From a virus, in the IMG/VR virus record IMGVR_UViG_3300045971_000356, positions 102,303-166,302 of that record: 64,000 nt of DNA; one strand, written 5' to 3'. A model generated the notes under the pieces. It searched no databases. It was not told the DNA's origin and saw nothing but the letters and a program-made list of their open reading frames with translations. Of this stretch, positions 1-64,000 are shown in pieces; position 1 is the stretch's first letter, and every line of letters starts with the position of its first letter. A program made the position numbers and the translations under genes.

Positions 1-96
1 GTTGACTACGCTTCTGAACAACAAGATATGGGCCGTAAGGTGCGCATTGTTGAAGTGGCTGACGCTGATGACATCCTCGACACGGACGCAGCATAA
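1..96 (+). CDS. C-terminal fragment of an unidentified protein (cut by window edge)
   Basis: Only the last 31 codons are visible. The tail is acidic (several Asp residues near the end) and terminates in TAA, whose last A is the first base of the next ATG (TAATG), so it is translationally coupled to the L7/L12-like gene. Too short to assign a function. Confidence 0.6.
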   Translation, partial: VDYASEQQDMGRKVRIVEVADADDILDTDAA

Positions 97-512
97 TGCA
101 GCACACTGAGTTCGCATTATTGCCAGACACCACGCAGAACGATCTGCTTGAGTCTGGCATGATGTTTATGAAGTCCATCACAGAAGCATACGGTGCTGAC
201 ACTGGCATGCAACTGTGGGACACAATCGCATCTACGCTTGACCCAGAGATCAAAGGTCAAATCTTTTTCCGCATGCTCACTGGCGATGGACCTAACCACA
301 TCACACTAATGTCATCGCGAGCAAGGTCACTTGGCCAGTTTGTGGCTCTTATTAGGTGTATTCGCGGAGCAACTGGACTTGGACTTAAGGAAGCAAAAGA
401 CCTTTGCGACCTCGTTGAAGCAGGGTCAAAACAAAAAATTAAAATTCTTTCTACCGCAGACAAAAACGCATTTAAGCGTGAGTTGGCGGGAATGCAGGTG
501 TCGTTTTTATGA
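96..512 (+). CDS. Ribosomal protein L7/L12 C-terminal-domain-like protein
   Basis: 138 aa. Residues about 80-138 match the C-terminal domain of bacterial L7/L12: the stretch around IRGATGLGLKEAKDL is almost the same as the E. coli signature (VRGATGLGLKEAKDL), followed by a helix and a final beta strand. In the ribosome this domain is what recruits the translational GTPases (IF2, EF-Tu, EF-G, RF3). The N-terminal 70 residues are helical but do not resemble the L7/L12 dimerisation/L10-binding domain or its alanine-rich hinge, so the protein probably does not sit in the stalk. Inference: a host-translation modulator or decoy; L7/L12-CTD folds also occur in phage proteins of unknown role. Homology confidence is high, function low. 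Confidence 0.85.
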   Translation: MQHTEFALLPDTTQNDLLESGMMFMKSITEAYGADTGMQLWDTIASTLDPEIKGQIFFRMLTGDGPNHITLMSSRARSLGQFVALIRCIRGATGLGLKEAKDLCDLVEAGSKQKIKILSTADKNAFKRELAGMQVSFL

Positions 513-796
513 TTTCGCTTATATTTCACTTGCACAATCCGTGGAGAAAAGAAGAGTTCTCAAATTTGTATTGCAAGTCTGGTTTGATTTCAAAACATAA
601 AGCATGGGAATTTGAAATTTACAATCATACGCCCATTGTGTTAAGTGCCCAACTTGTTCTGAATTTCAGAACAGATCATGCTGGACTGACTATTGATTTT
701 GGAATGTTTGGTTACGAGGCAAGTTTTAAAATTTATGACACTCGTCATTGGGATCGCGACTTAAACAAATGGGAAGATCATGACGCTCCCATATGA
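509..796 (+). CDS. Hypothetical protein
   Basis: 95 aa, unrecognised. Its ATG overlaps the stop of the L7/L12-like gene (ATGA), and its end overlaps the next gene by 17 nt, so it is part of the same early operon. Rich in aromatic and His residues; no signal peptide or membrane segment seen. Confidence 0.7.
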   Translation: MISLIFHLHNPWRKEEFSNLYCKSGLISKHKAWEFEIYNHTPIVLSAQLVLNFRTDHAGLTIDFGMFGYEASFKIYDTRHWDRDLNKWEDHDAPI

Positions 797-1019
797 ACGA
801 ACTCGTGCCGTAATTCAAACGGAAGCATTTTTGATTGAGATTGCTAACGGCACAAAATATAAACGTGTGCCACGAGATCTAAAATATATGGCGTTAAGTT
901 TACTGCGACATTATCCCGGCACATCTGACTTGAAGATGACTCACAACGGATGGGGAAGTAAGTTACATGAGTTTATGTTTGAATGTCCGTTTGGAGACCC
1001 AGATGAGCCGTTCGCATGA
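780..1019 (+). CDS. BPSL0761-family protein
   Basis: 79 aa. The N-terminus (PYERTRAV.QT..FL) and the central LLRHYPG motif match the BPSL0761 family, small proteins of unknown function found mainly in Burkholderia-type beta-proteobacteria and their phages. The C-terminal part (CPFGDPDEPF) is divergent. Overlaps both neighbours, so co-translated. The family hint supports a beta-proteobacterial host, but only weakly. Confidence 0.75.
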   Translation: MTLPYERTRAVIQTEAFLIEIANGTKYKRVPRDLKYMALSLLRHYPGTSDLKMTHNGWGSKLHEFMFECPFGDPDEPFA

Positions 1020-1279
1020 ATACCAAAAAACTGATAGTCATTGAAATCACCAGCATAACGCAATACATTGACGGGGCAAGATGGTTGCGTGAAAATGTTG
1101 GCCATGGAAAAATTTGGACTGCGCCACCTGAAAATCCGTTTAAGTCACGCATGCATTGGTGGGCGAAAGGGTACCCAGACAAATACATTTTCTGGTTTAA
1201 AGACCCAAAAGTGGCAACAATGTTTCGCTTATCATTGCCAGTCCGTGATAAATCTCCACTTGACATACGGGGGCTTTAG
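1016..1279 (+). CDS. Hypothetical protein
   Basis: 87 aa, ATGA overlap with the preceding gene. Central part contains WWAKGYPDKYIFWFKDP..A..F, a pattern seen in small phage proteins of unknown function. Last gene of the operon before the strong promoter at 1260, whose -35 lies inside its 3' end. Confidence 0.7.
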   Translation: MNTKKLIVIEITSITQYIDGARWLRENVGHGKIWTAPPENPFKSRMHWWAKGYPDKYIFWFKDPKVATMFRLSLPVRDKSPLDIRGL

Positions 1280-1288
1280 TGCTATACT
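1260..1288 (+). promoter_or_regulatory. Sigma70-like promoter, leaderless architecture
   Basis: TTGACA (1260-1265), 17-bp spacer, TATACT (1283-1288). The ATG of the HAD gene is at 1295, seven bases after the -10, which is the normal +1 position; the mRNA is predicted to begin at the start codon and there is no room for a ribosome binding site. Confidence 0.85.
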
Positions 1289-1294
1289 GATGTT

Positions 1295-1879
1295 ATGATA
1301 AGCAACAACATCATTTTTTTAGATCTGGATGGGCCAGCGTTTCCATACGCTACGATACGCTATCATCCAGACAACGGAACACCATACCCAGGCGATTTTG
1401 AAATGGGTGAGACTGTAACATACTGGCGGATGTGTGAACGGTTTAGACACTTATGGCAGCACCTTAGTGATACTCGCAATTTTAAGGTTGTTATCTCGTC
1501 CTCGTGGCGCAAATATTACAACAAAGAGTCTTGCTTTCATGATTTGTTTACAGTGAATGGGCTACCACTTAACTTACACGAAGATTGGAAAACACTTAAT
1601 CTCAAAACAAGTGGGTATGGACCTTACTCGTCAGGCTATGATTCCAACTGCTATCGTGCAGCAGAAATCAGTGAATGGATTGTGCGGCACAAAGAGGTTA
1701 ACGACTTTTTAATCTTAGATGACACAGAGTCTGGTTTTAGTTTGTATAGTAATGGTGCTGGGTGGGACAAGGTGCACGATTACATGAAAAACAGCATCAT
1801 AATGGTTGACGTTGACACTGGGTTGTCAAGCGGCAATATTGCGAAAATTTTGTCTAATACTTCAAGGTGGATATCATGA
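1295..1879 (+). CDS. HAD-superfamily phosphatase (HAD_SAK type)
   Basis: 194 aa. HAD motif I is FLDLDGP (about residues 8-14), motif II-like region VVISSSWR (about 66-73), and a late acidic motif ILDD (about 139-142). This arrangement is that of the HAD domain found in 'Swiss army knife' RNA-repair proteins, so a nucleic-acid-end or nucleotide phosphatase is likely. Expressed from its own strong promoter with the ATG at the predicted transcription start. Its stop overlaps the next ATG. Link to RNA repair is by family only; the substrate cannot be read from sequence. Confidence 0.8.
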   Translation: MISNNIIFLDLDGPAFPYATIRYHPDNGTPYPGDFEMGETVTYWRMCERFRHLWQHLSDTRNFKVVISSSWRKYYNKESCFHDLFTVNGLPLNLHEDWKTLNLKTSGYGPYSSGYDSNCYRAAEISEWIVRHKEVNDFLILDDTESGFSLYSNGAGWDKVHDYMKNSIIMVDVDTGLSSGNIAKILSNTSRWIS

Positions 1880-2109
1880 AAAACATTTCTGAAATGTCAA
1901 CAACTGAACTTATCAAACTGCCGTATTCAGATGTTGTTCAAAGAGTTCGCAGTGGTGAATGGGGAGTAGAACATTTCACACAATGGGCTGAAGATCGCCT
2001 TAACTACGCATTTGGCGACGGGTATGACGAAGGTTATGAGACTGGTGAAGAACAAGAAAGAACCAAAAAGCTTGAAAATAAAAGCATGTATGTTATAATG
2101 CAGGCATAA
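1876..2109 (+). CDS. Hypothetical protein
   Basis: 77 aa from the ATG at 1876, which overlaps the upstream TGA (ATGA); an in-frame GTG at 1867 is less likely. Contains GDGYDEGYETGEEQE, an acidic Gly/Tyr stretch. No known domain recognised. The stop codon lies inside a late-promoter sequence. Confidence 0.7.
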   Translation: MKNISEMSTTELIKLPYSDVVQRVRSGEWGVEHFTQWAEDRLNYAFGDGYDEGYETGEEQERTKKLENKSMYVIMQA

Positions 2110-2112
2110 ATA
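2105..2112 (+). promoter_or_regulatory. T4-type late promoter (CATAAATA)
   Basis: CATAAATACTATT matches the T4 late -10 element TATAAATA. Predicted start near 2118, giving a leader to the ATG at 2166. Confidence 0.6.
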
Positions 2113-2120
2113 CTATTGCA

Positions 2121-2166
2121 AGGGATAGACCCGCGCAACATTTTATATTTTAAAGGAGCTTTAAAA
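2121..2166 (+). promoter_or_regulatory. Leader hairpin with Shine-Dalgarno in the loop
   Basis: A GATAGACCCGCG element is followed by TTTTAAAG (2148-2155), loop GAG, CTTTAAAA (2159-2166), a perfect 8-bp inverted repeat with the ribosome binding site AAAGGAG in its stem-loop and the ATG at its 3' edge. A very similar leader precedes the NadM-Nudix gene (5281-5320). Looks like a translational control site. Confidence 0.55.
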
Positions 2167-2396
2167 TGTCTTGTAAACTTCATTCATTCATTCATTCATT
2201 CATTCATTCATTCATTCATTCATTCATTCATTCATTCATTCATTCATTCATTCATTCATTCATTCAATCAATCATCACCGCAGTCTCTAATTTAGAGATA
2301 ATGTCCTCATTGAACCGAATTCGCAATAACTTAAATCCGTTTGTTGCAGCATATTCTGCTTTTATGTTGTCTCTTATCTGGGTCAACGCCAATTGA
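2166..2396 (+). CDS. Possible repeat-initiated ORF (phase-variable or broken gene)
   Basis: Strong ribosome binding site and ATG, followed after five codons by the CATT repeat, read as repeating Phe-Ile-His-Ser; the downstream part only runs antisense through the endonuclease gene and is not protein-like. Either a short repeat peptide or the 5' end of a gene disrupted when the endonuclease arrived. Listed because the start signals are real. Confidence 0.25.
   Translation: MSCKLHSFIHSFIHSFIHSFIHSFIHSFIHSFIQSIITAVSNLEIMSSLNRIRNNLNPFVAAYSAFMLSLIWVNAN
2181..2266. repeat. (CATT)n tetranucleotide microsatellite, about 21 copies
   Basis: An uninterrupted run of CATT covers about 86 bp, followed by degenerate CAAT/CATC units. 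The repeat begins five codons after a good start codon and ends exactly at the stop codon of the minus-strand endonuclease. A 4-nt unit is not a multiple of three, so gain or loss of a copy would change reading frame. Confidence 0.95.
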
Positions 2397-3193
2397 TCAA
2401 CTCCCGAAATAAGTTTCGAAAAGGATATTGGTCTAAAATGATATTCACCGTCAAACTCTATCAAGAGATTCTGATTTGGAATAAAGAAATCGTATTTAAG
2501 ACGGCCTTTTTTAGATTTGTAATATAAGTTATTAAATGTTTTTTGATATTCGAAGTGTATATTATGTTTAACCAACCAGTTTTTAACAATAACTTCTCCC
2601 TTAGACGGATTAGAATTAGAGCAAGATGGGCAACCCACTCCGTTAGACCAATGATTTACCGGAGTTACAGAAAAATCACCATGTATGCTGCAAGTCACAT
2701 TAACTTTTTTATGAGCATTTACATAAATTACATTATTGTAGGAATATTGACCATTATGAGTTTTGTTGGCCTTCTCTATAAATCTGCTATTTCCAAGTTG
2801 AGTTTTATTAGCAGCAATATCTTTACCACAAAGAGGACATCCGGATTTATTTGTAATGTGTCCAATTTTGGTCTGGGTAAATTCGCCATGTATAGGACAT
2901 ATGATTATTAATTTCTTAGCTGATATATCAACGAGAGAATAATCATATTTGTTATTATGGATTTTATGGCCGTTGTTTATAAATCTACTAAGATTTTCCT
3001 CTTTAGTAAAACCGCGGCCGCTACATTTTAGACAACCATAACCGGAAAGATGGTTGTTCGGAGTAATCAAGAAGTCGCCATGCTCATTGCATGTAACGAT
3101 TACCTTGGTTTTAGCTGTGCTATACAATACTTTTGAATAATCAAACTTATTGCCATGCACTTTTTGAAATTTTGATATGACTGCTTGACACAT
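2264..3193 (-). CDS. Homing endonuclease, Vsr-like/EDxHD type with zinc-finger-like repeats
   Basis: 309 aa. Four repeats of the type V.C..HG.F...P..H....GCP.C occupy residues 1-200 (DUF723-like putative zinc/DNA-binding units); the C-terminal 100 residues hold a Vsr/PD-(D/E)xK-like nuclease: YDFFIP, LLIEFDGEYHF and D..K..YA..NGFKLLRIRF. Family: free-standing phage homing endonucleases (I-Bth0305I-like). A paralogue lies at 6369-7277, so the two flank the NAD+ genes. Good RBS (AGGAG) and a late promoter on the minus strand (3215-3222). Transcribed opposite to its neighbours. Confidence 0.85.
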   Translation of the reverse strand: MCQAVISKFQKVHGNKFDYSKVLYSTAKTKVIVTCNEHGDFLITPNNHLSGYGCLKCSGRGFTKEENLSRFINNGHKIHNNKYDYSLVDISAKKLIIICPIHGEFTQTKIGHITNKSGCPLCGKDIAANKTQLGNSRFIEKANKTHNGQYSYNNVIYVNAHKKVNVTCSIHGDFSVTPVNHWSNGVGCPSCSNSNPSKGEVIVKNWLVKHNIHFEYQKTFNNLYYKSKKGRLKYDFFIPNQNLLIEFDGEYHFRPISFSKLISGVDQLALTQIRDNIKAEYAATNGFKLLRIRFNEDIISKLETAVMID

Positions 3194-3213
3194 ATTTACT
3201 CCTATTGTATAAT
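3185..3213 (+). promoter_or_regulatory. Sigma70-like promoter for the NAD+ genes
   Basis: TTGACA (3185-3190), 17-bp spacer, TATAAT (3208-3213), about 90 bp ahead of the phosphoribosyltransferase ATG. The -35 lies inside the 5' codons of the divergent endonuclease gene. Confidence 0.75.
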
Positions 3214-3214
3214 G

Positions 3215-3222
3215 TATTTATG
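3215..3222 (-). promoter_or_regulatory. T4-type late promoter (CATAAATA) for the endonuclease
   Basis: On the minus strand CATAAATACATT precedes the endonuclease RBS and ATG by about 25 bp. Partly overlaps the divergent sigma70 promoter, so early and late transcription may interfere. Confidence 0.55.
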
Positions 3223-3300
3223 TATTTACAGTAGCTATATCAATTTTTATAGAAGACCATGAGATAGACTTGTGGCAATTTTTAATAAAGGAGATTTATT

Positions 3301-4743
3301 ATGAGCAAGTTAGATAGTATTATATTAAATGTTGATAGTTATAAAGTAAGCATGAGCAGGCAGTATCCACCAGGAACTGAGTATGTGTACTCTTACATCG
3401 AATCACGCGGAGGCAAATATGACCGCACAGAATTTCTCGGGGTACAAGCACTTGCCAAGTATTTGGCCGAGCCAATCACGCAAGCGCAAATCGACTACGC
3501 AGATCGAATCTGGACACTCCATGGAGAACCTTTCAACCGAGAAGGTTGGCAGTACATTCTCGATAAACATGCTGGAAGACTTCCGTTGCGTATCAGAGCC
3601 GCTAAAGAAGGACTTATCATCCCTACGAAAAATGTGCTATGTACCATCGAAAACACAGACCCAAAATGCTTCTGGCTTACAACATGGGTCGAAACTGCCG
3701 CGTTACGTGCTATCTGGTACCCAACTACTGTGGGAACCACCAGCTGGCACATCAAGCAAGAAATTCTAAACTACTTGGAGATATCAGGTGATCCCACTAC
3801 TATTGCTTTTAAGCTTCATGATTTTGGTGCTCGCGGGGTTAGCTCTTGCGAGTCTGCTAAAATTGGGGGTGCGGCGCACCTTGTCAACTTCATGGGGACG
3901 GACACTATGTCTGGCATTCTGCACGTCAGTGATACCTACGGTAGCGATGTGTGTGGATTTAGTATCCCAGCCGCAGAACACAGTACCATCACAAGTTGGG
4001 GTCGTGCAAACGAAGTAGATGCTTACCGCAACATGGTCAAGCAGTTCGGTAAGCCTGGTGCCATCCTTGCCGTGGTATCTGACTCGTATGATATTTACAA
4101 AGCCTGCGAAATGTGGGGAACGGAGTTAAAAGATGACGTTATTGCAAGTGGTGCTACTGTTGTTATTCGTCCTGACTCTGGTGACCCTACTATTGTTCTT
4201 CCGAAAATGTTCAACATTCTTGGCAGCAGATTTGGATTTGTTAAAAATTCCAAAGGCTATAAAGTACTCAATAATGTTCGTGTTATTTGGGGCGATGGCA
4301 TTGATTCTATTAGCCTATCTGAAATACTTCGGACTGTTGTTGATGTAGGCGGTTGGTCTGCTGACAACATAGCATTCGGCATGGGTGGCGGACTCTTGCA
4401 ACAATGCAACCGTGACACCCAAGAGTTTGCTATGAAGGCTTCGGCTGTTGGTATTCGTGAATGGATACATGATGCTGCTGGTCTTTTGGAAAACAAGATT
4501 GTTTGGCGTGATGTATTCAAAGATCCAGTTACTGCTTCAAACAAAGCATCTAAGAAGGGTCGTGTGCAACTGTGGACAAATGGTGCTCCTCAAGGCACTG
4601 AATACGAAACCGCTGTAAATGCTCCTACTCGCTGGACTGACAAAGGCTTTGGCTGGGAAGATGCAATGCATACATACTTTGAAAATGGCAAGGTAGTATT
4701 CACACAAACGTTTGACGAAGTTCGTGCTAACTCAATGATGTAA
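3301..4743 (+). CDS. nadV: Nicotinamide phosphoribosyltransferase (NAMPT/NadV)
   Basis: 480 aa, full length. Catalyses nicotinamide + PRPP to NMN. Family signatures: N-terminal DSYK near residue 12, the catalytic-histidine block IPAAEHSTIT (His227, equivalent to human NAMPT His247), VSDSYDIYKACE and the phosphate-binding VIRPDSGDP, then GMGGGLLQ near the C-terminus. Good RBS (AAAGGAG). With the NadM-Nudix gene downstream it forms the two-step nicotinamide to NAD+ route, known in phages as NARP2, which restores NAD+ when host defences deplete it. Two small genes lie between them. Confidence 0.95.
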   Translation: MSKLDSIILNVDSYKVSMSRQYPPGTEYVYSYIESRGGKYDRTEFLGVQALAKYLAEPITQAQIDYADRIWTLHGEPFNREGWQYILDKHAGRLPLRIRAAKEGLIIPTKNVLCTIENTDPKCFWLTTWVETAALRAIWYPTTVGTTSWHIKQEILNYLEISGDPTTIAFKLHDFGARGVSSCESAKIGGAAHLVNFMGTDTMSGILHVSDTYGSDVCGFSIPAAEHSTITSWGRANEVDAYRNMVKQFGKPGAILAVVSDSYDIYKACEMWGTELKDDVIASGATVVIRPDSGDPTIVLPKMFNILGSRFGFVKNSKGYKVLNNVRVIWGDGIDSISLSEILRTVVDVGGWSADNIAFGMGGGLLQQCNRDTQEFAMKASAVGIREWIHDAAGLLENKIVWRDVFKDPVTASNKASKKGRVQLWTNGAPQGTEYETAVNAPTRWTDKGFGWEDAMHTYFENGKVVFTQTFDEVRANSMM

Positions 4744-4754
4744 AGGAGTTAAGC

Positions 4755-5018
4755 ATGACTAAACACCGCCTGATGAAAGATGAAGATGACTTTGCTGATA
4801 GTGTCGCAGTAGACGATGCGTCTTGGCAAGAGTTCATGGCCGCAGGCGGTGTTTATCCTAAACATGTAGATCCACCCACAGTGCCTGGCTCATTAGATGA
4901 CATTGAATTCAGTGAAGCATCAAAAGCAGAAGCAGAGTTCAATGCCACAGTGTTTAAAGATGCAGCAGTAAGCGCGACAGCATTTGACGATCTCAAAGAT
5001 AACGATTTAAGGAAATAA
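4755..5018 (+). CDS. Hypothetical acidic protein
   Basis: 87 aa, very acidic (many Asp/Glu, runs such as KDEDDFAD), no recognised domain. RBS AAAGGAG 8-10 nt ahead. Sits in the NAD+ operon between nadV and nadM-Nudix; a role there cannot be inferred. Confidence 0.7.
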   Translation: MTKHRLMKDEDDFADSVAVDDASWQEFMAAGGVYPKHVDPPTVPGSLDDIEFSEASKAEAEFNATVFKDAAVSATAFDDLKDNDLRK

Positions 5019-5019
5019 C

Positions 5020-5265
5020 ATGGTATCAATGTCTGAAGAATTTGCTGCATCACGCCACAAGCCTAAGTACGAGTTTATGGCTCGTGTTGAAGGCAAGTAC
5101 AAAAACATTCCCTTCGTCGGCAGCATCGGAAACGATACTGTGATTAGCGAAGCAGAAGGTCCAATATTTACCATCCATCTTGACTTGCCAATAAAAGTAG
5201 ACGGTGCTTACATCTGTTATCTAAAGTGTAAACAATCAGAGATTAAAAATCTCAAACGTCGTTAG
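5020..5265 (+). CDS. Hypothetical small protein
   Basis: 81 aa; starts one base after the preceding stop with AAGGAA as RBS; a second ATG four codons in is possible. Beta-rich prediction by eye, C-terminus basic (LKRR). No family recognised. Confidence 0.65.
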   Translation: MVSMSEEFAASRHKPKYEFMARVEGKYKNIPFVGSIGNDTVISEAEGPIFTIHLDLPIKVDGAYICYLKCKQSEIKNLKRR

Positions 5266-5277
5266 TAAAACCATTCG

Positions 5278-5320
5278 CAAAGATAGACTACGCGAATCTA
5301 AAATTTTAAGGATCTTAAAA
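5278..5320 (+). promoter_or_regulatory. Leader hairpin, twin of the one at 2121
   Basis: GATAGACTACGCG is followed by TTTTAAG (5304-5310), loop GAT, CTTAAAA (5314-5320); the RBS AAGGA is in the hairpin and the ATG at 5320 abuts it. Shares the same order of elements with 2121-2166. Confidence 0.55.
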
Positions 5321-6336
5321 TGAAAAAATATCACTCTCTCGTAATGATCGGGCGCTTTCAGCCCGTACATAGTGCACACGCCGCAATTATTCGCCGTGCC
5401 GCCACACTTGCCCAACAGGTAATCATTATCGTTGGTTCAGCAAAGCAACCACGCACATACAAAAATCCCTGGTCGTCACACGAACGCAGGCTAATGCTTC
5501 AAAATGTGGTTGACTCCATTCAAACCGACGCAGTGGTGCGCATCGAGGAAAACATTGACACAATTTACAACGATCAAGCATGGGCTGGTCGCATACAGCA
5601 AATCGTTAGCAAGCACACCACCGCTGATGACAAAATCGGGATCATTGGGCACAAGAAAGACGAGTCCAGTTTTTACCTTGACATGTTCCCACAGTGGGAG
5701 TTTGAGAATGTGCCACTGCTTGAGCCGCTGCATGCGTCCAATGTGCGTGACCTTTACTTCCAAGAAAATGCCAACTTAAAGTTTTTACAAGGTGTGCTGC
5801 CACAACCTGTAATGCGTATGTTGGAGGGTTGGATTGGTACACCAGAGTACACCCAGGTAGTTCGTGAACGATTGTTCGTTGAAAAGTATCGCCAACAGTA
5901 TGCCTCACTGCCATACGAGCCAACCTTTGTCACCGCTGATGCTCTTGTGGTGTGTGCTGGCCATGTGCTTGTCGTTAAACGCAAGTCAGAGCCAGGCCGT
6001 GGATTGCTCGCGTTGCCAGGCGGATACTTGAACGCAAAGACTGACAAGTCGATGAAAGACTGTATGCTGCGTGAGTTGCGTGAGGAGACTGGTATCAAAG
6101 TGCCTGCTCCTGTGTTGCGTGGCTCCATTGTGTCGTCCCGTGTGTTTGACGGATTGGAACGTTCCGCACGTGGACGCATTATAACGCATGCGTTCCGCAT
6201 TGATCTCGCTGACACGGAACTGCCGCGGGTAAAGGGCGCTGATGACGCTTTCTCTGCTAAATTTATACCAATATCTGAACTTAAACCCGATAATATGTTT
6301 GAAGATCATTGGGAGATAATAAACGAAATGTTATAA
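5320..6336 (+). CDS. Bifunctional NMN adenylyltransferase / Nudix hydrolase (NadM-Nudix)
   Basis: 338 aa. N-terminal nucleotidyltransferase: GRFQPVHSAH (residues 11-20, the GxFxPxHxGH-type ATP site) and the C-terminal HASNVRDLYF, equivalent to the family's ISxTxxR. C-terminal Nudix domain: LPGGYL...RELREETGI (residues 232-259); the upstream Nudix glutamate is not in its usual place, the REL.EE core is intact. NMNAT joins NMN to ATP giving NAD+; the Nudix half in this fusion family hydrolyses ADP-ribose. Works after NadV. A leader hairpin may control translation. Confidence 0.93.
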   Translation: MKKYHSLVMIGRFQPVHSAHAAIIRRAATLAQQVIIIVGSAKQPRTYKNPWSSHERRLMLQNVVDSIQTDAVVRIEENIDTIYNDQAWAGRIQQIVSKHTTADDKIGIIGHKKDESSFYLDMFPQWEFENVPLLEPLHASNVRDLYFQENANLKFLQGVLPQPVMRMLEGWIGTPEYTQVVRERLFVEKYRQQYASLPYEPTFVTADALVVCAGHVLVVKRKSEPGRGLLALPGGYLNAKTDKSMKDCMLRELREETGIKVPAPVLRGSIVSSRVFDGLERSARGRIITHAFRIDLADTELPRVKGADDAFSAKFIPISELKPDNMFEDHWEIINEML

Positions 6337-6359
6337 TCATTTGCTCCTTTGACTAGTGG

Positions 6360-6367
6360 TATAAATA
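6360..6367 (+). promoter_or_regulatory. T4-type late promoter (TATAAATA)
   Basis: Perfect consensus; predicted start is 6372-6373, at the second ATG of the endonuclease gene, so its mRNA should be leaderless. Confidence 0.7.
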
Positions 6368-6368
6368 C

Positions 6369-7277
6369 ATGATGAGAACTTACAGAACTACCGAAACTGC
6401 ATTAGCAGACATTGCCGCCAAACACGGTAACAAAATAACAGCATTACCCACGTTTTCGTTCACAAACGTTGACAAGAAAGAAACGTTTGTTTGCAAAGAA
6501 CACGGGGAGTTCGAATCAACTGTTTATAGATTACTTAAATCGAAAGGTTATGGGTGTAATAAATGCTCCCCGTTTGGGCCAAAGGGGTGGGAGTATATGA
6601 AGCAGAAGATTTTCAACAAGCACGGTGATAGATATGAATACTATCTAAATGATGACACATACACCGCCGGTAGTAAATTAAAAATAATATGCCGTAAGCA
6701 TGGGGTATTTTATCAAAATTACGGAGATCATGTTACTGGTACTGGGTGCCCGACGTGTAGTAAAGAAGAAAAAGAAGTTTCAGTGAATGACTTTTTACTA
6801 AATGCAATAACTCACCACGGAAATTCTTACGGATATGATTACGTATTTGAGGATTATACAAAAGCCGCGTCAAAAGTTAGAATTATTTGTCCTAAGCACG
6901 GTATTTTCTTGCAGCAAGCAAACGATCACGGACGTGGTAGTGGATGCCCAAGTTGCAGTAATGCATCACGTGGTGAAAATTTAATTCGAAATTTTTTAAT
7001 TCGAAACAAAATAGAATATACCACACAAAAAACATTTCCTGATTGTGTTCGTAATAAAGGAAAATTAAAATATGACTTTTATTTGCCTGCACATAACATA
7101 CTAATCGAGTACGATGGAAAACAACACTTTGAAACAGGATTTTTGTGTCAGGACCTCGATGACATAAAGGCCACAGATGAATTTAAAACAAAATATGCTG
7201 CTGATAACGGATTTGTTTTATTACGCCTGCGATATGACGATAATTCTTTACAAATTTTACAGACAATGCTTGCATAA
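6369..7277 (+). CDS. Homing endonuclease, Vsr-like/EDxHD type (paralogue of 2264-3193)
   Basis: 302 aa. Same architecture as the endonuclease at 2264: three repeats of the form C..HG.F....H....GCP.C (around residues 35-70, 95-135, 165-200) and a C-terminal nuclease with YDFYLP, ILIEYDGKQHFE and K..YA..NGFVLLRLRY. The late promoter predicts a start at the second Met (6372). It follows nadM-Nudix directly in the same direction. The pair of related endonucleases bracketing the NAD+ genes may have moved the block. Confidence 0.85.
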   Translation: MMRTYRTTETALADIAAKHGNKITALPTFSFTNVDKKETFVCKEHGEFESTVYRLLKSKGYGCNKCSPFGPKGWEYMKQKIFNKHGDRYEYYLNDDTYTAGSKLKIICRKHGVFYQNYGDHVTGTGCPTCSKEEKEVSVNDFLLNAITHHGNSYGYDYVFEDYTKAASKVRIICPKHGIFLQQANDHGRGSGCPSCSNASRGENLIRNFLIRNKIEYTTQKTFPDCVRNKGKLKYDFYLPAHNILIEYDGKQHFETGFLCQDLDDIKATDEFKTKYAADNGFVLLRLRYDDNSLQILQTMLA

Positions 7278-7305
7278 TGTTGCTTTTTTACAACAAAAAT
7301 AATTG

Positions 7306-7334
7306 TTGACAATCAAGCATTTTGACTGTATAAT
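7306..7334 (+). promoter_or_regulatory. Sigma70-like promoter, leaderless architecture
   Basis: TTGACA, 17-bp spacer, TATAAT; ATG at 7341 is seven bases after the -10. The spacer (..TCAAGCATTTTG.CTG) is shared with the promoters at 27639, 27931 and 63774. Confidence 0.88.
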
Positions 7335-7340
7335 AAGCGC

Positions 7341-7625
7341 ATGATACAAAAAACTGAATACGCTGTCTTTTGGGTAGACAGCACAAACACTGGCCCAGCC
7401 CATGTCAATCGTTTTGCCGCAATGGGCGAAGCGTTGGCGCTGATGCAAATACTGCGAGACAACGGACACCGTTTCGTGACTATGGCGTCTGAAAACATTG
7501 ACAACGTGGGGCTGATGGGCGTATCATCCATAGTGGACGGTAAGTGCCCAGACGGTTCTGAATTTCAAGGCCGTACAAGCCGCTATGGTGTGGCACTTGC
7601 ACGGAGCAAAAAGGAAGTATCATGA
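7341..7625 (+). CDS. Hypothetical protein
   Basis: 94 aa, unrecognised. Start fixed by the promoter: the ATG coincides with the predicted transcription start and no RBS exists. Mixed alpha/beta with no cysteine motifs except one Cys. Ends in an ATGA overlap with the next gene. Confidence 0.75.
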   Translation: MIQKTEYAVFWVDSTNTGPAHVNRFAAMGEALALMQILRDNGHRFVTMASENIDNVGLMGVSSIVDGKCPDGSEFQGRTSRYGVALARSKKEVS

Positions 7626-7864
7626 CTAACGACGAATTTAAGATTTACAAAGCAAAAGTAGCCCGCAAGCATGCGTCATTGACACGCATTAAAAAAGAGT
7701 TCTTGGAACTGGTCGCACAGTGTACGCATAACGAACTGCGGCACAAAAAAGAGCATGAGGTTGGAGGCTACTTAAATACTGGCACAAACACAGAGTACGA
7801 CGAGTGCATCTTGTGCGGCAAAAAGTTTAATGTGGTTGAAACCTCAACAGGCATTTACGGGTAA
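7622..7864 (+). CDS. Hypothetical protein with zinc-ribbon-like cysteines
   Basis: 80 aa. Has C..H (CTHNELRHKK) and C..C (CILCGKKF) pairs about 30 residues apart, the spacing of a small zinc-binding fold. Lys-rich N-terminal helix. Couples the leaderless gene upstream to the macro-domain gene downstream. Confidence 0.7.
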   Translation: MTNDEFKIYKAKVARKHASLTRIKKEFLELVAQCTHNELRHKKEHEVGGYLNTGTNTEYDECILCGKKFNVVETSTGIYG

Positions 7865-7869
7865 ACATC

Positions 7870-8325
7870 ATGAAAATCGTAAAGGGCAATCTGCTTGACC
7901 TCGCAGAACAAGGGCACTTTCATGTTATTGTGCAAGGCTGCAACTGCTTTAACACGATGGGGTCTGGGCTTGCCAACGAGATCCGTGAACGTTATCCAGA
8001 CGCATGGCAGGTTGATCAAGAAACTCTGTCAGGTGACTACAATAAGCTCGGTAATTTTACTGTAATGCTTGGAAAACGTTTTAACATTGTCAACGCATAT
8101 ACACAATATGACTTTAGTCGTGGCAGCGATGTTTTTGAGTATACTGCGTTCCAACTTATCCTGCAGAAACTTGCTCACCAATATCCTGCCTGCAACTTTG
8201 GTTTTCCGAAGATTGGATGCGGGCTTGCTGGCGGTAATGAAAAAATAATTATGGACATGTTGCAACAGTTCAGCGACAACTTGCTACTAACTGGCGGCAC
8301 CGTAACAGTAGTTGAATTTGCATGA
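7870..8325 (+). CDS. Macro-domain protein (ADP-ribose binding / Appr-1''-p phosphatase-like)
   Basis: 151 aa, essentially one macro domain. The ADP-ribose loop GCNCFNTMGSGLA is at residues 23-35 and the second loop FPKIGCGLAGG near 116-126. Members hydrolyse ADP-ribose-1''-phosphate or remove ADP-ribose from proteins or DNA (Poa1/TARG1/DarG types); which activity applies here is not decidable by eye. Being in the same early region as the NAD+ rebuilding genes it could clear ADP-ribose products of host defence, or counter DarT-like DNA ADP-ribosylation. ATGA overlap with the next gene. Confidence 0.9.
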   Translation: MKIVKGNLLDLAEQGHFHVIVQGCNCFNTMGSGLANEIRERYPDAWQVDQETLSGDYNKLGNFTVMLGKRFNIVNAYTQYDFSRGSDVFEYTAFQLILQKLAHQYPACNFGFPKIGCGLAGGNEKIIMDMLQQFSDNLLLTGGTVTVVEFA

Positions 8326-8528
8326 AATATTGGAACAAGGATAAAAAAGTTAGGGTAAAGTGGGCAACGTCTCCTTCCCCAAAAATTAGTTCTGTTCCTA
8401 ATGCAAAAAATTGGTGCAAAAACAATGCAAGCACGGGCAAATTTTACTTTCACTATACAAATACGAGATGGTGGTTTGAACACGAGCACGATGCAACATT
8501 ATTCGCACTTGCTTGGTCAAATCGTTAA
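8322..8528 (+). CDS. Hypothetical protein
   Basis: 68 aa, very basic N-terminus and Trp/His-rich C-terminus (NTRWWFEHEHDATLFALAW). This last pattern, a substrate-like W.F....A..FAL.W, occurs in several small phage proteins of unknown role. Coupled to the macro-domain gene. Confidence 0.65.
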   Translation: MKYWNKDKKVRVKWATSPSPKISSVPNAKNWCKNNASTGKFYFHYTNTRWWFEHEHDATLFALAWSNR

Positions 8529-8534
8529 AAACAC

Positions 8535-8563
8535 TTGACTTTGGCACATTTTAATGCTATACT
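8535..8563 (+). promoter_or_regulatory. Sigma70-like promoter
   Basis: TTGACT, 17-bp spacer, TATACT; +1 near 8570. Confidence 0.85.
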
Positions 8564-8598
8564 AACCGCAAGTTACAAACAAAGATAGGTTAAATGAA

Positions 8599-8724
8599 AT
8601 GAATACAGAATCTAAGAGTATGCTTTGGCGAGGGGCATACCGACTTGGCTATGAAGTGGGATTTGCTATCGCAGCGATTGCGACGCTTGTCAACTTTGTG
8701 ATGTTCCCTTTCCCTCGCTATTAA
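8599..8724 (+). CDS. Small membrane protein
   Basis: 41 aa. Short polar N-terminus, then a hydrophobic helix (GFAIAAIATLVNFVMF) typical of one membrane pass, ending PFPRY. Lies between a strong promoter and the DUF2628-like gene. Function unknown. Confidence 0.6.
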   Translation: MNTESKSMLWRGAYRLGYEVGFAIAAIATLVNFVMFPFPRY

Positions 8725-8749
8725 ACAACTTTTTAAAGGATTTTATATC

Positions 8750-9091
8750 ATGGCATACGCGACAGTGTTAATGACAAACGGTGTTGAAATTAAAAAGGCA
8801 CCAATTGGCTTTTCGTGGACTACGTTTTTCTTTGGCGGGTGGGTTGGTTTACTGCGCCAAGACTGGCTCAAAGGCAGTATCATCCTTGTTGGTGGGCTTT
8901 GCACCTATGGCATTGTGGGTATGGTGGCTGCTTTCTTCTACAATAAACTCTACATCAAAGGCTTGTTTGATCAAGGATATCGCGTTCACGCATTGCCACC
9001 AAATGTCTCAGAAGAAACACTACGCATCTACTGCGAGTATGTCGCGCTCCCTGGCGCTAAGGTACCTGCTGACAAGTCAGTAGCAGTTTAA
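8750..9091 (+). CDS. DUF2628-like membrane protein
   Basis: 113 aa. The motif PIGFSWTTFFFGGWVGLLRQDW followed by two hydrophobic helices matches the DUF2628 pattern (GFSWxxFFFGxxxxLxRxDW), inner-membrane proteins of unknown function in bacteria and some phages. RBS AAAGGA. Cytoplasmic C-terminal tail of about 45 residues. Confidence 0.75.
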   Translation: MAYATVLMTNGVEIKKAPIGFSWTTFFFGGWVGLLRQDWLKGSIILVGGLCTYGIVGMVAAFFYNKLYIKGLFDQGYRVHALPPNVSEETLRIYCEYVALPGAKVPADKSVAV

Positions 9092-9154
9092 TTTTGATTG
9101 GACCTGTGTAAATTTTACACGGGTTCAATAGAAATATAAGTTGGAGTATGTTAA

Positions 9155-9379
9155 GTGTCGTATATAAGAATTGATGGATTTAGCGATAACCAAATGAAGC
9201 ACGCCGACATTTTGTGGCAACTACAATCTCAAGAAGAAGTTGAATTTTACTTGTCGGGGTTATTTAATAAAGATTGGGCGGACGCACAGATTGCTCTTCA
9301 CATGATTGCGGCTGAGGCTATTGACGGTATCAATCAAATTGAACCAGAGGTTGAAGAAATTATTAACAATATGAAGTAA
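9155..9379 (+). CDS. Hypothetical protein (GTG start)
   Basis: 74 aa, acidic and helical. GTG start chosen because GGAG lies 9 nt upstream and no in-frame ATG fits. Repeated E..V.EII pattern at the C-terminus. No family recognised. Confidence 0.65.
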   Translation: MSYIRIDGFSDNQMKHADILWQLQSQEEVEFYLSGLFNKDWADAQIALHMIAAEAIDGINQIEPEVEEIINNMK

Positions 9380-9390
9380 AAGGCTTAATT

Positions 9391-9684
9391 ATGTTTTCAG
9401 AATCAAGATTCAAGCATTATCAAACAGGAGATGCAATCATTGATGCTCACCATCGTAATATTTTATCGTTAGCTGATGATACAATGGAACATTTGATTAA
9501 ATGGAAAGAATGCTTTACTGCTAACTGTCAATGCCAAGTTAACAATGTAATTCAAAATTTTATTGATGCACTAACTGATCATATCAATGAAGAAAATAAA
9601 TTCATGGATGACAATTTGTTTCAATATAGGGACATACATAAGAAAATTCATGAGCATTTTCTTATAGACGTTAAAAAGCAGTAG
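9391..9684 (+). CDS. Hemerythrin-like protein, N-terminal three helices (frameshifted)
   Basis: 97 aa. Di-iron ligands of bacteriohemerythrin are visible: IDAHHRNI (His20/21), LTDHINEENKFM (His64, Glu68), and DIHKKIHEHF (His83, His87). The protein stops after KKQ, but the -1 frame continues with the missing fourth helix (9681-9818), which contains the last two ligands. One extra A in the A5 run at 9673-9677 would restore a complete protein ending in an ATGA overlap with the RNA ligase gene. Either a real frameshift mutation, transcript slippage, or an assembly error. Intact family members bind O2 reversibly. Confidence 0.8.
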   Translation: MFSESRFKHYQTGDAIIDAHHRNILSLADDTMEHLIKWKECFTANCQCQVNNVIQNFIDALTDHINEENKFMDDNLFQYRDIHKKIHEHFLIDVKKQ

Positions 9685-9818
9685 AATTTTATCAAAACTC
9701 AAGAGAGTCTGCCACACATGTTCAACATAAGTTGTATAAGTTAGTAGAACTATATTACTACCATATTGATAATTATGACTTGCAAATGGTACAGTGGATT
9801 AAGGAAAATAAAAAATGA
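9681..9818 (+). pseudogene. Out-of-frame C-terminal helix of the hemerythrin
   Basis: Reads KLYKLVELYYYHIDNYD..., the fourth hemerythrin helix with the terminal H....D iron ligands, in the -1 frame relative to the gene before it. Its TGA overlaps the ATG of the next gene at 9815, the junction style used across this genome, which argues that this was the native C-terminus. Confidence 0.7.
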
Positions 9819-10507
9819 TGACAGAAGTATATGTTCGTAAAATGGCATCTATTCAAAAGATTGCCGAAGTAAAGGCTATTCCTGATGCAGATAAAATCTG
9901 TGCCTACCGTGTCAACGGGTGGTGGATTGTTGACCAAGTCGGCAAGTACGTCGTGGGCGATCTCGTTGTGTACGCAGAACCAGATTCATTCATCCCGGCC
10001 ACACTTGCACCTTTCTTGACAAAGCCAGGGCATTTTCCCAAGACGTATCTTAGTGTTGAAGGTGAAAAACTTCGAACTATCCGTCTGCGCAAGCAATTGT
10101 CTCAGGGACTGTTGCTGCCGCTAAATGTTGTGTTTGATGCCATGACGATGGAGCAGCGTTTGATTGCTGGCTCTGACGAGCTGATTGAAGGTACTGATGT
10201 ATCTGAAACACTGAATATCGTAAAGTGGGAAGCACCACCTGAGTTTACCTCTGCTGATGCTCGTGGATCATTTCCATCGTTCATCATCAAGACTGACCAA
10301 GAACGTGTGCAAAATTGTTTCGCCGATATGGAAGAACATTTTGAGCACCAAACATGGGAAGTTACAGAGAAGTGCGAAGGCTCTTCAATGACTGTGTATT
10401 TCCGAGATGGTGATTTTGGTGTCTGCAGCAGAAATTTAAATTTACTTGGAACTAAGTTTTTGCCATTTTCTTTTGATGATGAGCAAGTTGAAGATAAGAC
10501 TGTCTAG
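9815..10507 (+). CDS. RNA ligase, DRB0094/Rnl5-like, N-terminal half (split gene)
   Basis: 230 aa. Residues 1-130 form the OB-like N-terminal domain of the DRB0094 RNA ligase family (KIAEVKAIPDADKI..., VVYAEPDSFIP). Then FPSFIIKTDQERVQN (about 153-167), motif I EKCEGSSMT with the nucleotide-accepting Lys186, and the start of motif II (VCSRNLN). The ORF then runs into the antisense endonuclease and ends after about 20 foreign residues. Motifs III-V are at 11385-11942. An intact enzyme seals 3'-OH/5'-P RNA ends. Confidence 0.88.
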   Translation: MMTEVYVRKMASIQKIAEVKAIPDADKICAYRVNGWWIVDQVGKYVVGDLVVYAEPDSFIPATLAPFLTKPGHFPKTYLSVEGEKLRTIRLRKQLSQGLLLPLNVVFDAMTMEQRLIAGSDELIEGTDVSETLNIVKWEAPPEFTSADARGSFPSFIIKTDQERVQNCFADMEEHFEHQTWEVTEKCEGSSMTVYFRDGDFGVCSRNLNLLGTKFLPFSFDDEQVEDKTV

Positions 10508-11261
10508 TCCGATTTAAATGATTGACTGTCATTACCTTTCGGTCGGATAGTCTACTACACAATAATTTGGCTGGGACGTTGGTTTTCTTATTGTTAACCC
10601 AACGATTGAACTCCATAAGTCTCATCACCTTTTTATCTATTAGTCTAGAAACATAAGTGATGTGCTTAGTTACACAGGCAAGTTTAGCGGATTTTGATTG
10701 AAGCTTTTTAGTTTCTGTTGATCTTTTACTACCATAATTTATACCCACATAGTTAGAAAGAGTTGGGTCATCTTTATGAATTCTAAAACAAATACCTGTT
10801 TTATTATCCTTTACTGTAATCCAATTCTTTTGACTATTTGATATATTTTTCTTGTGAGATTCACTAATGCATTTTCCAGTTTGGAAAGATACTAACTCTC
10901 CAGAAATATAACGAGGATCATTAACAGATACCCTAAACATAACACCAGTAGAATCTTTTACTACAACTAGATTTTTATTTGTGGGAGGATTTCCACCAAA
11001 AGATTTATTTAGTAATAATGGATGTCCCCAATGTTCTTTAATAAGATTTTGTTCAAAGTCGTTTGCATCTTGTGATTCATAAAATACCGCTAAAATTTCA
11101 TAATTATAATTGTCAAAATTTGGTTTTACAATTTTAGATGATGTCTTGTAAACAATTCCCAAATCAAATTCTGCTGGTACTTTATTTGCTTTCCTAAAAC
11201 CAAAATAAAATTCCGATGTTGTTTTATGAGTACACTTGTATACGTAGGGATAAATATTCAT
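10452..11261 (-). CDS. GIY-YIG-like homing endonuclease inserted in RNA ligase gene
   Basis: About 269 aa from the ATG at 11261, preferred because AAGGAA precedes it; an ATG at 11291 is also possible. N-terminus YPYVYKCTHKTTSEFYFGFR is a divergent GIY-YIG motif, followed by ISESHKKNISNSQ, a NUMOD3-like DNA-binding motif, and repeated basic R.S..K.M segments. Lies antisense between two halves of an RNA ligase; its 3' end overlaps the upstream half. Minus-strand late promoter at 11353-11360. Confidence 0.75.
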   Translation of the reverse strand: MNIYPYVYKCTHKTTSEFYFGFRKANKVPAEFDLGIVYKTSSKIVKPNFDNYNYEILAVFYESQDANDFEQNLIKEHWGHPLLLNKSFGGNPPTNKNLVVVKDSTGVMFRVSVNDPRYISGELVSFQTGKCISESHKKNISNSQKNWITVKDNKTGICFRIHKDDPTLSNYVGINYGSKRSTETKKLQSKSAKLACVTKHITYVSRLIDKKVMRLMEFNRWVNNKKTNVPAKLLCSRLSDRKVMTVNHLNRTRQSYLQLAHHQKKMAKT

Positions 11262-11322
11262 GCTGGCATTCCTTTCAATGTTAGAGTTCATGGGTGTTCC
11301 ACCACCGCGATGAACATTTTTA

Positions 11323-11351
11323 TTGACACATATTAAACAATGTGTTATAAT
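11323..11351 (+). promoter_or_regulatory. Sigma70-like promoter
   Basis: TTGACA, 17-bp spacer, TATAAT. Drives the C-terminal half of the split RNA ligase, giving it independent expression. Confidence 0.85.
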
Positions 11352-11352
11352 A

Positions 11353-11360
11353 TATTTATC
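11353..11360 (-). promoter_or_regulatory. T4-type late promoter (GATAAATA) for the endonuclease
   Basis: Minus-strand GATAAATA just upstream of the endonuclease gene; it abuts the plus-strand promoter. Confidence 0.5.
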
Positions 11361-11384
11361 ATATTTAATGGAAGTTTGGAAATT

Positions 11385-11942
11385 ATGATTGAAATTATTT
11401 CAAAAGATCAATTAGCAACATTACACATTGGTGACAAATTCATATATCGAGGAGCTGAGTATGTTGCTCAGTCGGAACCATACGAAAAGAATGGTCAAAT
11501 TGGTGTAGATGTAGATACAGACAATACGTTCTGGAAGATGGCACTTGAACTTGGTTTGAGGGAAAAGTTGACTAATGAAGGGTTAAACATTGCTATTCAA
11601 GGTGAACTATGTGGCCCTGGTATTCAAGGTAACATTTATAACTTGAGCAAGCACATGTTCTTTGTGTTTGATATTTTTGATATTGATCGTTTTGAATATA
11701 TTGTACCAAAATTGCGTAGAGATATCACTAAGGCTTTTGGGTTAACTGATGCACCTGTGCTTGAATGTGAAGCAACATTGTCTGGTCAAACATGCGCGTC
11801 ACTGCTAAATAAGGCAGATGGGCACTCTGTGCTTGGGCTAATTGGGTGTGCTCGTGAAGGTCTTGTCTTCAAGGCAAATTCTGACAGGCGAATTTCATTC
11901 AAAGCAGTTAGCAACAAATATTTAGAAAATATCAAAGATTAA
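11385..11942 (+). CDS. RNA ligase, DRB0094/Rnl5-like, C-terminal half (split gene)
   Basis: 185 aa. From about residue 46 it reads DNTFWKMALELGL, then motif III IQGELCGPGIQGN, motif IV REGLVFKA and motif V ISFKAVSNKYL, the parts missing from the gene at 9815. The first 45 residues are not ligase and look like a small separate beta domain (IGDKFIYRGAEYV), so the half has gained its own start. The ATG at 11385 is used rather than one at 11340, which lies inside the promoter. Whether the two halves assemble into an active ligase is unknown. Confidence 0.85.
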   Translation: MIEIISKDQLATLHIGDKFIYRGAEYVAQSEPYEKNGQIGVDVDTDNTFWKMALELGLREKLTNEGLNIAIQGELCGPGIQGNIYNLSKHMFFVFDIFDIDRFEYIVPKLRRDITKAFGLTDAPVLECEATLSGQTCASLLNKADGHSVLGLIGCAREGLVFKANSDRRISFKAVSNKYLENIKD

Positions 11943-11956
11943 ATTAAGGAAATTAA

Positions 11957-12052
11957 ATGAAAGAAAAATTTGTTAAACTTGTGATAATATGCGCTGTCGC
12001 CAGCGTCGGTGTTATTTTAGCTGACTTAGTATTGGTACTGAGTAGGGTATGA
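11957..12052 (+). CDS. Small single-pass membrane peptide
   Basis: 31 aa, a basic start then a hydrophobic helix (FVKLVIICAVASVGVILADL). AAGGAAA is the RBS; the stop overlaps the next ATG (ATGA), strong support that it is translated. Confidence 0.65.
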   Translation: MKEKFVKLVIICAVASVGVILADLVLVLSRV

Positions 12053-12231
12053 GTCTATTAGACTGGTTTTCAACGTACCGGCCGTTTGAGATGCCACTGG
12101 TTCCGCCAATGGCGGAACGATCTATGGTATATTATATACCACCTCCCAATACAACTTATACAACCATAGTATCAAAATATAAACCATTTTACTACTGTTC
12201 GAAGCCGTCTGTTAAACGGTGGAAACGATGA
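12049..12231 (+). CDS. Hypothetical small protein
   Basis: 60 aa, Pro/Tyr-rich with a basic C-terminus; overlaps the genes on both sides by ATGA. No family recognised. Confidence 0.6.
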   Translation: MSLLDWFSTYRPFEMPLVPPMAERSMVYYIPPPNTTYTTIVSKYKPFYYCSKPSVKRWKR

Positions 12232-12440
12232 AACAATATAATGATGACGATGAAAAATTGCTAAGGACCGCAGTAAAGGCATTCATAATGTTTGCTTTTG
12301 TAGTTCTTTTTGCTATAATGTCAGTATGGATCATTGTGTTTGCTTTTGCTGTAAAAACAAGTGAGACCATTGAAAAAGACGGGTTAAAAGCCGTAGTTGA
12401 ATCAGTTTGGTGTGGTAAAAATAAACAGTGCCTTAAATAA
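12228..12440 (+). CDS. Small membrane protein
   Basis: 70 aa from the ATG at 12228 overlapping the upstream TGA. One long hydrophobic helix (about residues 16-42), then a soluble tail with two Cys (WCGKNKQC). Coupled by TAATG to the next gene. Confidence 0.65.
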   Translation: MKQYNDDDEKLLRTAVKAFIMFAFVVLFAIMSVWIIVFAFAVKTSETIEKDGLKAVVESVWCGKNKQCLK

Positions 12441-13276
12441 TGAAAAATCTTGTCCCATTTGAAGAAGTTGATGAATTAGAAAAGCTATTAGCCGATGCCG
12501 CCGCTCTGGACGAAGTCGAAACACCATCTTTGGTTTTATCTAAAGGCGGGTTCCTTACTTTTCATAATTGGGTATACGATGAAGCAGTAGGAAAAGGTGA
12601 GTATGTTGACGTTGATATAACTAACGACTGGCTACATAAGCGCGATAAAGACATTGTACTTGCTCCTGGTGTTACGCTCAATGACGTATTTTTATTCGTC
12701 TCTCGAGACGCAGAAATTTGGGACATTATCCTTACTAACTGCTATGTTAAAAAGTTTGTCGAGACTTGGAAAAAAATTGATCAAGCATCAATTAAATTTA
12801 CACACGAGTACGATCCAGAAGCAATCGAATACTTAGAAGTTTATTGGGCGCCAGATTTGTTTACGTGGGCAGGCAAAACTAAAATTTCAGGTGTATCACG
12901 TGCTGACTTGCATGGCAAAGGATTTGTGCTGCAAGATGACAAATACGAAGACGAAGAAAAAACTTACAAACTTTACTCCAAAGGCACCCGGATTCAATGG
13001 GGTGTTGATTTTACACCACTGATAGATTTGCTTGGCTTGCCTATTCAACTTGACACACAATTTAAAATCCAGCAAGAATGGCAAAAATACATGAAGCTGG
13101 ATGAAATTGCAACACTGCTTGATGCACATCGTGATTATAGTTTGCAAGAAGTGCTTGAAGGTATCTTTTGGGAACTAAGTTTTTACGGTGGTGAAGTTGA
13201 AAAACTTGAAAAACGCGATGAAGTGATGGCGATTAAAGATTCTATTGATTTTAAAAATTTAAGTATTGAGCCATGA
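12440..13276 (+). CDS. Hypothetical protein
   Basis: 278 aa, acidic, no recognised domain. Central part is rich in Trp and Tyr; C-terminal third is helical. Sits in an operon with membrane peptides upstream and a Pro-tailed protein downstream (ATGA overlap). Confidence 0.7.
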   Translation: MKNLVPFEEVDELEKLLADAAALDEVETPSLVLSKGGFLTFHNWVYDEAVGKGEYVDVDITNDWLHKRDKDIVLAPGVTLNDVFLFVSRDAEIWDIILTNCYVKKFVETWKKIDQASIKFTHEYDPEAIEYLEVYWAPDLFTWAGKTKISGVSRADLHGKGFVLQDDKYEDEEKTYKLYSKGTRIQWGVDFTPLIDLLGLPIQLDTQFKIQQEWQKYMKLDEIATLLDAHRDYSLQEVLEGIFWELSFYGGEVEKLEKRDEVMAIKDSIDFKNLSIEP

Positions 13277-13755
13277 AAGTTGGATTACGCCTTGGTAAAT
13301 GTGTTCTTGACATTGTCAAGGGTGACGTGTTAATTACAGACGTTCTTGTAATTGTCGCTAATTCACGGATAAATCCAAAAAATGATGAACAGTGGGCCAA
13401 GGTTTGGAACGTTTACAAAAATGAATCTAAAATTTGGGACGTTGGGATTCACGAAGAAGTTTTCAAGTACACTTTGCGCAGATTATTTGAACTTGGTAAA
13501 CTGCATCAGCCAAAAACGTATGGTGGCAGAACTCATTCTTTTAAAGAACCTTGGGTTGATATAGTCCCAACTCTTAGAGATACAGCAATTCCAGAAAATT
13601 TCAATATTCCAGGAAAACCGACGCCGAAACCGCTACCTAAATTAGGGTCAACAAGGCCTGCCACTCTTGCGGCAGAACAGCCAACGACAATGGCACCCAC
13701 AGTAATAGCATCGTTTCCAGAAATTGCAACAATAATGCCTGACATTATCTTGTGA
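13273..13755 (+). CDS. Hypothetical protein with Pro/Thr-rich tail
   Basis: 160 aa. Globular N-terminal 115 residues, then a low-complexity tail (PGKPTPKPLPKLG) ending in a hydrophobic stretch. Unrecognised. Confidence 0.65.
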   Translation: MKVGLRLGKCVLDIVKGDVLITDVLVIVANSRINPKNDEQWAKVWNVYKNESKIWDVGIHEEVFKYTLRRLFELGKLHQPKTYGGRTHSFKEPWVDIVPTLRDTAIPENFNIPGKPTPKPLPKLGSTRPATLAAEQPTTMAPTVIASFPEIATIMPDIIL

Positions 13756-13783
13756 TTGTTACACAATAACAACATAAAAATAC

Positions 13784-13812
13784 TTGACTTTTGGTCCAAA
13801 TGCCGTTATAAT
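13784..13812 (+). promoter_or_regulatory. Sigma70-like promoter, leaderless architecture
   Basis: TTGACT, 17-bp spacer, TATAAT; lipoprotein ATG at 13819 is seven bases after the -10. Confidence 0.85.
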
Positions 13813-13818
13813 AGCAGC

Positions 13819-14169
13819 ATGAAGACAAAAATGTTAGCACTTTCAGCAATTATTGTACTGTCCGGTTGCGCCACAAAGCAACGTATGGACATTAAAATGC
13901 TGGAGAGATTGCCAGTCGATTGCGACCAAGCAGCAGCAGCACAACGATTTTTTGAACATCATTTGACGACGTCAGATGAGCGGATAACTGCCGTTTTTGA
14001 CCGTAACTGGTACAATGCAGCATTTAGTCCTGAAAAATTGAGTCAGGGTAATCAAATACTCTCAAGGGAATACGATGCAGTGGCAAGAAATAAACTCGAT
14101 CAATTGCGCAACTGCCCAAGCGCATTGCCATACAATAATCCAGAACATCAATATTTGAAATCGCAATGA
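13819..14169 (+). CDS. Lipoprotein (leaderless mRNA)
   Basis: 116 aa from the ATG at 13819. An in-frame ATG at 13756 is rejected because the promoter lies after it and only the 13819 start yields a proper signal peptide (MKTKMLALSAIIVLSGC, lipobox LSGC). The mature protein is soluble with several Cys. First of three consecutive lipoproteins; likely envelope role such as lysis or exclusion, not shown by sequence. Confidence 0.8.
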   Translation: MKTKMLALSAIIVLSGCATKQRMDIKMLERLPVDCDQAAAAQRFFEHHLTTSDERITAVFDRNWYNAAFSPEKLSQGNQILSREYDAVARNKLDQLRNCPSALPYNNPEHQYLKSQ

Positions 14170-14774
14170 AACTCTTTACATTAACTGCGATGGCAATGTT
14201 GGTTGGGTGCTCAAGCACACCTCCGGTGGTACATCGCCCAGTCGTAGAACGTGAACAAGTTTGCACTATGCGCTCTACTGCGCACACACAAATAACACAA
14301 ACTCTTGAAGATGTGGCAGACATTCGTCCCATGATAACAAGCGTTGGTAACAATGCATATAAATGCTCGATAACTGCTCGTGTACAATATAAGCAGGCGT
14401 GGTATAATGTGTACGGTGAAAACACAGATTCGTTGTCAGTATCACAAAATGATGTATGTCTTGCCGCCGTTAAAGATGCAATGGTTACATTTTTAGCAGG
14501 CAAAGAATCAACCACAGTCACAGCAGAGCAGCAGATGGTGTGTACTGATGAACCCGCTATTAAAACTCGCCCAGTTGAAAAGGGTGAGAGGATTAGGATT
14601 AGTGAAGTTAAGCCGCATCCTGCAAAACCAACCTCGTTCCCATACAATGGAACTGAGTGCAAGATGTTTATTGAGCAAGGCGTTCGTAATAGCATGCTTT
14701 ACGAATGGCAGGGTGTTGCATGTAAAACAGGTAGGAACGGTGGCGATGAATGGACCGTCCTTGATAAATTTTAA
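14166..14774 (+). CDS. Lipoprotein
   Basis: 202 aa, lipobox MLVGC at residues 11-15, then a Pro-rich linker and a Cys-containing domain. ATGA overlap with the lipoprotein before it. Family not recognised. Confidence 0.8.
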   Translation: MKLFTLTAMAMLVGCSSTPPVVHRPVVEREQVCTMRSTAHTQITQTLEDVADIRPMITSVGNNAYKCSITARVQYKQAWYNVYGENTDSLSVSQNDVCLAAVKDAMVTFLAGKESTTVTAEQQMVCTDEPAIKTRPVEKGERIRISEVKPHPAKPTSFPYNGTECKMFIEQGVRNSMLYEWQGVACKTGRNGGDEWTVLDKF

Positions 14775-14797
14775 CTTAAGAAAGTGTAGGCAGTAAA

Positions 14798-15307
14798 ATG
14801 AAACGCAGTATGACAGCCCTTGTGGCAGTAACTTTGATGGTAATCGCAGGCTGCTCGTCAGCCCCTAAAGCACCTGAACCAGTAATGGCAGCACCCAAAA
14901 CGGTGATGTCAAACGTGCCTGATTGGTACGTCACGGTGCCCCCAGCACCTGCTGGCTATGTATTTGCAGCCGGAACAGCAGTAAGCCGCGATTTGTCCAT
15001 GAGCAAGGCAAAAGCACATTTGGACGCTGAAATTCAGCTTGCCAACAGGATTGCTGCGGAGGTAAGTACGATGATGAAAGATTATCGTCGTGACGCAGGC
15101 GATGATTTTGCCCAAGTAACTGAAATGGTTACAAATAAGGTGGCTTCCCGTGTTAAACTTGCTGCCAAAACGGACAAGACTATTATTATTTCCGAAGGCG
15201 GCGGGTTTCGCACGTATGTTTTGCTGCTTTCGTCAGATTTGAACGTAGCTGCACTACAGGCAGATAAGAATGCCGCAGAACGCGAGCTAGCAATGCGTAC
15301 GAACTAG
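14798..15307 (+). CDS. LPP20-like lipoprotein
   Basis: 169 aa. Signal peptide with lipobox VIAGC, then PDWYVTVPPAPAGYVFAAGTA and an A..KA..DAE..LA repeat, as in the LPP20/LPP20-like family (PDWY..., GxGxA, DAxxxLA). Followed by a strong terminator, so it ends the lipoprotein operon. Bacterial relatives are outer-membrane lipoproteins of unclear role. Confidence 0.8.
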   Translation: MKRSMTALVAVTLMVIAGCSSAPKAPEPVMAAPKTVMSNVPDWYVTVPPAPAGYVFAAGTAVSRDLSMSKAKAHLDAEIQLANRIAAEVSTMMKDYRRDAGDDFAQVTEMVTNKVASRVKLAAKTDKTIIISEGGGFRTYVLLLSSDLNVAALQADKNAAERELAMRTN

Positions 15308-15324
15308 CATCCAGCCAAAATGAC

Positions 15325-15350
15325 AGAAAAGGGGCGAAAGCCCCTTTTCT
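15325..15350 (+). terminator. Rho-independent terminator
   Basis: Perfect 11-bp stem AGAAAAGGGGC / GCCCCTTTTCT with GAAA tetraloop; A and T runs on both arms make it bidirectional. Confidence 0.9.
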
Positions 15351-15364
15351 TACGAGCTCGTATT

Positions 15365-15372
15365 CATAAATA
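15365..15372 (+). promoter_or_regulatory. T4-type late promoter (CATAAATA), leaderless architecture
   Basis: Predicted +1 (six bases after the element) is 15378, the first base of the GTG start codon of the SprT-like gene. Confidence 0.7.
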
Positions 15373-15377
15373 AGTTG

Positions 15378-15851
15378 GTGCATGACAAAGAAACGCTAGT
15401 TAAACTGCTAAATACTCCGCTGCCAAGTAAACGGGTTCAACGCCGTGCCAATTATCGCCCAACAAAAGAGCAAATGGGGCTGATTTACGATATACTCAAT
15501 GATGTACTATTTGAGGGTAAACTCAAAAAACCCACGATTTACATGCGATCAATGAAATTTTGGGGGCTATGCTCTGTATACGATGCACCAAAAATCTTCT
15601 CCATTATTAGAATTAATAACGAATGTTTTTGCTTACATTGGTTTATCCTAATTTTAGCGCACGAAATGGTGCATCAGCATCAATGGGAGATAGATGGCCC
15701 AGAGATTACAAAGGCTGGCGGTGAAATAATGGTTGATCATAATGAGTCCTTTTTTAAGTTCACTGATAAGTTTATCGAGAATGGGCTTTCGTTAAAAGAA
15801 GCATACAGTAAACACGAGTGGATAAAGCACCAAGATCTTACTAAATTATAA
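15378..15851 (+). CDS. SprT-like zinc metallopeptidase
   Basis: 157 aa. ILAHEMVHQHQW gives the HExxH zinc motif (about residue 97), with a later H.E.F and the preceding LNDVLFEGKL..P pattern of SprT/Spartan-like proteases. The start is GTG at 15378, exactly at the late promoter +1; TTG at 15375 would be untranscribed. Late expression suggests a role in assembly or DNA-protein processing. Confidence 0.8.
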   Translation: MHDKETLVKLLNTPLPSKRVQRRANYRPTKEQMGLIYDILNDVLFEGKLKKPTIYMRSMKFWGLCSVYDAPKIFSIIRINNECFCLHWFILILAHEMVHQHQWEIDGPEITKAGGEIMVDHNESFFKFTDKFIENGLSLKEAYSKHEWIKHQDLTKL

Positions 15852-15865
15852 AGAAAACTGTGCAG

Positions 15866-15873
15866 CATAAATA
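15866..15873 (+). promoter_or_regulatory. T4-type late promoter (CATAAATA)
   Basis: CATAAATACTATAA; start near 15879, RBS AGGA, ATG at 15893. Confidence 0.65.
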
Positions 15874-15892
15874 CTATAACAGGATTTTGAAA

Positions 15893-16261
15893 ATGCCAAA
15901 CGACACTTCATTTATACGAGAACTGATCAATTTCATTGATCAACGGCTAGCTGCCCAAGAGCAAACTACTGCGGTTGGGAGTAACCCGGAAGACCAAAGT
16001 ACCGACGTTGGCAATGCTAACCAATCTGGCGTGAACCCAATGGATCGCGACGATATTTTTGTCCCACCGTTGCAAGCTAAGTTAGAAATCATGAAGAAGC
16101 TGTCTGGCATCCCGCTTAAAGATGAAACGTTAAAACAATCACAAGAACAAGGCGGGCCAACACTCAGTGATGAGCAAGTCGTCGCGCCGTCTCAAGCACA
16201 AGAGCTTAAAAAACATCTAACTATAGCAGATTTGTTCGGTAACGATGTAACAGGGGAATAG
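15893..16261 (+). CDS. Probable virion-associated hypothetical protein
   Basis: 122 aa; ATG at 15893 with AGGA upstream (a GTG at 15860 lies before the promoter). Gln/Asp-rich low-complexity centre, then IFVPPLQAKLEIMKKLSG, a short motif found in structural-region proteins of T4-like phages. Late-expressed and directly ahead of a fibre-like gene. Confidence 0.65.
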   Translation: MPNDTSFIRELINFIDQRLAAQEQTTAVGSNPEDQSTDVGNANQSGVNPMDRDDIFVPPLQAKLEIMKKLSGIPLKDETLKQSQEQGGPTLSDEQVVAPSQAQELKKHLTIADLFGNDVTGE

Positions 16262-16262
16262 C

Positions 16263-16994
16263 ATGGCGGGTGAAGGCTTTAACAACCCGAATACTACACA
16301 CGAGATTTTTAGTAGTCGTGTAAAAGTCCCAGCTACTGAATATGTTGGCCAGCAAGGTCGCTTATTTTATCACGAAGATACAGGTGAGTTGCGTATTAGT
16401 GACGGTGTAACACCACATGGTCACCCAATCTTCACACAAACTACATCCACTGGCAGCGTAACGCTATCATTATATGCTTCCAATGGAACACCAGCCAACA
16501 CTCCAATGGCAGTGGGAAATAACTCAACTGCGATGGGTGACGGTGCTATATCGTATGCTACTGGTAGTGTAACCCAATCGTCAGGCATATTTACTTCATA
16601 CGGTGATGCGCAAACTGGTAGTTATGTTTTTAGAACAGTCACAGTCAATAACTCATGGATGGAGATGTTTTTAGATGGCGTAACACAGAGGCTGATTATT
16701 CCAGCAAATGCGACGGTATCGTTTACTGCTAAAATCATTGCTCGTAGAACAGATTCAGGTAATGAAGGCGGAATTTACGAGATTAAAGGTGGAGTTGATA
16801 AAGGGCAATTCAACTCAAGCATTGCTCTTATTGGTAAAATCAACAAAACAGTAGTTTCAGAAGACAATCCAATCTGGGATGTCAATATAGATGTAGACAC
16901 TACGACCGGAGCACTTCGAATCTGGGTTAAAGGTGAGAACGGCAAAACAATACGCTGGGTCGCACATTTAGAAACAGTCGAAGTTCGTGACTAA
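16263..16994 (+). CDS. Tail-fibre-like protein
   Basis: 243 aa. N-terminal about 60 residues carry a beta motif (YVGQQGRLFYHEDTGELRISDGVTPHG) as in Mtd_N/fibre attachment domains. The C-terminal 130 residues (GDAQTG.YVFR..T.....M.FLDG...R.IIP.......A.I..R) are the same module as the C-terminus of the large fibre gene at 34540. Followed by a terminator. Likely a receptor-binding or adaptor protein. Confidence 0.75.
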   Translation: MAGEGFNNPNTTHEIFSSRVKVPATEYVGQQGRLFYHEDTGELRISDGVTPHGHPIFTQTTSTGSVTLSLYASNGTPANTPMAVGNNSTAMGDGAISYATGSVTQSSGIFTSYGDAQTGSYVFRTVTVNNSWMEMFLDGVTQRLIIPANATVSFTAKIIARRTDSGNEGGIYEIKGGVDKGQFNSSIALIGKINKTVVSEDNPIWDVNIDVDTTTGALRIWVKGENGKTIRWVAHLETVEVRD

Positions 16995-17012
16995 ACCGCA
17001 CTATTTAAGTTT

Positions 17013-17036
17013 AAAGCCCTGGAATCGCAGGGCTTT
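17013..17036 (+). terminator. Rho-independent terminator
   Basis: AAAGCCCTG / CAGGGCTTT stem, 6-nt loop, T run. Confidence 0.88.
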
Positions 17037-17066
17037 TTCATGATTATCTATATGTAAAGCGTTCAC

Positions 17067-17074
17067 GATAAATA
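17067..17074 (+). promoter_or_regulatory. T4-type late promoter (GATAAATA) of the tagged-protein operon
   Basis: Predicted +1 is 17080, the A of the first ATG. It drives a gap-free run of genes to 25216. Confidence 0.75.
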
Positions 17075-17079
17075 AGAAC

Positions 17080-19269
17080 ATGAGAGTAAAACACTTTATC
17101 GCAGAACAGCAATTAGACGAGTTGGCAATGAACCCAACCTCCCTCCGCAGTGTCGCCGCAAAAATAGATGCCCGCGTTGGCATGGAGTTTGAAATGTATG
17201 TGCCCGACACAAATGGCGGAGAAGGCGATAGTGATTACGATGAATGGGAACCAGATTACGAAATGGATGAGTCAGTGTCTGATTTTGCCGACATTATAGC
17301 ATTCTTTAACAGCGGTGAATTTGCGGGCTCTTCTGGCCGTGCTTTAGGATTGTTTAAAGAGAAAATGGAGGAAGAATTTTTCGAATGGGTAGAAGAACAA
17401 ATACACGATAGTTGGCGCAAAGAAGGTCGTGATGCTATACGCGACTACATGGTAAACAACGATCTGTGGGACGAGGACGAGGCAATCACACTTGCGTTTG
17501 AGGAAATGGATCTCACAGACGACGAGAAAAATCGTGCTGAAAAAGTTGGAGCCCAGTTAAATGCCCGGAAATATAATCGCGTAAAAGGTGAAGTAAGTTA
17601 TCGCGGTGATGATGAAAAAAATTGGGATGAAGCAGCCAAAAGAGCAGAAGATGCGTTTGAAGAACGGGTTGGTGAAGAGTGGCAAGGGGAAGGTGAAATA
17701 TCCGACGCTGCTTTTGAAGAATACCAAAGTGAGGAACGCGAGAACTATTCAGAGCAAGATTTTTTGCGTGACAAAGGAATAAGAACAGCACTTAACGCTT
17801 TTGAAGAATTTGAACCGCGTGATGTCAACTGGCCACACATGGTCAATGTTGGCGGTGGCGGAAATGGGTCGCAGAGCGCAGATGATGTGGCACGAGATTT
17901 TGAAGAAATGATAGGTCGCCCAGTAATGTCAAGCGATAACTATCATGGAGTAAAGCGTAACGGTGTATCATACATTGTGGAGCCAGACTCAAGTTTAGAT
18001 GAGGCTAATAGCGGCGAGGATGCTGGGTTAGAGTTTGTATCCCCACCACTGCCTGTCAATGACATGCTGTCCGATTTAAAGAAAGTTAAAACATGGTGTG
18101 ACGATAAGGGATGCTACACTAACAGCAGCACTGGGTTACATATAAACATTAGTGTGCCAGGGATGGATGAAGAAGGTAAGTTAGATTATGTGAAGTTAGC
18201 ATTGCTCATGGGTGACAAGCATGTCATTGACCAGTTTGGTAGAGCAGGTAACACTTACGCAAAGTCCGCAATGGACATGATTAAAACTGCGGTTAGAACT
18301 CGCCCTGAGTCCGCCGCAGCAATGCTTGACAAAATGAAGGGCGGACTTGACAAGTTAGCAAGTAAAATAATTCACACCGGTAAAACAGAAAAATACACCA
18401 GCATCAACAACAAAGGAAACTACATAGAGTTTCGTAGTCCAGGCGATGACTGGCTTGGGAAATATTACAATCAGATTGAACCCACAGTGTTGCGTTTAGT
18501 TGTGGCGCTGGACGCAGCATGCGATCCAGAAAAATCTCGCCAAGAGTATCTTAAAAAGTTATACACTTTGCTAACACCATCGTCAAGCGCAGATCCACTC
18601 GCATATTTCGCACAGTATGCGGCAGGGGAGATTCCTAAGGCTGCGTTACGCTCGTTCATCAAACAGGTTCAGTTGACACGAAAAACTAAGCGTGAAGATG
18701 AAAAATTTGGCCCAGTGACAACTTGGACTGTCACTGACAATGTTTATGGGTATGTCAAGGGGGTCAAAGCACGGTCAGCAGCAGAGGCAATATCTGCTAC
18801 TAAACTTCTTTTAGGTGGAGATAGTGTGAATGCTCCGGATAGTCAGTTTACTGCGGTACAAAAAACACCGCAGCAAGCACCAGTGGACAATCTTGAAGGT
18901 AGGCCGTGGGCAAGATGGCGTATAAATGCTACTGCTGGCCGCACTATCCCAGTTTCTGCCAGGTCACATGCTGAGGCTATTCAACGGTGCGGTATACCAG
19001 AAGAACAAATAGTCAGTGTTGTCATTGACGATGGAAATTTAAGACCACCGCAGCAGGAACCTCAACGTAGAGAAGAGACCGACTTTGGCGAAGATGTTCC
19101 ATGGGAAATATACGATAGAGCATCAGGTGAGCGAAGATTTGTATCGTTTATGTCACAAGCAAATAATGGTCAGTTGGCGGCAGCAAACGCAGTAGCAATG
19201 TTAAACAACATAGCCACACCTGATGATCAGCGTCGTGGATTAGGTGTGCGTATGGTAGGTGGTGTGTAA
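17080..19269 (+). CDS. Amidoligase-like protein with capsid-targeting tag
   Basis: 729 aa. N-terminal tag MRVKHFIAE (ends I-A-E, matching the L/I-x-E cleavage rule of T4-type prohead protease). Amidoligase_2-type signatures follow: VGMEFEMY (about 34-41), YIVEPDSSL and GLEFVSPPL (about 300-330), TGLHINIS (about 348), YTSINNK..YIEFRSPG (about 445). A long acidic helical insert lies between the first two. C-terminal 200 residues are different, possibly binding modules. Family members form amide bonds or modify peptides/cell wall. Probably packaged and injected (inference). Confidence 0.8.
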   Translation: MRVKHFIAEQQLDELAMNPTSLRSVAAKIDARVGMEFEMYVPDTNGGEGDSDYDEWEPDYEMDESVSDFADIIAFFNSGEFAGSSGRALGLFKEKMEEEFFEWVEEQIHDSWRKEGRDAIRDYMVNNDLWDEDEAITLAFEEMDLTDDEKNRAEKVGAQLNARKYNRVKGEVSYRGDDEKNWDEAAKRAEDAFEERVGEEWQGEGEISDAAFEEYQSEERENYSEQDFLRDKGIRTALNAFEEFEPRDVNWPHMVNVGGGGNGSQSADDVARDFEEMIGRPVMSSDNYHGVKRNGVSYIVEPDSSLDEANSGEDAGLEFVSPPLPVNDMLSDLKKVKTWCDDKGCYTNSSTGLHINISVPGMDEEGKLDYVKLALLMGDKHVIDQFGRAGNTYAKSAMDMIKTAVRTRPESAAAMLDKMKGGLDKLASKIIHTGKTEKYTSINNKGNYIEFRSPGDDWLGKYYNQIEPTVLRLVVALDAACDPEKSRQEYLKKLYTLLTPSSSADPLAYFAQYAAGEIPKAALRSFIKQVQLTRKTKREDEKFGPVTTWTVTDNVYGYVKGVKARSAAEAISATKLLLGGDSVNAPDSQFTAVQKTPQQAPVDNLEGRPWARWRINATAGRTIPVSARSHAEAIQRCGIPEEQIVSVVIDDGNLRPPQQEPQRREETDFGEDVPWEIYDRASGERRFVSFMSQANNGQLAAANAVAMLNNIATPDDQRRGLGVRMVGGV

Positions 19270-20630
19270 TGTTTTTAACCGAATTTTTTAAAGATGATGA
19301 GCGTGCTCAGATTGAAAGATTACGCGGCACTATTCCACTTGAAACCTGGTGTTCTATTCTCGAACATCACTTAGTCAATGACAGCATACCACTATTGGAA
19401 TCACTTGATCAGAATTTAGTTGATAAAATTAGAAATACCCAATCGTTATCCGCAAGCGTGTCAGTGGGTGACGAATGTATAATTATGCCAATTATTATTA
19501 TCAATAATACGTTACAAATATATGACACTCAAGGAAATTACCCAGCAAAGTCTCAAGTGGAATTTAGTTTAGTAACAGCGAAAGACGGACAGGTTATAAC
19601 AGTTAAATTTAATGATGGCACAGTGTCAACCTTTCCAAATGAGAGATTGTCAAAGCTAACTTATATGACGGTGATTTTATCCAAAAGTAAACAAGACTAT
19701 AACAAATTGCTGACATGGGTAAAATCAATAAGCGATACTGATCTTCCGCCAGTGGCGACCTTGGCAGAATCAAAATTGATGGAATCTGCGACCGCAGAAA
19801 TCTACCACTATGCTAACACGAGCCTTGCGGCAAAGATAATGCGTGACGGTATGTTCAAGTTGAGCAACACTACAGGCAACCAATCTGAAGAAAAATACGC
19901 ATTGCCTGGCTATCCATATTTTTTAAGCACTACTCGAAGTAAAGTGGGTGACTACCATCGCTATGCTGGCTCATCAGCCTGTATGTTTGTTCTTGATGGC
20001 AACTGGTTTAACCAGCATTATAAATCACGCCCAATAGATTACTGGGATCGCTCGTGGAACTATCCTGATTCCCCACGTACTCGTGAAAGTGAAGATCGTA
20101 TTTACAGCAAGTCCCCGTCTATTCCGTTAAACGGCGTTAAAGCAGTTCATGTGTACATTCAAGAACAAAGCGAGTATAGAAGTCCAGAAGTTCGCGGTAT
20201 TTTAATCCAAGCTAAGAAGATGGGCATACAAGCTTATCTATACACTGATGAAACTGCGTGGAGATTACAAAATATTCGCCGTGCTGTAACACCAGGACAA
20301 GCCGCAGCGGTGCTAAAAGGTCCACAACAGCCTGGTTATTCACGCCAACCGTATGACGCAGTTGAGCCATGGTTAGAACTAATCATGAAAAAGAACAAGG
20401 CAGAGTTGTCACCCAAGGCAGAGAAATTGCGTTATAATTTAGTGTACTATGGATCACGATACGAAAACGAGGACAGTGGATTGTCGAATGACATGGCAAA
20501 CTCCCGCAAGCCAGACTCTGGCGGCTACGACATCGCAGTGAAGATAACGGACTACATGCGTAGAAATAGAATACCAGATTTGCTTACATTGAAAAACATG
20601 CTGGTTAAAAAGTGGGATAACATCAAATGA
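19269..20630 (+). CDS. Putative ADP-ribosyltransferase-like virion protein
   Basis: 453 aa, TAATG-coupled. N-terminus MFLTEFFKDD is a variant of the tag. Middle section reads IYHYANTSLAAKIMRDGMF, then YPYFLSTTRSKVGDYH, then RESEDRIYS about 90 residues later: the H/R...STT...ExE order of ADP-ribosyltransferase folds. T4 packages the ADP-ribosyltransferase Alt in its head by the same route, so an Alt-like role is plausible. Catalytic assignment is by pattern only; relatives in phages are often unannotated. Confidence 0.6.
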   Translation: MFLTEFFKDDERAQIERLRGTIPLETWCSILEHHLVNDSIPLLESLDQNLVDKIRNTQSLSASVSVGDECIIMPIIIINNTLQIYDTQGNYPAKSQVEFSLVTAKDGQVITVKFNDGTVSTFPNERLSKLTYMTVILSKSKQDYNKLLTWVKSISDTDLPPVATLAESKLMESATAEIYHYANTSLAAKIMRDGMFKLSNTTGNQSEEKYALPGYPYFLSTTRSKVGDYHRYAGSSACMFVLDGNWFNQHYKSRPIDYWDRSWNYPDSPRTRESEDRIYSKSPSIPLNGVKAVHVYIQEQSEYRSPEVRGILIQAKKMGIQAYLYTDETAWRLQNIRRAVTPGQAAAVLKGPQQPGYSRQPYDAVEPWLELIMKKNKAELSPKAEKLRYNLVYYGSRYENEDSGLSNDMANSRKPDSGGYDIAVKITDYMRRNRIPDLLTLKNMLVKKWDNIK

Positions 20631-20809
20631 CTAATCAAAATAATACCCCAATTAAAAGACGAAGGTTATATAAAGAGCAATCTGAAAATTCTGTTCTAAA
20701 AAATAATGCTTCGATCGAAAATCAATTGTCGCAAACAGTTATAATAATGCGTCAAATGCATGCTCTTGTTACGAAGTTAGAACATGAAAATCAAAGAAAT
20801 ACTAAGTGA
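20627..20809 (+). CDS. Small coiled-coil protein
   Basis: 60 aa, basic N-terminus (KRRRLYKEQ) and a heptad-like helix after residue 25. ATGA overlap upstream; overlaps the next gene by 26 nt. No tag. Confidence 0.55.
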   Translation: MTNQNNTPIKRRRLYKEQSENSVLKNNASIENQLSQTVIIMRQMHALVTKLEHENQRNTK

Positions 20810-21086
20810 GTCAGCGGATTGGATCCACAATTTTTGGCTACTTCATTCAGTGGACATTAAATCTTTCTTGGACGATACACAAAAATTATATCAATTGTAT
20901 AATGTATCATCGGAAAAAGATTTAATTAAATCTGAATTAGTGAGGACATATAGTTATTTAGATGAATTATTGCGAAATCCAAAATGGGAACACCTTGAAG
21001 AAGATCCAGATTATGACAAGATATATGATGGTTTACTTGATGTTTACGAAGGTATTCAATCTTTTTTACGAGCAAATAGTAAATGA
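20784..21086 (+). CDS. Tagged virion protein, family A
   Basis: 100 aa, tag MKIKEILSE then Ser. Body is an all-helical domain with L.....Y..L..L...P.W..L..DP....IY, shared with the gene at 21487 (paralogue). Function unknown; likely internal head protein. Confidence 0.7.
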   Translation: MKIKEILSESADWIHNFWLLHSVDIKSFLDDTQKLYQLYNVSSEKDLIKSELVRTYSYLDELLRNPKWEHLEEDPDYDKIYDGLLDVYEGIQSFLRANSK

Positions 21087-21490
21087 AATCCACAGAGTTT
21101 ATTGACGAGCATAGTAACTATGCTATCAACCCAGCATACACACCAGAGGTAATGCGTGAGCTAACTCTTATGTGCCGCGCGGCTGAAGGTTACTTTGAAA
21201 AGCATGGGTTCAAACTACACTTCACTGACCACTTTTTCGATCAGATGAAATTAAAGCGTGGCAATCGCGACATTTACACTACACAGGATTTAATGGCAAC
21301 GCTGGTGAAGATTTTACAACGCGGCATGCAGTTTTTCAAAGGCAAAGTGCCAGGCACAAATTTTGTTTTTTACGATCAGCACACTAATATTCACATCGCA
21401 ATAAAGCGTGATAATGTAGATTTTTATGTTGCTACTACCACTGTTCGCGACTACAAATGGACTGGTGAAGGACAGGTGATAAGACTATGA
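21083..21490 (+). CDS. Tagged virion protein with RelE/BECR-like pattern
   Basis: 135 aa, tag MKSTEFIDE. Then LHFTDHFFDQMKLKRGNRDIYTTQDL and a run of beta strands (TNFVFYDQ..NIHIAIKR....FYVATT). The helix-then-four-strand order with His/Arg resembles RNase-toxin (RelE/BECR) folds, but that is a weak, structural-pattern guess. ATGA overlaps at both ends. Confidence 0.65.
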   Translation: MKSTEFIDEHSNYAINPAYTPEVMRELTLMCRAAEGYFEKHGFKLHFTDHFFDQMKLKRGNRDIYTTQDLMATLVKILQRGMQFFKGKVPGTNFVFYDQHTNIHIAIKRDNVDFYVATTTVRDYKWTGEGQVIRL

Positions 21491-21795
21491 GAGCAAAAGA
21501 ATTTATTACTGAGTCGGCTGAGACTATTGAAACGTATTTGGCACTTATGGGATTTTCATACACAAAGTTAGAGCAGCAGTCTTCTTTAGTAAAACAATAT
21601 TATGATGCCCACAAAATAAGTCATGAAAAAATGAAGAGTTATCTAATAGATATCAATATAGCAATACACTCAGTCACTGACGACCCAAATGTATGGAATA
21701 AATTCAGTGATGATCCGGAAGTTAGTGTTATATACAACAAGATAGCAACCTTGGCAAATAGCAACTATGAATATTTAGAGAGGAATACAGCATAA
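21487..21795 (+). CDS. Tagged virion protein, family A (paralogue)
   Basis: 102 aa, tag MRAKEFITE then Ser. Helical body aligns with the gene at 20784 (Y..L......DDP..W..F.DDPE...IY). TAATG to the next gene. Confidence 0.7.
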   Translation: MRAKEFITESAETIETYLALMGFSYTKLEQQSSLVKQYYDAHKISHEKMKSYLIDINIAIHSVTDDPNVWNKFSDDPEVSVIYNKIATLANSNYEYLERNTA

Positions 21796-22388
21796 TGTTT
21801 AACAGAATACCACTGTGGAATGAGCGGCAAATTTTAATTAGCGAATCAACATATCTTGCTGATACCCATTGGGAAAAAAACCTTGCTTTGCGCGGAAAAA
21901 AAGTTGAGGTAATGCTTGAACAAATAAGTAGTGAATTAAACGAGGTAAACATAGACAACAGCAAGGGTGCTGGTGCTGTACCATACAATGCTGACGTTGA
22001 TTACTTTGGTGTTCGTGTGTTGATGGAACCGTCTACATTTTTAGCGTTAGCAGCACCACTGACAGAGCCAGTGAGCAAAGAAGGGCTAATGAAGCATTTA
22101 CAAAATGGCGGTTCCATTGGTGCTCCATTCCTTGATATCAATGTGCCGCCAGAGTGGGACGATGGCAACTTCAAGCAGTATGCTAAGATACGCGGGCACG
22201 AAGGTCGCAACAGGATGATGGCAGTTATGGATCTTGAAGGCGATGCTCCTATTGAGGTGCATTTGTTTTTCAAGCAGTATCGCCGCCGCGAAGTAACAGA
22301 TCAGATGATTGCTAAGGCCAATGAGGGTATGATTAGAGAACAAACGACCACATTGATACCTGGACCATTGTTTAAGGTAGTAGCATGA
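21795..22388 (+). CDS. Hypothetical virion protein
   Basis: 197 aa. Begins differently (MFNRIPLWNER) but has LISE|S about residue 14-18. Conserved-looking blocks: GAGAVPYNADVDYFGVRVLM.PSTFL, ISPP-type proline segment and IRGHEGRNRMMAV..LEGDAPIEVHLFF. The HEGRNR block is seen in phage proteins of unknown function often near ParB-like genes. Overlaps both neighbours. Confidence 0.65.
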   Translation: MFNRIPLWNERQILISESTYLADTHWEKNLALRGKKVEVMLEQISSELNEVNIDNSKGAGAVPYNADVDYFGVRVLMEPSTFLALAAPLTEPVSKEGLMKHLQNGGSIGAPFLDINVPPEWDDGNFKQYAKIRGHEGRNRMMAVMDLEGDAPIEVHLFFKQYRRREVTDQMIAKANEGMIREQTTTLIPGPLFKVVA

Positions 22389-22828
22389 GAGCAACTGAAT
22401 TCTTATCTGAAGGTATTATCAACTGGGTATCAAGAAAACTTGGTAGAGCGTGGGGCAAGCCCGGAGACGTAGTACATGGTAATGTGGTGGCAGACTATTT
22501 AGAAAATTCAACGTACCATACAGAAAGCAAGCTAAAAAAAATTAGAAAAAGTAAATTTCAATTGACTAATTTAGATTTAGCGACAGCCGAGAAATACAGG
22601 CATTTTACTAACTCCCAAAATCACGGGTCCGTTATAGATATTGACAAATTAGATAATGCACGGCAGATGAAGATTACATATGACAGCTTGATTAAATATC
22701 CCCCAGTGTTAGCACACGATGGATTTATTTGGGATGGCAATCATCGTCTTGAACGAGCAATAGAGTTGCAGTTACCCAGCATTCCTGTATTATTACAAGT
22801 TAGTATGGATAAAAGGAGTAGTATATGA
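22385..22828 (+). CDS. Tagged ParB-like protein
   Basis: 147 aa, tag MRATEFLSE then Gly. C-terminal half contains YPPVLAHDGFIWDGNHRLERAIELQL, the substrate/nucleotide pocket motif of ParB/sulfiredoxin-like domains (P......DG.HR..A). Members include NTPases, nucleases and enzymes. Probably injected cargo. Confidence 0.7.
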   Translation: MRATEFLSEGIINWVSRKLGRAWGKPGDVVHGNVVADYLENSTYHTESKLKKIRKSKFQLTNLDLATAEKYRHFTNSQNHGSVIDIDKLDNARQMKITYDSLIKYPPVLAHDGFIWDGNHRLERAIELQLPSIPVLLQVSMDKRSSI

Positions 22829-22980
22829 ATGATCAACCAGAAAAATTACAATTCAATATTGACGGCTCAATTAAAGAAAATAGTCAACCCATTGATGCCG
22901 CACAAGAAAAAAAGTATTTAGACGATCTTGCAGTAGAGATAAATCAATGGTGTGAGGAAATCTTAAATGCGAGCAACTGA
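22825..22980 (+). CDS. Small acidic hypothetical protein
   Basis: 51 aa; RBS AAAAGGAG, ATGA overlap upstream, and 14-nt overlap with the next gene. Acidic, helical C-terminus (LDDLAVEINQWCEEIL). No tag. Confidence 0.6.
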   Translation: MNDQPEKLQFNIDGSIKENSQPIDAAQEKKYLDDLAVEINQWCEEILNASN

Positions 22981-23446
22981 ATTTTTACTTGAAGCAACCG
23001 GTGGGATCATGAACATTTTGCGCCGTGAGTTACCGGGCTGGCCTGATTATATTATCAAGGATATGGTCTACACTACTATCAATAATCAGAAAGATTTAGA
23101 AGAGAAGATAGAGCATGTACGGTGGTTAGCAACACAAATTTCATCTTGGAAATTCTATCCTAAAATGCCACTTACATTTGATATGCTAAGTCAAGACACA
23201 CAAAAGAAAATGAAAGTTGATCGTAACTTTGGATCTAAGAATCCGTTTGGAGTCGTTAACGATGAACAGCGAAGTGCTACTGCTGATACTATTGTTGGCA
23301 GTAAGGGGATGGAAAATTTGCCACCAGTGATAATGGTTAAAGAAGCAGACGGGCTCGACTTGTGGGAAGGTTGGCATAGAACCATGGCAGCATTTCGGTC
23401 TCACCCAGAAGGATTTAAAATAAATGCGTGGATAGGACAAAAATGA
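22967..23446 (+). CDS. Tagged ParB-like protein 2
   Basis: 159 aa, tag MRATEFLLE then Ala. Contains LPPVIMVKEADGLDLWEGWHRTMAAF, the same P......EG.HR..A pocket as the gene at 22385, but the rest is different. Stop overlaps the next ATG. Confidence 0.7.
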   Translation: MRATEFLLEATGGIMNILRRELPGWPDYIIKDMVYTTINNQKDLEEKIEHVRWLATQISSWKFYPKMPLTFDMLSQDTQKKMKVDRNFGSKNPFGVVNDEQRSATADTIVGSKGMENLPPVIMVKEADGLDLWEGWHRTMAAFRSHPEGFKINAWIGQK

Positions 23447-24096
23447 GAGCAAACGAATTTTTACTTGAAGGATTAAATCATCCAATGATTGTAGTGGATG
23501 TACAGCCAGAGTACGCTTACTATACACCACAGACTGAAAAAATCTGTGCTGACATTATTCGCTTTGTCACTAAGCAAACTGGTCCAGTGTTGATGCTTGT
23601 CAATGCTGAGGATTCTGGCGTATCTGCAGACACAAAAGAGTTTATCACACAATATTGGAACAACATAGATGTTGAAGATTGGGACGACGAAGATCCGTCT
23701 GTCGTAACCAACAACGTTAACTGGTCGCGGTTTACCTTCATTGATAAGGGATATGGCCACCTTAGGTCCTGGATGGATCAAGGTGTTCCGCCCGCCGTTA
23801 TAATTAAAGTGATACGAGCAATGTATCAAGAAAAAGTAAACGATAGCAGAGAATTATTTGGCGGCGAAGACTCTGATGAATATGAAGCAGGAATGCAAAC
23901 TCTTATGGGAAATTATGTCAGTCATGCCATAGGCGGTGATTGTATATCCGTTGGTTGGGCGTGTGTTGCTACATTGAAAAAATTTAGTGGTGCTTACTTA
24001 GTTGGTGGCGGAAGGAACGAGTGCTTACGAGAAGTTGAATTATTGATGAATGCGTTTAACATTAAATATAAGAGAATAGACTCATTAGTATACTAA
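23443..24096 (+). CDS. Tagged isochorismatase-like protein
   Basis: 217 aa from ATG 23443 (ATGA overlap); an in-frame GTG at 23428 would spoil the tag. Tag MRANEFLLE then Gly. The body opens with MIVVDVQPEYAYY, like the first strand and catalytic Asp of cysteine-hydrolase (isochorismatase) folds, and ends with VGGGRNECLREVELLMNAF containing a Cys after a Gly-rich loop, like the family's nucleophile region. Function tentative. Confidence 0.65.
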   Translation: MRANEFLLEGLNHPMIVVDVQPEYAYYTPQTEKICADIIRFVTKQTGPVLMLVNAEDSGVSADTKEFITQYWNNIDVEDWDDEDPSVVTNNVNWSRFTFIDKGYGHLRSWMDQGVPPAVIIKVIRAMYQEKVNDSRELFGGEDSDEYEAGMQTLMGNYVSHAIGGDCISVGWACVATLKKFSGAYLVGGGRNECLREVELLMNAFNIKYKRIDSLVY

Positions 24097-24097
24097 T

Positions 24098-25216
24098 ATG
24101 AAAATAAACGAAATATTACGAGAATTAGCCTACCCAGGCAACATTGGGATTATGGAACTAACTAAGTTCTTTCAGATGGCCACTGATGAGCAAAAAATGC
24201 ATTTTAAGAAATTAAAAGCATCAGGCAAAACAGAAGCAGCATGGAAATTTATGCAGTCTGTCGTTGATGTTAAGCTGCATGAAGGTGGCTGGGCTAACCC
24301 AGTTACACAAGGAACGCATATTACACCACAGTTAGTTGACATGGTGTTTAAAGTATTGAACATTTTCGTTAAACGATTAAATGTATTTCTACAAAGCAAG
24401 GAAATTCCGCCAGTTGAGTTAGGTAATCCTTGCGGTAGCACAACGTATTATAAACGTGATTTAATGCAAAACCCCACCCGTGAATACGGTGACATAGATG
24501 TCAACTTGTTCATCCCACGCATTGAGGGAACAACAAATAATGCTAACGCTGATATTATCCGCACTGCGGTTCAAGAGTTTTGCGAAGGTGACCCAGATTT
24601 CCAAACAAGTAACGGAACAAACGTTATCGTTAGGGTTGGAAAAGACTATATACAAGTTGATTTAATAACGGCGTTTTACCACAACAAAGAATGGACTAAT
24701 GCATTAGCACCTGAATACAATGTCAAAGGTGTGTTATGCAACAGCATTTACTCATCACTTGGCGAAGCGTTAAGCCTTAGCATTGGTGGTGGACATGGTG
24801 TTCAAGGTAAGTTTGATAGCGAAGGAAACTTAGTGCCGTTCAAAACAGTTAAAGGAGTTACTCTTAAAACGATCACAAACAAACCAGACTCGTGGGCGTT
24901 AGACATTGCTAAGTTCTTTGGATGTAAGAAAATACACCCATTGCTTAAACAATATCCAGGCAAGTTAGACGAAGTGAGAGTTGCTGACATGATAAACAGT
25001 ATTAAGGGAATTGCACTATCCATGGAGTTAAATGGAGTTGGTAACTCGTCAGAGTTACTGCAAAAAATCAAATCAATATACTTGGGCAAAATAGAGAAGG
25101 CTGCAACGAGCAGCAAGTATGACAAAGCAGCAACGCCCGAAGCAAAAGCAAAAGCAGATCACACTAAAGAAATGTTGATACAAAAGTCAACTGAATTTGC
25201 CAAAATGTTTGATTAA
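24098..25216 (+). CDS. Tagged nucleotidyltransferase-like protein
   Basis: 372 aa, tag MKINEILRE then Leu. Contains GSTTYYKRD......EYGDIDVNLFIP, the GS....(D/E)xD arrangement of the polymerase-beta nucleotidyltransferase fold, followed by YIQVDLIT, a candidate third acidic residue. C-terminal 60 residues are Lys/Ala-rich. Could transfer NMP to RNA, protein or small molecule. Last gene of the late operon. Confidence 0.7.
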   Translation: MKINEILRELAYPGNIGIMELTKFFQMATDEQKMHFKKLKASGKTEAAWKFMQSVVDVKLHEGGWANPVTQGTHITPQLVDMVFKVLNIFVKRLNVFLQSKEIPPVELGNPCGSTTYYKRDLMQNPTREYGDIDVNLFIPRIEGTTNNANADIIRTAVQEFCEGDPDFQTSNGTNVIVRVGKDYIQVDLITAFYHNKEWTNALAPEYNVKGVLCNSIYSSLGEALSLSIGGGHGVQGKFDSEGNLVPFKTVKGVTLKTITNKPDSWALDIAKFFGCKKIHPLLKQYPGKLDEVRVADMINSIKGIALSMELNGVGNSSELLQKIKSIYLGKIEKAATSSKYDKAATPEAKAKADHTKEMLIQKSTEFAKMFD

Positions 25217-25242
25217 GTTGTTTTAATACAACAAAATAACCG

Positions 25243-25271
25243 TTGACTTTTGGCTCAAACGGCTATACAAT
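25243..25271 (+). promoter_or_regulatory. Sigma70-like promoter, leaderless architecture
   Basis: TTGACT, 17-bp spacer, TACAAT; ATG at 25278 is seven bases after the -10. Confidence 0.8.
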
Positions 25272-25277
25272 AGCCGT

Positions 25278-25430
25278 ATGAAGCAATTAATGTACGTTTA
25301 CACTTCCACCCGCAAGAATCTGTGTGGTGAACTTACACCAATCGTGATTGAAACCAATCTCACGTATGCTTTGCCTTATTGGCAGGCACGAAAACGCAGT
25401 AATCCCAAAATATTTTGGAAAATTGCTTGA
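25278..25430 (+). CDS. Small hypothetical protein (leaderless mRNA)
   Basis: 50 aa, basic, aromatic-rich. ATG placed exactly at the predicted transcription start; no RBS. Its stop codon overlaps the -35 of the next promoter. Confidence 0.6.
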   Translation: MKQLMYVYTSTRKNLCGELTPIVIETNLTYALPYWQARKRSNPKIFWKIA

Positions 25431-25455
25431 CTTTATTGCCTTTTGGCTGTATAAT
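25427..25455 (+). promoter_or_regulatory. Sigma70-like promoter
   Basis: TTGACT, 17-bp spacer, TATAAT, followed by CACATACAC at +1. Confidence 0.88.
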
Positions 25456-25483
25456 ACTCACATACACAAGCAAAGGAAGTAAA

Positions 25484-25900
25484 ATGAGCACACATTCAGT
25501 TATTGGTGTTATGCACGGGGATAAATGTAAAGCAGTTTATTGTCACTGGGATGGGTACCTTGAACATAACGGGAATATGTTGTTAAAACACTACGATTCC
25601 GCCAAAGCAAATCACCTCGTTTCGTTGGGCTCCGTCAGCGCACTAGAACGCTCTGTCGTGCCCGCAACTGAAGCCCACAGCTTCGACACCCCAGAGACGG
25701 GCGTCACATTGTTCTACGGGCGCGATCGTGGGGATACGGACGTTGATTTTGAGGTTTTTCACAGCGATCAAGAGATGTTTGAGTACTACGAGGAGAGTTT
25801 CTACTACGTCATGAAGGACGGAGTGTGGTATTTTAGCAACGGTTTTCATGGCTGGATGACGCTTGAATCAGCACTAGAAACAGCAAAAGAAACGGTGTAA
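25484..25900 (+). CDS. Conserved phage protein (MSTHSVIGVMHGDKCKAVYCHWDG family)
   Basis: 138 aa; ATG at 25484 with AAAGGAAG; an upstream in-frame start lies within the promoter. N-terminus SVIGV.HGD....YCHWDGYLEHNG..LL.HY is the signature of a widely distributed phage family of unknown function; C-terminus has FYYVMKDGVWYFSNGF. Early gene. Confidence 0.8.
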   Translation: MSTHSVIGVMHGDKCKAVYCHWDGYLEHNGNMLLKHYDSAKANHLVSLGSVSALERSVVPATEAHSFDTPETGVTLFYGRDRGDTDVDFEVFHSDQEMFEYYEESFYYVMKDGVWYFSNGFHGWMTLESALETAKETV

Positions 25901-25904
25901 ACTG

Positions 25905-25933
25905 TTGACTTTTGGCCCTTTTAGCTGTATAAT
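25905..25933 (+). promoter_or_regulatory. Sigma70-like promoter, leaderless architecture
   Basis: TTGACT, 17-bp spacer, TATAAT; ATG at 25940 is seven bases after the -10. Confidence 0.88.
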
Positions 25934-25939
25934 CCACGT

Positions 25940-26305
25940 ATGGAACAAGAAATCAAAACGTTAAATGCCCTTCAGCGGCGTATCACCAGAACATTATACA
26001 GATGTGTTCCTGGTAGCGCACGGGCTGGCAAAGTGCGTATGATGTACGCAAGAATCGTGCGCAAACTCGAGCTGATTCACGGTCCAGATGCTCATTGCAG
26101 CCTTGTGGACTACGATTTGGCTAACACATATTCAGACTGGCACAAAGAACTCACTGGCTCTCGCCCCAAAGCGTTTGTTACCCGTGCTGATGTGCAAGCC
26201 TGGATCATCCGTCACAGTTCACCAGAGGCTATGGCGGAGAGAATCAAACTCTGGGACGCCGAGAGCAGAATTCTTGGCAGCACTAACTACAAGGAATCAG
26301 TATGA
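25940..26305 (+). CDS. Hypothetical basic protein (leaderless mRNA)
   Basis: 121 aa, helical and basic in the first half (ALQRRITRTLYR). No family recognised. ATG at the predicted +1; ends in ATGA overlap. Confidence 0.7.
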   Translation: MEQEIKTLNALQRRITRTLYRCVPGSARAGKVRMMYARIVRKLELIHGPDAHCSLVDYDLANTYSDWHKELTGSRPKAFVTRADVQAWIIRHSSPEAMAERIKLWDAESRILGSTNYKESV

Positions 26306-26580
26306 ACAACCCAACACCATTGCCCGAACTTGAAGAAGGCAAAAACAAAATTCTCAAAGCAGGCTGGACACTGGTCCGCAAATCTTTTGTCGCAACTGTA
26401 ACACTAATCTCCGAGATTGCAGTTATTGCGGTGATTGGCTCAATGGCTGGCTCGTACTTGTCAGCCAAAACCATCGTGTCAGACTGCCAAACTGTCAGTC
26501 TTGCCAAAGTTGGCGACACTTATATTAAATGCTCATTGGTTGAGCCAACTAAAGATCCCGTAACAGCACCCCCACGGTAA
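26302..26580 (+). CDS. Membrane protein
   Basis: 92 aa with one hydrophobic helix (about residues 35-55, VTLISEIAVIAVIGSMAGSYL) and a soluble C-terminus with two Cys. ATGA-coupled to the gene before. Confidence 0.65.
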   Translation: MNNPTPLPELEEGKNKILKAGWTLVRKSFVATVTLISEIAVIAVIGSMAGSYLSAKTIVSDCQTVSLAKVGDTYIKCSLVEPTKDPVTAPPR

Positions 26581-26592
26581 GGAGTATAAGTC

Positions 26593-26799
26593 ATGTTTAA
26601 GTTTTTATCTGGCATCGCGTTTGGCATTTTCATTATGGTCACTGCAACTAATCCGCAAGCGGTGAAAAATCTCGCTGGCAAAGCAGTGGACGCAACGCAC
26701 AACGGAGTCACTGCTACTGTTGAAACTCTCAACAAGCCTGAAGAATCTACTTTGGTCACTAAAGCAAAAGAAGTGGTCAAGGAAGTAGCGCCCAAGTAA
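26593..26799 (+). CDS. Small membrane-anchored protein
   Basis: 68 aa; N-terminal hydrophobic segment (FLSGIAFGIFIMVTATNP) then a Lys/Val/Glu-rich helix. RBS AAGGAG. Unknown role. Confidence 0.65.
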   Translation: MFKFLSGIAFGIFIMVTATNPQAVKNLAGKAVDATHNGVTATVETLNKPEESTLVTKAKEVVKEVAPK

Positions 26800-26843
26800 T
26801 GGCGCGAATATTTGATTTTGGTTAAATCAGTCACAAAAAACCG

Positions 26844-26872
26844 TTGACAAACAGGCCAAAGTCAAGTATCAT
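26844..26872 (+). promoter_or_regulatory. Sigma70-like promoter
   Basis: TTGACA, 17-bp spacer, TATCAT; an ATG at 26879 again falls seven bases after the -10. Confidence 0.8.
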
Positions 26873-26878
26873 TAGCAC

Positions 26879-26926
26879 ATGAAGCAAACACTTCATTTTT
26901 ATCTTTTTAACCCAAATAGGAGTTAG
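26879..26926 (+). CDS. Leader mini-ORF
   Basis: 15 codons (MKQTLHFYLFNPNRS) starting at the predicted +1 and ending two bases before the ATG of the next gene. Could be a leader peptide that controls that gene; may also be coincidental because the promoters share a CAT(A/G) start site. Confidence 0.3.
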   Translation: MKQTLHFYLFNPNRS

Positions 26927-26928
26927 TT

Positions 26929-27300
26929 ATGAGTAAGTATACAGTCGCTGGTGTTTCCAAACTGAACGGCGAGTTCAAGGTGCGTTTTGCACATGATCTC
27001 ATGTATGTCAAGGGCTTGTCCAAGGCAGGCAATACTGACATTGAGTTGGTTGAGGCTCCGTCCGCAATGGACAAGCCAGAGTTGACCGAGTGGTTGAAGA
27101 CCACGGACCTGTACAACCGTGCAGAGTTCAAGGAAGCGATTGACGATCGCAGTGCTATGTACGTCAAGTTGGCCAAGGCTAAAGCGCCGAAGGCTGTCAA
27201 AGTGGCCAAGCCTGTGAAGGCTAAGAAGGTCGCTGCACCAGCAAAGAGCAAGGCAGAAAAGCTTGCTGAACTTGCTGCTCGTGTGCCCGTCACTGAGTAA
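26929..27300 (+). CDS. Hypothetical protein with Lys/Ala-rich tail
   Basis: 123 aa; RBS AGGAG. N-terminal 75 residues globular, C-terminal 45 residues histone-like (KVAKPVKAKKVAAPAKSK), likely DNA/RNA-interacting. Followed by a terminator, so probably monocistronic. Confidence 0.7.
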   Translation: MSKYTVAGVSKLNGEFKVRFAHDLMYVKGLSKAGNTDIELVEAPSAMDKPELTEWLKTTDLYNRAEFKEAIDDRSAMYVKLAKAKAPKAVKVAKPVKAKKVAAPAKSKAEKLAELAARVPVTE

Positions 27301-27317
27301 CGCAACGTTACCACAGC

Positions 27318-27340
27318 AAACCCCGCGCAATGCGGGGTTT
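27318..27340 (+). terminator. Rho-independent terminator
   Basis: AAACCCCGC / GCGGGGTTT stem with 5-nt loop. Confidence 0.88.
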
Positions 27341-27344
27341 CTTC

Positions 27345-27372
27345 TTGACATCTTGCTAAACGATGTTATAAT
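27345..27372 (+). promoter_or_regulatory. Sigma70-like promoter
   Basis: TTGACA, 16-bp spacer, TATAAT, right after the terminator. Confidence 0.8.
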
Positions 27373-27416
27373 GAAGGTGAGGGAAGAAGTTAGTTAAACA
27401 GTAAAGGAGTTACAAA

Positions 27417-27620
27417 ATGCCTGAAGTCAGACCACAAGCGTTATTTAAAGTTGAGATTATCGAGTCCGAGCGTGGCTGGGGTTCAAAGATTGACGAGACT
27501 AAGTTTTTCGACAACCAGTCCGAAGCAGAAGCGTTTTGCAAGCAATATAACGCACAAAACACTGAAACGGTTGTTCCAGATTGGTACATGTACGCAAGAT
27601 ATGTGGGTCGTGTTGCGTAA
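27417..27620 (+). CDS. Small conserved phage protein
   Basis: 67 aa; RBS AAAGGAG. Contains KVEIIESERGWGSKIDETKFF and EAEAFCKQYN.QN....VPDWYM, a pattern common to a phage/bacterial small-protein family of unknown function. Monocistronic. Confidence 0.75.
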   Translation: MPEVRPQALFKVEIIESERGWGSKIDETKFFDNQSEAEAFCKQYNAQNTETVVPDWYMYARYVGRVA

Positions 27621-27638
27621 AAACAACAAAAATAATGC

Positions 27639-27667
27639 TTGACTGCCAAGCATTTTGGCTGTATAAT
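27639..27667 (+). promoter_or_regulatory. Sigma70-like promoter (cassette type B)
   Basis: TTGACT, 17-bp spacer, TATAAT; spacer and +1 region nearly the same as at 7306, 27931 and 63774. Confidence 0.9.
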
Positions 27668-27699
27668 AGTCACATACAGCAACAAATGTGGAGTTAAAA

Positions 27700-27924
27700 A
27701 TGGAAGAACTTAAAGCCTTGTTTCCGAAAACACGTCGTATTGCCGCCCCAACCGGTGATATCCCAATGTACTTTTTCGTCGAAAACGAAGCCAAAATCCG
27801 TGCAGCCGCAAAAGAATACTTCCCCAATGGCTACCGCGTGATTTTCCGCGGTCCGCGCCCATACAAGGACGCAACGATGACCCGCCGCGCAGACGCCACT
27901 AGTGTTTTGCTGTATTCGCGTTAA
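27700..27924 (+). CDS. Hypothetical small protein
   Basis: 74 aa from ATG 27700 with GGAG 6 nt ahead (GTG at 27688 less likely). Basic; ends RRADATSVLLYSR, resembling a conserved phage protein with YRVIFRGPR..K........ADAT. Monocistronic early gene. Confidence 0.7.
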   Translation: MEELKALFPKTRRIAAPTGDIPMYFFVENEAKIRAAAKEYFPNGYRVIFRGPRPYKDATMTRRADATSVLLYSR

Positions 27925-27930
27925 AAACAG

Positions 27931-27959
27931 TTGACAGTCAAGCATTTTGGTGCTATAAT
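27931..27959 (+). promoter_or_regulatory. Sigma70-like promoter (cassette type B)
   Basis: TTGACA, 17-bp spacer, TATAAT. Confidence 0.9.
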
Positions 27960-27991
27960 AGTCACATACAGCAACAGATAGGACCACGCAA

Positions 27992-28408
27992 ATGGCTACA
28001 ATTACGAAAACCCAACTGGCGCAAGTTCGCGCTGATCTCAATGCTGCACTTGCTATGGTAGCAACGAAACACGGCATTGACTTTGCTATTGGCACAATCC
28101 GTTTTAACGCTGAAACAATGCGTACCACATTGAGTGGTGTTGTTCGCGGTGCTGCTGGCACATCTACTGCCAAGCCCACTGATCCAAAGTTGGTAGCGTT
28201 TTTGACACGCGGTGCACGTTTGTTGGGACACCCAAGCATCAACGAAAACGACAAGTTCCACTCACTGGGCCTGGGCACTGTCAAGTTCGTGGGTTATAAC
28301 ACCCGCGCCAAAGCATACCCGTTTATCGTCCAAACAACTGGCGGCAAGCGTTACAAAATCAACGAAGCCCGTGCTAAGGCACTCGCAGACTCAGGAATTG
28401 TTGTATGA
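27992..28408 (+). CDS. Conserved phage protein
   Basis: 138 aa. N-terminal helix TKTQLAQVRADLNAALA.VA.KHGI and C-terminal VGYNTRAKAYPFIVQTTGGKRYKI define a family frequent in phages of Gram-negative hosts; function unknown. ATGA overlap with the next gene. Confidence 0.75.
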   Translation: MATITKTQLAQVRADLNAALAMVATKHGIDFAIGTIRFNAETMRTTLSGVVRGAAGTSTAKPTDPKLVAFLTRGARLLGHPSINENDKFHSLGLGTVKFVGYNTRAKAYPFIVQTTGGKRYKINEARAKALADSGIVV

Positions 28409-28632
28409 AAAGCATTAAACTGTACCTTGTTGCCGGCACTGAAGTGACATTTTACCTCAGTGAAGCGCAAAGCATTGTGGTGATTGATGTGGCAGAGCCC
28501 AGGAATAGCTGCAAGCTCATTGACGGCATCCATAACAACGGTGGCTGGCACATTGCTGAATCCGCTGGCTCGTTGAACAAAAAGCTCAACGCACTGTTTA
28601 ACCCAAAGCCCTTTAACTCGGGACCAAAATAA
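28405..28632 (+). CDS. Hypothetical protein
   Basis: 75 aa, mixed alpha/beta, unrecognised. Coupled on both sides (ATGA, TAATG). Confidence 0.65.
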   Translation: MKSIKLYLVAGTEVTFYLSEAQSIVVIDVAEPRNSCKLIDGIHNNGGWHIAESAGSLNKKLNALFNPKPFNSGPK

Positions 28633-28958
28633 TGGCTGAAGCATTCCGCGAAACAACACAGTGGAAAGGCTCCACTGTCAAAAATGGCATTTACTTACTC
28701 GAGGGCGACAAGTGCCTCGCGTTCCGCAACTTTAAATCTGAGACCACTTACTTCACAAAGCCAATAACGATCGACAAGCGTGGTCGCACGTTTGAGAAGT
28801 TGGGCAAGATTCCGTTTGTTGTTGAAGCAGAAGTAAAAACTGATCTGCGCGAAGTAGCAGGCAGCAAAGGCGCCATTTACTACGTAAATGATGAAGAAAA
28901 ACCTGTACGTGCGCTGGATTTCAGTTTAGGGGAAAGTGTCGCCACCTCGAAGAACTGA
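28632..28958 (+). CDS. Hypothetical protein, possibly truncated at C-terminus
   Basis: 108 aa, basic. Its last 11 codons overlap the 3' end of an antisense homing endonuclease, so the natural C-terminus may have been replaced when the endonuclease inserted. Function unknown. Confidence 0.65.
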   Translation: MAEAFRETTQWKGSTVKNGIYLLEGDKCLAFRNFKSETTYFTKPITIDKRGRTFEKLGKIPFVVEAEVKTDLREVAGSKGAIYYVNDEEKPVRALDFSLGESVATSKN

Positions 28959-29822
28959 AATAACCTTCCACCCTTTATGCTGTTTCCTATCGCCAAGTGC
29001 GACGTCCGACATTGTCCCATTGTTTAAGTTATTTTCTCGACAAAACTCCCTCATGTTTGATACAACTATCGATTCTTGAGTTGGAGAGAGTAAGAGCCAC
29101 TCTATTGCGCGGTTTGCTACATTCCTCTGCTTTGGTGATTTAGGCTTAATAAGGTAGCAGTTATCAAAATGATACCGTTTCATATTACCAGGATTAGTTC
29201 CTTGAAACAAACAATGGGGGCAAGTTATTAAAGGTCTGCTTGCGTTTTGGTCACGAGTGCGATTAGATTGGGCTTTTCTTTTTTCTTCGGTCCAAGTTGC
29301 CTTCATATTTGCCCTTGCGCTATCTGTCATCTTGGTTCCACGAAGGCGGTCACCGACCGCTTTGCCAAACCCCTCGGGCTTTTTCTTGCCTTTAAGTTTT
29401 TCTGAAGCCTTTAACGCCGCGGCTGCTTTAGTTTCTGGTGTTCTATAATCTGGATGACCTATTTGTGACTTTGACAGATTCTTGCGGTGTTGCTCTGTCC
29501 GCTCTTGTCCAACTGGGAATCCGTGAAGACCATCTTCATCGATTGCATTAGCCCATATCTTTTTGCCATCTTTGTTTCTGGCTTTCACAATATCGTGATA
29601 TTTTGAAAAAGAAAGTGCTTCTTCAACTAAAGTTTCTTTATTGGTGTATAAACGGCACCAAATCGTAGTCACATCTTTGCCGTGTTTTTCAAGATGTTTT
29701 AACCAGTAATCACCTGATCCTAAATATTTGATAGGATCTATTTTAGTTGTTTTGCAGAAATATTTGAGGCCTGTTTTATTATGCTGCTTAACACAAAGCC
29801 AAGTTGGTTTAAATGGTTCCAT
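28926..29822 (-). CDS. GIY-YIG-like/NUMOD homing endonuclease
   Basis: 298 aa. N-terminal region with GLKYFCKTT..DPIKYLGSG..W..HL..HG is typical of a phage endonuclease subfamily; middle has repeated NUMOD3-like basic motifs (RKNLSKSQIGH, ANMKATWTEE), then a C..C...H...C zinc finger (CPHCLFQGTNPGNMKRYHFDNC, abbreviated here) and a C-terminal NUMOD1-like helix-turn-helix (MREFCRENNLNNGTMSDV). Minus-strand late promoter places +1 at its ATG. Confidence 0.8.
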   Translation of the reverse strand: MEPFKPTWLCVKQHNKTGLKYFCKTTKIDPIKYLGSGDYWLKHLEKHGKDVTTIWCRLYTNKETLVEEALSFSKYHDIVKARNKDGKKIWANAIDEDGLHGFPVGQERTEQHRKNLSKSQIGHPDYRTPETKAAAALKASEKLKGKKKPEGFGKAVGDRLRGTKMTDSARANMKATWTEEKRKAQSNRTRDQNASRPLITCPHCLFQGTNPGNMKRYHFDNCYLIKPKSPKQRNVANRAIEWLLLSPTQESIVVSNMREFCRENNLNNGTMSDVALGDRKQHKGWKVISVLRGGDTFP

Positions 29823-29827
29823 ACTAT

Positions 29828-29835
29828 TATTTATT
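29828..29835 (-). promoter_or_regulatory. Late-promoter-like element (AATAAATA)
   Basis: Minus strand; six bases further is 29822, the A of the endonuclease ATG. Confidence 0.5.
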
Positions 29836-29875
29836 TAAGTATCGCGGAAACTGCAAACATTTATATCAAAAACAC

Positions 29876-29904
29876 TTGACTTAACAGCAAGAATCGCGTA
29901 TAAT
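29876..29904 (+). promoter_or_regulatory. Sigma70-like promoter for DNA ligase
   Basis: TTGACT, 17-bp spacer, TATAAT. Confidence 0.88.
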
Positions 29905-29927
29905 ACAGCATACGCAAAAGGACACAT

Positions 29928-31337
29928 ATGAACGCACCCCAGACTATTTTGGCAGAGATTACTGCTAACGATTCAAAACTTGCCAAACAAGCTATCCTCG
30001 AACGCGAGGCAAAGGCTGGCAATGACAACTTTTTCAAAGGGCTGTTGCTTGCTTGCAACCAGGTGATCACATTCGGGGTCAAAGCGGTTGAAGAAAAGCC
30101 AGTCAAACGTGCTAACGAGCCAGCGCCAAAAGGCTTATCACATGATGTGTTTTTCAAGCTGACTGACAAATTGGCAAAGCGTGAGCTGACTGGTGATGCT
30201 GCGCAGGTAGCTATTGCGCATGCCCGCAACATGGCAACGGCAGAAGAATGGAACGGCTGGTTCCGTTTGGTTCTAATCAAGGACTTGAAGGCAGGCTTTA
30301 GCGAAAGCACTATTAACAAAGTTTGCGAAACAAAATACCCACAATATTCAGTCCCGTTGTTTGAATGCCAGTTGGCTCACGACGGTGCTAACTACGAAGA
30401 AAAGTTAGTTGGCAAGAAACTTGTTGACACAAAACTTGACGGTATGCGTGTCATTACCGTTGTTTACCCTGACGGTAAGGTGGACCAGTTTAGCCGCAAC
30501 GGCAAGGAACTTGTCAACTTCATTAAGGTGAAGGAACAGTTGAGTAAGGTTGCTAAATTTTTCGCAGAGCCTACTGTGCTGGACGGCGAGATTATGTCAG
30601 CCTCATTCCAAGACTTGATGAAGCAAGCACGTCGCAAAACTGATGTGCAAGCAGACGACGCAGTGTTGAATTTATTTGACATCGTTACGTTGAAAGACTT
30701 CCAAGCAGGCATTAGCAACAATCGTCAAATTGACCGTAGCTACACGCTTGGCATTTGGTTTGAGAACGTAAAAGACAAAGTGCCTAACGTTAACGTGCTG
30801 GGTCAAGAACTTGTTGATCTTGACACCCCTGAAGGGCAAGCCCGTTTGGATGAGATCAACGCCATTGCGTTGGCTGGTAAGTATGAAGGCATCATGCTTA
30901 AAGATCCAGAAGCACCATACGAGTGCAAACGCAGTGTGGCATGGTTGAAGATCAAACCTTACATTGAAGTGACGCTCAAAGTTGTCGACGTTGAAGAAGG
31001 TAGTGCAGACAGCAAATTTGTTGGCACCATGGGCGCAGTGGTGTTTGAAGGCGAAGATGACGGCAAGTTTATTAACGTACATTGCGGCGGTGGCTTCAGC
31101 GTTAAACAACGTGCGCAAATTTGGGCAACCCATACTGGCAAGCCAGTTGAGTGGAAGAAAAAGGAAGGCGGCAAGTGGGTAACTATTGTTGAGCAACCTA
31201 ACAAAGGCGGCATGATTGGCATGCTTGGTGAAGTACGTGCTGACGCTATTACAAAGAGCGATAGCAAGGATCACTACAGCTTGCGTTTTCCGCGGTTCAA
31301 GATTTGGCGTGGTTTTGCGCCTGGTGAAAAACTTTAA
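29928..31337 (+). CDS. ATP-dependent DNA ligase (T4 gp30-like)
   Basis: 469 aa, typical length. Motif I TKLDGMR (adenylated Lys169), motif Ia FSRNGKE, motif III VLDGEI, motif IV EGIMLK, motif V WLKIKP, then an OB-fold ending with KHYSLRFPRF-like DHYSLRFPRFK. Seals nicks during replication and recombination. Own promoter and RBS AAAGG; a lipoprotein gene follows with 9-bp gap. Confidence 0.95.
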   Translation: MNAPQTILAEITANDSKLAKQAILEREAKAGNDNFFKGLLLACNQVITFGVKAVEEKPVKRANEPAPKGLSHDVFFKLTDKLAKRELTGDAAQVAIAHARNMATAEEWNGWFRLVLIKDLKAGFSESTINKVCETKYPQYSVPLFECQLAHDGANYEEKLVGKKLVDTKLDGMRVITVVYPDGKVDQFSRNGKELVNFIKVKEQLSKVAKFFAEPTVLDGEIMSASFQDLMKQARRKTDVQADDAVLNLFDIVTLKDFQAGISNNRQIDRSYTLGIWFENVKDKVPNVNVLGQELVDLDTPEGQARLDEINAIALAGKYEGIMLKDPEAPYECKRSVAWLKIKPYIEVTLKVVDVEEGSADSKFVGTMGAVVFEGEDDGKFINVHCGGGFSVKQRAQIWATHTGKPVEWKKKEGGKWVTIVEQPNKGGMIGMLGEVRADAITKSDSKDHYSLRFPRFKIWRGFAPGEKL

Positions 31338-31346
31338 GGAGATAAC

Positions 31347-31697
31347 ATGAAACATTCAATTAAACTTACTTTTCTCGCACTCGCAGTGGCATCGCTATCT
31401 GCTTGCATGCCTAACTACTCCAACGGCTCACGGGCTGGGGTAGTCAACAAGCTATCTGAAAAAGGGCTGGTATTTAAATCATATGAAGGTGAAATGCTAT
31501 TGGGCGGCATTAGGACTACTGAAAATGGCACTGCCGCAAACTTGTTTGCGTTTAACGTTGACTCCAGTCAAGTCGCTGCCGTTACAGCGGCAATGAAATC
31601 TGGCAAACGGGTTGAGCTCGTTTACCGGCAATGGGCAGTAAGTCCTTTTACCATTGGCTCAGACTACGTCATTATCGACGTTAAGCCAGCGGAGTAA
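31347..31697 (+). CDS. Lipoprotein, common phage family
   Basis: 116 aa. Signal peptide with lipobox LSAC (residues 17-20). Mature part GVVNKLSEKGLVFKSYEGEM and VELVYRQW......SDYVI..V match a family common in phages and bacteria and often mislabelled in databases as 6-phosphogluconate dehydrogenase. True function unknown. RBS AAGGAG. Confidence 0.8.
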   Translation: MKHSIKLTFLALAVASLSACMPNYSNGSRAGVVNKLSEKGLVFKSYEGEMLLGGIRTTENGTAANLFAFNVDSSQVAAVTAAMKSGKRVELVYRQWAVSPFTIGSDYVIIDVKPAE

Positions 31698-31712
31698 AGC
31701 TAAGTAACTAAC

Positions 31713-31946
31713 ATGGAAGAGAAAAACACATACACCCGCACGGTAGTCGTTACTAACGAAGCTCGCTGCCTAAAGTGCCTGGACGTTATTCAGTCTGTCC
31801 ACAGGCACGATTTCAACACTTGCTCATGTGGCAACTTATCTGTTGACGGCGGCAATGCCTACTTACGGCGTAGCGTTCGTGACGGGCACGACAGTTGGGT
31901 AGATTTAAGTGAAACATACGACGAAGAAGTCGAGAAAAACTGGTAA
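31713..31946 (+). CDS. Zinc-ribbon small protein
   Basis: 77 aa. CLKC...SVHRHDFNTCSCGNLSVDGG shows two Cys pairs and the HRHD/VDGG signature of a small conserved phage/bacterial family (DUF7695-like). Probably binds one zinc. Role unknown. Confidence 0.75.
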   Translation: MEEKNTYTRTVVVTNEARCLKCLDVIQSVHRHDFNTCSCGNLSVDGGNAYLRRSVRDGHDSWVDLSETYDEEVEKNW

Positions 31947-31952
31947 CACATT

Positions 31953-32126
31953 ATGACAAACAAAACACAAACATGGGAAGTTACGGTCGAAGAAGACCCA
32001 GCAGATTCTGAAAATGTAATCCTTCCGTTCCCGGAAGATATGCTCGCTCAGTTAGGCTGGGTTGATGGTGACACACTAAACTGGGCCGTACAAGAAGACG
32101 GCACAGTTATTCTCACTAAAGTTTAA
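31953..32126 (+). CDS. AbrB/SpoVT-like small protein
   Basis: 57 aa. LPFPEDMLAQLGWVDGDTLNWAVQEDG is the swapped-hairpin AbrB pattern (P...L..LGW..GD.L......DG). Such proteins bind DNA, often as antitoxins; no toxin gene is beside it. Ends 3 nt inside the convergent gene. Confidence 0.65.
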   Translation: MTNKTQTWEVTVEEDPADSENVILPFPEDMLAQLGWVDGDTLNWAVQEDGTVILTKV

Positions 32127-32494
32127 AGTGGTGGCAGGTTAGCGATAATACGGGCTGCCCTGCCCGCTTTGATAAGGCCAATTGACTCTAAAAATTTGAC
32201 GCCAGAAATTGTGTCAACTAAGTGCAAATCTACCTCGCCGCTAACTTCCAAATCTTTTTGCAACGTAGTTACTGTTGCTTTTATCGACCCAGAAAATGCT
32301 GAGTTGTATTGAATATTATCGATTGCAGTTCTCTCTGCTAATGTAAATAATTTTCTAAATTGATACTTAGTTAGCATTAACGGTTCTGCTGAAATAGGTG
32401 CAGCCACAACTACGCTTGGGTGTAATTGTTCTTGAGTTAACGGATTTGGACTACCAATAACGATTGGTTTCTTTTGAATAATTTGTGTTGCCAT
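32123..32494 (-). CDS. Paralogue of tail-fibre-locus 'LTKYQFR' proteins
   Basis: 123 aa. The segment MLTKYQFRKLFTLAERTAIDN and the C-terminal ESIGLIKAGRAARI are the same as in the plus-strand genes at 40804 and 41505, while the N-terminal domain of those is missing. Minus-strand RBS (GGAG) and late promoter (32519-32526). A relocated copy of a tail-associated protein; the function of the family is unknown. Confidence 0.7.
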   Translation of the reverse strand: MATQIIQKKPIVIGSPNPLTQEQLHPSVVVAAPISAEPLMLTKYQFRKLFTLAERTAIDNIQYNSAFSGSIKATVTTLQKDLEVSGEVDLHLVDTISGVKFLESIGLIKAGRAARIIANLPPL

Positions 32495-32518
32495 TTTGAG
32501 AATATCTCCAGTATCAAG

Positions 32519-32526
32519 TATTTATC
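32519..32526 (-). promoter_or_regulatory. T4-type late promoter (GATAAATA)
   Basis: Minus strand, about 25 bp ahead of the ATG at 32494. Confidence 0.6.
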
Positions 32527-32550
32527 TATTCAATCAAAACACACAGAAAA

Positions 32551-32573
32551 GAAAAGGGCATTTAGCCCTTTTC
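32551..32573 (-). terminator. Bidirectional Rho-independent terminator
   Basis: GAAAAGGGC / GCCCTTTTC stem with 5-nt loop; separates the two minus-strand genes. Confidence 0.8.
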
Positions 32574-32766
32574 CAATAATCGTTTACCCATTCCTGGATC
32601 TACGAATTTTGCTACAGCAAGAGTTCTAAATAATGCTAACCTGTCAGTAATGTGATCTGGTAAGTCCCCATTATTTAACTTACTAACTCTGAGCCTGACT
32701 CGACTTTGGATGGTGATGATTTGAGAGTCATCACCATCAGTGTTGTCACTGTCGTCAGGGTCTGTA
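32562..32766 (-). pseudogene. Open +1-frame extension or gene remnant
   Basis: Right after the stop of the secreted Lys/Ala-rich gene, the +1 frame is open for about 67 codons: acidic NTDPDDSDNTDGDD then a protein-like IITIQSRVRLRVSKL...DRLALFRTLAVAKF. No ATG/GTG/TTG start exists in it. Either the 3' remnant of another gene or an extension reached by +1 frameshifting at AAG TAA. Confidence 0.4.
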
Positions 32767-33027
32767 TTACTTAGAAGCTGCGACTGCTGGTACTGCGGCT
32801 GGTTTGACTGCTTCAGCAGCCTTGCTTTTTGCAGGCTTCACAGTCTTTGCTTTCTTAGCCTTAGCTGCGACTTTGGTCTCATTCACCTTAGCTTGAACTG
32901 CTGGCTCAGCTTTCTTAGCTGCGATTGGCTTAGCCACAACTGGTGCAGATGCTGGAGCAACTGGAGCAGTTTGAGCGAAAGCAGAGATAGACAAGGCGGA
33001 TACGAGAGCGATAAGCAATTTTGACAT
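32767..33027 (-). CDS. Secreted Ala/Lys/Pro-rich protein
   Basis: 86 aa. Sec signal peptide (MSKLLIALVSALSISAFA|Q), then low-complexity AAKKAEPAV..AK.KAKTVKPAKSK. Exported to the periplasm. RBS AAGGAAA. A perfect inverted repeat lies in its 5' leader. Role unknown. Confidence 0.75.
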   Translation of the reverse strand: MSKLLIALVSALSISAFAQTAPVAPASAPVVAKPIAAKKAEPAVQAKVNETKVAAKAKKAKTVKPAKSKAAEAVKPAAVPAVAASK

Positions 33028-33051
33028 AATAAATTTCCTTTTTGGTTAATG

Positions 33052-33070
33052 TAGCAGAACTTTTCTGCTA
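33052..33070 (-). promoter_or_regulatory. Inverted repeat in leader of the secreted-protein gene
   Basis: TAGCAGAA - 3 nt - TTCTGCTA, perfect 8-bp arms, between the gene's RBS and its presumed promoter; operator or mRNA hairpin. Confidence 0.5.
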
Positions 33071-33139
33071 GTCTATATATAACGCGGTAGAGTGGCGATC
33101 CGTTGACACCTATTTTGGTTAAATTGCTCAAAATATCTG

Positions 33140-33168
33140 TTGCTATTGCTCCACGAGTTTGCTATTAT
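33140..33168 (+). promoter_or_regulatory. Sigma70-like promoter
   Basis: TTGCTA, 17-bp spacer, TATTAT; ATG at 33175 is seven bases after the -10. Confidence 0.7.
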
Positions 33169-33174
33169 AGCGGT

Positions 33175-33201
33175 ATGTTGCGAAAGCAGCTATTTACTTA
33201 A
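33175..33201 (+). CDS. Leader mini-ORF
   Basis: Eight codons (MLRKQLFT) beginning at the predicted +1, stop overlapping the RBS (TTAAAGGAAAA) of the HTH gene; could couple or attenuate its translation. Confidence 0.3.
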   Translation: MLRKQLFT

Positions 33202-33214
33202 AGGAAAATGAAAA

Positions 33215-33460
33215 ATGGCAGAAACTACACAAAAACTCACACAAGCACAATTGCTGGAAACCACTCTCCGTGGCAAGGGCATTGAACTTACCGCAGCACA
33301 AGCTCGTGCTAAGTATGGTATCAAGAACCTCCGTGCTCGTATGACGGATTTGCGTCAAGCTGGGTTGAACATCAAGACCCGCGTTAACTATCGTGGTGCT
33401 AACGCCTATTCTATCACTGCTCGTGATGTGAATGGTAGCCGCAAGTTAGTTACACTATAA
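33215..33460 (+). CDS. HTH-like DNA-binding protein
   Basis: 81 aa. Motif LTAAQARAKYGIKNLRARMTDLRQAGLNIKT is a winged-helix pattern common to small phage regulators, followed by a basic beta wing (GANAYSIT). RBS AAGGAAA. Followed by a UUCG-loop terminator. Confidence 0.75.
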   Translation: MAETTQKLTQAQLLETTLRGKGIELTAAQARAKYGIKNLRARMTDLRQAGLNIKTRVNYRGANAYSITARDVNGSRKLVTL

Positions 33461-33485
33461 AAGTAACACGTCGCGAAAGCGCAAC

Positions 33486-33507
33486 AATGGGGCATTCGTG
33501 CCCCATT
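33486..33507 (+). terminator. Rho-independent terminator
   Basis: AATGGGGCA / TGCCCCATT with TTCG tetraloop. Confidence 0.88.
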
Positions 33508-33511
33508 TCTA

Positions 33512-33540
33512 TTGTTAAATATCAAATAGTAGTATATAAT
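33512..33540 (+). promoter_or_regulatory. Sigma70-like promoter, leaderless architecture
   Basis: TTGTTA, 17-bp spacer, TATAAT; ATG at 33548 is eight bases after the -10. Confidence 0.75.
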
Positions 33541-33547
33541 AGCTAAC

Positions 33548-34402
33548 ATGACCACAGAAATCTTCGCAATCAGTGACTTACATTTAGACATGTCACGAAA
33601 AATACCAACGTTACCTGGCGGTGACATTTTGGTTCTTCCGGGCGACATTACTGAGGCTCGTAACATTAAGAAGTTCACGGAGCAAGAACATGCTGCGATG
33701 CGTGGGATTGAGTACTCGAAACTGACTGTTAAAGAGCGTGTTGCTAAGTTTTTACGCGAAGAATGTTCTGAAAAATACAACCATATCGTGTATGTGGCTG
33801 GTAATCACGAGCATTACCGCAACACGTATCAAAAGACAATCAAGCACATAAAGGAAAACGTCCCATATAACTTTCATGTGTTAGAGAAAGACGCATTCAT
33901 CGTTAAAGACGTTATGTTTTTGGGCGGAACATTGTGGACTGATATGAATCGTGGCGACCCTATTACACGGCAAGTCGTGAAATACGGGATGAACGATTTC
34001 AAATACATCCGTCGTGAGAGAAACGGGGATTACATCAAGTTTTCGCCTGCTGACGCTGAAGCCGAGCACCATTCCACACTTGCGTATTTTAAGACAATGC
34101 TCACCTTGCCTACAATGTGGGACAAGAAAGTCGTTATTATTACGCATCATGCGCCAACCGGGCAAAGCACTGCACCACAGTATAAGTCGGACTTTGCGAT
34201 GAATGGTGCTTACCATAGCAGACTTGATGATTTTATATTGGATCATCCGCAGATTCAGCTTTGGTTTCACGGCCATACTCATCACAAGTTTGATTATATG
34301 GCGGGCGACTTTACTCGCGTTATTTGTAACCCGTATGGGTATCGCATGAGCGGGTTTGATGAGGATACTGGGTGGGACCCAGAGTTAAAATTCACTGTTT
34401 AA
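33548..34402 (+). CDS. Calcineurin-like metallophosphoesterase
   Basis: 284 aa. All metal-binding motifs present in order: SDLHLD (D9, H11), GDI (PGDI), GNHEHY, ITHHAP and GHTHH. Substrate in phages may be nucleotides, nucleic acid ends or phosphoproteins; not decidable. Leaderless early gene. Confidence 0.9.
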   Translation: MTTEIFAISDLHLDMSRKIPTLPGGDILVLPGDITEARNIKKFTEQEHAAMRGIEYSKLTVKERVAKFLREECSEKYNHIVYVAGNHEHYRNTYQKTIKHIKENVPYNFHVLEKDAFIVKDVMFLGGTLWTDMNRGDPITRQVVKYGMNDFKYIRRERNGDYIKFSPADAEAEHHSTLAYFKTMLTLPTMWDKKVVIITHHAPTGQSTAPQYKSDFAMNGAYHSRLDDFILDHPQIQLWFHGHTHHKFDYMAGDFTRVICNPYGYRMSGFDEDTGWDPELKFTV

Positions 34403-34424
34403 TTACTATTCTCCACTAAGATAA

Positions 34425-34448
34425 CACGGGCTGTTTACTCAGCCCGTG
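34425..34448 (+). terminator. Terminator-like hairpin
   Basis: CACGGGCTG / CAGCCCGTG stem, 6-nt loop, short T run. Confidence 0.7.
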
Positions 34449-34464
34449 CCTTTGAGTGCGGACA

Positions 34465-34472
34465 GATAAATA
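34465..34472 (+). promoter_or_regulatory. T4-type late promoter (GATAAATA)
   Basis: About 70 bp before the first tail-fibre gene. Confidence 0.65.
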
Positions 34473-34539
34473 ATGTTATATCAATGCGGAAGTAACAGTT
34501 ACTTCACTTGACACTTATTTTAACATAACGGAGCATAAC

Positions 34540-37500
34540 ATGGATTTTAATTTTGACACAGGCACGATAACAGACGTTTTAGAACTTGACCCTGGGTCAA
34601 ATGCGTTAAAGATATTAGGCACCGGCGGCCTTGTCATTCCATCAGGAACTACAGCCCAGCGTACAGGTAGTACAAACGCATTGCGTTATAACACAGACAC
34701 TGGTTTGTTTGAGGGTCTCAACTCAGCTACTTGGGTTCCATTTCAAGCTTCAACTACTAATTTAACTGGTATTTCAAATTTATCCGGCACTGGTTTGTTA
34801 TCTCAAACTGGTCCAGGTACATATTCGCAATTAACAATTACTGGCACAGCAAGCAATATTACTGTAACTAACGGCAACGGTGTAGCAGGTAATCCGACAA
34901 TTAACTTAGCAACTGCTGGCACGGCTGGTACATACGTTACGACAACAACTGATGCTTATGGCCGTGTAACTTCTGGCACTACAACGCAAGCATGGTCAAC
35001 ACTTACTGGTACTCCAACAACGTTAGCTGGGTACGCAATAACTGACGCAGTTAAAAATGCTGGATCAGTAGTTAGCTTCCAAGCTGGTGTATTTGCCAGC
35101 CGCCCAACTGCTGGAACAGCAGGCCGCTTCTACTTTGCTACAGACACAAATGCTACATATTATGATACTGGCTCTGCTTGGTTGTTAAACGAAGCAGCAG
35201 TTACTGGTGATGTAGCAATCGCAGCAGGTACAGGTACCGCCACATTAGCAACGGTTAACAGCAACGTAGGAACATTTGGTTCTACCACACAGATTCCAGT
35301 AGTAACAGTTAACGCTAAGGGCTTGGTGACAGCAGTTACCACAGCAAGCATTTCTGGTGCTATCACTTTAACTGGTGACGCAACTGGTACAGGTTCAACT
35401 GGTGGCAATACTGCCGTTACTTTAGCGACAGTTAACAGTAATGTTGGTACATATGGTGATTCAAGTCATGTATCCCAAGTTACTGTAAACGCTAAGGGCT
35501 TAGTAACATCAGCTTCAAACGTAGCAATTCAAAATACAGTAGCTTTAACTGGCGATGTAACTGCGTCTGGAACCACTGCCGGATCAACAGCAGCGACTTT
35601 AGCAACTGTTAACAGCAATGTTGGCGCATTTGGTGATTCAAGCCATGTCGCAACATTCACAGTTAATGCTAAGGGCTTAACAACAGTAGCTGGAAATGTT
35701 TTGATTACACCAGCAGCAATTGGTGCTATTAACGTTAGCCAACTTGGTGTAGCAAACGGTGTAGCAACATTGAACGCAAGCGGCAAGTTATTAGATGCGC
35801 AAATTCCAGCAGCATTGGTTGGCGCGATGGTTTATCAAGGTGTATGGAACGCTACTACCAATAGTCCAGCATTAGTTTCTGGTACAGGCACAAAGGGTAA
35901 CTACTACAAAGTATCAGTAGCAGGCACGACAACGATTGACGGGGTTAACACTTGGAACGTTGGCGACATGATTGTTTACAACGGTACAACGTGGGACAAG
36001 ATTGACGGTTTAGCGACTGAAGTTACAAGCGTATTTGGTCGCGTTGGTGCAGTTACAGCAGCATTAGCAAGTTCAGACTTCGCTAACCAAGGTACTGTAA
36101 CAACAGTATTACACGGTAACGCAAATGGCGCGCCAAGCTGGGGTGCTGTTAGCTTGTCGTCAGACGTTACGGGCACATTGCCAGCAACATCATTCCCAGC
36201 ATTGACTGGTGACATTACTACAACGGTCGGTGCTACGAGCACAACATTGGCAACAGTAAACGCAAACGTTGGAACATTTGGTTCTACATTGTTAGTGCCG
36301 GTGGTAACAGTAAATGGCAAGGGTTTGGTAACTGGTGTAACAACAGCAACTATTCCAAACACAGTAGCATTAACTGGTGACGGTACTGCTTCTGTAACAA
36401 CTGGTGGCAGTGGTGCGTTGACGTTATCAACAGTTAACAGCAACGTTGGTGCATTTGGTTCTAATACACAGGTAGCAACATTTACAGTTAACGGTAAAGG
36501 CTTAGTTACTGCCGCTGGCAACGTAACGATTCCAAATACAGTAGCGTTGACTGGTGATGTAACAGCAACCGGTACAACTGGCGGTTCCGTGGCAGCAACG
36601 TTAGCAACTGTTAACAGCAATGTAGGCTCGTTTGGTTCTGCTACAGCGATCCCAGTAGTAACAGTAAACGGCAAAGGGTTGGTTACTGCGGTGTCAACTG
36701 TTGCGATCTCTGGTAACATTACAGTAACTGGTGACGCAACTGGTACAGGCACGACAGGCGCAAACACTGCTATTACATTGAACACGGTCAACAGCAACGT
36801 TGGCACATTTGGTGATTCTACACACGTTCCAGCGTTTACAGTTAACGCCAAGGGCTTGGTGACAGCAGCAGGCAATATAGCAATTACCGCAGCAGGTACA
36901 GGCGGCGTATCAAACGCAGGTGGTGCTCCAAGTATCCAAGAAGGTACATTAGCTGGACGCCCAGCGGCAGGCACAGCAGGTGCATTGTATGTAACAACTG
37001 ACACTAACATGATCTTCCGCGACACGGGCGCAGCATGGACAGAAATCGGTGAGTCTACTTTACTTTATACTGAAAACGCATCGTCGCCAGTGGCAAGCAC
37101 TGTTTCTGGTACAAACGCAGTATCTATTGGTTCCGGTAACACAGCAAGTGGCGTTTCTTCAGTGGCAACTGGTACTGGTGCAGTAGCATCTAACTATGGT
37201 GCTGAAGTTCATGCAACTGGCTCTTTTACTGCCGCGGGTGATGCACAGACTGGTAAATATGTATTGCGTAACATTACAACTAATGCTACCCAAACGGAAG
37301 TATTTTTAGATGGGTCAGCAGCTCGTATTATATTACCAAATAACAGCGCGATGACATATTCCGCATACGTAGTTGGACGTTGCACTTCTGCAACTGGTAA
37401 TTACGGTGCTTGGAAGATTGAAGGTTTAATTAGACGCGATGCTAATGCAGCAGCTACAGCAATGGTTGGAACACGCAGCAGAACTACGTTAACTGCCGCG

Positions 37501-37626
37501 GCTGGATGGAGTGCTGATGTAACGGCTGATGCAACTAATGGTGCATTAACCTTTAAGGTTACTGGTGCTGCTGGTCAAACAGTACGTTGGGTAGTTACTG
37601 TAATTACGTCAGAATGCACTAATTAA
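34540..37626 (+). CDS. Large tail-fibre protein with tandem repeats
   Basis: 1028 aa. N-terminal attachment-like domain (MDFNFDTGTI....GTGGLVIPSGTTAQR), shared with the gene at 37785; a PTTLAGYAITDAV fibre repeat near residue 160; then seven to eight tandem repeats of about 50 aa with the core LATVNSNVG.FG......TVN.KGLVT. C-terminal 150 residues match the gene at 16263, probably the receptor-binding/trimerisation tip. Thr/Gly/Val-rich beta-fibre composition. Late promoter upstream. Confidence 0.9.
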   Translation: MDFNFDTGTITDVLELDPGSNALKILGTGGLVIPSGTTAQRTGSTNALRYNTDTGLFEGLNSATWVPFQASTTNLTGISNLSGTGLLSQTGPGTYSQLTITGTASNITVTNGNGVAGNPTINLATAGTAGTYVTTTTDAYGRVTSGTTTQAWSTLTGTPTTLAGYAITDAVKNAGSVVSFQAGVFASRPTAGTAGRFYFATDTNATYYDTGSAWLLNEAAVTGDVAIAAGTGTATLATVNSNVGTFGSTTQIPVVTVNAKGLVTAVTTASISGAITLTGDATGTGSTGGNTAVTLATVNSNVGTYGDSSHVSQVTVNAKGLVTSASNVAIQNTVALTGDVTASGTTAGSTAATLATVNSNVGAFGDSSHVATFTVNAKGLTTVAGNVLITPAAIGAINVSQLGVANGVATLNASGKLLDAQIPAALVGAMVYQGVWNATTNSPALVSGTGTKGNYYKVSVAGTTTIDGVNTWNVGDMIVYNGTTWDKIDGLATEVTSVFGRVGAVTAALASSDFANQGTVTTVLHGNANGAPSWGAVSLSSDVTGTLPATSFPALTGDITTTVGATSTTLATVNANVGTFGSTLLVPVVTVNGKGLVTGVTTATIPNTVALTGDGTASVTTGGSGALTLSTVNSNVGAFGSNTQVATFTVNGKGLVTAAGNVTIPNTVALTGDVTATGTTGGSVAATLATVNSNVGSFGSATAIPVVTVNGKGLVTAVSTVAISGNITVTGDATGTGTTGANTAITLNTVNSNVGTFGDSTHVPAFTVNAKGLVTAAGNIAITAAGTGGVSNAGGAPSIQEGTLAGRPAAGTAGALYVTTDTNMIFRDTGAAWTEIGESTLLYTENASSPVASTVSGTNAVSIGSGNTASGVSSVATGTGAVASNYGAEVHATGSFTAAGDAQTGKYVLRNITTNATQTEVFLDGSAARIILPNNSAMTYSAYVVGRCTSATGNYGAWKIEGLIRRDANAAATAMVGTRSRTTLTAAAGWSADVTADATNGALTFKVTGAAGQTVRWVVTVITSECTN

Positions 37627-37633
37627 GTTTAAA

Positions 37634-37795
37634 ATGGATTACAATAAACATTATACATTATTAATTGACAGAGCAAGACCCCGTATTAAAATAGATGGTG
37701 AAAAATATGAACTACATCATATTTTACCACGGTGTCTTGGCGGGGGCAATAGAAAAATAAATTGTCTAATTGTGAGACCAAATAATGGATTTTAA
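37634..37795 (+). pseudogene. Remnant of an HNH homing endonuclease
   Basis: 53 codons. Reads YELHHILPRCLGGGNRKINCLIV, the first half of an HNH motif (HHI.P...GG....N...L), then stops inside the next fibre gene. The catalytic second half is gone, so it is a decayed endonuclease between two fibre genes. Confidence 0.75.
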
Positions 37796-38972
37796 TAATG
37801 ACTCAGGTACATTAGCAAATGTTGCGGTAATTAGTGGTTTCACTAGTACCGTAGCACTGCAATATTTGGGCGGTGTAGTATTACCAACTGGGGCGACAGC
37901 AGACCGCCCGGCGTCTCCAGTAGTTGGTACTTCTCGCTATAGCTCAACTCTGAATAAAACTGAATATTGGAATGGTTCTGTTTGGCAAACTGACGTTGTC
38001 AGCATTGCTGAATGTACAGATGCTTCAATAACAACCCCAGTATTGAATCAGGTATTGCAATATAATGGTACTAAGTGGACAAATTCATCATCGTCTACTC
38101 CGTCGTCAATATCAGGAACTATAAACACCTGGACTTTAGTTTCTGGTTCCAGATACTATAATGATTTTGTACATGGGTTAGGCACGACTAACGTTGTAAT
38201 TCAATTATATGATTCAACCACGAATGCCTTAATACAAGCTGATAGCTTAGTGCTAACTAACGCCAATACAGTAAGAGTAACGGTTATTGGTAATACAAGG
38301 TCGTTGCATATAGTTGTCATTGCCAATGGCATGTATATTGGTAGTGCTGGTACTTCTATCCTAGAAGGAACCTTTGCTTCTCGACCGCCAGCGGGGGTAG
38401 TAGATCGTTTGTTCTTGTCATATGATACAAAAGTGTTTTATCGTGATAATGGAACGTCGTGGGACATTATGTCTGCGTCGTCGGGCACAGTTAAATCGTA
38501 CACGTTCTATGCTAACAGCTTAGACTCCCCGAATACTGCTGACTTTGCGGTTAACGCATTGGCTCCAGTTATATCAGACCCAGCTAACACTGCGATTAAT
38601 GTTCGCTCATTCAGCAATACAGTTGAACAAGGCGTTGGATTAATGTGCCCGGTTCCGTCTGGATCACAAACAATTACATTCAAGATTCGTGGCAAGCCTA
38701 CCACTGCTCCTGGTACAGCAACTACAGTTACTCACAAAGTTTACTCTAGACAAGTCCCAAACAATGCTGCAATGGGAGCATGGTCAGCAGCAACCACTTT
38801 CACAGCATTAACAGTTCCAACTAATGCCTTTTACCAACTGTACACTCAATCTTATTCATTGGCTGCACTTGGATTAGTCGTTGGTAATACATATCACTTC
38901 GAATTAACTCGCGCAATTGGCGGGCTAGCGAATGCTTGGTTAGTTGTTGAAGTAGTTGTAGAGTTCACATAA
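37785..38972 (+). CDS. Tail-fibre protein
   Basis: 395 aa. N-terminal 70 residues are paralogous to the start of the gene at 34540 (MDFN.D.GT...V...LGG.V.P.G..A.RP), so both probably attach to the same baseplate partner. Then an interaction-type domain (GTINTWTLVSGSRYYNDFVHGLGTTNV) and a beta-rich C-terminus. Confidence 0.8.
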   Translation: MDFNNDSGTLANVAVISGFTSTVALQYLGGVVLPTGATADRPASPVVGTSRYSSTLNKTEYWNGSVWQTDVVSIAECTDASITTPVLNQVLQYNGTKWTNSSSSTPSSISGTINTWTLVSGSRYYNDFVHGLGTTNVVIQLYDSTTNALIQADSLVLTNANTVRVTVIGNTRSLHIVVIANGMYIGSAGTSILEGTFASRPPAGVVDRLFLSYDTKVFYRDNGTSWDIMSASSGTVKSYTFYANSLDSPNTADFAVNALAPVISDPANTAINVRSFSNTVEQGVGLMCPVPSGSQTITFKIRGKPTTAPGTATTVTHKVYSRQVPNNAAMGAWSAATTFTALTVPTNAFYQLYTQSYSLAALGLVVGNTYHFELTRAIGGLANAWLVVEVVVEFT

Positions 38973-38973
38973 C

Positions 38974-39711
38974 ATGGCAGTTCAGTTTACAACCAATGGC
39001 GATTCTTTGGCGAACGCTACCGATACCACGTTCTTCTCATCGTCTACGGCAGCACAGTCCATCAACGTATGGATTAATGCACTCTGGGACGGGGCAGCAA
39101 AAACGAGCAGTATGGTAGGAATGTATAACGCAACTGGAACCACAGCTATTCAAATTGGATCTCGTACCGCAGCGGGACAATGTGATATATGGACTTGGGG
39201 AGGTGGTATAATGATTACCTCTACTGGTATCACGATCCCAGCAAATACTTGGGTTAACATTACATACACGTATGATGGGACGAGCCATCGTCTGTATTAT
39301 AACGGTGTGTTAAATAACACAGTAGTTAACGGAACTGCTCCCCGTACTGCGCAAATTGCAGGTAACCTCAATCAAGTATTCTTGAATGGATTTTCCACTG
39401 GGGCAGCATCCGAAACAGCAACATTTCAAGTTGATACCTACTATTATTATAGTCGTGTTCTGTCAGTTGATGAAATAATGACAATTTACAATGCACGTGG
39501 TAATCGCCATGGTATTGTATATGGATCATTGTTACGATACGAATTCGACGAAGGTGTTCAAGGCGATAATGTTGCATCTATTAGAAATCAAACAACATAT
39601 CCATTGGCAGTTAGTGACTTAGTATCAAACAGTGCTAGAACACCCAAAGTGACTTATGCTCCGGGATCAGTTAACAGTAATCTCAGAGTTCCGCTTGGGT
39701 GCAACGGATAA
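38974..39711 (+). CDS. LamG/concanavalin-like tail protein
   Basis: 245 aa, no signal peptide. Residues 20-160 form a LamG-like jelly roll (INVWINA..., NTWVNITYTYDGTSHRLYYNGVL, YYSRVLSVDEIMTIYN), a carbohydrate-binding fold used by fibres. Starts 1 nt after the previous stop. Confidence 0.8.
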   Translation: MAVQFTTNGDSLANATDTTFFSSSTAAQSINVWINALWDGAAKTSSMVGMYNATGTTAIQIGSRTAAGQCDIWTWGGGIMITSTGITIPANTWVNITYTYDGTSHRLYYNGVLNNTVVNGTAPRTAQIAGNLNQVFLNGFSTGAASETATFQVDTYYYYSRVLSVDEIMTIYNARGNRHGIVYGSLLRYEFDEGVQGDNVASIRNQTTYPLAVSDLVSNSARTPKVTYAPGSVNSNLRVPLGCNG

Positions 39712-39714
39712 ATA
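39707..39714 (+). promoter_or_regulatory. T4-type late promoter (GATAAATA), leaderless architecture
   Basis: Predicted +1 is 39720, the A of the next ATG; overlaps the end of the previous gene. Confidence 0.65.
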
Positions 39715-39719
39715 TCATT

Positions 39720-40802
39720 ATGACTACAGAAATACTTGGATCAATTACATACGCAGAAACTCCCACAGTTAATGGAACTGCGGTGCTACTCAATGGCAGT
39801 AACCCAACTTCTGCAAATATTACCTTTGGTAATGTTGACGCATCTGGTACATTAACCGCAGTAAACCTGTCAGGAACAAATACTGGTGATCAAGTTATTC
39901 CGACCACATTGCCGGCGTCAGATGTATTTGCTTGGGCCAAAGCAGCAACAAAACCAACTTATACTTACACTGAAGTTGGTGCGCAAGTAGCAGGAAGTTA
40001 TTCAGCGGCAGTTCACGCCCATGCGACCACAGATATTACTGGGTTTGCCGCTGCGGCATTAGCGGCTGCGCCAGCAGAAACTACTGTTACTATTAAGACT
40101 GCGTTGGGTATTACTACACTAAGTGGTTCGAATACAGGTGACCAAACAATTACATTAACTGGCGATGTCACTGGATCAGGCACTGGCAGTTTTGCTGCTA
40201 CTTTATCAAATATCGGAACTGCTGGTACTTATACAACAGTAACTACAGATGCAACTGGTCGCGTTACGGGTGGATCAGCGACACAATCATGGTCAACAAT
40301 TACTGCTACACCAACAACACTGGCTGGCTATGGAATCACTGACGGTGGTGGCGGAACTGCATCAGTGTTACAGACATTAGTTACAGCAGTTCCGGCAGCA
40401 TCAGGAACATCAACTATTACGTTAAACAATAGTACGCCAACAATTACCAGTGGTACTCAACTATGGTCTCAAGTGATTACCCCGTCATTGGTATCAAGCA
40501 AAGTTGCATTGCGCGGAACATTTATTGTTTCTCACGCTACTGCGGCAAGAACTGTGGTAGCGATGGTGTTTAGGGGGTCAACTTGTATTTCAGTGGTAGC
40601 ACAATACTGTGGTACCACAGCAAATACAATTAATACATTGCCAATTTCAATTGTTGATTCTCCAGCAGCGACAACAGCTCAAACATATTCAATCCGTATT
40701 GCAGGATCAGGCACTGGCACTTGGTATGTTGGGCAAACAGGGACACCATATTTCGCAGGGCTATTAGCAACGAGCGATATTTTAACACAGGAATTAGCAT
40801 AA
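39720..40802 (+). CDS. Tail-fibre protein
   Basis: 360 aa from ATG 39720 (an upstream in-frame ATG would precede the promoter). Typical fibre modules: YTYTEVGAQVAGSYSAAVHAH, TDITGFAAAA, LTGDVTGSGTG, TTLAGYGITDGG; C-terminal 130 residues form a beta domain, the likely receptor-binding tip. Confidence 0.8.
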   Translation: MTTEILGSITYAETPTVNGTAVLLNGSNPTSANITFGNVDASGTLTAVNLSGTNTGDQVIPTTLPASDVFAWAKAATKPTYTYTEVGAQVAGSYSAAVHAHATTDITGFAAAALAAAPAETTVTIKTALGITTLSGSNTGDQTITLTGDVTGSGTGSFAATLSNIGTAGTYTTVTTDATGRVTGGSATQSWSTITATPTTLAGYGITDGGGGTASVLQTLVTAVPAASGTSTITLNNSTPTITSGTQLWSQVITPSLVSSKVALRGTFIVSHATAARTVVAMVFRGSTCISVVAQYCGTTANTINTLPISIVDSPAATTAQTYSIRIAGSGTGTWYVGQTGTPYFAGLLATSDILTQELA

Positions 40803-40803
40803 A

Positions 40804-41259
40804 ATGGCATACACCTACATTCAAGCGATAGGGTTGGGTTTTCCAGGAGTTGAGTGCCACGCACTTGGTGATGGATCAGTTTACGCAGACATTGTCTGGG
40901 ACGCAGGCGTCGCAATGCCGTCACAAGCAACATTAGATTCTTGGATTGCCGCAAATCCAGAAACAGTTTCAGTTAAAATTACGGTATTAGCATTGCGAAA
41001 TCGCTTTACTCAAACTGAAAAAGTAACATTAGAGATGGCAGCATTAGACAATCCGGCAGCCACATCACAGCAACGTCAGTTAGCTGCCGGTATTCGAGTA
41101 ATGATGGCAGACTTAAATGTGGCAACATTCGTTGATGTAACTCGACCAGACACGATCGCAGGAATTCATTCGTTAGAAACGTATGGTCTCATTGCTGCTG
41201 GCCGTGCTGCACAAATTCTATCAACAGATACTCTTCTCATTGAACAATATAAGGAATAA
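40804..41259 (+). CDS. Tail-fibre-locus protein, family B
   Basis: 151 aa. N-terminal domain (IQAIGLGFPGVECHALGDGSVYADIVWDAG, A.PSQATLD.WI) and helical C-terminal domain (ALRNRFTQTEKVTLEMA...LETYGLIAAGRAAQI) both shared with the gene at 41505; the C-terminal domain alone recurs at 32123 (-). Position right after a fibre suggests a fibre chaperone or attachment factor. Confidence 0.7.
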   Translation: MAYTYIQAIGLGFPGVECHALGDGSVYADIVWDAGVAMPSQATLDSWIAANPETVSVKITVLALRNRFTQTEKVTLEMAALDNPAATSQQRQLAAGIRVMMADLNVATFVDVTRPDTIAGIHSLETYGLIAAGRAAQILSTDTLLIEQYKE

Positions 41260-41263
41260 TATC

Positions 41264-41482
41264 ATGGCAACATCAATTAAAACAAAAAAATTAGTTTACG
41301 AAGCAACAAAAGTTTCAGTAAAACAAAGTGATGTGGTGCAAACTGCTGCATTGGGCGCAGTTACGGTTGAAAGCATTCACGCAGCAAGAAAGAAATCAGG
41401 GCACGGTAGTATAACACTTAAATTGCCAGACGGTCGTTTATGTGATTATTCTCCAGCCGTAATAAATGCCATTTGGCAATAA
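41264..41482 (+). CDS. Small protein with duplicated positions in fibre locus
   Basis: 72 aa from ATG 41264 (RBS AAGGA). Basic; contains SVKQSDVVQTAALGAVTVESIHAARKKSGHGSI. Unrecognised. Confidence 0.6.
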   Translation: MATSIKTKKLVYEATKVSVKQSDVVQTAALGAVTVESIHAARKKSGHGSITLKLPDGRLCDYSPAVINAIWQ

Positions 41483-41504
41483 ATAAGTGTAAAGGATAGT
41501 AACA

Positions 41505-41933
41505 ATGGCAATTTCATATTTAGACGCAATACGTCAAGGATTCCCGACAGTAATGGCAGTGTCGCTTGGCGACCCGTTTATCTACTCAAACATAGATTGG
41601 ACTGGTGGCGATGCTATTCCGTCACAAGATGATTTAGATTTGTGGATCAGTCAGAATCCAGGTTGGAATCCAACTATGGAACTTACTAAGTATCAATTTA
41701 GGCAACTGTTCACGTTGAACGAAAAAGTTGCGATCGATAACTTCAAAGATAATCCAGGTATTCCAGCGAATTACAAAGCAATTTTAGTGTCAGTGATGAA
41801 GGATTTAGAGTTATCTGAGGTTGTTCACTTGGATAATCCACAAGTCGCACAAGGTATTGCGCTATTAGAACAATTGGGATTGCTCGCGGCCGGTAGGGGC
41901 ACACAGATAATGTCTAACACTGCACCAGTATAG
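41505..41933 (+). CDS. Tail-fibre-locus protein, family B (paralogue)
   Basis: 142 aa; LDAIRQGFPTVMAVSLGDPFIYSNIDW and LTKYQFRQLFTLNEKVAIDN, closely related to 40804 and 32123 (-). An AATAAATA element at 41478 may be a weak late promoter. RBS AAAGGA. Confidence 0.7.
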   Translation: MAISYLDAIRQGFPTVMAVSLGDPFIYSNIDWTGGDAIPSQDDLDLWISQNPGWNPTMELTKYQFRQLFTLNEKVAIDNFKDNPGIPANYKAILVSVMKDLELSEVVHLDNPQVAQGIALLEQLGLLAAGRGTQIMSNTAPV

Positions 41934-41956
41934 GTTTTATTAAAGGAGAGACCACT

Positions 41957-42649
41957 ATGATTTCTAAATTAGTAACAGCTTGGTTATGGTCAAAGGTCGT
42001 GGCCAAGGCAAAAACAGAAGCAGGAATGCAACTGTTTTACAAGTTTATAGATTGGGGTACGGTTGCCATTGGCAACGTATCATGGAAATCAAAACGTGTG
42101 ATGACTGATGCTGATCGTGATGTGTTGCGGCAAAAGCTGGAAAAAGACTACTACATTATTTTAACAATGCATCGTGGGTTTCTGTCATCGTGGGCAATAG
42201 CGATAGCGCATTTCTTTATGACATGGAAGTTTGGCTATTATGCACACGTTTTGATGAACTTAGAAGACACAGTGTCAACTGATGCTGATTATAAATTTAT
42301 TGAAGCAACGAGACTTGGCACTCAGTATTCAGGATTTGACCACGTGTTCAATCAGCAAACAAGTTCAGTAGCATTGCTAAGACCAAAATATATGACATTA
42401 GATCATTGGACTGAAGTTTTGGATCGCTCACGCACTTATTTGGGTCGTCCATACGATACGTTATTTGATTTGTCGAGTGACCAGAAGTTGAGTTGTGTTG
42501 AATTAGTACGTGACGCATTACGTGGTGAACCACACTACGAGCGTGACTTTGCTAACTTCGAAGCGATGATTACTAAATCGAAAAACTTAGACCCACAAAT
42601 GTTTTATGAGTGCACAGACTTTGTAGTTGAGTGGGAAGTAAGGCACTAA
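41957..42649 (+). CDS. Permuted papain-like/YiiX-type hydrolase
   Basis: 230 aa. DYYIILTMHRGFLSSWAIAIAHFFMTWKFGYYAHVLMNLED gives a His-containing strand, and LSCVELVRDAL a Cys-containing helix, the order of permuted NlpC/P60 (YiiX/YebB-like) hydrolases. Between them GRPYDTLFDL. Could cleave peptidoglycan or lipids. RBS AAAGGAGAG. Between fibre genes and the RNA-repair cluster. Confidence 0.65.
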   Translation: MISKLVTAWLWSKVVAKAKTEAGMQLFYKFIDWGTVAIGNVSWKSKRVMTDADRDVLRQKLEKDYYIILTMHRGFLSSWAIAIAHFFMTWKFGYYAHVLMNLEDTVSTDADYKFIEATRLGTQYSGFDHVFNQQTSSVALLRPKYMTLDHWTEVLDRSRTYLGRPYDTLFDLSSDQKLSCVELVRDALRGEPHYERDFANFEAMITKSKNLDPQMFYECTDFVVEWEVRH

Positions 42650-42665
42650 ATTTAGTCATTTACGT

Positions 42666-42695
42666 TTGACTTAACATGCCTTGTTTTACTATAAT
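42666..42695 (+). promoter_or_regulatory. Sigma70-like promoter, leaderless architecture
   Basis: TTGACT, 18-bp spacer, TATAAT; ATG at 42701 is six bases after the -10. Confidence 0.8.
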
Positions 42696-42700
42696 CAGGC

Positions 42701-43075
42701 ATGTCTTTATATAACTACGCATCACCACAGCAGCACCAAACGGCTTACCCGCCACAGCCTGGGCCAAATCCCCCAGCCAGTGGGTTAACATCTGGCACGA
42801 TCATAGCAGCAAACACTGGGCCTTATACGATTGCAAACTCAGGAGTACAAACTGGGTTAAATATAACAGGCAGCATATCATCATCATCAACTGTACACGC
42901 ATCTGATGTTTTACTTGACGGAGTTAGCGTTAAGGAATCACTGGCAACACTGGCTAAGATAAACGAGCGTTTAGCGATTTTGGTACCTGACCCTTCCAAA
43001 CTTGAAAAATTTGCAGCACTCAAAGCGGCGTATGCTGACTATTTGCTACTTGAAAAATTGTGTACTGACGCATGA
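42701..43075 (+). CDS. Conserved phage protein of unknown function
   Basis: 124 aa. Pro/Gln-rich N-terminus and the C-terminal VLLDGVSVKESLATLAKINERLAIL.PDPSKLEKFAALKAAYADYLLLE, a motif (broken here with dots) shared by many phage proteins. Likely virion- or assembly-associated; leaderless start. Confidence 0.7.
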   Translation: MSLYNYASPQQHQTAYPPQPGPNPPASGLTSGTIIAANTGPYTIANSGVQTGLNITGSISSSSTVHASDVLLDGVSVKESLATLAKINERLAILVPDPSKLEKFAALKAAYADYLLLEKLCTDA

Positions 43076-43458
43076 ACTTCATGTACAAAGAACGGCTTAA
43101 AGGGTTGTGTGACAAGTACAAGATCAAAATACTTGACGACAATAGGCGAACGCCAGTGTTGCTCGCAAACGAATATTTTGTTGAGCCAACAGATAAAAAC
43201 ATAGCGACAACTGTGAGAGTCGTAGATACAGAGCCGCTTGTGACGCTTGAAATCCCACTAAGCAAGTTTAACTTACTTGCTGCCGTTGAGGCAAAGTTTT
43301 TCAACAACGAATACGATATCGGGCATCGCAAAGTGTTTGAAAACATGATGGACATACATCAAGAGGAAAAGGTATTACGCGAGCAGTATCCCGCAGTGGC
43401 AGATGCGTATTCAGCCTACAGCACATTGTTACATTTGTGTAAAATTCAGTCAAAATAG
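43072..43458 (+). CDS. Hypothetical protein
   Basis: 128 aa, ATGA overlap with the gene before. Mixed alpha/beta N-terminus (DSPV-free) and a helical C-terminal half with repeated Ala/Tyr. No family recognised. Confidence 0.65.
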   Translation: MNFMYKERLKGLCDKYKIKILDDNRRTPVLLANEYFVEPTDKNIATTVRVVDTEPLVTLEIPLSKFNLLAAVEAKFFNNEYDIGHRKVFENMMDIHQEEKVLREQYPAVADAYSAYSTLLHLCKIQSK

Positions 43459-43489
43459 AGCCATTTCTTTAGGTAATCTTCACTTTTTG

Positions 43490-43498
43490 TGCTATTAT
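43490..43498 (+). promoter_or_regulatory. Extended -10 promoter
   Basis: TGC-TATTAT without a clear -35; ATG at 43504 is six bases downstream. Confidence 0.55.
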
Positions 43499-43503
43499 AG
43501 CGT

Positions 43504-44016
43504 ATGATTAAACTAAAACCTATCGCATACTTACTCGTGGGAGTGCCTGGCTCTGGCAAATCCACTTGGGCTGACCCATACTTGACGAAAGATGGATTTC
43601 AGTTAGTGTCCACTGACGCTTACATTGAAAACACTGCTACAATGCTTGGCAAAACTTACGGAGAAATCTTCAAGGCTACCATTGGCGAAGCAACCAAAAT
43701 AATGGAAGACAGCATCAACAAATTCATGGCTGCGTCACAAAACATGGTGTGGGATCAAACCAACTTGAGCATGAAGTCGCGACGTGAAAAGTTGAACAAG
43801 TTACTTGACGCTGGGTACGATGTAACTGCGGTTGCGTTTGAAATCCCAACCACAGAGTTGGAAAATCGTCGCAAGTCTCGTGAGTTGGCAACTGGTAAGC
43901 ACATTCCCGCAAACATCTGCGAAAGCATGGGGAAGACTTATCAACGCCCAACACGGTTAGAAGGATTCAAGCGTGTTATTATTGTGACACCTGATGGAGA
44001 AATTGAAGGGGGTTAA
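43504..44016 (+). CDS. Polynucleotide 5'-kinase (T4 Pnkp kinase-domain-like)
   Basis: 170 aa. Walker A GVPGSGKS (residues 13-20), STDAYIE and WDQTNLSMKSR (the kinase's substrate loop), and a late RR.SRE lid-like helix. Equals the N-terminal half of T4 polynucleotide kinase; the phosphatase half is a separate gene at 44617. Would prepare RNA ends for ligation. Leaderless start. Confidence 0.85.
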   Translation: MIKLKPIAYLLVGVPGSGKSTWADPYLTKDGFQLVSTDAYIENTATMLGKTYGEIFKATIGEATKIMEDSINKFMAASQNMVWDQTNLSMKSRREKLNKLLDAGYDVTAVAFEIPTTELENRRKSRELATGKHIPANICESMGKTYQRPTRLEGFKRVIIVTPDGEIEGG

Positions 44017-44017
44017 C

Positions 44018-44149
44018 ATGAAAGAGTACGATGAAGATGACCCAATCAACCCAGGGCGTGGTTTAGCGAATGGGTTGATTTTAAGTGCCATTGTGTGGGG
44101 CATTGTGTGGGGCATTGTGTATGGCATCTACTATGTTTTCTCGCGTTAA
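44018..44149 (+). CDS. Small membrane protein
   Basis: 43 aa, acidic N-terminus then a repeated hydrophobic run (IVWGIVWGIVYGIYYVF), one membrane pass with Gly every fourth residue. One base after the kinase stop. Confidence 0.6.
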   Translation: MKEYDEDDPINPGRGLANGLILSAIVWGIVWGIVYGIYYVFSR

Positions 44150-44180
44150 ATATGCTCTGTTAAAAATTCTCGGGATTCAG

Positions 44181-44188
44181 CATAAATA
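44181..44188 (+). promoter_or_regulatory. T4-type late promoter (CATAAATA), leaderless architecture
   Basis: Predicted +1 at 44193-44194; ATG at 44193. Confidence 0.65.
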
Positions 44189-44192
44189 TATG

Positions 44193-44576
44193 ATGAGTCC
44201 CGTACCAGCTTACATTGAAAAAAACGACACAGATCACAAAGAGATATTAGATCACTTTGCAACATTACCTGCTGGTGAAGTACAGCAACTTGCATGGTTG
44301 TACACGAGCATGGACTTGCTTGTTGAACACTTCTCGTATGAAGAGCAATGGATGACAAGCGTTGGCTACCCTGGTTTTGAACTGCACCAACAAGTACACA
44401 AGGAATATTTACGGTTGCTGATGAACATCATCACTGACACCTCAAAACACCCAGAGAACATTACTGACAGCATCACAATGTTCACCAGAGCAATCAAAAC
44501 GCACAAAGAAGCAGAAACCATGTCGCTTCATTTGTACTATACGGACACCGTTCCAGCGCCTTTAGGCTTGACATAG
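44193..44576 (+). CDS. Hemerythrin-like protein
   Basis: 127 aa from the ATG at the late promoter +1. Ligands: DHKEILDHF, LLVEHFSYEEQWM, PGFELHQQVHKEY and a late H.....H. Intact four-helix hemerythrin, unlike the frameshifted copy at 9391. A diiron O2- or NO-binding protein expressed late; role in phage unknown. Confidence 0.8.
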   Translation: MSPVPAYIEKNDTDHKEILDHFATLPAGEVQQLAWLYTSMDLLVEHFSYEEQWMTSVGYPGFELHQQVHKEYLRLLMNIITDTSKHPENITDSITMFTRAIKTHKEAETMSLHLYYTDTVPAPLGLT

Positions 44577-44596
44577 CGTTTATTTTGTGTTATACT
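44568..44596 (+). promoter_or_regulatory. Sigma70-like promoter
   Basis: TTGACA, 17-bp spacer, TATACT; the -35 is inside the hemerythrin 3' end. Confidence 0.85.
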
Positions 44597-44616
44597 GTGA
44601 ATACCACAGTAAAAAC

Positions 44617-45069
44617 ATGAATAACATGAAAAAAATCATTATCATGGACATTGATGGCACTATCGCCAACATTACGCATCGTCGCGCCTATGTGCAACTG
44701 CGTCCAAAGAACTGGCCAGCGTTTAACCGCGCCATGGTTAAGGACACGATTTATCCAGATATTCTGTGGATGTACAACGTGCTAAAAAACCAGGAAGACA
44801 CGCTAATGTTTATCGCATCAGGCCGTGGCGAGGAAAACCGTGACGTTACTGAAAAGTGGCTGGCTGACAACGGTATTGAATACATGAATCTGTTTATGCG
44901 CCCAGCAAAAGATCATCGCCAGGACAACATCATCAAGTTTGAAATCCTGGAACAAATCCGCAGGGAATACGGTGAGCCGTTCATGGTGTTTGACGATAGA
45001 GATCAAGTTGTTAACATGTGGCGTGAGAACGGTGTTCGCTGCATGCAAGTTTCCCCAGGCGATTTTTAG
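44617..45069 (+). CDS. Polynucleotide 3'-phosphatase (T4 Pnkp phosphatase-domain-like)
   Basis: 150 aa; ATG at 44617 (44626 also possible). HAD motif I IMDIDGTIANI (Asp11, Asp13), FIASGRGEENRD, and the C-terminal VFDDRDQVVNMWRENGV.CMQVSPGDF, which closely follows the end of T4 polynucleotide kinase/phosphatase. Removes 3'-phosphates and 2',3'-cyclic phosphates. With the kinase gene and RNA ligase nearby forms an RNA-repair set. Confidence 0.88.
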   Translation: MNNMKKIIIMDIDGTIANITHRRAYVQLRPKNWPAFNRAMVKDTIYPDILWMYNVLKNQEDTLMFIASGRGEENRDVTEKWLADNGIEYMNLFMRPAKDHRQDNIIKFEILEQIRREYGEPFMVFDDRDQVVNMWRENGVRCMQVSPGDF

Positions 45070-45070
45070 T

Positions 45071-45361
45071 ATGGCCAAAGTAACGCATGACCTTGACGAG
45101 CGGTTAGCCCCGCTTGTTGAGGAGTGCACCCCTCTCCGCATTGTGATTACAAGCAAGGTGGCTGGTGATAAATATTACCTGCACTTTGACGGTACAAAGT
45201 CATATGACGATGTAGAAAAGTGGGACGATTATTGGATCAGTTTTGAATATTATATCTTACAGACTTTACACAAGCACAGTATAGTGGACAGAAAAGTGAT
45301 TGCACGTGGCAAAGGCACACTGGTAGTTTTTATTGGAACTTTGTTTGACTTTTTGAAATAA
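45071..45361 (+). CDS. Hypothetical protein
   Basis: 96 aa from ATG 45071, one base after the phosphatase stop. Aromatic-rich beta protein, no family recognised. Confidence 0.6.
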   Translation: MAKVTHDLDERLAPLVEECTPLRIVITSKVAGDKYYLHFDGTKSYDDVEKWDDYWISFEYYILQTLHKHSIVDRKVIARGKGTLVVFIGTLFDFLK

Positions 45362-45373
45362 GTACACTATAAT
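45345..45373 (+). promoter_or_regulatory. Sigma70-like promoter
   Basis: TTGACT, 17-bp spacer, TATAAT. Confidence 0.85.
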
Positions 45374-45402
45374 GGACAAGAAGCAACGTGCAACTCAAAT
45401 AA

Positions 45403-45792
45403 ATGATAATAAACGAAATAATAGATAAGGTATTTGCCAGACGATCTCTATTAGAAGATGCGTTTGTGACGGAAATGGCTAACTTTATAGCTGATGTAAC
45501 GGACTTGCCTGGTAATATTGTTATTTGGACCAAAACACAACCTGAAATGTTGCCACACGACAAATACAGGATGAAAATTTATAAGGATAGAATTCATTGC
45601 GCTACATACAGCATAGGTCAAACACCATCGTTGGCATGGGAAATTGGAAGAACTAAATTTAGGCTTGACGCATATGAAATTGGCGAAGTTAAGAAACTAA
45701 TCCAAGAATATTCAAGTTTATTCATTCAATATGTTGACGCAAAACTAACAGCAGACGAAGTAAAAATTGAAATCCAAAAATTGAAAAGATAA
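45403..45792 (+). CDS. Hypothetical protein
   Basis: 129 aa, unrecognised. Starts MIINEIIDK, similar to but not fulfilling the L/I-x-E tag rule. Directly precedes the RNA ligase remnant. Confidence 0.6.
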   Translation: MIINEIIDKVFARRSLLEDAFVTEMANFIADVTDLPGNIVIWTKTQPEMLPHDKYRMKIYKDRIHCATYSIGQTPSLAWEIGRTKFRLDAYEIGEVKKLIQEYSSLFIQYVDAKLTADEVKIEIQKLKR

Positions 45793-45794
45793 TA

Positions 45795-45896
45795 ATGAAA
45801 TACCAATTTCCACATATCCACAATTTGGATCAAGTTTTACCTGTTGTTAAAGACCGGCCAGAATTCATCGTGTCTGAAAAGGACGGGCGCCACTAA
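45795..45896 (+). pseudogene. RNA ligase 1 N-terminal remnant
   Basis: 33 codons: MKYQFPHIHNLDQV...KDRPEFIVSEKDG, homologous to the first 31 residues of the RNA ligase at 46573 but diverged, then a stop where the antisense endonuclease begins. An old copy of the ligase start left behind after endonuclease insertion. Confidence 0.8.
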
Positions 45897-46459
45897 TGTT
45901 GCCGCAATCTTGCATTTCGCTCACGTAAAGATGCCGCAATTTTTCCCCGTGTTTCAGCAGATACTGTATGCCCCATTTTTGATGCTGATATTTGAGCCTT
46001 CTTTTCTTCAGAATGTCTACATAATCTTACTTTAGCAGAAATGCCAGCCCTAACTTCAGCAGATCTATTTGCCCCTGCACGTGACTTCTTTGCGCGGGTC
46101 TCATCTGAAATAGGTGGTCTATTTTTAGCAGACTTAGACATTTTGATTCTTGTTTCTTCAGATATACCAGTTGCTCCTTCTCCTCCGTCAGTTCTGTTTG
46201 CGAGAATTCCAGTGTGTAAATCTTTTCGACCATGCCATTGAATCATTCTTCGCTCTATTGCAAATGCCCCAAGTTCAGTTAACCCAGTCTCAAGTATTAT
46301 GATCAATGATTTGTCTAACGGGATAGGAAAATATTTATGAGTTGTTATTGCTCTATTACCAGAACCCTTACCAATGTAATATGGAGTTCCTGCTTTGGCA
46401 GTTTTGGAATCTTTGTCACGCAAGTATGCGTAGACGTAATAAGTATTATTGCTGGACAT
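45893..46459 (-). CDS. GIY-YIG homing endonuclease with NUMOD3 repeats
   Basis: 188 aa. [10 protein letters not shown].....[14 protein letters not shown] is a clear GIY-YIG start; [14 protein letters not shown] and three to four NUMOD3 motifs (S.E.R.K.S...K) follow. Inserted antisense between a ligase remnant and the ligase gene; late promoter at 46521. Confidence 0.9.
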
Positions 46460-46520
46460 AAAAGCCTTTCGTCAGGTTGTTTAGAGTAGTTGGAACCGCC
46501 AAGTTCGCGAACTACACTAA

Positions 46521-46528
46521 TATTTATA
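46521..46528 (-). promoter_or_regulatory. T4-type late promoter (TATAAATA)
   Basis: Perfect consensus on the minus strand, about 60 bp ahead of the endonuclease ATG. Confidence 0.65.
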
Positions 46529-46536
46529 CAAATTTA

Positions 46537-46565
46537 TTGACTCCACGACATTTATCGTATATAAT
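46537..46565 (+). promoter_or_regulatory. Sigma70-like promoter, leaderless architecture
   Basis: TTGACT, 17-bp spacer, TATAAT; ATG at 46573 is eight bases after the -10. Confidence 0.85.
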
Positions 46566-46572
46566 TCTAACT

Positions 46573-47187
46573 ATGAAATATCAATTTGAACCAGCATCAC
46601 ACATAAGCGACTATTTGGCAGCAATCAAAGATCGTTCTGAATTTGTAGTCGTCGAAAAAGACGGCGGCTACACAGTCATAAATTATTTGGTCCAAATGGC
46701 CGATACTTTTCCAGACCCAGAGACTGCGTCTTCTCCAGAAGAACGTCGCAATTTTATTTTGCGTCGTGAATGTCGCGGAATTATTTTCAGCACTGCCACT
46801 GGTCATGTCATTGCAAAAAGATTGCACAAGTTTTTCAACGTAAACGAACGCGAGGAAACTCAAGTTGGCAAAGTTGATTTTTCTGAGCCACACGTGATCT
46901 TGGAAAAGTTGGACGGATCAATGATTACTCCAGTTTGGACGACCCTAGGCTTGCGTTGGGGAACAAAAATGGGTGTGACTATGGTTGCACTGCCAGTTGA
47001 AGAGTTTGTCGCAGAGCATCCAGAGTATGTGGATTTAGCAGAGCTATGCCGCGACAACAGATTAACCCCCATATTTGAGTGGACTTCCCGCAAGCAAACC
47101 ATCGTCATTGATTACCCAACAGACAATCTAGTATTGATTGCTATCCGCAATAATGTTACTGGGGAATATCTTCCTTACGACGAATGA
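46573..47187 (+). CDS. rnlA: RNA ligase 1 (T4 RnlA-like), N-terminal half of a split gene
   Basis: 204 aa. ECRGIIFS, motif I EKLDGSM (Lys112) and motif III-like FEWTSRKQTIVIDYP. Ends YDE-stop exactly where an antisense endonuclease inserts; motifs IV and V are on the separate gene at 47829. The ATG 46573 is set by the promoter; an upstream in-frame ATG at 46477 is untranscribed. T4 RnlA repairs tRNA cut by host anticodon nuclease. Confidence 0.9.
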   Translation: MKYQFEPASHISDYLAAIKDRSEFVVVEKDGGYTVINYLVQMADTFPDPETASSPEERRNFILRRECRGIIFSTATGHVIAKRLHKFFNVNEREETQVGKVDFSEPHVILEKLDGSMITPVWTTLGLRWGTKMGVTMVALPVEEFVAEHPEYVDLAELCRDNRLTPIFEWTSRKQTIVIDYPTDNLVLIAIRNNVTGEYLPYDE

Positions 47188-47806
47188 TGGTTTTGAATAT
47201 GTGGTGTAATGCTGCTTCAGATATCGGAGCATTGTAAGAGATGATCTTTTTGTCGCGGCATTCTTTTATTACACTATCGTTTACAGTGGCATAATGTTCA
47301 AATATTTTATGCAGCAGGTTTTTAAGGCGAGTTTCCATAATATGGATAGTTTGCTGTGCTTTTTGCTCGCCACGCTTATGAGGTATTCCTTTATTCCACG
47401 GTATTTTTCCTATGTTTTTACCTATCATGCTGGCAGATATTTTACCTCTTGTAACGACAGTTTGAAAGACACGCCTAGGTGGGCGACTATTTTCGCAAAT
47501 GTTCATCAAAATACCATTTGCGTCATACCCTTTTCTGCCATAAATCTTAATCTGGGCTTCCTCTAAATCATATGCCGCGGTTTCACACATTCCTTCTTGA
47601 AACAACTGTATTACTGGTTCAATCCCTTTCCCCCTCAATGATTTGATTTTATCCTGCACTCTCTTAGATGATTTATTTCTGGACCTTCCTGTCATTAAAT
47701 GCGAGTCTGCTCTATTACCGCTTCCTTTTCCGACATAAAAAGGTTGACTTGTTGTTGGATCTAGTATAAAATACACATAATAGTTATTGTTCATTGTGAG
47801 CACCAT
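47156..47806 (-). CDS. GIY-YIG homing endonuclease splitting RNA ligase 1
   Basis: 216 aa (or 212 from the second ATG). [27 protein letters not shown] is the GIY-YIG motif; NUMOD3-like RGKISASMIGKN and IPWNKGIPH follow. Its last 10 codons overlap the upstream ligase half, read antisense. Perfect minus-strand late promoter at 47822-47829. Confidence 0.9.
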   Translation of the reverse strand: MVLTMNNNYYVYFILDPTTSQPFYVGKGSGNRADSHLMTGRSRNKSSKRVQDKIKSLRGKGIEPVIQLFQEGMCETAAYDLEEAQIKIYGRKGYDANGILMNICENSRPPRRVFQTVVTRGKISASMIGKNIGKIPWNKGIPHKRGEQKAQQTIHIMETRLKNLLHKIFEHYATVNDSVIKECRDKKIISYNAPISEAALHHIFKTIIRRKEDIPQ

Positions 47807-47821
47807 TCAAAGTTTATAAAG

Positions 47822-47829
47822 TATTTATA
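47822..47829 (-). promoter_or_regulatory. T4-type late promoter (TATAAATA)
   Basis: Perfect consensus on the minus strand upstream of the endonuclease. Confidence 0.7.
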
Positions 47830-48425
47830 TGATTACCATGAAATCGTTAGGTTTACAGTTCAAAATCCCCGTAGTGAAAGCATACAACGGTACCGCTGCT
47901 AACATGCAAGCACTGATCGACCAAGTTGGACCAATGGTGGGTTTGGAAGGCTTTGTGGTGCGGTTTGAGTCCGGGCACATGGTGAAAATCAAGGCTGAGG
48001 ACTACGTGCGTAAGCACAAGGCTAAAGACATGATTGGCCGTGAGAAGAACATTGTTGAACTGCTTGTAACAGAAAAGATGGACGATGTCAAGCCTTTCCT
48101 GGATGCTGTTGATCTTGCTCGTGTAAACGAGTTTGAAAAGCAGTTCTGGAACGGTGTAAAGGATGTCGGCTCTGAGTTGCTATTGCTGCGTGAATATGCT
48201 ACCACTCATAACCTTGACGGCGATCGCAAAACGTTCGCTAACGAGTTTGTGAAAAAGTTGGCACCGGTGATGGCGCGGTTTATGTACAAGATGTTTGACA
48301 AAACGGAAGACCCAATAGAGTTGTTGAAAACTGCTATATCGCAATCGTGCGGAACGCAAGTTAAAATCGACGAAGCACGTTGGATGTTCAAATGCAACTG
48401 GAACGGCAATGCCGTAGAGGAGTAA
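47829..48425 (+). CDS. rnlA: RNA ligase 1 (T4 RnlA-like), C-terminal half of a split gene
   Basis: 198 aa; a second ATG at 47838 is where homology begins. Motif IV LEGFVVRF, motif V VKIKAEDYV, then the helical C-terminal domain typical of T4 RnlA (tRNA specificity). Joined to the 46573 half it gives about 400 aa, close to T4 RnlA (374). No clear RBS; expression might depend on read-through from upstream. Confidence 0.88.
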   Translation: MITMKSLGLQFKIPVVKAYNGTAANMQALIDQVGPMVGLEGFVVRFESGHMVKIKAEDYVRKHKAKDMIGREKNIVELLVTEKMDDVKPFLDAVDLARVNEFEKQFWNGVKDVGSELLLLREYATTHNLDGDRKTFANEFVKKLAPVMARFMYKMFDKTEDPIELLKTAISQSCGTQVKIDEARWMFKCNWNGNAVEE

Positions 48426-48426
48426 G

Positions 48427-49293
48427 ATGTCCGCCAGGTTTAAGCCCAGCAGGCATTGGACTAGTTCAGACCTTGTTTCGTTTATACGGAACAAGGTCTT
48501 CGGTCTCTATAAACCCGTTGCGCTACAGTGGGGCGAGTGGGAGAAGTGGGAAAACGAAACACGCAGGAAAAGGCCCATCGCATATTTTGTGACTGAGGTG
48601 TTGCCTAAGTGGCTTGAAGTTATTCCAAACCATACTATCACGTATTACGAAGAGTTTAACACTTATTGGACGAATCGCAATGGCAATACCCATTGCTTGC
48701 CATCGCGGCTTAAAGTTGGCGAATACCACTCAATGGAGAATCGCATACTCCACAGTTTGTTTGACTCATTCGTTGATTTTATTGAAATAGATACAGCACA
48801 GCACTGTATTGCTTGGAATGAGAAGAAAAGCCTGGACAAATATAAAGTGCCGTGGCGGTATAGGATTGAATCGCTGTCATGGCTATTTGGTGTTTACCGT
48901 TGCCCGCAAGCAGGCATTGATCGTCTCAAATATGAAATGGGTTTTGGCAATGAGGACGCACCTAGCCTCGCGCCAGTTGACCCGATTACGTCAGAAATGG
49001 CCAGAGAACAAATGGCAATATACACATGGTGGAAAGAGATTCGTCCATCACGCGGTGAAGTTTGGCCAATCTCTGGGTTGGAGGCTTTTTGGGATGAGAT
49101 GGAAACAAAACACAAGATGAGTGAGGACACTAAATACTCGTGGATCACTGCTCGGAAAAACTTTACACCCGCCGAGAAGAAGAAATACGATGCTTGCGCT
49201 AATAAGAAAGATATGTTGGAACAGCAATGGGACGATGAAGACGATTTGATGATTGCCAGATTAATGAAAATACGGAGAAAATTATGGACCTAA
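48427..49293 (+). CDS. Hypothetical protein
   Basis: 288 aa, RBS GAGGAG overlapping the ligase stop. Trp-rich, helical C-terminus; no catalytic motif seen. Similar large Trp-rich proteins occur next to RnlA-type genes in T4-like phages, role unknown. Confidence 0.65.
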   Translation: MSARFKPSRHWTSSDLVSFIRNKVFGLYKPVALQWGEWEKWENETRRKRPIAYFVTEVLPKWLEVIPNHTITYYEEFNTYWTNRNGNTHCLPSRLKVGEYHSMENRILHSLFDSFVDFIEIDTAQHCIAWNEKKSLDKYKVPWRYRIESLSWLFGVYRCPQAGIDRLKYEMGFGNEDAPSLAPVDPITSEMAREQMAIYTWWKEIRPSRGEVWPISGLEAFWDEMETKHKMSEDTKYSWITARKNFTPAEKKKYDACANKKDMLEQQWDDEDDLMIARLMKIRRKLWT

Positions 49294-49601
49294 GCAATGT
49301 TATTGATTATTTGATTATTGGTTTTATTGCGGCGTTAATTTGGAAATTTTTAACAAAGAACTCTTCTGAGTTAGAATCTATTAAAGAGGACTCTAAAAAA
49401 ATAGTGGTGCTAAACATCACTGAAGTTGACCAAATATTTTTGGTACACAAGTCTGATACAAAAGAGTTTGTATTTCAAACTAAAACGCTTGAAGAAATTT
49501 TACCAAAACTAAAAACAACATTTGTTGATACTCCGATTATGTTTATGAGTGATGATTTCAGATTGTTAGCGTTGTTTACGATGAACGAGGAGAAAAAATG
49601 A
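49284..49601 (+). CDS. Membrane-anchored hypothetical protein
   Basis: 105 aa: N-terminal hydrophobic helix (VIDYLIIGFIAALIWKFL) and a soluble domain. Overlaps both neighbours. Confidence 0.65.
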   Translation: MDLSNVIDYLIIGFIAALIWKFLTKNSSELESIKEDSKKIVVLNITEVDQIFLVHKSDTKEFVFQTKTLEEILPKLKTTFVDTPIMFMSDDFRLLALFTMNEEKK

Positions 49602-50011
49602 TATCAGTGCAAAAACCAGCAGTGGGTATTTTGACTCAATATGAAAGCGAGTATGGGTCAATGTTTAAAGTCCCGTGCTCATGTGGATGTGATTCAGAAG
49701 TAGCATTTGATCTTGATATCGACGATGATACCAAACAAATCACTGCACATATTTACGCTACCACCAAAACCAATTACTGGCGTGAACGAGTTGAAGTAAC
49801 GTACAGAGAAAATTGGCTTGTTTTGGGAATTAAAACAGCAGTTAACGAGGTGTACAACCGCATCGCCATTGCGTACACCGCGTTAGTTAAAGGATACGTT
49901 CAAACTGAGTCCTATGTGATATTGTCAAGGCAGCAAGCGTTGAACTTGGCAAGCACTTTAGAGTCAGAAATAAAACGTATTACACCAGTTAGACGAGTTC
50001 GGGCTAAATAA
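49598..50011 (+). CDS. Hypothetical protein with N-terminal Cys cluster
   Basis: 137 aa; VPCSCGCDSEV looks like a metal-binding knuckle. The rest is beta then helical (QALNLASTLESEI). Unrecognised; ATGA-coupled. Confidence 0.6.
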   Translation: MISVQKPAVGILTQYESEYGSMFKVPCSCGCDSEVAFDLDIDDDTKQITAHIYATTKTNYWRERVEVTYRENWLVLGIKTAVNEVYNRIAIAYTALVKGYVQTESYVILSRQQALNLASTLESEIKRITPVRRVRAK

Positions 50012-50034
50012 TCTACACTATAGGAGACAATTAC

Positions 50035-50256
50035 TTGGCGAAAGAGGAAGGCATTAAATTTGATGGCACTGTAACTGAAGTGCTTCCAAATGCCACATTT
50101 AGGGTTGTTTTGAATGATACCCAGCATAAAATCATTGCTTACTTAGGCGGGAAACTGCGTCAACATACAATTAACGTATTGCTTGGCGACCGCGTTCAAG
50201 TTGAAATGTCAGTTTACGACAACACCAAAGGTCGAATCATTTACCGTAACCAGTAA
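50035..50256 (+). CDS. infA: Translation initiation factor IF-1
   Basis: 73 aa, the exact length of bacterial IF-1, and one OB fold: GTVTEVLPNATFRVVL, then H.IIAYLGGKLRQH, GDRVQVEMSVYDNTKGRIIYR, all IF-1 signatures. Binds the 30S A site with IF2 and IF3. Start is TTG with AGGAG 8 nt ahead (no ATG available). A phage-borne infA is rare and, with the leaderless promoters and L7/L12-like protein, points to control of translation initiation. Confidence 0.92.
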   Translation: MAKEEGIKFDGTVTEVLPNATFRVVLNDTQHKIIAYLGGKLRQHTINVLLGDRVQVEMSVYDNTKGRIIYRNQ

Positions 50257-50277
50257 CGCTTAACGCAGTTAGCGTTA
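50254..50277 (+). terminator. Terminator-like hairpin
   Basis: TAACGC ... GCGTTA arms with an inner TAAC/GTTA pairing, after infA. No strong T run. Confidence 0.45.
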
Positions 50278-50290
50278 TCCATCCTTATTA

Positions 50291-50298
50291 GATAAATA
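50291..50298 (+). promoter_or_regulatory. T4-type late promoter (GATAAATA)
   Basis: First of two late elements before the giant structural gene; a GATTTTCTA/TAGAAAATC hairpin (50312-50339) lies between them. Confidence 0.6.
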
Positions 50299-50319
50299 CT
50301 GCAATAAGGACGATTTTCT

Positions 50320-50379
50320 ATGATTGCACGTAGAAAATCCTGTAAAACAAATCAAGATAAATACTTGATCAAACAGTAA
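50320..50379 (+). CDS. Possible short leader peptide
   Basis: 19 codons (MIARRKSCKTNQDKYLIKQ) with AAGGA upstream, ending 13 bp before the structural gene. May be chance. Confidence 0.25.
   Translation: MIARRKSCKTNQDKYLIKQ
50356..50363 (+). promoter_or_regulatory. T4-type late promoter (GATAAATA)
   Basis: Second late element, about 30 bp ahead of the ATG at 50393. Confidence 0.65.
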
Positions 50380-50392
50380 CTGGATAACATTA

Positions 50393-53300
50393 ATGGCACT
50401 TTTAACAATACCACCAACAGTAGACGTAGGGCTTGTACCTAATGACGGAACTGGACAACCGCTAAGAAATGCGTTTGTTACAGTAAATGAGGCAATTACC
50501 TCGTTAACACAGTTTATTACGGGCGGGCCAACGTTTACATCCGCGGAAGTAACGGGGCAACTAACAGTTTCCACTCTTACGTCGCAATCAGGAAATTACA
50601 CTGGAATTTTGTATGCTGGCGGAAACTTAGCTAGCACATCAAATAATACAGGGTCATTGCGTGTCGTTGGTGGTGCAGGCATATCAGGAAATGTATTTGT
50701 TGGTGGAGTTATTAACGGTGAGATTGTAAGTACAGGTATTACTGCTGATTCGTTATTAGTTAACGGCCCAGCTGAAATCACTGGTAATGTAATAACTGGA
50801 GCATTGAGTGTTGGCAGGGTTGGTGCCTTAGCAGACTTAGTTGTTACGCACAATGCTGAGATCTGGGGTGAGTTAACTGTACACGGCAACGTGGTTACGA
50901 TTCAAACGTCGGAGTTTAAAGTAGTCGACCCAGTCATTGAACTAGGTAAAGCACAAGACGCAGTATTGTCAAATAATGATGGTCGAGACCGTGGCTTATC
51001 TTTTTACTGGTATGATGAAGTTGCTGCCACGCAAAAACAAGGATTTTTTGGCTTTGAAAATGAAACCAGCGAGTTTACATTTCAGCCAAGTGTCACTATA
51101 GGTAACACCAATACATTCTCAGGCAGCTATGGTAACATTCGTGTTAACCAAATAACTGCCAACGTAATGTCCACTGGTACTAGTGAGTTTAACAATATTA
51201 ATGTAAGTAACATCACAGTATCAAATACAGTAACCGTAGCAAATGGATTAACAGTAGCTAATGGCATCACTGGCACTTTATTAACCGCAGCACAGCCAAA
51301 CATTACCTCGTTGGGAACGTTAAATGGTGTGGCGATTGCTGGTAATGTAACGGTAACTGTTGGGGATATTACAGTAGCGGCTGGTAAAACAATTTATGTT
51401 GGCGGTGTACCTGTTGCATTAAGTAGCGAAGCATTTCACGGCGGATCTGTACCGCTAAACACTCAATTTACGCAAAATACCGCATCAACATCAACTACGA
51501 CCGGAACTGTTACAGTAACTGGTGGTATTGGTGCAACTGGTAACGTAAACGTTGGTGGAAATGTAGCAGCCACTGGTGTTACTGCTACATCAGGATTCAC
51601 TGGTACGTTACTTACTGCTGACCAACCAAATATTACAACGGTTGGTACGTTGGGTAACTTAGCTATTTTTAACAACTTATCTACCTACTCAGCAAGTGCT
51701 AACAATATCACTGTAGCATCATATTTAAATGCTGCTAGCATTACTGCACAGGCAGGTGGTTTTACTGGCACGTTGATGACTAACGCTCAGCCAAACATCA
51801 ACACTGTTGGCACTCTATCCTCACTCAATGTCACAGGTAACATAACAACCGGTGCAGGACAATTTGTTGGCCCAGTGACTGGCAACGTAACTGGTAACGT
51901 TTCTGGGTCAGCATTAACTGTAACAGCTAATGCACAACCAGTAATCACTTCAGTTGGTACTTTAACTTCACTGGCAGTAACTGGCAATGTAGGCGCTGGT
52001 GGGTTTACTTCAAGTGTCGGGTCTATCAATGTTGGCGGAACTATTGTAGCAGGAAGTACAATAACTGGCACGTCATTGGTAGGCAACATAGCAACAGCAG
52101 CACAACCAGCAATCACCTCAGTTGGCCCGTTAACATCGTTGTCAGTGACTGGCAACACAACAGTTGGTGGGATTTTATCTACTGCTGGTGACATAATTAC
52201 AACTGGTGCTGGCACAAAAAATATCGGCACAACAGCAAATAAATTTGGAACTATTTTTTCAACTAGCATTGTTAACGCTGGATCAATTTCAGGTGCTGAA
52301 ATGACAGGTAATTTTAACGGTACCATTGGCAATAATTTACCAGCAAGTGGTACATTTACTAGCATTACTGTCAACGGGCAAGTAGAAAGCACTATTAGTG
52401 GATTTAAATTCCCTGACGGCACAATACAATCATCAGCAGGCGTATCTGGCTCAGGATCAGTTTCATACGCATCTACTGCGGGAGCAGTAACCAGCCAAGC
52501 AAACTCTGCAACTATTACCGCAGCATCAGCAAATGTTGCCTCACAAATTATATTGCGAGATAGCTCAGGTAATTTCTCTGCAGGTACAATGACAGGTAAT
52601 GTGGCAGGTAACGTAACTGGTAACGTAACTGGTAACGTAACTGGTAACGTAACTGGTAACGTAACTGGTAACGTGTCCGGCACAGCAGCTACAGTAACAG
52701 CAAATGCACAACCAGCCATTACAAGCGTGGGAACGCTAACAAGTTTGGGTGTAACTGGTACCGTCAATGCAGGAACATTTAGCGGCCCACTAAGTGGAGA
52801 CGTGTCAGGTAACGTCACTGGCAATGTCACTGGTAATGCAGACACTGCATCTAAATTCCTTACTGCTAAGGCAATTAACGGTGTTAACTTTGATGGATCT
52901 TCCCCAATAACTATTACTGCTAACGCAGCAACGCTATCTAGCAATACTCTTGCGTCTGGGGTAACAGTGTCAAGTTTAACCTCAGTGGGTGTTCTTACTT
53001 CATTGACTGTATCTGGCGTTATATCAGCGCAGGGCGGTGTTGCTGGCAATGTTACGGGTACTTCATCAAATGCTACCAACTTTAACGTAACAGACAATAA
53101 CGGAACTACGTTAACGTATTATCCCGTGATGTCAGTTGGAACATCAGGAAGCAACGCCGGGACAGTAGCTAGCAGCAAAATTAGTTTTGTTCCAAGTACA
53201 GGCACTTTGACAGCGACGAAGTTTGTTGGTGATGGGTCATCATTGACTAATGTGCCATATACGTCACTGGCAGGATCACCAGCAGGTAATGTAACAATTG

Positions 53301-54256
53301 GATCAACGACTATCAACCTTGGGTCTACTGTATCTGCATTGACTGGATTAACTTCCGTGACATCAGCAGCATTTAGCGGTCCATTGACTGGTGATGTAAC
53401 TGGTAATGTTTCTGGTAATGCTTTACATGTAACAGCAAATGCACAACCAGCCATTACAAGCGTGGGCACACTAACCTCCTTGACCGTTTCTGGTGCAGCA
53501 TTAGTCGGGACAGACTTAACCATTACTGGTAACTTGACGGTTAACGGTACGCAAACTACATTAAATGCGACTACTTTGTCAGTCAATGATTTACACATTG
53601 AGTTGGCAGTAGGTGCCGCTAGTGCGGCTGCGGCAAATACTGGTGGTATTCACTTACAAGGTGCTGGCGCAAATATTGTTTATGCTTCTGCAGACGACAG
53701 TTGGAACTCTAATAAGAAGTTCGTAGCAACTAGCTTTTACGGATCTGGTGTTGGGATAACTTCGATACCAAATAGTGCGACCACTGCTACCTCAGCGGCT
53801 GGGTTTAACACGATTGTTTCACGTGACGGATCTGGTAATTTTAGTGCTGGAACTATAACAGCAATAGCATCAAATGCAACATACGCCGACTTAGCAGAAA
53901 AATATCAGTCAGACGTTTATTATGAGCCAGGTACTGTTTTAGTATTTGGTGGCGAGTTCGACGTTACTATAGCAACATTATTTGCAGACACTGCGGTAGC
54001 AGGTGTAGTGTCAACTGCACCTGCGTACTTGATGAATAAAGACGAAGAGCGTTCAGTAGCGGTTGCATTACGCGGAAAGGTTTCAGTTAAAGTTGTTGGA
54101 CCAGTACGAAAAGGCGATTTGCTGGTAGCTAGCTCAACACCAGGGTATGCGGAAAGTGTTCATGGTGATGGTAGTCACGGCGTAGCGATTTTTGCTAAGT
54201 CAATGACTGAAGATTTAACAGAAGGTCAGAAGGTAATTTACGCAGTAATTCTATAG
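50393..54256 (+). CDS. Giant virion structural / fibre protein
   Basis: 1287 aa. N-terminal VDVGLVPNDGTGQPLRNAF is a virion-attachment motif of T4-like phages. Middle: many imperfect repeats of A.VTANAQP.ITSVGTLTSL.V.G and TGNV runs, beta-helix-like. C-terminal domain ADLAEKYQSD..YEPGTVLVFGG...VAGVVSTAPAYLMN....ALRGKV is conserved in cyanophage-like T4 relatives. Probably a long fibre or whisker. Confidence 0.85.
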   Translation: MALLTIPPTVDVGLVPNDGTGQPLRNAFVTVNEAITSLTQFITGGPTFTSAEVTGQLTVSTLTSQSGNYTGILYAGGNLASTSNNTGSLRVVGGAGISGNVFVGGVINGEIVSTGITADSLLVNGPAEITGNVITGALSVGRVGALADLVVTHNAEIWGELTVHGNVVTIQTSEFKVVDPVIELGKAQDAVLSNNDGRDRGLSFYWYDEVAATQKQGFFGFENETSEFTFQPSVTIGNTNTFSGSYGNIRVNQITANVMSTGTSEFNNINVSNITVSNTVTVANGLTVANGITGTLLTAAQPNITSLGTLNGVAIAGNVTVTVGDITVAAGKTIYVGGVPVALSSEAFHGGSVPLNTQFTQNTASTSTTTGTVTVTGGIGATGNVNVGGNVAATGVTATSGFTGTLLTADQPNITTVGTLGNLAIFNNLSTYSASANNITVASYLNAASITAQAGGFTGTLMTNAQPNINTVGTLSSLNVTGNITTGAGQFVGPVTGNVTGNVSGSALTVTANAQPVITSVGTLTSLAVTGNVGAGGFTSSVGSINVGGTIVAGSTITGTSLVGNIATAAQPAITSVGPLTSLSVTGNTTVGGILSTAGDIITTGAGTKNIGTTANKFGTIFSTSIVNAGSISGAEMTGNFNGTIGNNLPASGTFTSITVNGQVESTISGFKFPDGTIQSSAGVSGSGSVSYASTAGAVTSQANSATITAASANVASQIILRDSSGNFSAGTMTGNVAGNVTGNVTGNVTGNVTGNVTGNVSGTAATVTANAQPAITSVGTLTSLGVTGTVNAGTFSGPLSGDVSGNVTGNVTGNADTASKFLTAKAINGVNFDGSSPITITANAATLSSNTLASGVTVSSLTSVGVLTSLTVSGVISAQGGVAGNVTGTSSNATNFNVTDNNGTTLTYYPVMSVGTSGSNAGTVASSKISFVPSTGTLTATKFVGDGSSLTNVPYTSLAGSPAGNVTIGSTTINLGSTVSALTGLTSVTSAAFSGPLTGDVTGNVSGNALHVTANAQPAITSVGTLTSLTVSGAALVGTDLTITGNLTVNGTQTTLNATTLSVNDLHIELAVGAASAAAANTGGIHLQGAGANIVYASADDSWNSNKKFVATSFYGSGVGITSIPNSATTATSAAGFNTIVSRDGSGNFSAGTITAIASNATYADLAEKYQSDVYYEPGTVLVFGGEFDVTIATLFADTAVAGVVSTAPAYLMNKDEERSVAVALRGKVSVKVVGPVRKGDLLVASSTPGYAESVHGDGSHGVAIFAKSMTEDLTEGQKVIYAVIL
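52607..52666 (+). repeat. Five perfect 12-bp tandem repeats in the giant structural gene
   Basis: Unit GGTAACGTAACT, five identical copies plus degenerate flanks, coding TGNV repeats. In-frame unit, so copy number can change fibre length without frameshift. Confidence 0.95.
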
Positions 54257-54266
54257 GAATACATTT

Positions 54267-54527
54267 ATGCTAATCAAATCTAATTTAATACCACAACCAT
54301 TTTGGGCATTTACTGTTTGGCCGTTTATCGTTGTTCGTCCAGAACATGCAGACGACAAGGGAATTATTGCGCACGAAAACGTGCACTTTAAAGAGCAAGC
54401 ATGGATAACACCAATTTGGTGGCTGCGTTATGCTTTGTCTAAAAAATTCCGCGTTGATGCTGAAGTAAGGGCATACAAAGCGCAGATAAATATGAATGTA
54501 CTTACTGTTGAACAAGCTGCACAATGA
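54267..54527 (+). CDS. Small HExxH metallopeptidase-like protein (in-frame UGA)
   Basis: 86 aa to the TGA at 54525. IIAHENVHFKEQ is an HExxH motif; relatives are small phage proteins of this type. The frame stays open after the TGA and reads LMKYDSTLTLADAIKRF to TAA at 54579, the expected C-terminal helix and TAATG junction; TVEQAAQ-stop-LMKYD suggests a Trp codon turned TGA or stop read-through (context CAA TGA C). Confidence 0.75.
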   Translation: MLIKSNLIPQPFWAFTVWPFIVVRPEHADDKGIIAHENVHFKEQAWITPIWWLRYALSKKFRVDAEVRAYKAQINMNVLTVEQAAQ

Positions 54528-54581
54528 CTCATGAAATATGACTCGACTCTTACATTAGCTGACGCTATTAAAAGGTTTTAA
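54528..54581 (+). other. Possible read-through extension of the HExxH protein
   Basis: Same frame as the gene before it, 17 codons after the UGA, ending exactly at the TAATG junction with the next gene. Confidence 0.5.
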
Positions 54582-57500
54582 TGTCACAACTTATTTGGTT
54601 AACCCCACCGGGGCTCATTAACAAAATTCCTGAAGAGGAATACTATGAGTTCCAACTTGATGCGTACAATACTAACGGTGGTGATTTAAAATTCACTATC
54701 ATCGCTGGTAAGTTACCTGGTGGGCTACAGTTATTTAGGTCTGGGTTAATTCAAGGTATTCCAATCATCGAGAAAATATCAGGCACTGCACCTGAGTTTA
54801 CTTTTAAGTTTACAGTTCGTGCCACAACCACCGCCGGCAAGGTAAGCGATAGAACATTTAGTTTAACCATTAACTCAATCGCGTTACCACAAATTGTTCC
54901 AAAGAATGTTTCGCTTGGCACAGTGTTTGATGGTGAATATTTAGACTTACAATTAATTGCCCTTGATCCACATCCGTTAACTCCACTGACTTGGGAAATA
55001 ACCAGTGGGTCATTACCCAATGGCACCACTATGTCATCTGATGGCAGAATTACAGGATATGTATTACCGTCATATGTAGATAATCCAAACGTCAGATTAG
55101 GGTGGGGCACAACTGGCTGGGACTATGTGTCGTGGGATCAAAGTACATTAACGTCACAAACATTAACATATAGGTTTACTGTCGATGTTTACGATGGCTC
55201 ACGACGTGATAATGCTATGTACACCATGCTGGTGCAAGCAAAAGGGTTATATACCGCCGACAATACATTAATCGATATATCCGGCACAAATATTTTAGCA
55301 AGCACAGATAATTCACACAATCCGTTTATTACAACGTTACCACAGTCGTTGCCAACACAACGGCAGTTAACTAACTTTGCGTTCAAAGTAGATGGAATAG
55401 ACTTAGACGGCGACGTACTTGAGTATCATCTAATTACCAGTGATGCCGACACGTATGATGCAAGTCCGTTTGATTCTGTGGGATTCGAAAATGTCGATTA
55501 TTCAGTTCCCGATCTCGTAATAGATCCAGTTACTGGTTGGTTGTCTGGCGTTATGCCTGCCCAAGTTGAAGATGTGAAAACATATACTTTCCAAGTTGAA
55601 TGTTTTAAGCGTGACTATTCAATTGTACGTAGTGAGCCAGTTACATTCAAATTGACTATTTTAGGTGATACTGGCAACATTATCACTTGGGTTACGCCGG
55701 CTAACTTGGGAGAGATTGTAAATGGAGAGATTAGCAGTTTACGTATTGCCGCTGCATCTACTCGTAACAAAGTATTAAACTATCGTATTCAAGAAGGTTC
55801 ACCAAACCCGCCTAACATATTACCATCAGATGAAGTAATAACATACACCCCTAACAATGCAAGCAAGTTACCGCAAGGGTTAAAACTGTTACCTAACGGA
55901 TTAATTGTAGGCAGGTCGACATTCGAATATTTTAGCCTTGATGGTGGAACTACTACATTAGATAGCAGTACGACAAGTTACGATAGAACATTTACATTTA
56001 CGGTAACTGCTTCTGACGGCGAGTATTATTTCTACGCTGATTCTAAGACTGGGAACACTGTTATAGTGTATCACTTTGATGAGTTACCTGAAAAAATAGT
56101 ATCGGAAAATTTGTTTTTAGCAGCTAACCCAACAGTAATATCAAGCAAAACGTTTACAGTTAAAGTTAGAAATGTTAACAAAGCACCGTACGAAAATTTG
56201 TATTTACGCGCATTCTTGCCTAAAACAAAAATGGACGACTTTAATGCGTTAATGAGTAATCCTGATATCTTTCCAGCAGAGTTAATTTACAGAGCAGAAG
56301 ATCCATGGTACGGAAAAGCAACTCAAGTTAAAGTATTGTTTGCGTCGGGACTGACTGCATCTAATGTAGAGACTTACGCTAATACGGTGCACACGAGTCA
56401 CTACAATAAGTTCGTGGACTTTAAAGACATCAAGACAGCAGTGGCGTTAGATGAAAACTTTAACCCTATCTACGAAGTAGTGTATGTTGAAGTTATAGAC
56501 AACTTGACAGTCAATGGCAAATCAATATCTCGAGTAATGGATCGTAGTAGTGAAGTGAAGGGAATTTACACTAATGCCCCATATAACATAGTGTATCCAA
56601 ATAGTTTTGATAACATGAAGGAAAACGTTGTATACTTTACTCACTACACTAACCGCGGAGCACTTCCAGATTGGATGTTGGATCAGCAAGAGAACGGTAG
56701 AATTTTAGGATTTACCCGTGGATTTATATTGGCATATACAGTGCCAGGAGCCAGCAAGTTAATCGCTTATAGATTACTCCACTCTGGGTTCTCGTTCAAT
56801 AACCTAGATTTCCTTGCTGACAGATATCAACTTGATAACTACTTGAGCAAAAACTACAGCATACCTGACACTGCGTTTATTCCATCGCTGGAAACGACGT
56901 TTGATAGGTTGCCACCCGCAGGTGGCCCGCACCCATACGCTGGCGCAGTAGACATAGCAGTGATGTTGCCATTTGACGAGATTAATGGTAGGACACTTGA
57001 CTACTTGACAAGGAAGGGTGGTATTAACGGTACAATGCCGCTGCGTGAAGGTATGACGTTAGTGTTTGCGAAGCAAGAAAACTTCACTAACGTTTTTGAG
57101 CAGTCCACAGTAACTGACGTATATGATACAAGTAACTACGATGCGTTAAGTTTTAATGCGTCTATAGTTGCACCAGAATACAACTCACCAAACAATGGAT
57201 GGAATATTGAACTGAGCATTTACGACTCAGAACGTTATGCACAAGGTAGTTATACAGGTAGATACCCATATTACGACAACGTAGACGATGGATATTTTGA
57301 TCCAACTTTTTACGACGATGCAAAATATGATCGAGCAGCAGTAGTCCCAGGCTATTTGGAGAGCATTATGAACCCGGCCGTGTTTAACGAGCGTGGTGGC
57401 ATTTGGAAAGTAACAATAACAAGTGAAAATGTTGTTATCTTGGAACCAGTTATACGCTACAATGCAGCGGGTAATAGGATGAGCACTGTACAGCCAAACG

Positions 57501-57745
57501 AGTATGTGCAGGTGTCTGCTAATAGTAAAATTTACGGTGGCTGCAAAATCTTTTACGACACAGTAGCAAAGCCAGGTAACACAATGCCTGAATACTCGCT
57601 GCTTACTATCAAGAATATGACCATGCAGGAATCAACGTATTTTGATGGTGGTAAAACACGATTCTTTAATAACGTGGACATGTATGCACCACCAGAAACT
57701 GACGATAAATACTTGAAATTCCCTAAGACAAATATCTACGTGTAA
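54581..57745 (+). CDS. Large virion structural protein with Ig-like repeats
   Basis: 1054 aa. Begins LIWLTPPGLINKIPE..YYEFQLDAYNT; residues 10-430 contain three to four putative Ig/cadherin-like (He_PIG) repeats (LKFTIIAGKLPGGLQLF.SGLIQG, LTWEITSGSLPNGTTMSSDGRITG, LKLLPNGLIVG). The C-terminal half is unrelated. Homologous in style to large structural proteins of cyanophage-type T4 relatives. Late region. Confidence 0.8.
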   Translation: MSQLIWLTPPGLINKIPEEEYYEFQLDAYNTNGGDLKFTIIAGKLPGGLQLFRSGLIQGIPIIEKISGTAPEFTFKFTVRATTTAGKVSDRTFSLTINSIALPQIVPKNVSLGTVFDGEYLDLQLIALDPHPLTPLTWEITSGSLPNGTTMSSDGRITGYVLPSYVDNPNVRLGWGTTGWDYVSWDQSTLTSQTLTYRFTVDVYDGSRRDNAMYTMLVQAKGLYTADNTLIDISGTNILASTDNSHNPFITTLPQSLPTQRQLTNFAFKVDGIDLDGDVLEYHLITSDADTYDASPFDSVGFENVDYSVPDLVIDPVTGWLSGVMPAQVEDVKTYTFQVECFKRDYSIVRSEPVTFKLTILGDTGNIITWVTPANLGEIVNGEISSLRIAAASTRNKVLNYRIQEGSPNPPNILPSDEVITYTPNNASKLPQGLKLLPNGLIVGRSTFEYFSLDGGTTTLDSSTTSYDRTFTFTVTASDGEYYFYADSKTGNTVIVYHFDELPEKIVSENLFLAANPTVISSKTFTVKVRNVNKAPYENLYLRAFLPKTKMDDFNALMSNPDIFPAELIYRAEDPWYGKATQVKVLFASGLTASNVETYANTVHTSHYNKFVDFKDIKTAVALDENFNPIYEVVYVEVIDNLTVNGKSISRVMDRSSEVKGIYTNAPYNIVYPNSFDNMKENVVYFTHYTNRGALPDWMLDQQENGRILGFTRGFILAYTVPGASKLIAYRLLHSGFSFNNLDFLADRYQLDNYLSKNYSIPDTAFIPSLETTFDRLPPAGGPHPYAGAVDIAVMLPFDEINGRTLDYLTRKGGINGTMPLREGMTLVFAKQENFTNVFEQSTVTDVYDTSNYDALSFNASIVAPEYNSPNNGWNIELSIYDSERYAQGSYTGRYPYYDNVDDGYFDPTFYDDAKYDRAAVVPGYLESIMNPAVFNERGGIWKVTITSENVVILEPVIRYNAAGNRMSTVQPNEYVQVSANSKIYGGCKIFYDTVAKPGNTMPEYSLLTIKNMTMQESTYFDGGKTRFFNNVDMYAPPETDDKYLKFPKTNIYV

Positions 57746-57783
57746 TAGTAAATTGACTAAATATAAGATACAAGGAAAACTTT

Positions 57784-58380
57784 ATGAGTTCAAACATTAA
57801 CCCAGCAGCGATAAACGGTGCTTACCCAATCGCAGGCCAAGACAACGATTCTCAAGGATTTCGTGACAATTTCACGAACATCCGTAATAACTTAGCATCA
57901 GCAAAGTTAGAGATTGAAGAGTTACAAACTAAAGCAGTATTGAAATCTGCATTGATTAGCAGCGGTGTAGCAGATAATAATTTTGGTGGTTCTATACTCC
58001 GCAATGCAAAAGCAGTAAGTTTTACCAAACCAGCATATCAAATTTTGACCACAACTGGCATCGTTTCTGTAGCATACGCAAATGGTGACTTCCAATATTT
58101 TGATACAACTGGCGCAGTAGACCTTATTTTTGACGCATCGTGGCCTACAGGCACTGCGACTTACTCATCGTTTCGTGTATTAGTTAATGTTACCGACCTT
58201 GCTCATACCATTACGTTAGATCCAAAAGTTACAATCGGCGCGGCAAACGTGCCTGGTGCTGCTCCTGGGTCAATCATTACTGCGCCAGTAACTGGGCATT
58301 ACATGTTTGAGTTTAGCACGTATGACGGTGGTTTGAATGTTATCGTTAGCACGTTAAACTGGCCACAAGCGTTAGTTTAA
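57784..58380 (+). CDS. Virion structural protein
   Basis: 198 aa. INPAAINGAYPIAGQDNDSQGFRDNF followed by A..EIEELQ.K is a conserved N-terminal attachment motif of T4-like tail/fibre proteins; the C-terminal 120 residues are beta. RBS AAGGA. Confidence 0.75.
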   Translation: MSSNINPAAINGAYPIAGQDNDSQGFRDNFTNIRNNLASAKLEIEELQTKAVLKSALISSGVADNNFGGSILRNAKAVSFTKPAYQILTTTGIVSVAYANGDFQYFDTTGAVDLIFDASWPTGTATYSSFRVLVNVTDLAHTITLDPKVTIGAANVPGAAPGSIITAPVTGHYMFEFSTYDGGLNVIVSTLNWPQALV

Positions 58381-58389
58381 CCAATTACG

Positions 58390-58418
58390 TTGACTCCTGA
58401 AGCGAGTTTTGCTATCAT
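58390..58418 (+). promoter_or_regulatory. Sigma70-like promoter
   Basis: TTGACT, 17-bp spacer, TATCAT. Confidence 0.75.
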
Positions 58419-58444
58419 TGCAGAACTTATTCAGGAGTTTCATT

Positions 58445-58879
58445 TTGCAAATTGATTTAAACAAATATACAGAGTTCGTAGAAGCGATCACAAGTAAAGA
58501 GAGTAACGATTTGACATCGTTTATGGACAGTTTGGACGCATTAGATGCAAACTACGATGACAAGACAGACACATATGGTCCAGATGTCAATGTTCCACTT
58601 TTACTAACTTCAGCAATGGGAATGTGTGGCGAGGCAGGCGAATTTTCAGAGATCTTCAAGAAAGTTGTTTTCCACCGTAAGCCGTTCACTGAAGAAACCC
58701 ACGCTCATGCTGTAAAAGAACTGGGTGACATCATATTTTACTGGACTAACGCATGTCGTGCACTCGGAGTAGACCCCAACGATGTGATTAAAGGTAATGT
58801 TGACAAATTGTCTGCCAGATACCCTGGCGGGGTATTTTCAGCAGAACGATCTGAAAATCGTGAAGTGGGCGATGTGTAG
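58445..58879 (+). CDS. MazG-like nucleotide pyrophosphatase
   Basis: 144 aa from a TTG start with AGGAG 7 nt ahead (the longer ORF start lies in the promoter). MGMCGEAGEFSEIFKKVVFH....KELGDIIFYWTNACRALG is the EExxE-EXXD-type MazG core. Hydrolyses non-canonical NTPs or (p)ppGpp in phages. Confidence 0.85.
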   Translation: MQIDLNKYTEFVEAITSKESNDLTSFMDSLDALDANYDDKTDTYGPDVNVPLLLTSAMGMCGEAGEFSEIFKKVVFHRKPFTEETHAHAVKELGDIIFYWTNACRALGVDPNDVIKGNVDKLSARYPGGVFSAERSENREVGDV

Positions 58880-58933
58880 CCAAGCGATGTGATCCCGTTA
58901 CTTAAATTTTTACATAAAGCAGAGGAGTGAACT

Positions 58934-59179
58934 ATGAGTTTTCATCCATTAGTAGGCGACTTAACACAACTTACAACAGACGAGCTCCACAAAAAGTTCG
59001 CTGACTTGAACAAACGCATTAGTCAAGCGTATGGTATGGGCATGAGTGATGCTGTGCAGCAACTACAGATGATTTTGGAAAGTTACCGTTACGAGATTGC
59101 TTTGCGTAATCAGAAGATGATGGAAGAAATGGCCAATAAAACGGCTGAGTTTAAACACATTATTGACATTGGGCGGTAA
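58934..59179 (+). CDS. Hypothetical small helical protein
   Basis: 81 aa, RBS AGAGGAG; coiled-coil-like LTTDELHKKFADLNKRISQAY. A small helical protein of this form is common in T4-like phages. Unknown function. Confidence 0.65.
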   Translation: MSFHPLVGDLTQLTTDELHKKFADLNKRISQAYGMGMSDAVQQLQMILESYRYEIALRNQKMMEEMANKTAEFKHIIDIGR

Positions 59180-59181
59180 TC

Positions 59182-59421
59182 ATGCCAAAGCGGGTAGGCA
59201 AGGCAAAGCGCGAATTGTGGAAAGCGTTAACACGACTACCACAAAATGACTTACCTAAGAAAATAAGAAACCCATCCTGGGTATATTCATCGCCAATAAT
59301 AATAATTGGGAAAGATGAGTATGAGAAGATGTTCCTCATCAAAAGTTCAGACGAAATAAAAAACGGCATTGACGCAGAACTTATGGCTACACTAACTTTA
59401 AAGAAGCTGCCATGGAAGTAG
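59182..59421 (+). CDS. Hypothetical basic protein
   Basis: 79 aa, Lys/Arg-rich N-terminus; overlaps the next gene by 10 nt. Unrecognised. Confidence 0.6.
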   Translation: MPKRVGKAKRELWKALTRLPQNDLPKKIRNPSWVYSSPIIIIGKDEYEKMFLIKSSDEIKNGIDAELMATLTLKKLPWK

Positions 59422-59948
59422 ATAAATTTGGGGTCGCTCATCAAAACACAAACGAGTTATGCGACTTGCTGTATTGTGACCCGTCAGCAGACTTGTATAA
59501 AGCGTTGGTTGACGATCCAGAAGAATTCAACGTAAGCGTTAAAAAACTGTATTGCGACATCAAGCCACTACAAAAATATACAATCTTCCACCGTCTCGCA
59601 GGACAAACGTTTGAAGATCAACTACACGACTTTGACACTGCTAATCAAGAGCAATGGCTGATGCCAGAAAAATACAAGAAACTTGACATAGCAGAGTGGT
59701 TGATTAAGCAATGCGCGAACGAGGAAGAACTTCAACGTGTGGGCATGGAGTTACTCATGTATCAAGATCGTGGGCTAATGCCACTGCTAAAGTATATGAA
59801 GTATTTAGTGGATCATTTTAGAGAAAATGGTGTAATTTGGGGTGTTGGCCGCGGAAGTAGCACTGCGTCATTTGTATTATTTCTTATCGGAATTCATAAA
59901 ATTAATGCCCTATACTACGACCTTGACATCAATGAATTTCTTAAATAA
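59412..59948 (+). CDS. DNA polymerase III alpha (DnaE)-like fragment protein
   Basis: 178 aa. GVGRGSSTASFVLFLIGIHKINALYYDLDINEFL aligns with the DnaE palm segment GxGRGSxxxSxVxYxLGI..ID...Y.L...RFL. Only this piece is present; such small DnaE-like proteins occur in other T4-like phages, so it may be complete, but the end coincides with an HNH gene start, so truncation cannot be ruled out. Confidence 0.7.
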   Translation: MEVDKFGVAHQNTNELCDLLYCDPSADLYKALVDDPEEFNVSVKKLYCDIKPLQKYTIFHRLAGQTFEDQLHDFDTANQEQWLMPEKYKKLDIAEWLIKQCANEEELQRVGMELLMYQDRGLMPLLKYMKYLVDHFRENGVIWGVGRGSSTASFVLFLIGIHKINALYYDLDINEFLK

Positions 59949-60555
59949 CAAATATACCATTTGGTATGAAAATATTGTTGCTAATGCAAAGTCCAGAGCA
60001 ACCACAGTATATGTTGAAAAACATCACATCATTCCCAAATCATTGGGCGGAACTGACGACACAAACAACCTTGTGTCACTGACTGCCCGTGAGCATTTTA
60101 TAAGTCATTGGTTACTTGTAAAAATGACAACAGGGACAGAGAAAACTAAAATGATGTATGCTTTATTTTGCATGCGTCGGAATAGCAACAGCAAAAAACA
60201 AGAAAGATATAGTTCGAATATCACTAGTAGAGTTTATCAATATTATAAAACTGAATTTATTCAACGTCATTCACAAACTTTAACTGGGAAGACTTGGAGC
60301 GGAACTAGCGATCATAAAGCAAATAGATTAAAAAATGCGCAGTTGTCAATGCATTCTCCAGAGGCTAGAGCTAAACGATCTCAATCAATGCAGGGCAAAA
60401 ATACAGGCCCAATGACTGAGGCTGGCAAAGCTAAAATGTCTGCTGCGAAAAAAGGTCACACTTGGGAAGAGATTTATGGTATTGAAGGTGCGATGAAGAA
60501 AAGAGAAATGCGAAAAATTAAAGCCCATGCAAGAAACGCAATAAATACAAGATAA
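59932..60555 (+). CDS. HNH homing endonuclease
   Basis: 207 aa from ATG 59932, overlapping the DnaE-like gene. YVEKHHIIPKSLGGTDDTNNLVSLTAREHFISHWLL is a canonical HNH/McrA zinc-free motif; C-terminal NUMOD3-like SPEARAKRSQSMQGKNTG and KAKMSAAKKGH. Free-standing endonuclease. Confidence 0.88.
   Translation: MNFLNNKYTIWYENIVANAKSRATTVYVEKHHIIPKSLGGTDDTNNLVSLTAREHFISHWLLVKMTTGTEKTKMMYALFCMRRNSNSKKQERYSSNITSRVYQYYKTEFIQRHSQTLTGKTWSGTSDHKANRLKNAQLSMHSPEARAKRSQSMQGKNTGPMTEAGKAKMSAAKKGHTWEEIYGIEGAMKKREMRKIKAHARNAINTR
60540..60547 (+). promoter_or_regulatory. Possible weak late promoter (AATAAATA)
   Basis: In the 3' end of the HNH gene, about 25 bp ahead of the next ATG. Confidence 0.35.
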
Positions 60556-60570
60556 CAGTAGGACACAAAT

Positions 60571-61221
60571 ATGGGAAACGTATACAGAACAGCAAACGGT
60601 CGTCAAGTTGACGCTGACGGCATTAGGTTAGCAAACGAGCATGTTATTGCACTTGGTAACTTACGAGTAAATGCTCGTGGCGATGAACTTGGTCCAGGCG
60701 GACGAGTAGTTAAGACTCGTGACCAGGTTATGAAGGAATACTATTCATTAAACACTCCAACTGCAATGGACATGGTAATCCCTGTTACTCCACCGCCAGT
60801 TGTTGCACCCGTGAATAAACCAGTAGTTATTGCCCCAAAAGTTGAAGAAATTGTGCAGTTTAATCCCAATTCAGGCATCGATCCTGAAGATTTTGCCCCA
60901 ATTCCTCAGCCTTCTCCAGCACCAGTAGCCAAGCCAGCACCTGTTGTAAAAATGGTGCCGGATATTATCGAAGCGCCTGTCGCAGTGGTTCCAGAAATAA
61001 TTCAGCCGGTTGTAGTCGTTGCACCAGCAGTGGTGCCTGTTGTTCCTGCACCTGTTGCAGTGGCACCAAAAATAACATCGCCTATTACAGCAAAGCCTGC
61101 GGAGCAACCAACAGCACCACTTATTCGTGGCAGTTTGGCAAGCGCAGTGGCAAAGAAGACTCGCGTTGAGCAAGTAGAAAAATTACCGTTAAACAAAGCA
61201 AACGGCGTTCAAAGATTTTAA
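60571..61221 (+). CDS. Hypothetical T4-like protein with Pro/Val-rich tail
   Basis: 216 aa. N-terminal YRTANGRQVDADGIRLANEHVIALGNLRVNARGDELGPGG is a conserved T4-like phage motif; residues 75-180 are Pro/Val/Ala-rich (low complexity). RBS present. Possibly virion-associated. Confidence 0.7.
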   Translation: MGNVYRTANGRQVDADGIRLANEHVIALGNLRVNARGDELGPGGRVVKTRDQVMKEYYSLNTPTAMDMVIPVTPPPVVAPVNKPVVIAPKVEEIVQFNPNSGIDPEDFAPIPQPSPAPVAKPAPVVKMVPDIIEAPVAVVPEIIQPVVVVAPAVVPVVPAPVAVAPKITSPITAKPAEQPTAPLIRGSLASAVAKKTRVEQVEKLPLNKANGVQRF

Positions 61222-61236
61222 TAACAGGAGCATCCA

Positions 61237-61605
61237 TTGACAACAGCACTTCCAAGCGCATTAGCGCCTATCGAGATTACCGGCCTTCATCCAATCCGTG
61301 ACCACGTATTGATTGAAGACATGTCGTTCACTGAACGATTTACTTCAGGTGGCATCTTCCTTCCATCTGACGACGGTAAAGCACAAGGCATTCGTCCACG
61401 CTGGGGTAAAGTTTTTGCTGTAGGTCCAGATCAAGTTGACGTGCAAGTTGGTCAATATATCTGTGTTGCCCACGGCAGGTGGACTCGTGCTATTAAAATC
61501 AAAGACTCTACAGGAATACATGAAATTCGGCGCGTCGACAACGACGATATTCTTCTTATTTCTGATGAGCCCGTGTCAGACGACACAATGGGCAGACCAC
61601 TTTAA
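61237..61605 (+). CDS. GroES-like co-chaperonin
   Basis: 122 aa from a TTG start with AGGAG. IRDHVLIEDMSFTERFTSGGIFLPSDD is the GroES mobile-loop region; GKVFAVGPDQVDVQVGQYICV follows. Phages use such proteins (T4 gp31) with host GroEL to fold capsid protein. Confidence 0.85.
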   Translation: MTTALPSALAPIEITGLHPIRDHVLIEDMSFTERFTSGGIFLPSDDGKAQGIRPRWGKVFAVGPDQVDVQVGQYICVAHGRWTRAIKIKDSTGIHEIRRVDNDDILLISDEPVSDDTMGRPL

Positions 61606-61614
61606 CCATTATAC

Positions 61615-61644
61615 TTGAAAAGTTATCTGCTTGTTAGCTATAAT
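61615..61644 (+). promoter_or_regulatory. Sigma70-like promoter
   Basis: TTGAAA, 18-bp spacer, TATAAT. Confidence 0.65.
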
Positions 61645-61670
61645 AACAGACAGATAACTTAAGGATCAGC

Positions 61671-62603
61671 ATGTCAGAAATCAATTCACTTTGGGTGGAA
61701 AAATATCGCCCACCAACGTTAGACGGATATGTCTTTCAAAATGAAGAGCAAAGAGCACAAATACAATCTTGGGTAGATGCAAAGTCCATTCCAAATTTAT
61801 TGTTTAGCGGTAGTGCCGGAATTGGTAAAACAACGGTTGCTAAAATTTTAATCAACGCACTTGGCATGGACGAGTTTGACGTGTTAGTGGCAAATGGGTC
61901 AAAGGAAGGTAGAAAGATTGAATGGGTCAACAAACTCATTAATTTTTGCCAAACTATGCCATTTGGAGATATGAAGATTGTGCTAATTGACGAAGCTGAT
62001 TACATGAACAATCAATCCGTACAACCAGCATTGCGTAACTTGATGGAAGAATACAGTAGCACAGTTCGATTTATTTTAACGTGCAACTACCCACACAAAA
62101 TCATCCCAGCAATACATAGCAGGTGCCAAGGTTTTCACATTGACAAAATTGACCACACTGAATTTACTGCTCGTGTTGCGACAGTGTTAGTCACTGAAAA
62201 CATTGCATTTGATTTGGACACGCTCGACAGCTATGTAAAGGCAACATATCCAGACTTGCGCAAATGCCTTAACTCATGCCAACAAAACTCATCATCTGGC
62301 ACATTACGCACACCAACAAGCGGATCATCGTCAGCTGATTACAAGTTAGCAATGGTTGATTTGTTTAAGAAGGGTAAAGTGCGTGAAGCACGTACATTAA
62401 TTTGCAGCAACGTGGATACAGAGGAAATTGACGATATATTCCGCTGGATGTATGACAACTTGGATATCTGGAGTAAAACAGACCAAGGCCAAGACGCAGC
62501 TATTCTGATTATTCGGCAAGGGTTGTTGAACCATGCTGCAATTGGAGATGCTGAGGTAAACTTGTCAGCGACATTGACTGAGTTGTCACAAATTGAAAGT
62601 TAA
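61671..62603 (+). CDS. Sliding-clamp loader large subunit (T4 gp44)
   Basis: 310 aa. RFC/clamp-loader AAA+ ATPase: LWVEKYRP N-terminus, Walker A GSAGIGKT (47-54), Walker B LIDEAD (105-110), sensor 1 TCNYP, SRC motif (150-152). Loads the gp45 clamp, which T4 also needs for late transcription. Confidence 0.95.
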   Translation: MSEINSLWVEKYRPPTLDGYVFQNEEQRAQIQSWVDAKSIPNLLFSGSAGIGKTTVAKILINALGMDEFDVLVANGSKEGRKIEWVNKLINFCQTMPFGDMKIVLIDEADYMNNQSVQPALRNLMEEYSSTVRFILTCNYPHKIIPAIHSRCQGFHIDKIDHTEFTARVATVLVTENIAFDLDTLDSYVKATYPDLRKCLNSCQQNSSSGTLRTPTSGSSSADYKLAMVDLFKKGKVREARTLICSNVDTEEIDDIFRWMYDNLDIWSKTDQGQDAAILIIRQGLLNHAAIGDAEVNLSATLTELSQIES

Positions 62604-62604
62604 C

Positions 62605-62931
62605 ATGAAACAAAAACCAATTTACCTTATTGCCACTTACTCAGCAAAACCCAAGAACCCAAAAATGACCCACATTAAGGGTTACATGTCAGACCCGGCA
62701 AACATTGCTTGGGATGAACAAGTGCATCTTACTCGCGGACTAAAAAATCGTGACGCAATGAACGCTCGCATCTTGTTGAACATTACAGAGCAGAAGGTTG
62801 AGAAAAACACAATTGGTGGTAACAAATCCTTCATTGAGTTGTTTGAATATTTCTACACTAACTCCTCTAAAGAGATCAGCGGCGCATTGCGTCAACTTGG
62901 TGTCACTGTGCCTGAAGCAACGCAAGCATAA
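62605..62931 (+). CDS. Hypothetical protein after clamp loader
   Basis: 108 aa from ATG 62605 (one base after the gp44 stop). Position is where T4 has gp62, but the sequence (KPIYLIATYSAKPKNPKMTHI) does not resemble it and is shorter. Unassigned. Confidence 0.65.
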   Translation: MKQKPIYLIATYSAKPKNPKMTHIKGYMSDPANIAWDEQVHLTRGLKNRDAMNARILLNITEQKVEKNTIGGNKSFIELFEYFYTNSSKEISGALRQLGVTVPEATQA

Positions 62932-62934
62932 ATA
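62927..62934 (+). promoter_or_regulatory. T4-type late promoter (CATAAATA), near-leaderless
   Basis: Predicted +1 at 62940; ATG at 62939. Confidence 0.65.
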
Positions 62935-62938
62935 TCAG

Positions 62939-63520
62939 ATGAAGGCAAATGAAATATTAGAGGCATTTAATGCAGGCAGAATGCCGGCAATCAAATCTGA
63001 TGATTATCAAGAATCTTACCTTCCTATTTTGCAAAAAGCAAAAAAGTTAGCTGATGTTAGAAAAAATTTAGAACTGTTTTGCTATGCTAACAAAATTTAT
63101 TTGTTAGTTAAAGATGAAGAAGTAATTGTTGGGAATTTGAACTTATCACCACAAAACATCGCAGGTAAAGAATATTTGCATGTAGATGGGATCTTTGTGC
63201 GGGAAGAATATAGAAAAACCGCAGCACTTTATTGGTTATTATATTCGGTTAAAGAAGTCTTAAAGAGAACCCCAGTCATTGCCGACGGCGCAATGTTTAC
63301 CGACGGGCAAGCACTGATACGAGCGATTCAAGACCATAGTATGTTTAACGCACACAAGTTGAATAAAGACACAGGTGAAAAATCCGAGTTGACTGGTCTA
63401 ATCACCAGCGATGTATATTGCTATATCTTTGAATCAACGAAACTTGGATTTGGTAAACACTTCTTCGAAGGTACAACTTTACCATTTATTTGGTACCCAC
63501 TATTCGAGGAATTGCCATGA
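62939..63520 (+). CDS. GNAT-like protein with capsid-targeting tag
   Basis: 193 aa. N-terminus MKANEILE|A fits the I/L-x-E tag. Body has EEVIVGNLNLSP, YLHVDGIFVREEYRKTAALYWLLYSV, the strand-4/helix-3 acetyl-CoA-binding pattern of GNAT acetyltransferases. Late, near-leaderless, far from the main tagged operon. Likely a packaged acetyltransferase. Confidence 0.7.
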   Translation: MKANEILEAFNAGRMPAIKSDDYQESYLPILQKAKKLADVRKNLELFCYANKIYLLVKDEEVIVGNLNLSPQNIAGKEYLHVDGIFVREEYRKTAALYWLLYSVKEVLKRTPVIADGAMFTDGQALIRAIQDHSMFNAHKLNKDTGEKSELTGLITSDVYCYIFESTKLGFGKHFFEGTTLPFIWYPLFEELP

Positions 63521-63762
63521 GCTCAATGTTTGCTAAAATGTATGCGGTAAAGAAAAAGCGGGTCCGCGACCCTTCTTTACCGCCACCCCCAAATTTGCTG
63601 TCGCACGACAAGACAATCCGCGGGATCAACATGACGCTTGAGCAGACACAGGCAATTGTGCAGCAACAGGCAGATGAGCTCAGATCTGTCAAAAATAAGC
63701 TGAGTCAAGCCATGTATCGTATAGAATTGCTCACAAATTACATGCGAAACAGCAGAAAATAG
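63517..63762 (+). CDS. Hypothetical basic protein
   Basis: 81 aa from ATG 63517 (ATGA overlap). Basic N-terminus, C-terminal coiled coil (QQQADELRSVKNKLSQAM). Unrecognised. Confidence 0.6.
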   Translation: MSSMFAKMYAVKKKRVRDPSLPPPPNLLSHDKTIRGINMTLEQTQAIVQQQADELRSVKNKLSQAMYRIELLTNYMRNSRK

Positions 63763-63773
63763 CGTTTTTAGGC

Positions 63774-63802
63774 TTGACTGTCAAGCGTTTTGGCTGTATA
63801 AT
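63774..63802 (+). promoter_or_regulatory. Sigma70-like promoter (cassette type B)
   Basis: TTGACT, 17-bp spacer, TATAAT; spacer TCAAGCGTTTTGGCTG is shared with 27639 and 27931. Confidence 0.9.
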
Positions 63803-63834
63803 ACAGACATACGCAGAAACAAACGGAGTTTAAA

Positions 63835-64000
63835 ATGACAGTTACAGTTAAACAAGTTAAAGACGCACTGGGTACAACCGGTAGCAAAGTTTCCAAGCTT
63901 AAAAACGGTAACGTCATGGTGCGTCGCGGTTACTTTTACCGCAATGGCATGGACGATGTCGCGTTCAACAACCTAGTCGTTAACGCACTGCAAAAGGCAG
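63835..64000 (+). CDS. Conserved phage protein, truncated by window end
   Basis: First 55 codons. TVKQVKDALGTTGSKVS..KNGNVMVRRGYFYRNGM is a conserved phage/small-bacterial pattern of unknown function. RBS GGAG. 3' end lies beyond the window. Confidence 0.7.
   Translation, partial: MTVTVKQVKDALGTTGSKVSKLKNGNVMVRRGYFYRNGMDDVAFNNLVVNALQKA

What the first reader, a model, noticed from the sequence alone, without database searches (positions are those of the whole stretch)
17067..25216. One late operon of eight to ten proteins carrying a T4-type capsid-targeting/prohead-protease tag
Eight proteins (17080, 20784, 21083, 21487, 22385, 22967, 23443, 24098) start with M(R/K)xxE(F/I)(L/I)xE or a close form, and 19269 and 21795 have variants. 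T4 internal head proteins (IPI-III, Alt) carry a similar N-terminal peptide ending L/I-x-E that is cut by gp21. The genes overlap with no gaps and share one late promoter, so the operon looks like a dedicated set of injected virion cargo with diverse enzyme-like bodies.
Basis: partly seen in the sequence, partly recalled or inferred. Interest (0 to 1): 0.93.

Follow-up and report, generated by a model that had tools for sequence, protein, structure and literature searches.

The report
Jumbo phage's tagged injection cargo operon
A giant phage carries an operon of mostly unrelated proteins that share the same nine-residue front tag, ending in a site like the one the head protease of phage T4 cuts; this suggests a general 'load me into the virus head' label for enzymes injected into the host, although no experiment yet shows it for this phage.

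Summary
Of 12 overlapping genes at 17080-25216, seven begin exactly M[RK]xxE[FI][LI]xE and one has H for the first E (0.045 expected by shuffling). The tag also recurs elsewhere in the 166-kb record. The promised late promoter is not there.

The T4 reading is well supported by comparison. T4 internal proteins II and III begin MKTYQEFIAE|A and gp24 begins MAKINELLRE|S; gp21 is published to cut after L/I-x-E. Two body families from the operon have relatives in about 100 viral contigs. In every unique readable copy (23/23 and 38/38) an [LIVF]xE site lies at the body's start, usually at a fixed distance, whether it follows a 9-residue tag or 127-843 upstream residues. Relatives fuse several operon bodies into single chains of 1,000-2,300 residues, resembling 'polyvalent' effectors.

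This record lacks a gp21-type protease, but also lacks portal, capsid and terminase, so it is incomplete. Relatives carry the protease, and their capsid proteins have the same L-x-E|G site. In PA5oct, five of nine tagged proteins are virion proteins by published mass spectrometry.

Best reading: a T4-type capsid-targeting and protease tag on an expanded, modular cargo set. Packaging, cleavage and injection remain unshown for this phage.

The parts
17080..19269 (+). Cargo gene 1, 729 aa: tag MRVKHFIAE|Q (17080-17106) plus amidoligase body (Pfam Amidoligase_2, residues 270-377)
   Evidence: Pfam above curated cut-off; homologue in Atu_ph07; fused to the ART body in polyproteins L124, L125, L127, L128
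19269..20630 (+). Cargo gene 2, 453 aa: N-terminus MFLTEFFKDD, ~160-residue leader, internal site KLME|S (19773-19784, E172), then a DarT-like ADP-ribosyltransferase-fold body
   Evidence: AF2 pLDDT 86.6; Foldseek best hits DarT 7omw E 5e-5 and Tpt1; site kept in 23/23 unique relatives
20784..21086 (+). Cargo gene, 100 aa: tag MKIKEILSE|S (20784-20810), body unknown
   Evidence: no family match
21083..21490 (+). Cargo gene, 135 aa: tag MKSTEFIDE|H (21083-21109), body unknown
21487..21795 (+). Cargo gene, 102 aa: tag MRAKEFITE|S (21487-21513), body unknown
21795..22388 (+). Cargo gene, 197 aa: variant N-terminus with ILISE|S at residues 13-17 (21831-21845); relatives of the same body carry MRAQEFINE|, MKSSEFITE|
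22385..22828 (+). Cargo gene, 147 aa: tag MRATEFLSE|G (22385-22411); body with GNHR motif, possibly ParB/sulfiredoxin-like (motif only)
   Evidence: 50% id to tagged G001 protein MKSTEFITE|G; ParB/DdrB family hits only weak and in relatives
22967..23446 (+). Cargo gene, 159 aa: tag MRATEFLLE|A (22967-22993); GWHR motif body; also found fused upstream of the ART body in L141
   Evidence: L198 MRAQDFITE|V
23443..24096 (+). Cargo gene, 217 aa: tag MRANEFLLE|G (23443-23469); conserved DVQPEY body of unknown fold
   Evidence: 52 viral contigs; 38/38 unique copies keep [LIF]xE before the body; AF2 pLDDT 86, tag block 52; no significant PDB match
24098..25216 (+). Cargo gene, 372 aa: tag MKINEILRE|L (24098-24124) and second site KLHE|GGWA (24272-24283) before a nucleotidyltransferase-like body (GS..DxD..D motif by eye)
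   Evidence: G001 homologue begins MKINEIILE|GGWAS, so the second site is where the homologous body starts
20627..20809 (+). Small untagged ORF, 60 aa, inside the operon
22825..22980 (+). Small untagged ORF, 51 aa, inside the operon
17013..17038 (+). Hairpin AAAGCCCTG-GAATCG-CAGGGCTTT followed by T: terminator-like, marks the upstream edge of the operon
   Evidence: sequence; not scored by the scan tool
62939..63520 (+). Separate tagged gene in the window, MKANEILE|AFNAG; relative L089 begins MKSNEFTPE|AT

Best explanation
The operon encodes head-internal cargo of a T4-superfamily jumbo phage. Each protein carries a 9-residue N-terminal tag that works like T4's capsid targeting sequence. The front part docks the protein onto the prohead scaffold core. 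A gp21/S77-type prohead protease then cuts after the Glu of [LI]-x-E, freeing the body inside the head, and the body leaves with the DNA into the next host cell. The bodies are early-infection enzymes (ADP-ribosyltransferase fold, amidoligase, probable nucleotidyltransferase, others) for host takeover or counter-defence. Where two bodies are fused, the same cut site sits between them, so separate tagged genes and multi-domain 'polyvalent' proteins are likely two gene layouts of one cargo system. Shown: the tag, its recurrence, site conservation, fusions, and the protease in relatives. Inferred: core docking, cleavage, packaging, injection and the effect on the host.
For: (1) Tag far above chance: 8 of 12 operon genes against 0.045 expected by shuffling. 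A DNA pattern for it hits 71 times over 25 phage records (chosen partly because they hold related bodies) against 1 hit of the reversed control, and 0 in Lu11. (2) T4's own sequences: IPII and IPIII MKTYQEFIAE|A, gp24 MAKINELLRE|S, gp22 MLKEQLIAE|A. gp21 cuts after L/I-X-E, the first 10 residues of IPIII suffice for targeting, and residues 8 and 10 govern processing (PMC9026906). (3) Site conservation: ART-body family, 23/23 unique copies have [LIV]xE exactly 7 residues before [YF]HY, 9 of them 127-843 residues downstream of the start of the open frame; DVQPEY family, 38/38 with [LIF]xE, 34 at exactly 10 residues before the D, P1' G/A/S in 34, 7 internal. (4) Same body, different tags: MRANEFLLE|, MKTFIEFLNE|, MKLKQYLTE|; kinase-like bodies likewise. 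(5) Fused and free forms keep the site: g47034 SILME|GG / ILTE|GG / SMITE|GG; GNAT EIVTE|L / LAEAVTE|T; 24098 KLHE|GGW against MKINEIILE|GGW. (6) S77 protease above cut-off in relatives G003, G020, G028, in 7 of 8 contigs of 200 kb or more with the DVQPEY body, and in PA5oct, Atu_ph07, SCTP-2 and T4. (7) Capsid proteins of these relatives have ALLE|G or ALTE|G. (8) PA5oct: 5 of 9 tagged CDS are ESI-MS/MS virion proteins against 93 of 445 overall, p = 0.022. (9) Atu_ph07's ten-gene array with N-termini mostly M[RK]WxQL[TN]E lies in CDS 31-76, where 29 virion proteins were found (PMC6102473).
Against: No virion proteomics or cleavage data for this phage. The record itself has no detectable S77 protease, explained only by its being incomplete (no portal, capsid protein, terminase or sheath found). 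G017 (265 kb) and G031 (262 kb) have tags but no S77 hit; G017's capsid gene looks broken or interrupted. The PA5oct enrichment rests on nine proteins and my own motif definition. Some tags have P1' residues (H, Q, L) not typical of T4 sites. Two body families carry most of the conservation argument.
Confidence: 0.85

Rival explanations
1. The tag only directs proteins into the virion (head or tail) and is not cut; the conserved Glu is part of the docking motif.
For: Targeting and processing are separable in T4: Asp at position 10 blocks cutting but not targeting (PMC9026906). No cleavage data exist here.
Against: The site is also kept internally between fused domains, without the M[RK]xx front part; the docking half varies far more than [LI]xE; P1' is mostly G/A/S, as at T4 cut sites.
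Confidence: 0.08
2. Shared ancestry or gene conversion: the genes are recent duplicates and the N-terminus is just what remains similar, or is a translation-initiation element.
For: Two neighbours (22967, 23443) share most tag codons.
Against: Bodies are mostly unrelated by sequence; tag codons vary synonymously across genes; the same bodies carry different tags in other lineages; the site also occurs far from any start codon.
Confidence: 0.03
3. The tag marks proteins for another phage compartment (baseplate, tail, membrane or an infection vesicle), or is cut by a host protease, rather than for the prohead core.
For: Location in the virion is not tested. PA5oct's mass-spectrometry list covers head and tail proteins alike.
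Against: L/I-x-E is gp21's published specificity; the same site lies in the capsid and core-scaffold proteins of these phages; T4 proteins with this N-terminus are prohead core or shell proteins. A phage without S77 shows a different shared N-terminus (Lu11: M[KR]IQLA[VT]A).
Confidence: 0.04

Closest known systems
T4 internal proteins IPI-IPIII and Alt with the capsid targeting sequence, cut by gp21
   Same: Short N-terminal peptide ending [LI]-x-E, basic residue 2, aromatic/aliphatic pair before the cut, diverse bodies behind one tag, gp21-family protease in relatives
   Different: 9 rather than 10 residues; at least 15 tagged genes in at least two gene clusters instead of a handful of proteins; enzyme bodies; sites also found between fused domains
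Polyvalent proteins of phages and plasmids (Iyer et al. 2017, PMC5512222)
   Same: Overlapping domain menu (ART, kinase, ParB-like, acetyltransferase) and predicted co-injection; relatives here fuse 2-3 identified operon bodies plus further domains in one chain
   Different: In this phage the domains are separate tagged genes. I found no mention of an L/I-x-E prohead-protease site between domains in the passages read; that paper proposes autoproteolysis by its own metallopeptidase domains
phiKZ / SPN3US inner-body and ejection proteins
   Same: Jumbo phage head cargo processed by a gp21-related protease after a Glu
   Different: Published motif S/A-x-E or A-x-E (PMC9026906, PMC10052503) with mostly long propeptides in SPN3US, versus L/I-x-E after a 9-residue tag here
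Phage P1 DarB capsid targeting (PMC9024508)
   Same: N-terminal signal that loads anti-restriction cargo into the head
   Different: A signal within the first 30 residues; no sequence similarity tested
PA5oct (Arenbergviridae), Atu_ph07, Salicola SCTP-2
   Same: Nearest named relatives; synteny at primase-helicase with PA5oct; tagged or tag-like virion proteins in PA5oct; S77 protease in all three
   Different: Fewer tags or lineage-specific ones (Atu_ph07 M[RK]WxQLTE)

Membership tests
T4-type capsid-targeted internal proteins | N-terminal peptide of about 10 residues ending [LI]-x-E | tested here: met
   8 genes; T4 comparison
T4-type capsid-targeted internal proteins | Same peptide on bodies unrelated to each other | tested here: met
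   No shared families among bodies; amidoligase against DarT-like fold
T4-type capsid-targeted internal proteins | gp21/S77 prohead protease in the same phage | tested here: inconclusive
   None in this incomplete record; present in relatives G003, G020, G028 and others, with T4 as working positive control
T4-type capsid-targeted internal proteins | Protease actually removes the peptide | not testable with these tools
   Inferred from site conservation
T4-type capsid-targeted internal proteins | Protein present in the mature head and ejected | not testable with these tools
   Only indirect: PA5oct 5/9 tagged proteins MS-positive; Atu_ph07 cluster
Polyvalent proteins | Several unlike domains in one polypeptide | tested here: not met
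   Operon genes mostly have single bodies; but relatives L146, L127, L128 join the same bodies
Polyvalent proteins | Domain menu of the published families | tested here: inconclusive
   ParB_N, CTP_transf and Kinase-PolyVal hits in relatives or the second cluster, below cut-off
phiKZ-type inner-body proteins | S/A-x-E cleavage motif | tested here: not met
   P3 is L/I at all eight tags; L/I/V/F in relatives
ADP-ribosyltransferase superfamily (19269 body) | ART fold | tested here: met
   AF2 model pLDDT 86.6; DarT and Tpt1 are the only confident PDB matches
ADP-ribosyltransferase superfamily (19269 body) | NAD+-dependent transferase activity | not testable with these tools
   No assay

The most novel reading that the evidence does not exclude
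In a broad group of S77-protease jumbo phages the prohead protease works as a polyprotein-processing enzyme: effectors are loaded either as separate [LI]xE-tagged proteins or as long fused chains that the protease cuts apart at conserved inter-domain [LI]xE sites inside the prohead, so 'polyvalent' proteins in these phages are delivered as a set of separate enzymes.
Probability: 0.55. Interest if true: 0.85.

Novelty: new variant of a known kind. Interest (0 to 1): 0.72.

Why it matters
Most genes of jumbo phages have no known role. A simple rule, [LI]-x-E at residue 9 or right before a conserved body, would pick out which unknown proteins are packed in the head and injected first, where counter-defence and takeover enzymes are expected. 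It also ties two literatures together (T4 capsid targeting and polyvalent effectors) and offers a short, portable targeting tag for protein delivery by phage.

Tried and rejected
S77 family search in the record alone: no hit, but the named control genomes have none either, so I repeated it with T4, PA5oct and Atu_ph07 as positive controls. First tag DNA pattern was misframed by one base; its result is ignored, corrected. I first took the 23443 body for an isochorismatase from its DVQPEY motif; the AF2 model has no significant PDB match (best E 0.12), so that label is dropped. Late promoter: no TATAAATA upstream. Near-identity DNA search of the operon in phage records: none. 24098 and g47034 have no relatives in named phages. 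Supplementary mass-spectrometry tables of Atu_ph07 could not be read (no look-ups allowed), so which of its tagged proteins were seen in virions is unknown to me. RaK2's 'N-terminal motif' (PMC3622015) concerns tail spikes, not this tag.
Full report
What was checked. The window is the last 64 kb of a 166,302-base virus record. I took the rest of the record in stretches and listed its genes. The twelve overlapping genes from 17080 to 25216 are real ORFs. Seven start exactly M[RK]xxE[FI][LIVT]xE and an eighth (17080) has H at position 5. By shuffling N-termini the operon would be expected to give 0.045 loose matches and got 8; the whole record gave 14 against 0.46 expected. Codons differ between the tags, so selection is on the peptide. 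The tag is not limited to the operon: a second cluster at record positions 46-61 kb carries it on a DUF6267 protein, kinase-like proteins, an acetyltransferase-like protein and small acidic proteins, and another tagged gene lies at window 62939.

What kind of phage. The helicase gene is 48% identical to that of Pseudomonas jumbo phage PA5oct and its kin, then Atu_ph07 and Salicola SCTP-2. The block primase, helicase, virion protein ... PAAR protein is shared with PA5oct 145-165 kb, where most proteins are marked ESI-MS/MS. Portal, protease, capsid protein, terminase and sheath of PA5oct have no counterpart in the record, so the record is a fragment and its lack of a prohead protease says nothing.

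The T4 comparison. Read from the T4 record, IPII and IPIII begin MKTYQEFIAE|A, gp24 MAKINELLRE|S and gp22 MLKEQLIAE|A. The literature states that gp21 cuts after L/I-X-E, that ten residues of IPIII are enough for targeting, and that residues 8 and 10 govern processing (PMC9026906). The tag here, for example MRAKEFITE|S, differs by one residue in length.

Conservation of the site. The body of 19269 has relatives in 44 viral contigs. In all 23 unique copies an [LIV]-x-E site lies exactly seven residues before the [YF]HY motif, followed by S, A, T, G or R. In 14 it ends a short N-terminal tag or leader, such as MRAIEFIIE|SLSR, MKSTEFLTE|TLSR or MQINEIITE|SLSR. In nine it lies 127 to 843 residues into the open frame. 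In the alignment of 27 sequences, averaging under 50% identity to the window protein, that Glu is invariant. The 23443 body has relatives in 52 contigs. All 38 unique readable copies have [LIF]-x-E before the body, 34 at exactly ten residues from the D of DVQP, 34 with G, A or S after it, seven internal. The Glu was found as the last E upstream of the body, so the constant distance and P3 residue, not the presence of an E, carry the weight. Two distant contigs carry the same body behind MKTFIEFLNE| and MKLKQYLTE|, the second next to another gene starting MKFKQYLTE|: the tag follows the phage, the body is shared.

Fusions. In relatives several operon bodies occur in one chain: 21795, 19269 and 24098 in a 1,586-residue frame (L146, L147); 19269 with 17080 in L124, L125, L127 and L128; 22967 with 19269 in L141; 19269 with the acetyltransferase of the second cluster in L134. 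Junctions keep [LIVM]xE, for example g47034 as SILME|GGNV alone and SMITE|GGNV fused. In 24098 itself the body shared with G001's MKINEIILE|GGWAS begins after KLHE|GGWAN, residue 62. This is what cleavage at the site would select for, and it is hard to explain by a docking motif or a start-codon effect.

Protease and capsid. With T4, PA5oct, Atu_ph07 and SCTP-2 as positive controls, the S77 family is found in relatives G003, G020 and G028 and in 9 of 13 large contigs that carry the 23443 body, including 7 of 8 of 200 kb or more. Their capsid proteins begin with a leader ending ALLE|G (G003, G020, G028), PA5oct's with ALTE|G. Lu11, which lacks an S77 hit, has a different shared N-terminus, M[KR]IQLA[VT]A, on a row of genes.

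Virion data in relatives. In PA5oct five of nine tagged CDS are marked ESI-MS/MS against 93 of 445 overall (hypergeometric p = 0.022; counts and tag definition are mine). One MS-negative case is the scaffold-like 84724, which would be expected to be degraded.

What the cargo does. 17080 is an amidoligase by Pfam. The 19269 body models with pLDDT 86.6 and its only confident structural matches are DarT and Tpt1, so it has an ADP-ribosyltransferase-type fold. 24098 shows a nucleotidyltransferase-like motif by eye only. 22385 and 22967 show a GxHR motif; relatives give weak ParB hits. 23443 has no match of known structure. These fit early takeover or counter-defence, but no target is known.

Judgement. 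The tag works like T4's capsid targeting sequence with a prohead protease site (0.85). Membership in the T4 internal-protein class is met on sequence criteria, inconclusive on protease in the same genome, and untested on cleavage and packaging. What is new is the scale, the spread over jumbo phages, and the equivalence of tagged single genes and site-separated fusions. In the papers I could search I found no description of this link, but subscription journals and preprints were largely out of reach.

Noticed in passing
Pseudomonas phage Lu11 (L119, L120; record 156291-169839): At least nine genes share M[KR]I[QM]LA[VTIL]A at the N-terminus, several with YH-type ART-like bodies, and the genome has no S77 protease hit: possibly a parallel tag for another protease specificity.
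   Followed up: partly
Agrobacterium phage Atu_ph07 (L113, record 39484-50592): Row of about ten genes with N-terminus M[RK]Wx[QD]L[TNI]E or close and YRGM motifs (possible ART family), inside a published virion-protein cluster.
   Followed up: partly
L146 residues ~1255-1268: A tag-like stretch MKIRELLMN|GGWA lies inside a 1,577-residue chain just before the 24098-type body, looking like a fossil start and tag left by gene fusion.
   Followed up: no
Record 30957-33746 and 63836-67283 (L002-L004, outside window): Helicase-like and ribonucleotide-reductase genes appear split by inteins with endonuclease genes between the halves.
   Followed up: no
PA5oct 260677-262300 (L012): Three neighbouring tagged genes on the minus strand, two with an HExxH-like HELRHALD or HELQHALD motif and both virion proteins by mass spectrometry: candidate injected metallopeptidases.
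   Followed up: no
Record G000, many minus-strand genes: Many free-standing HNH or GIY-YIG-like homing endonuclease genes scattered against the direction of the operons.
   Followed up: no
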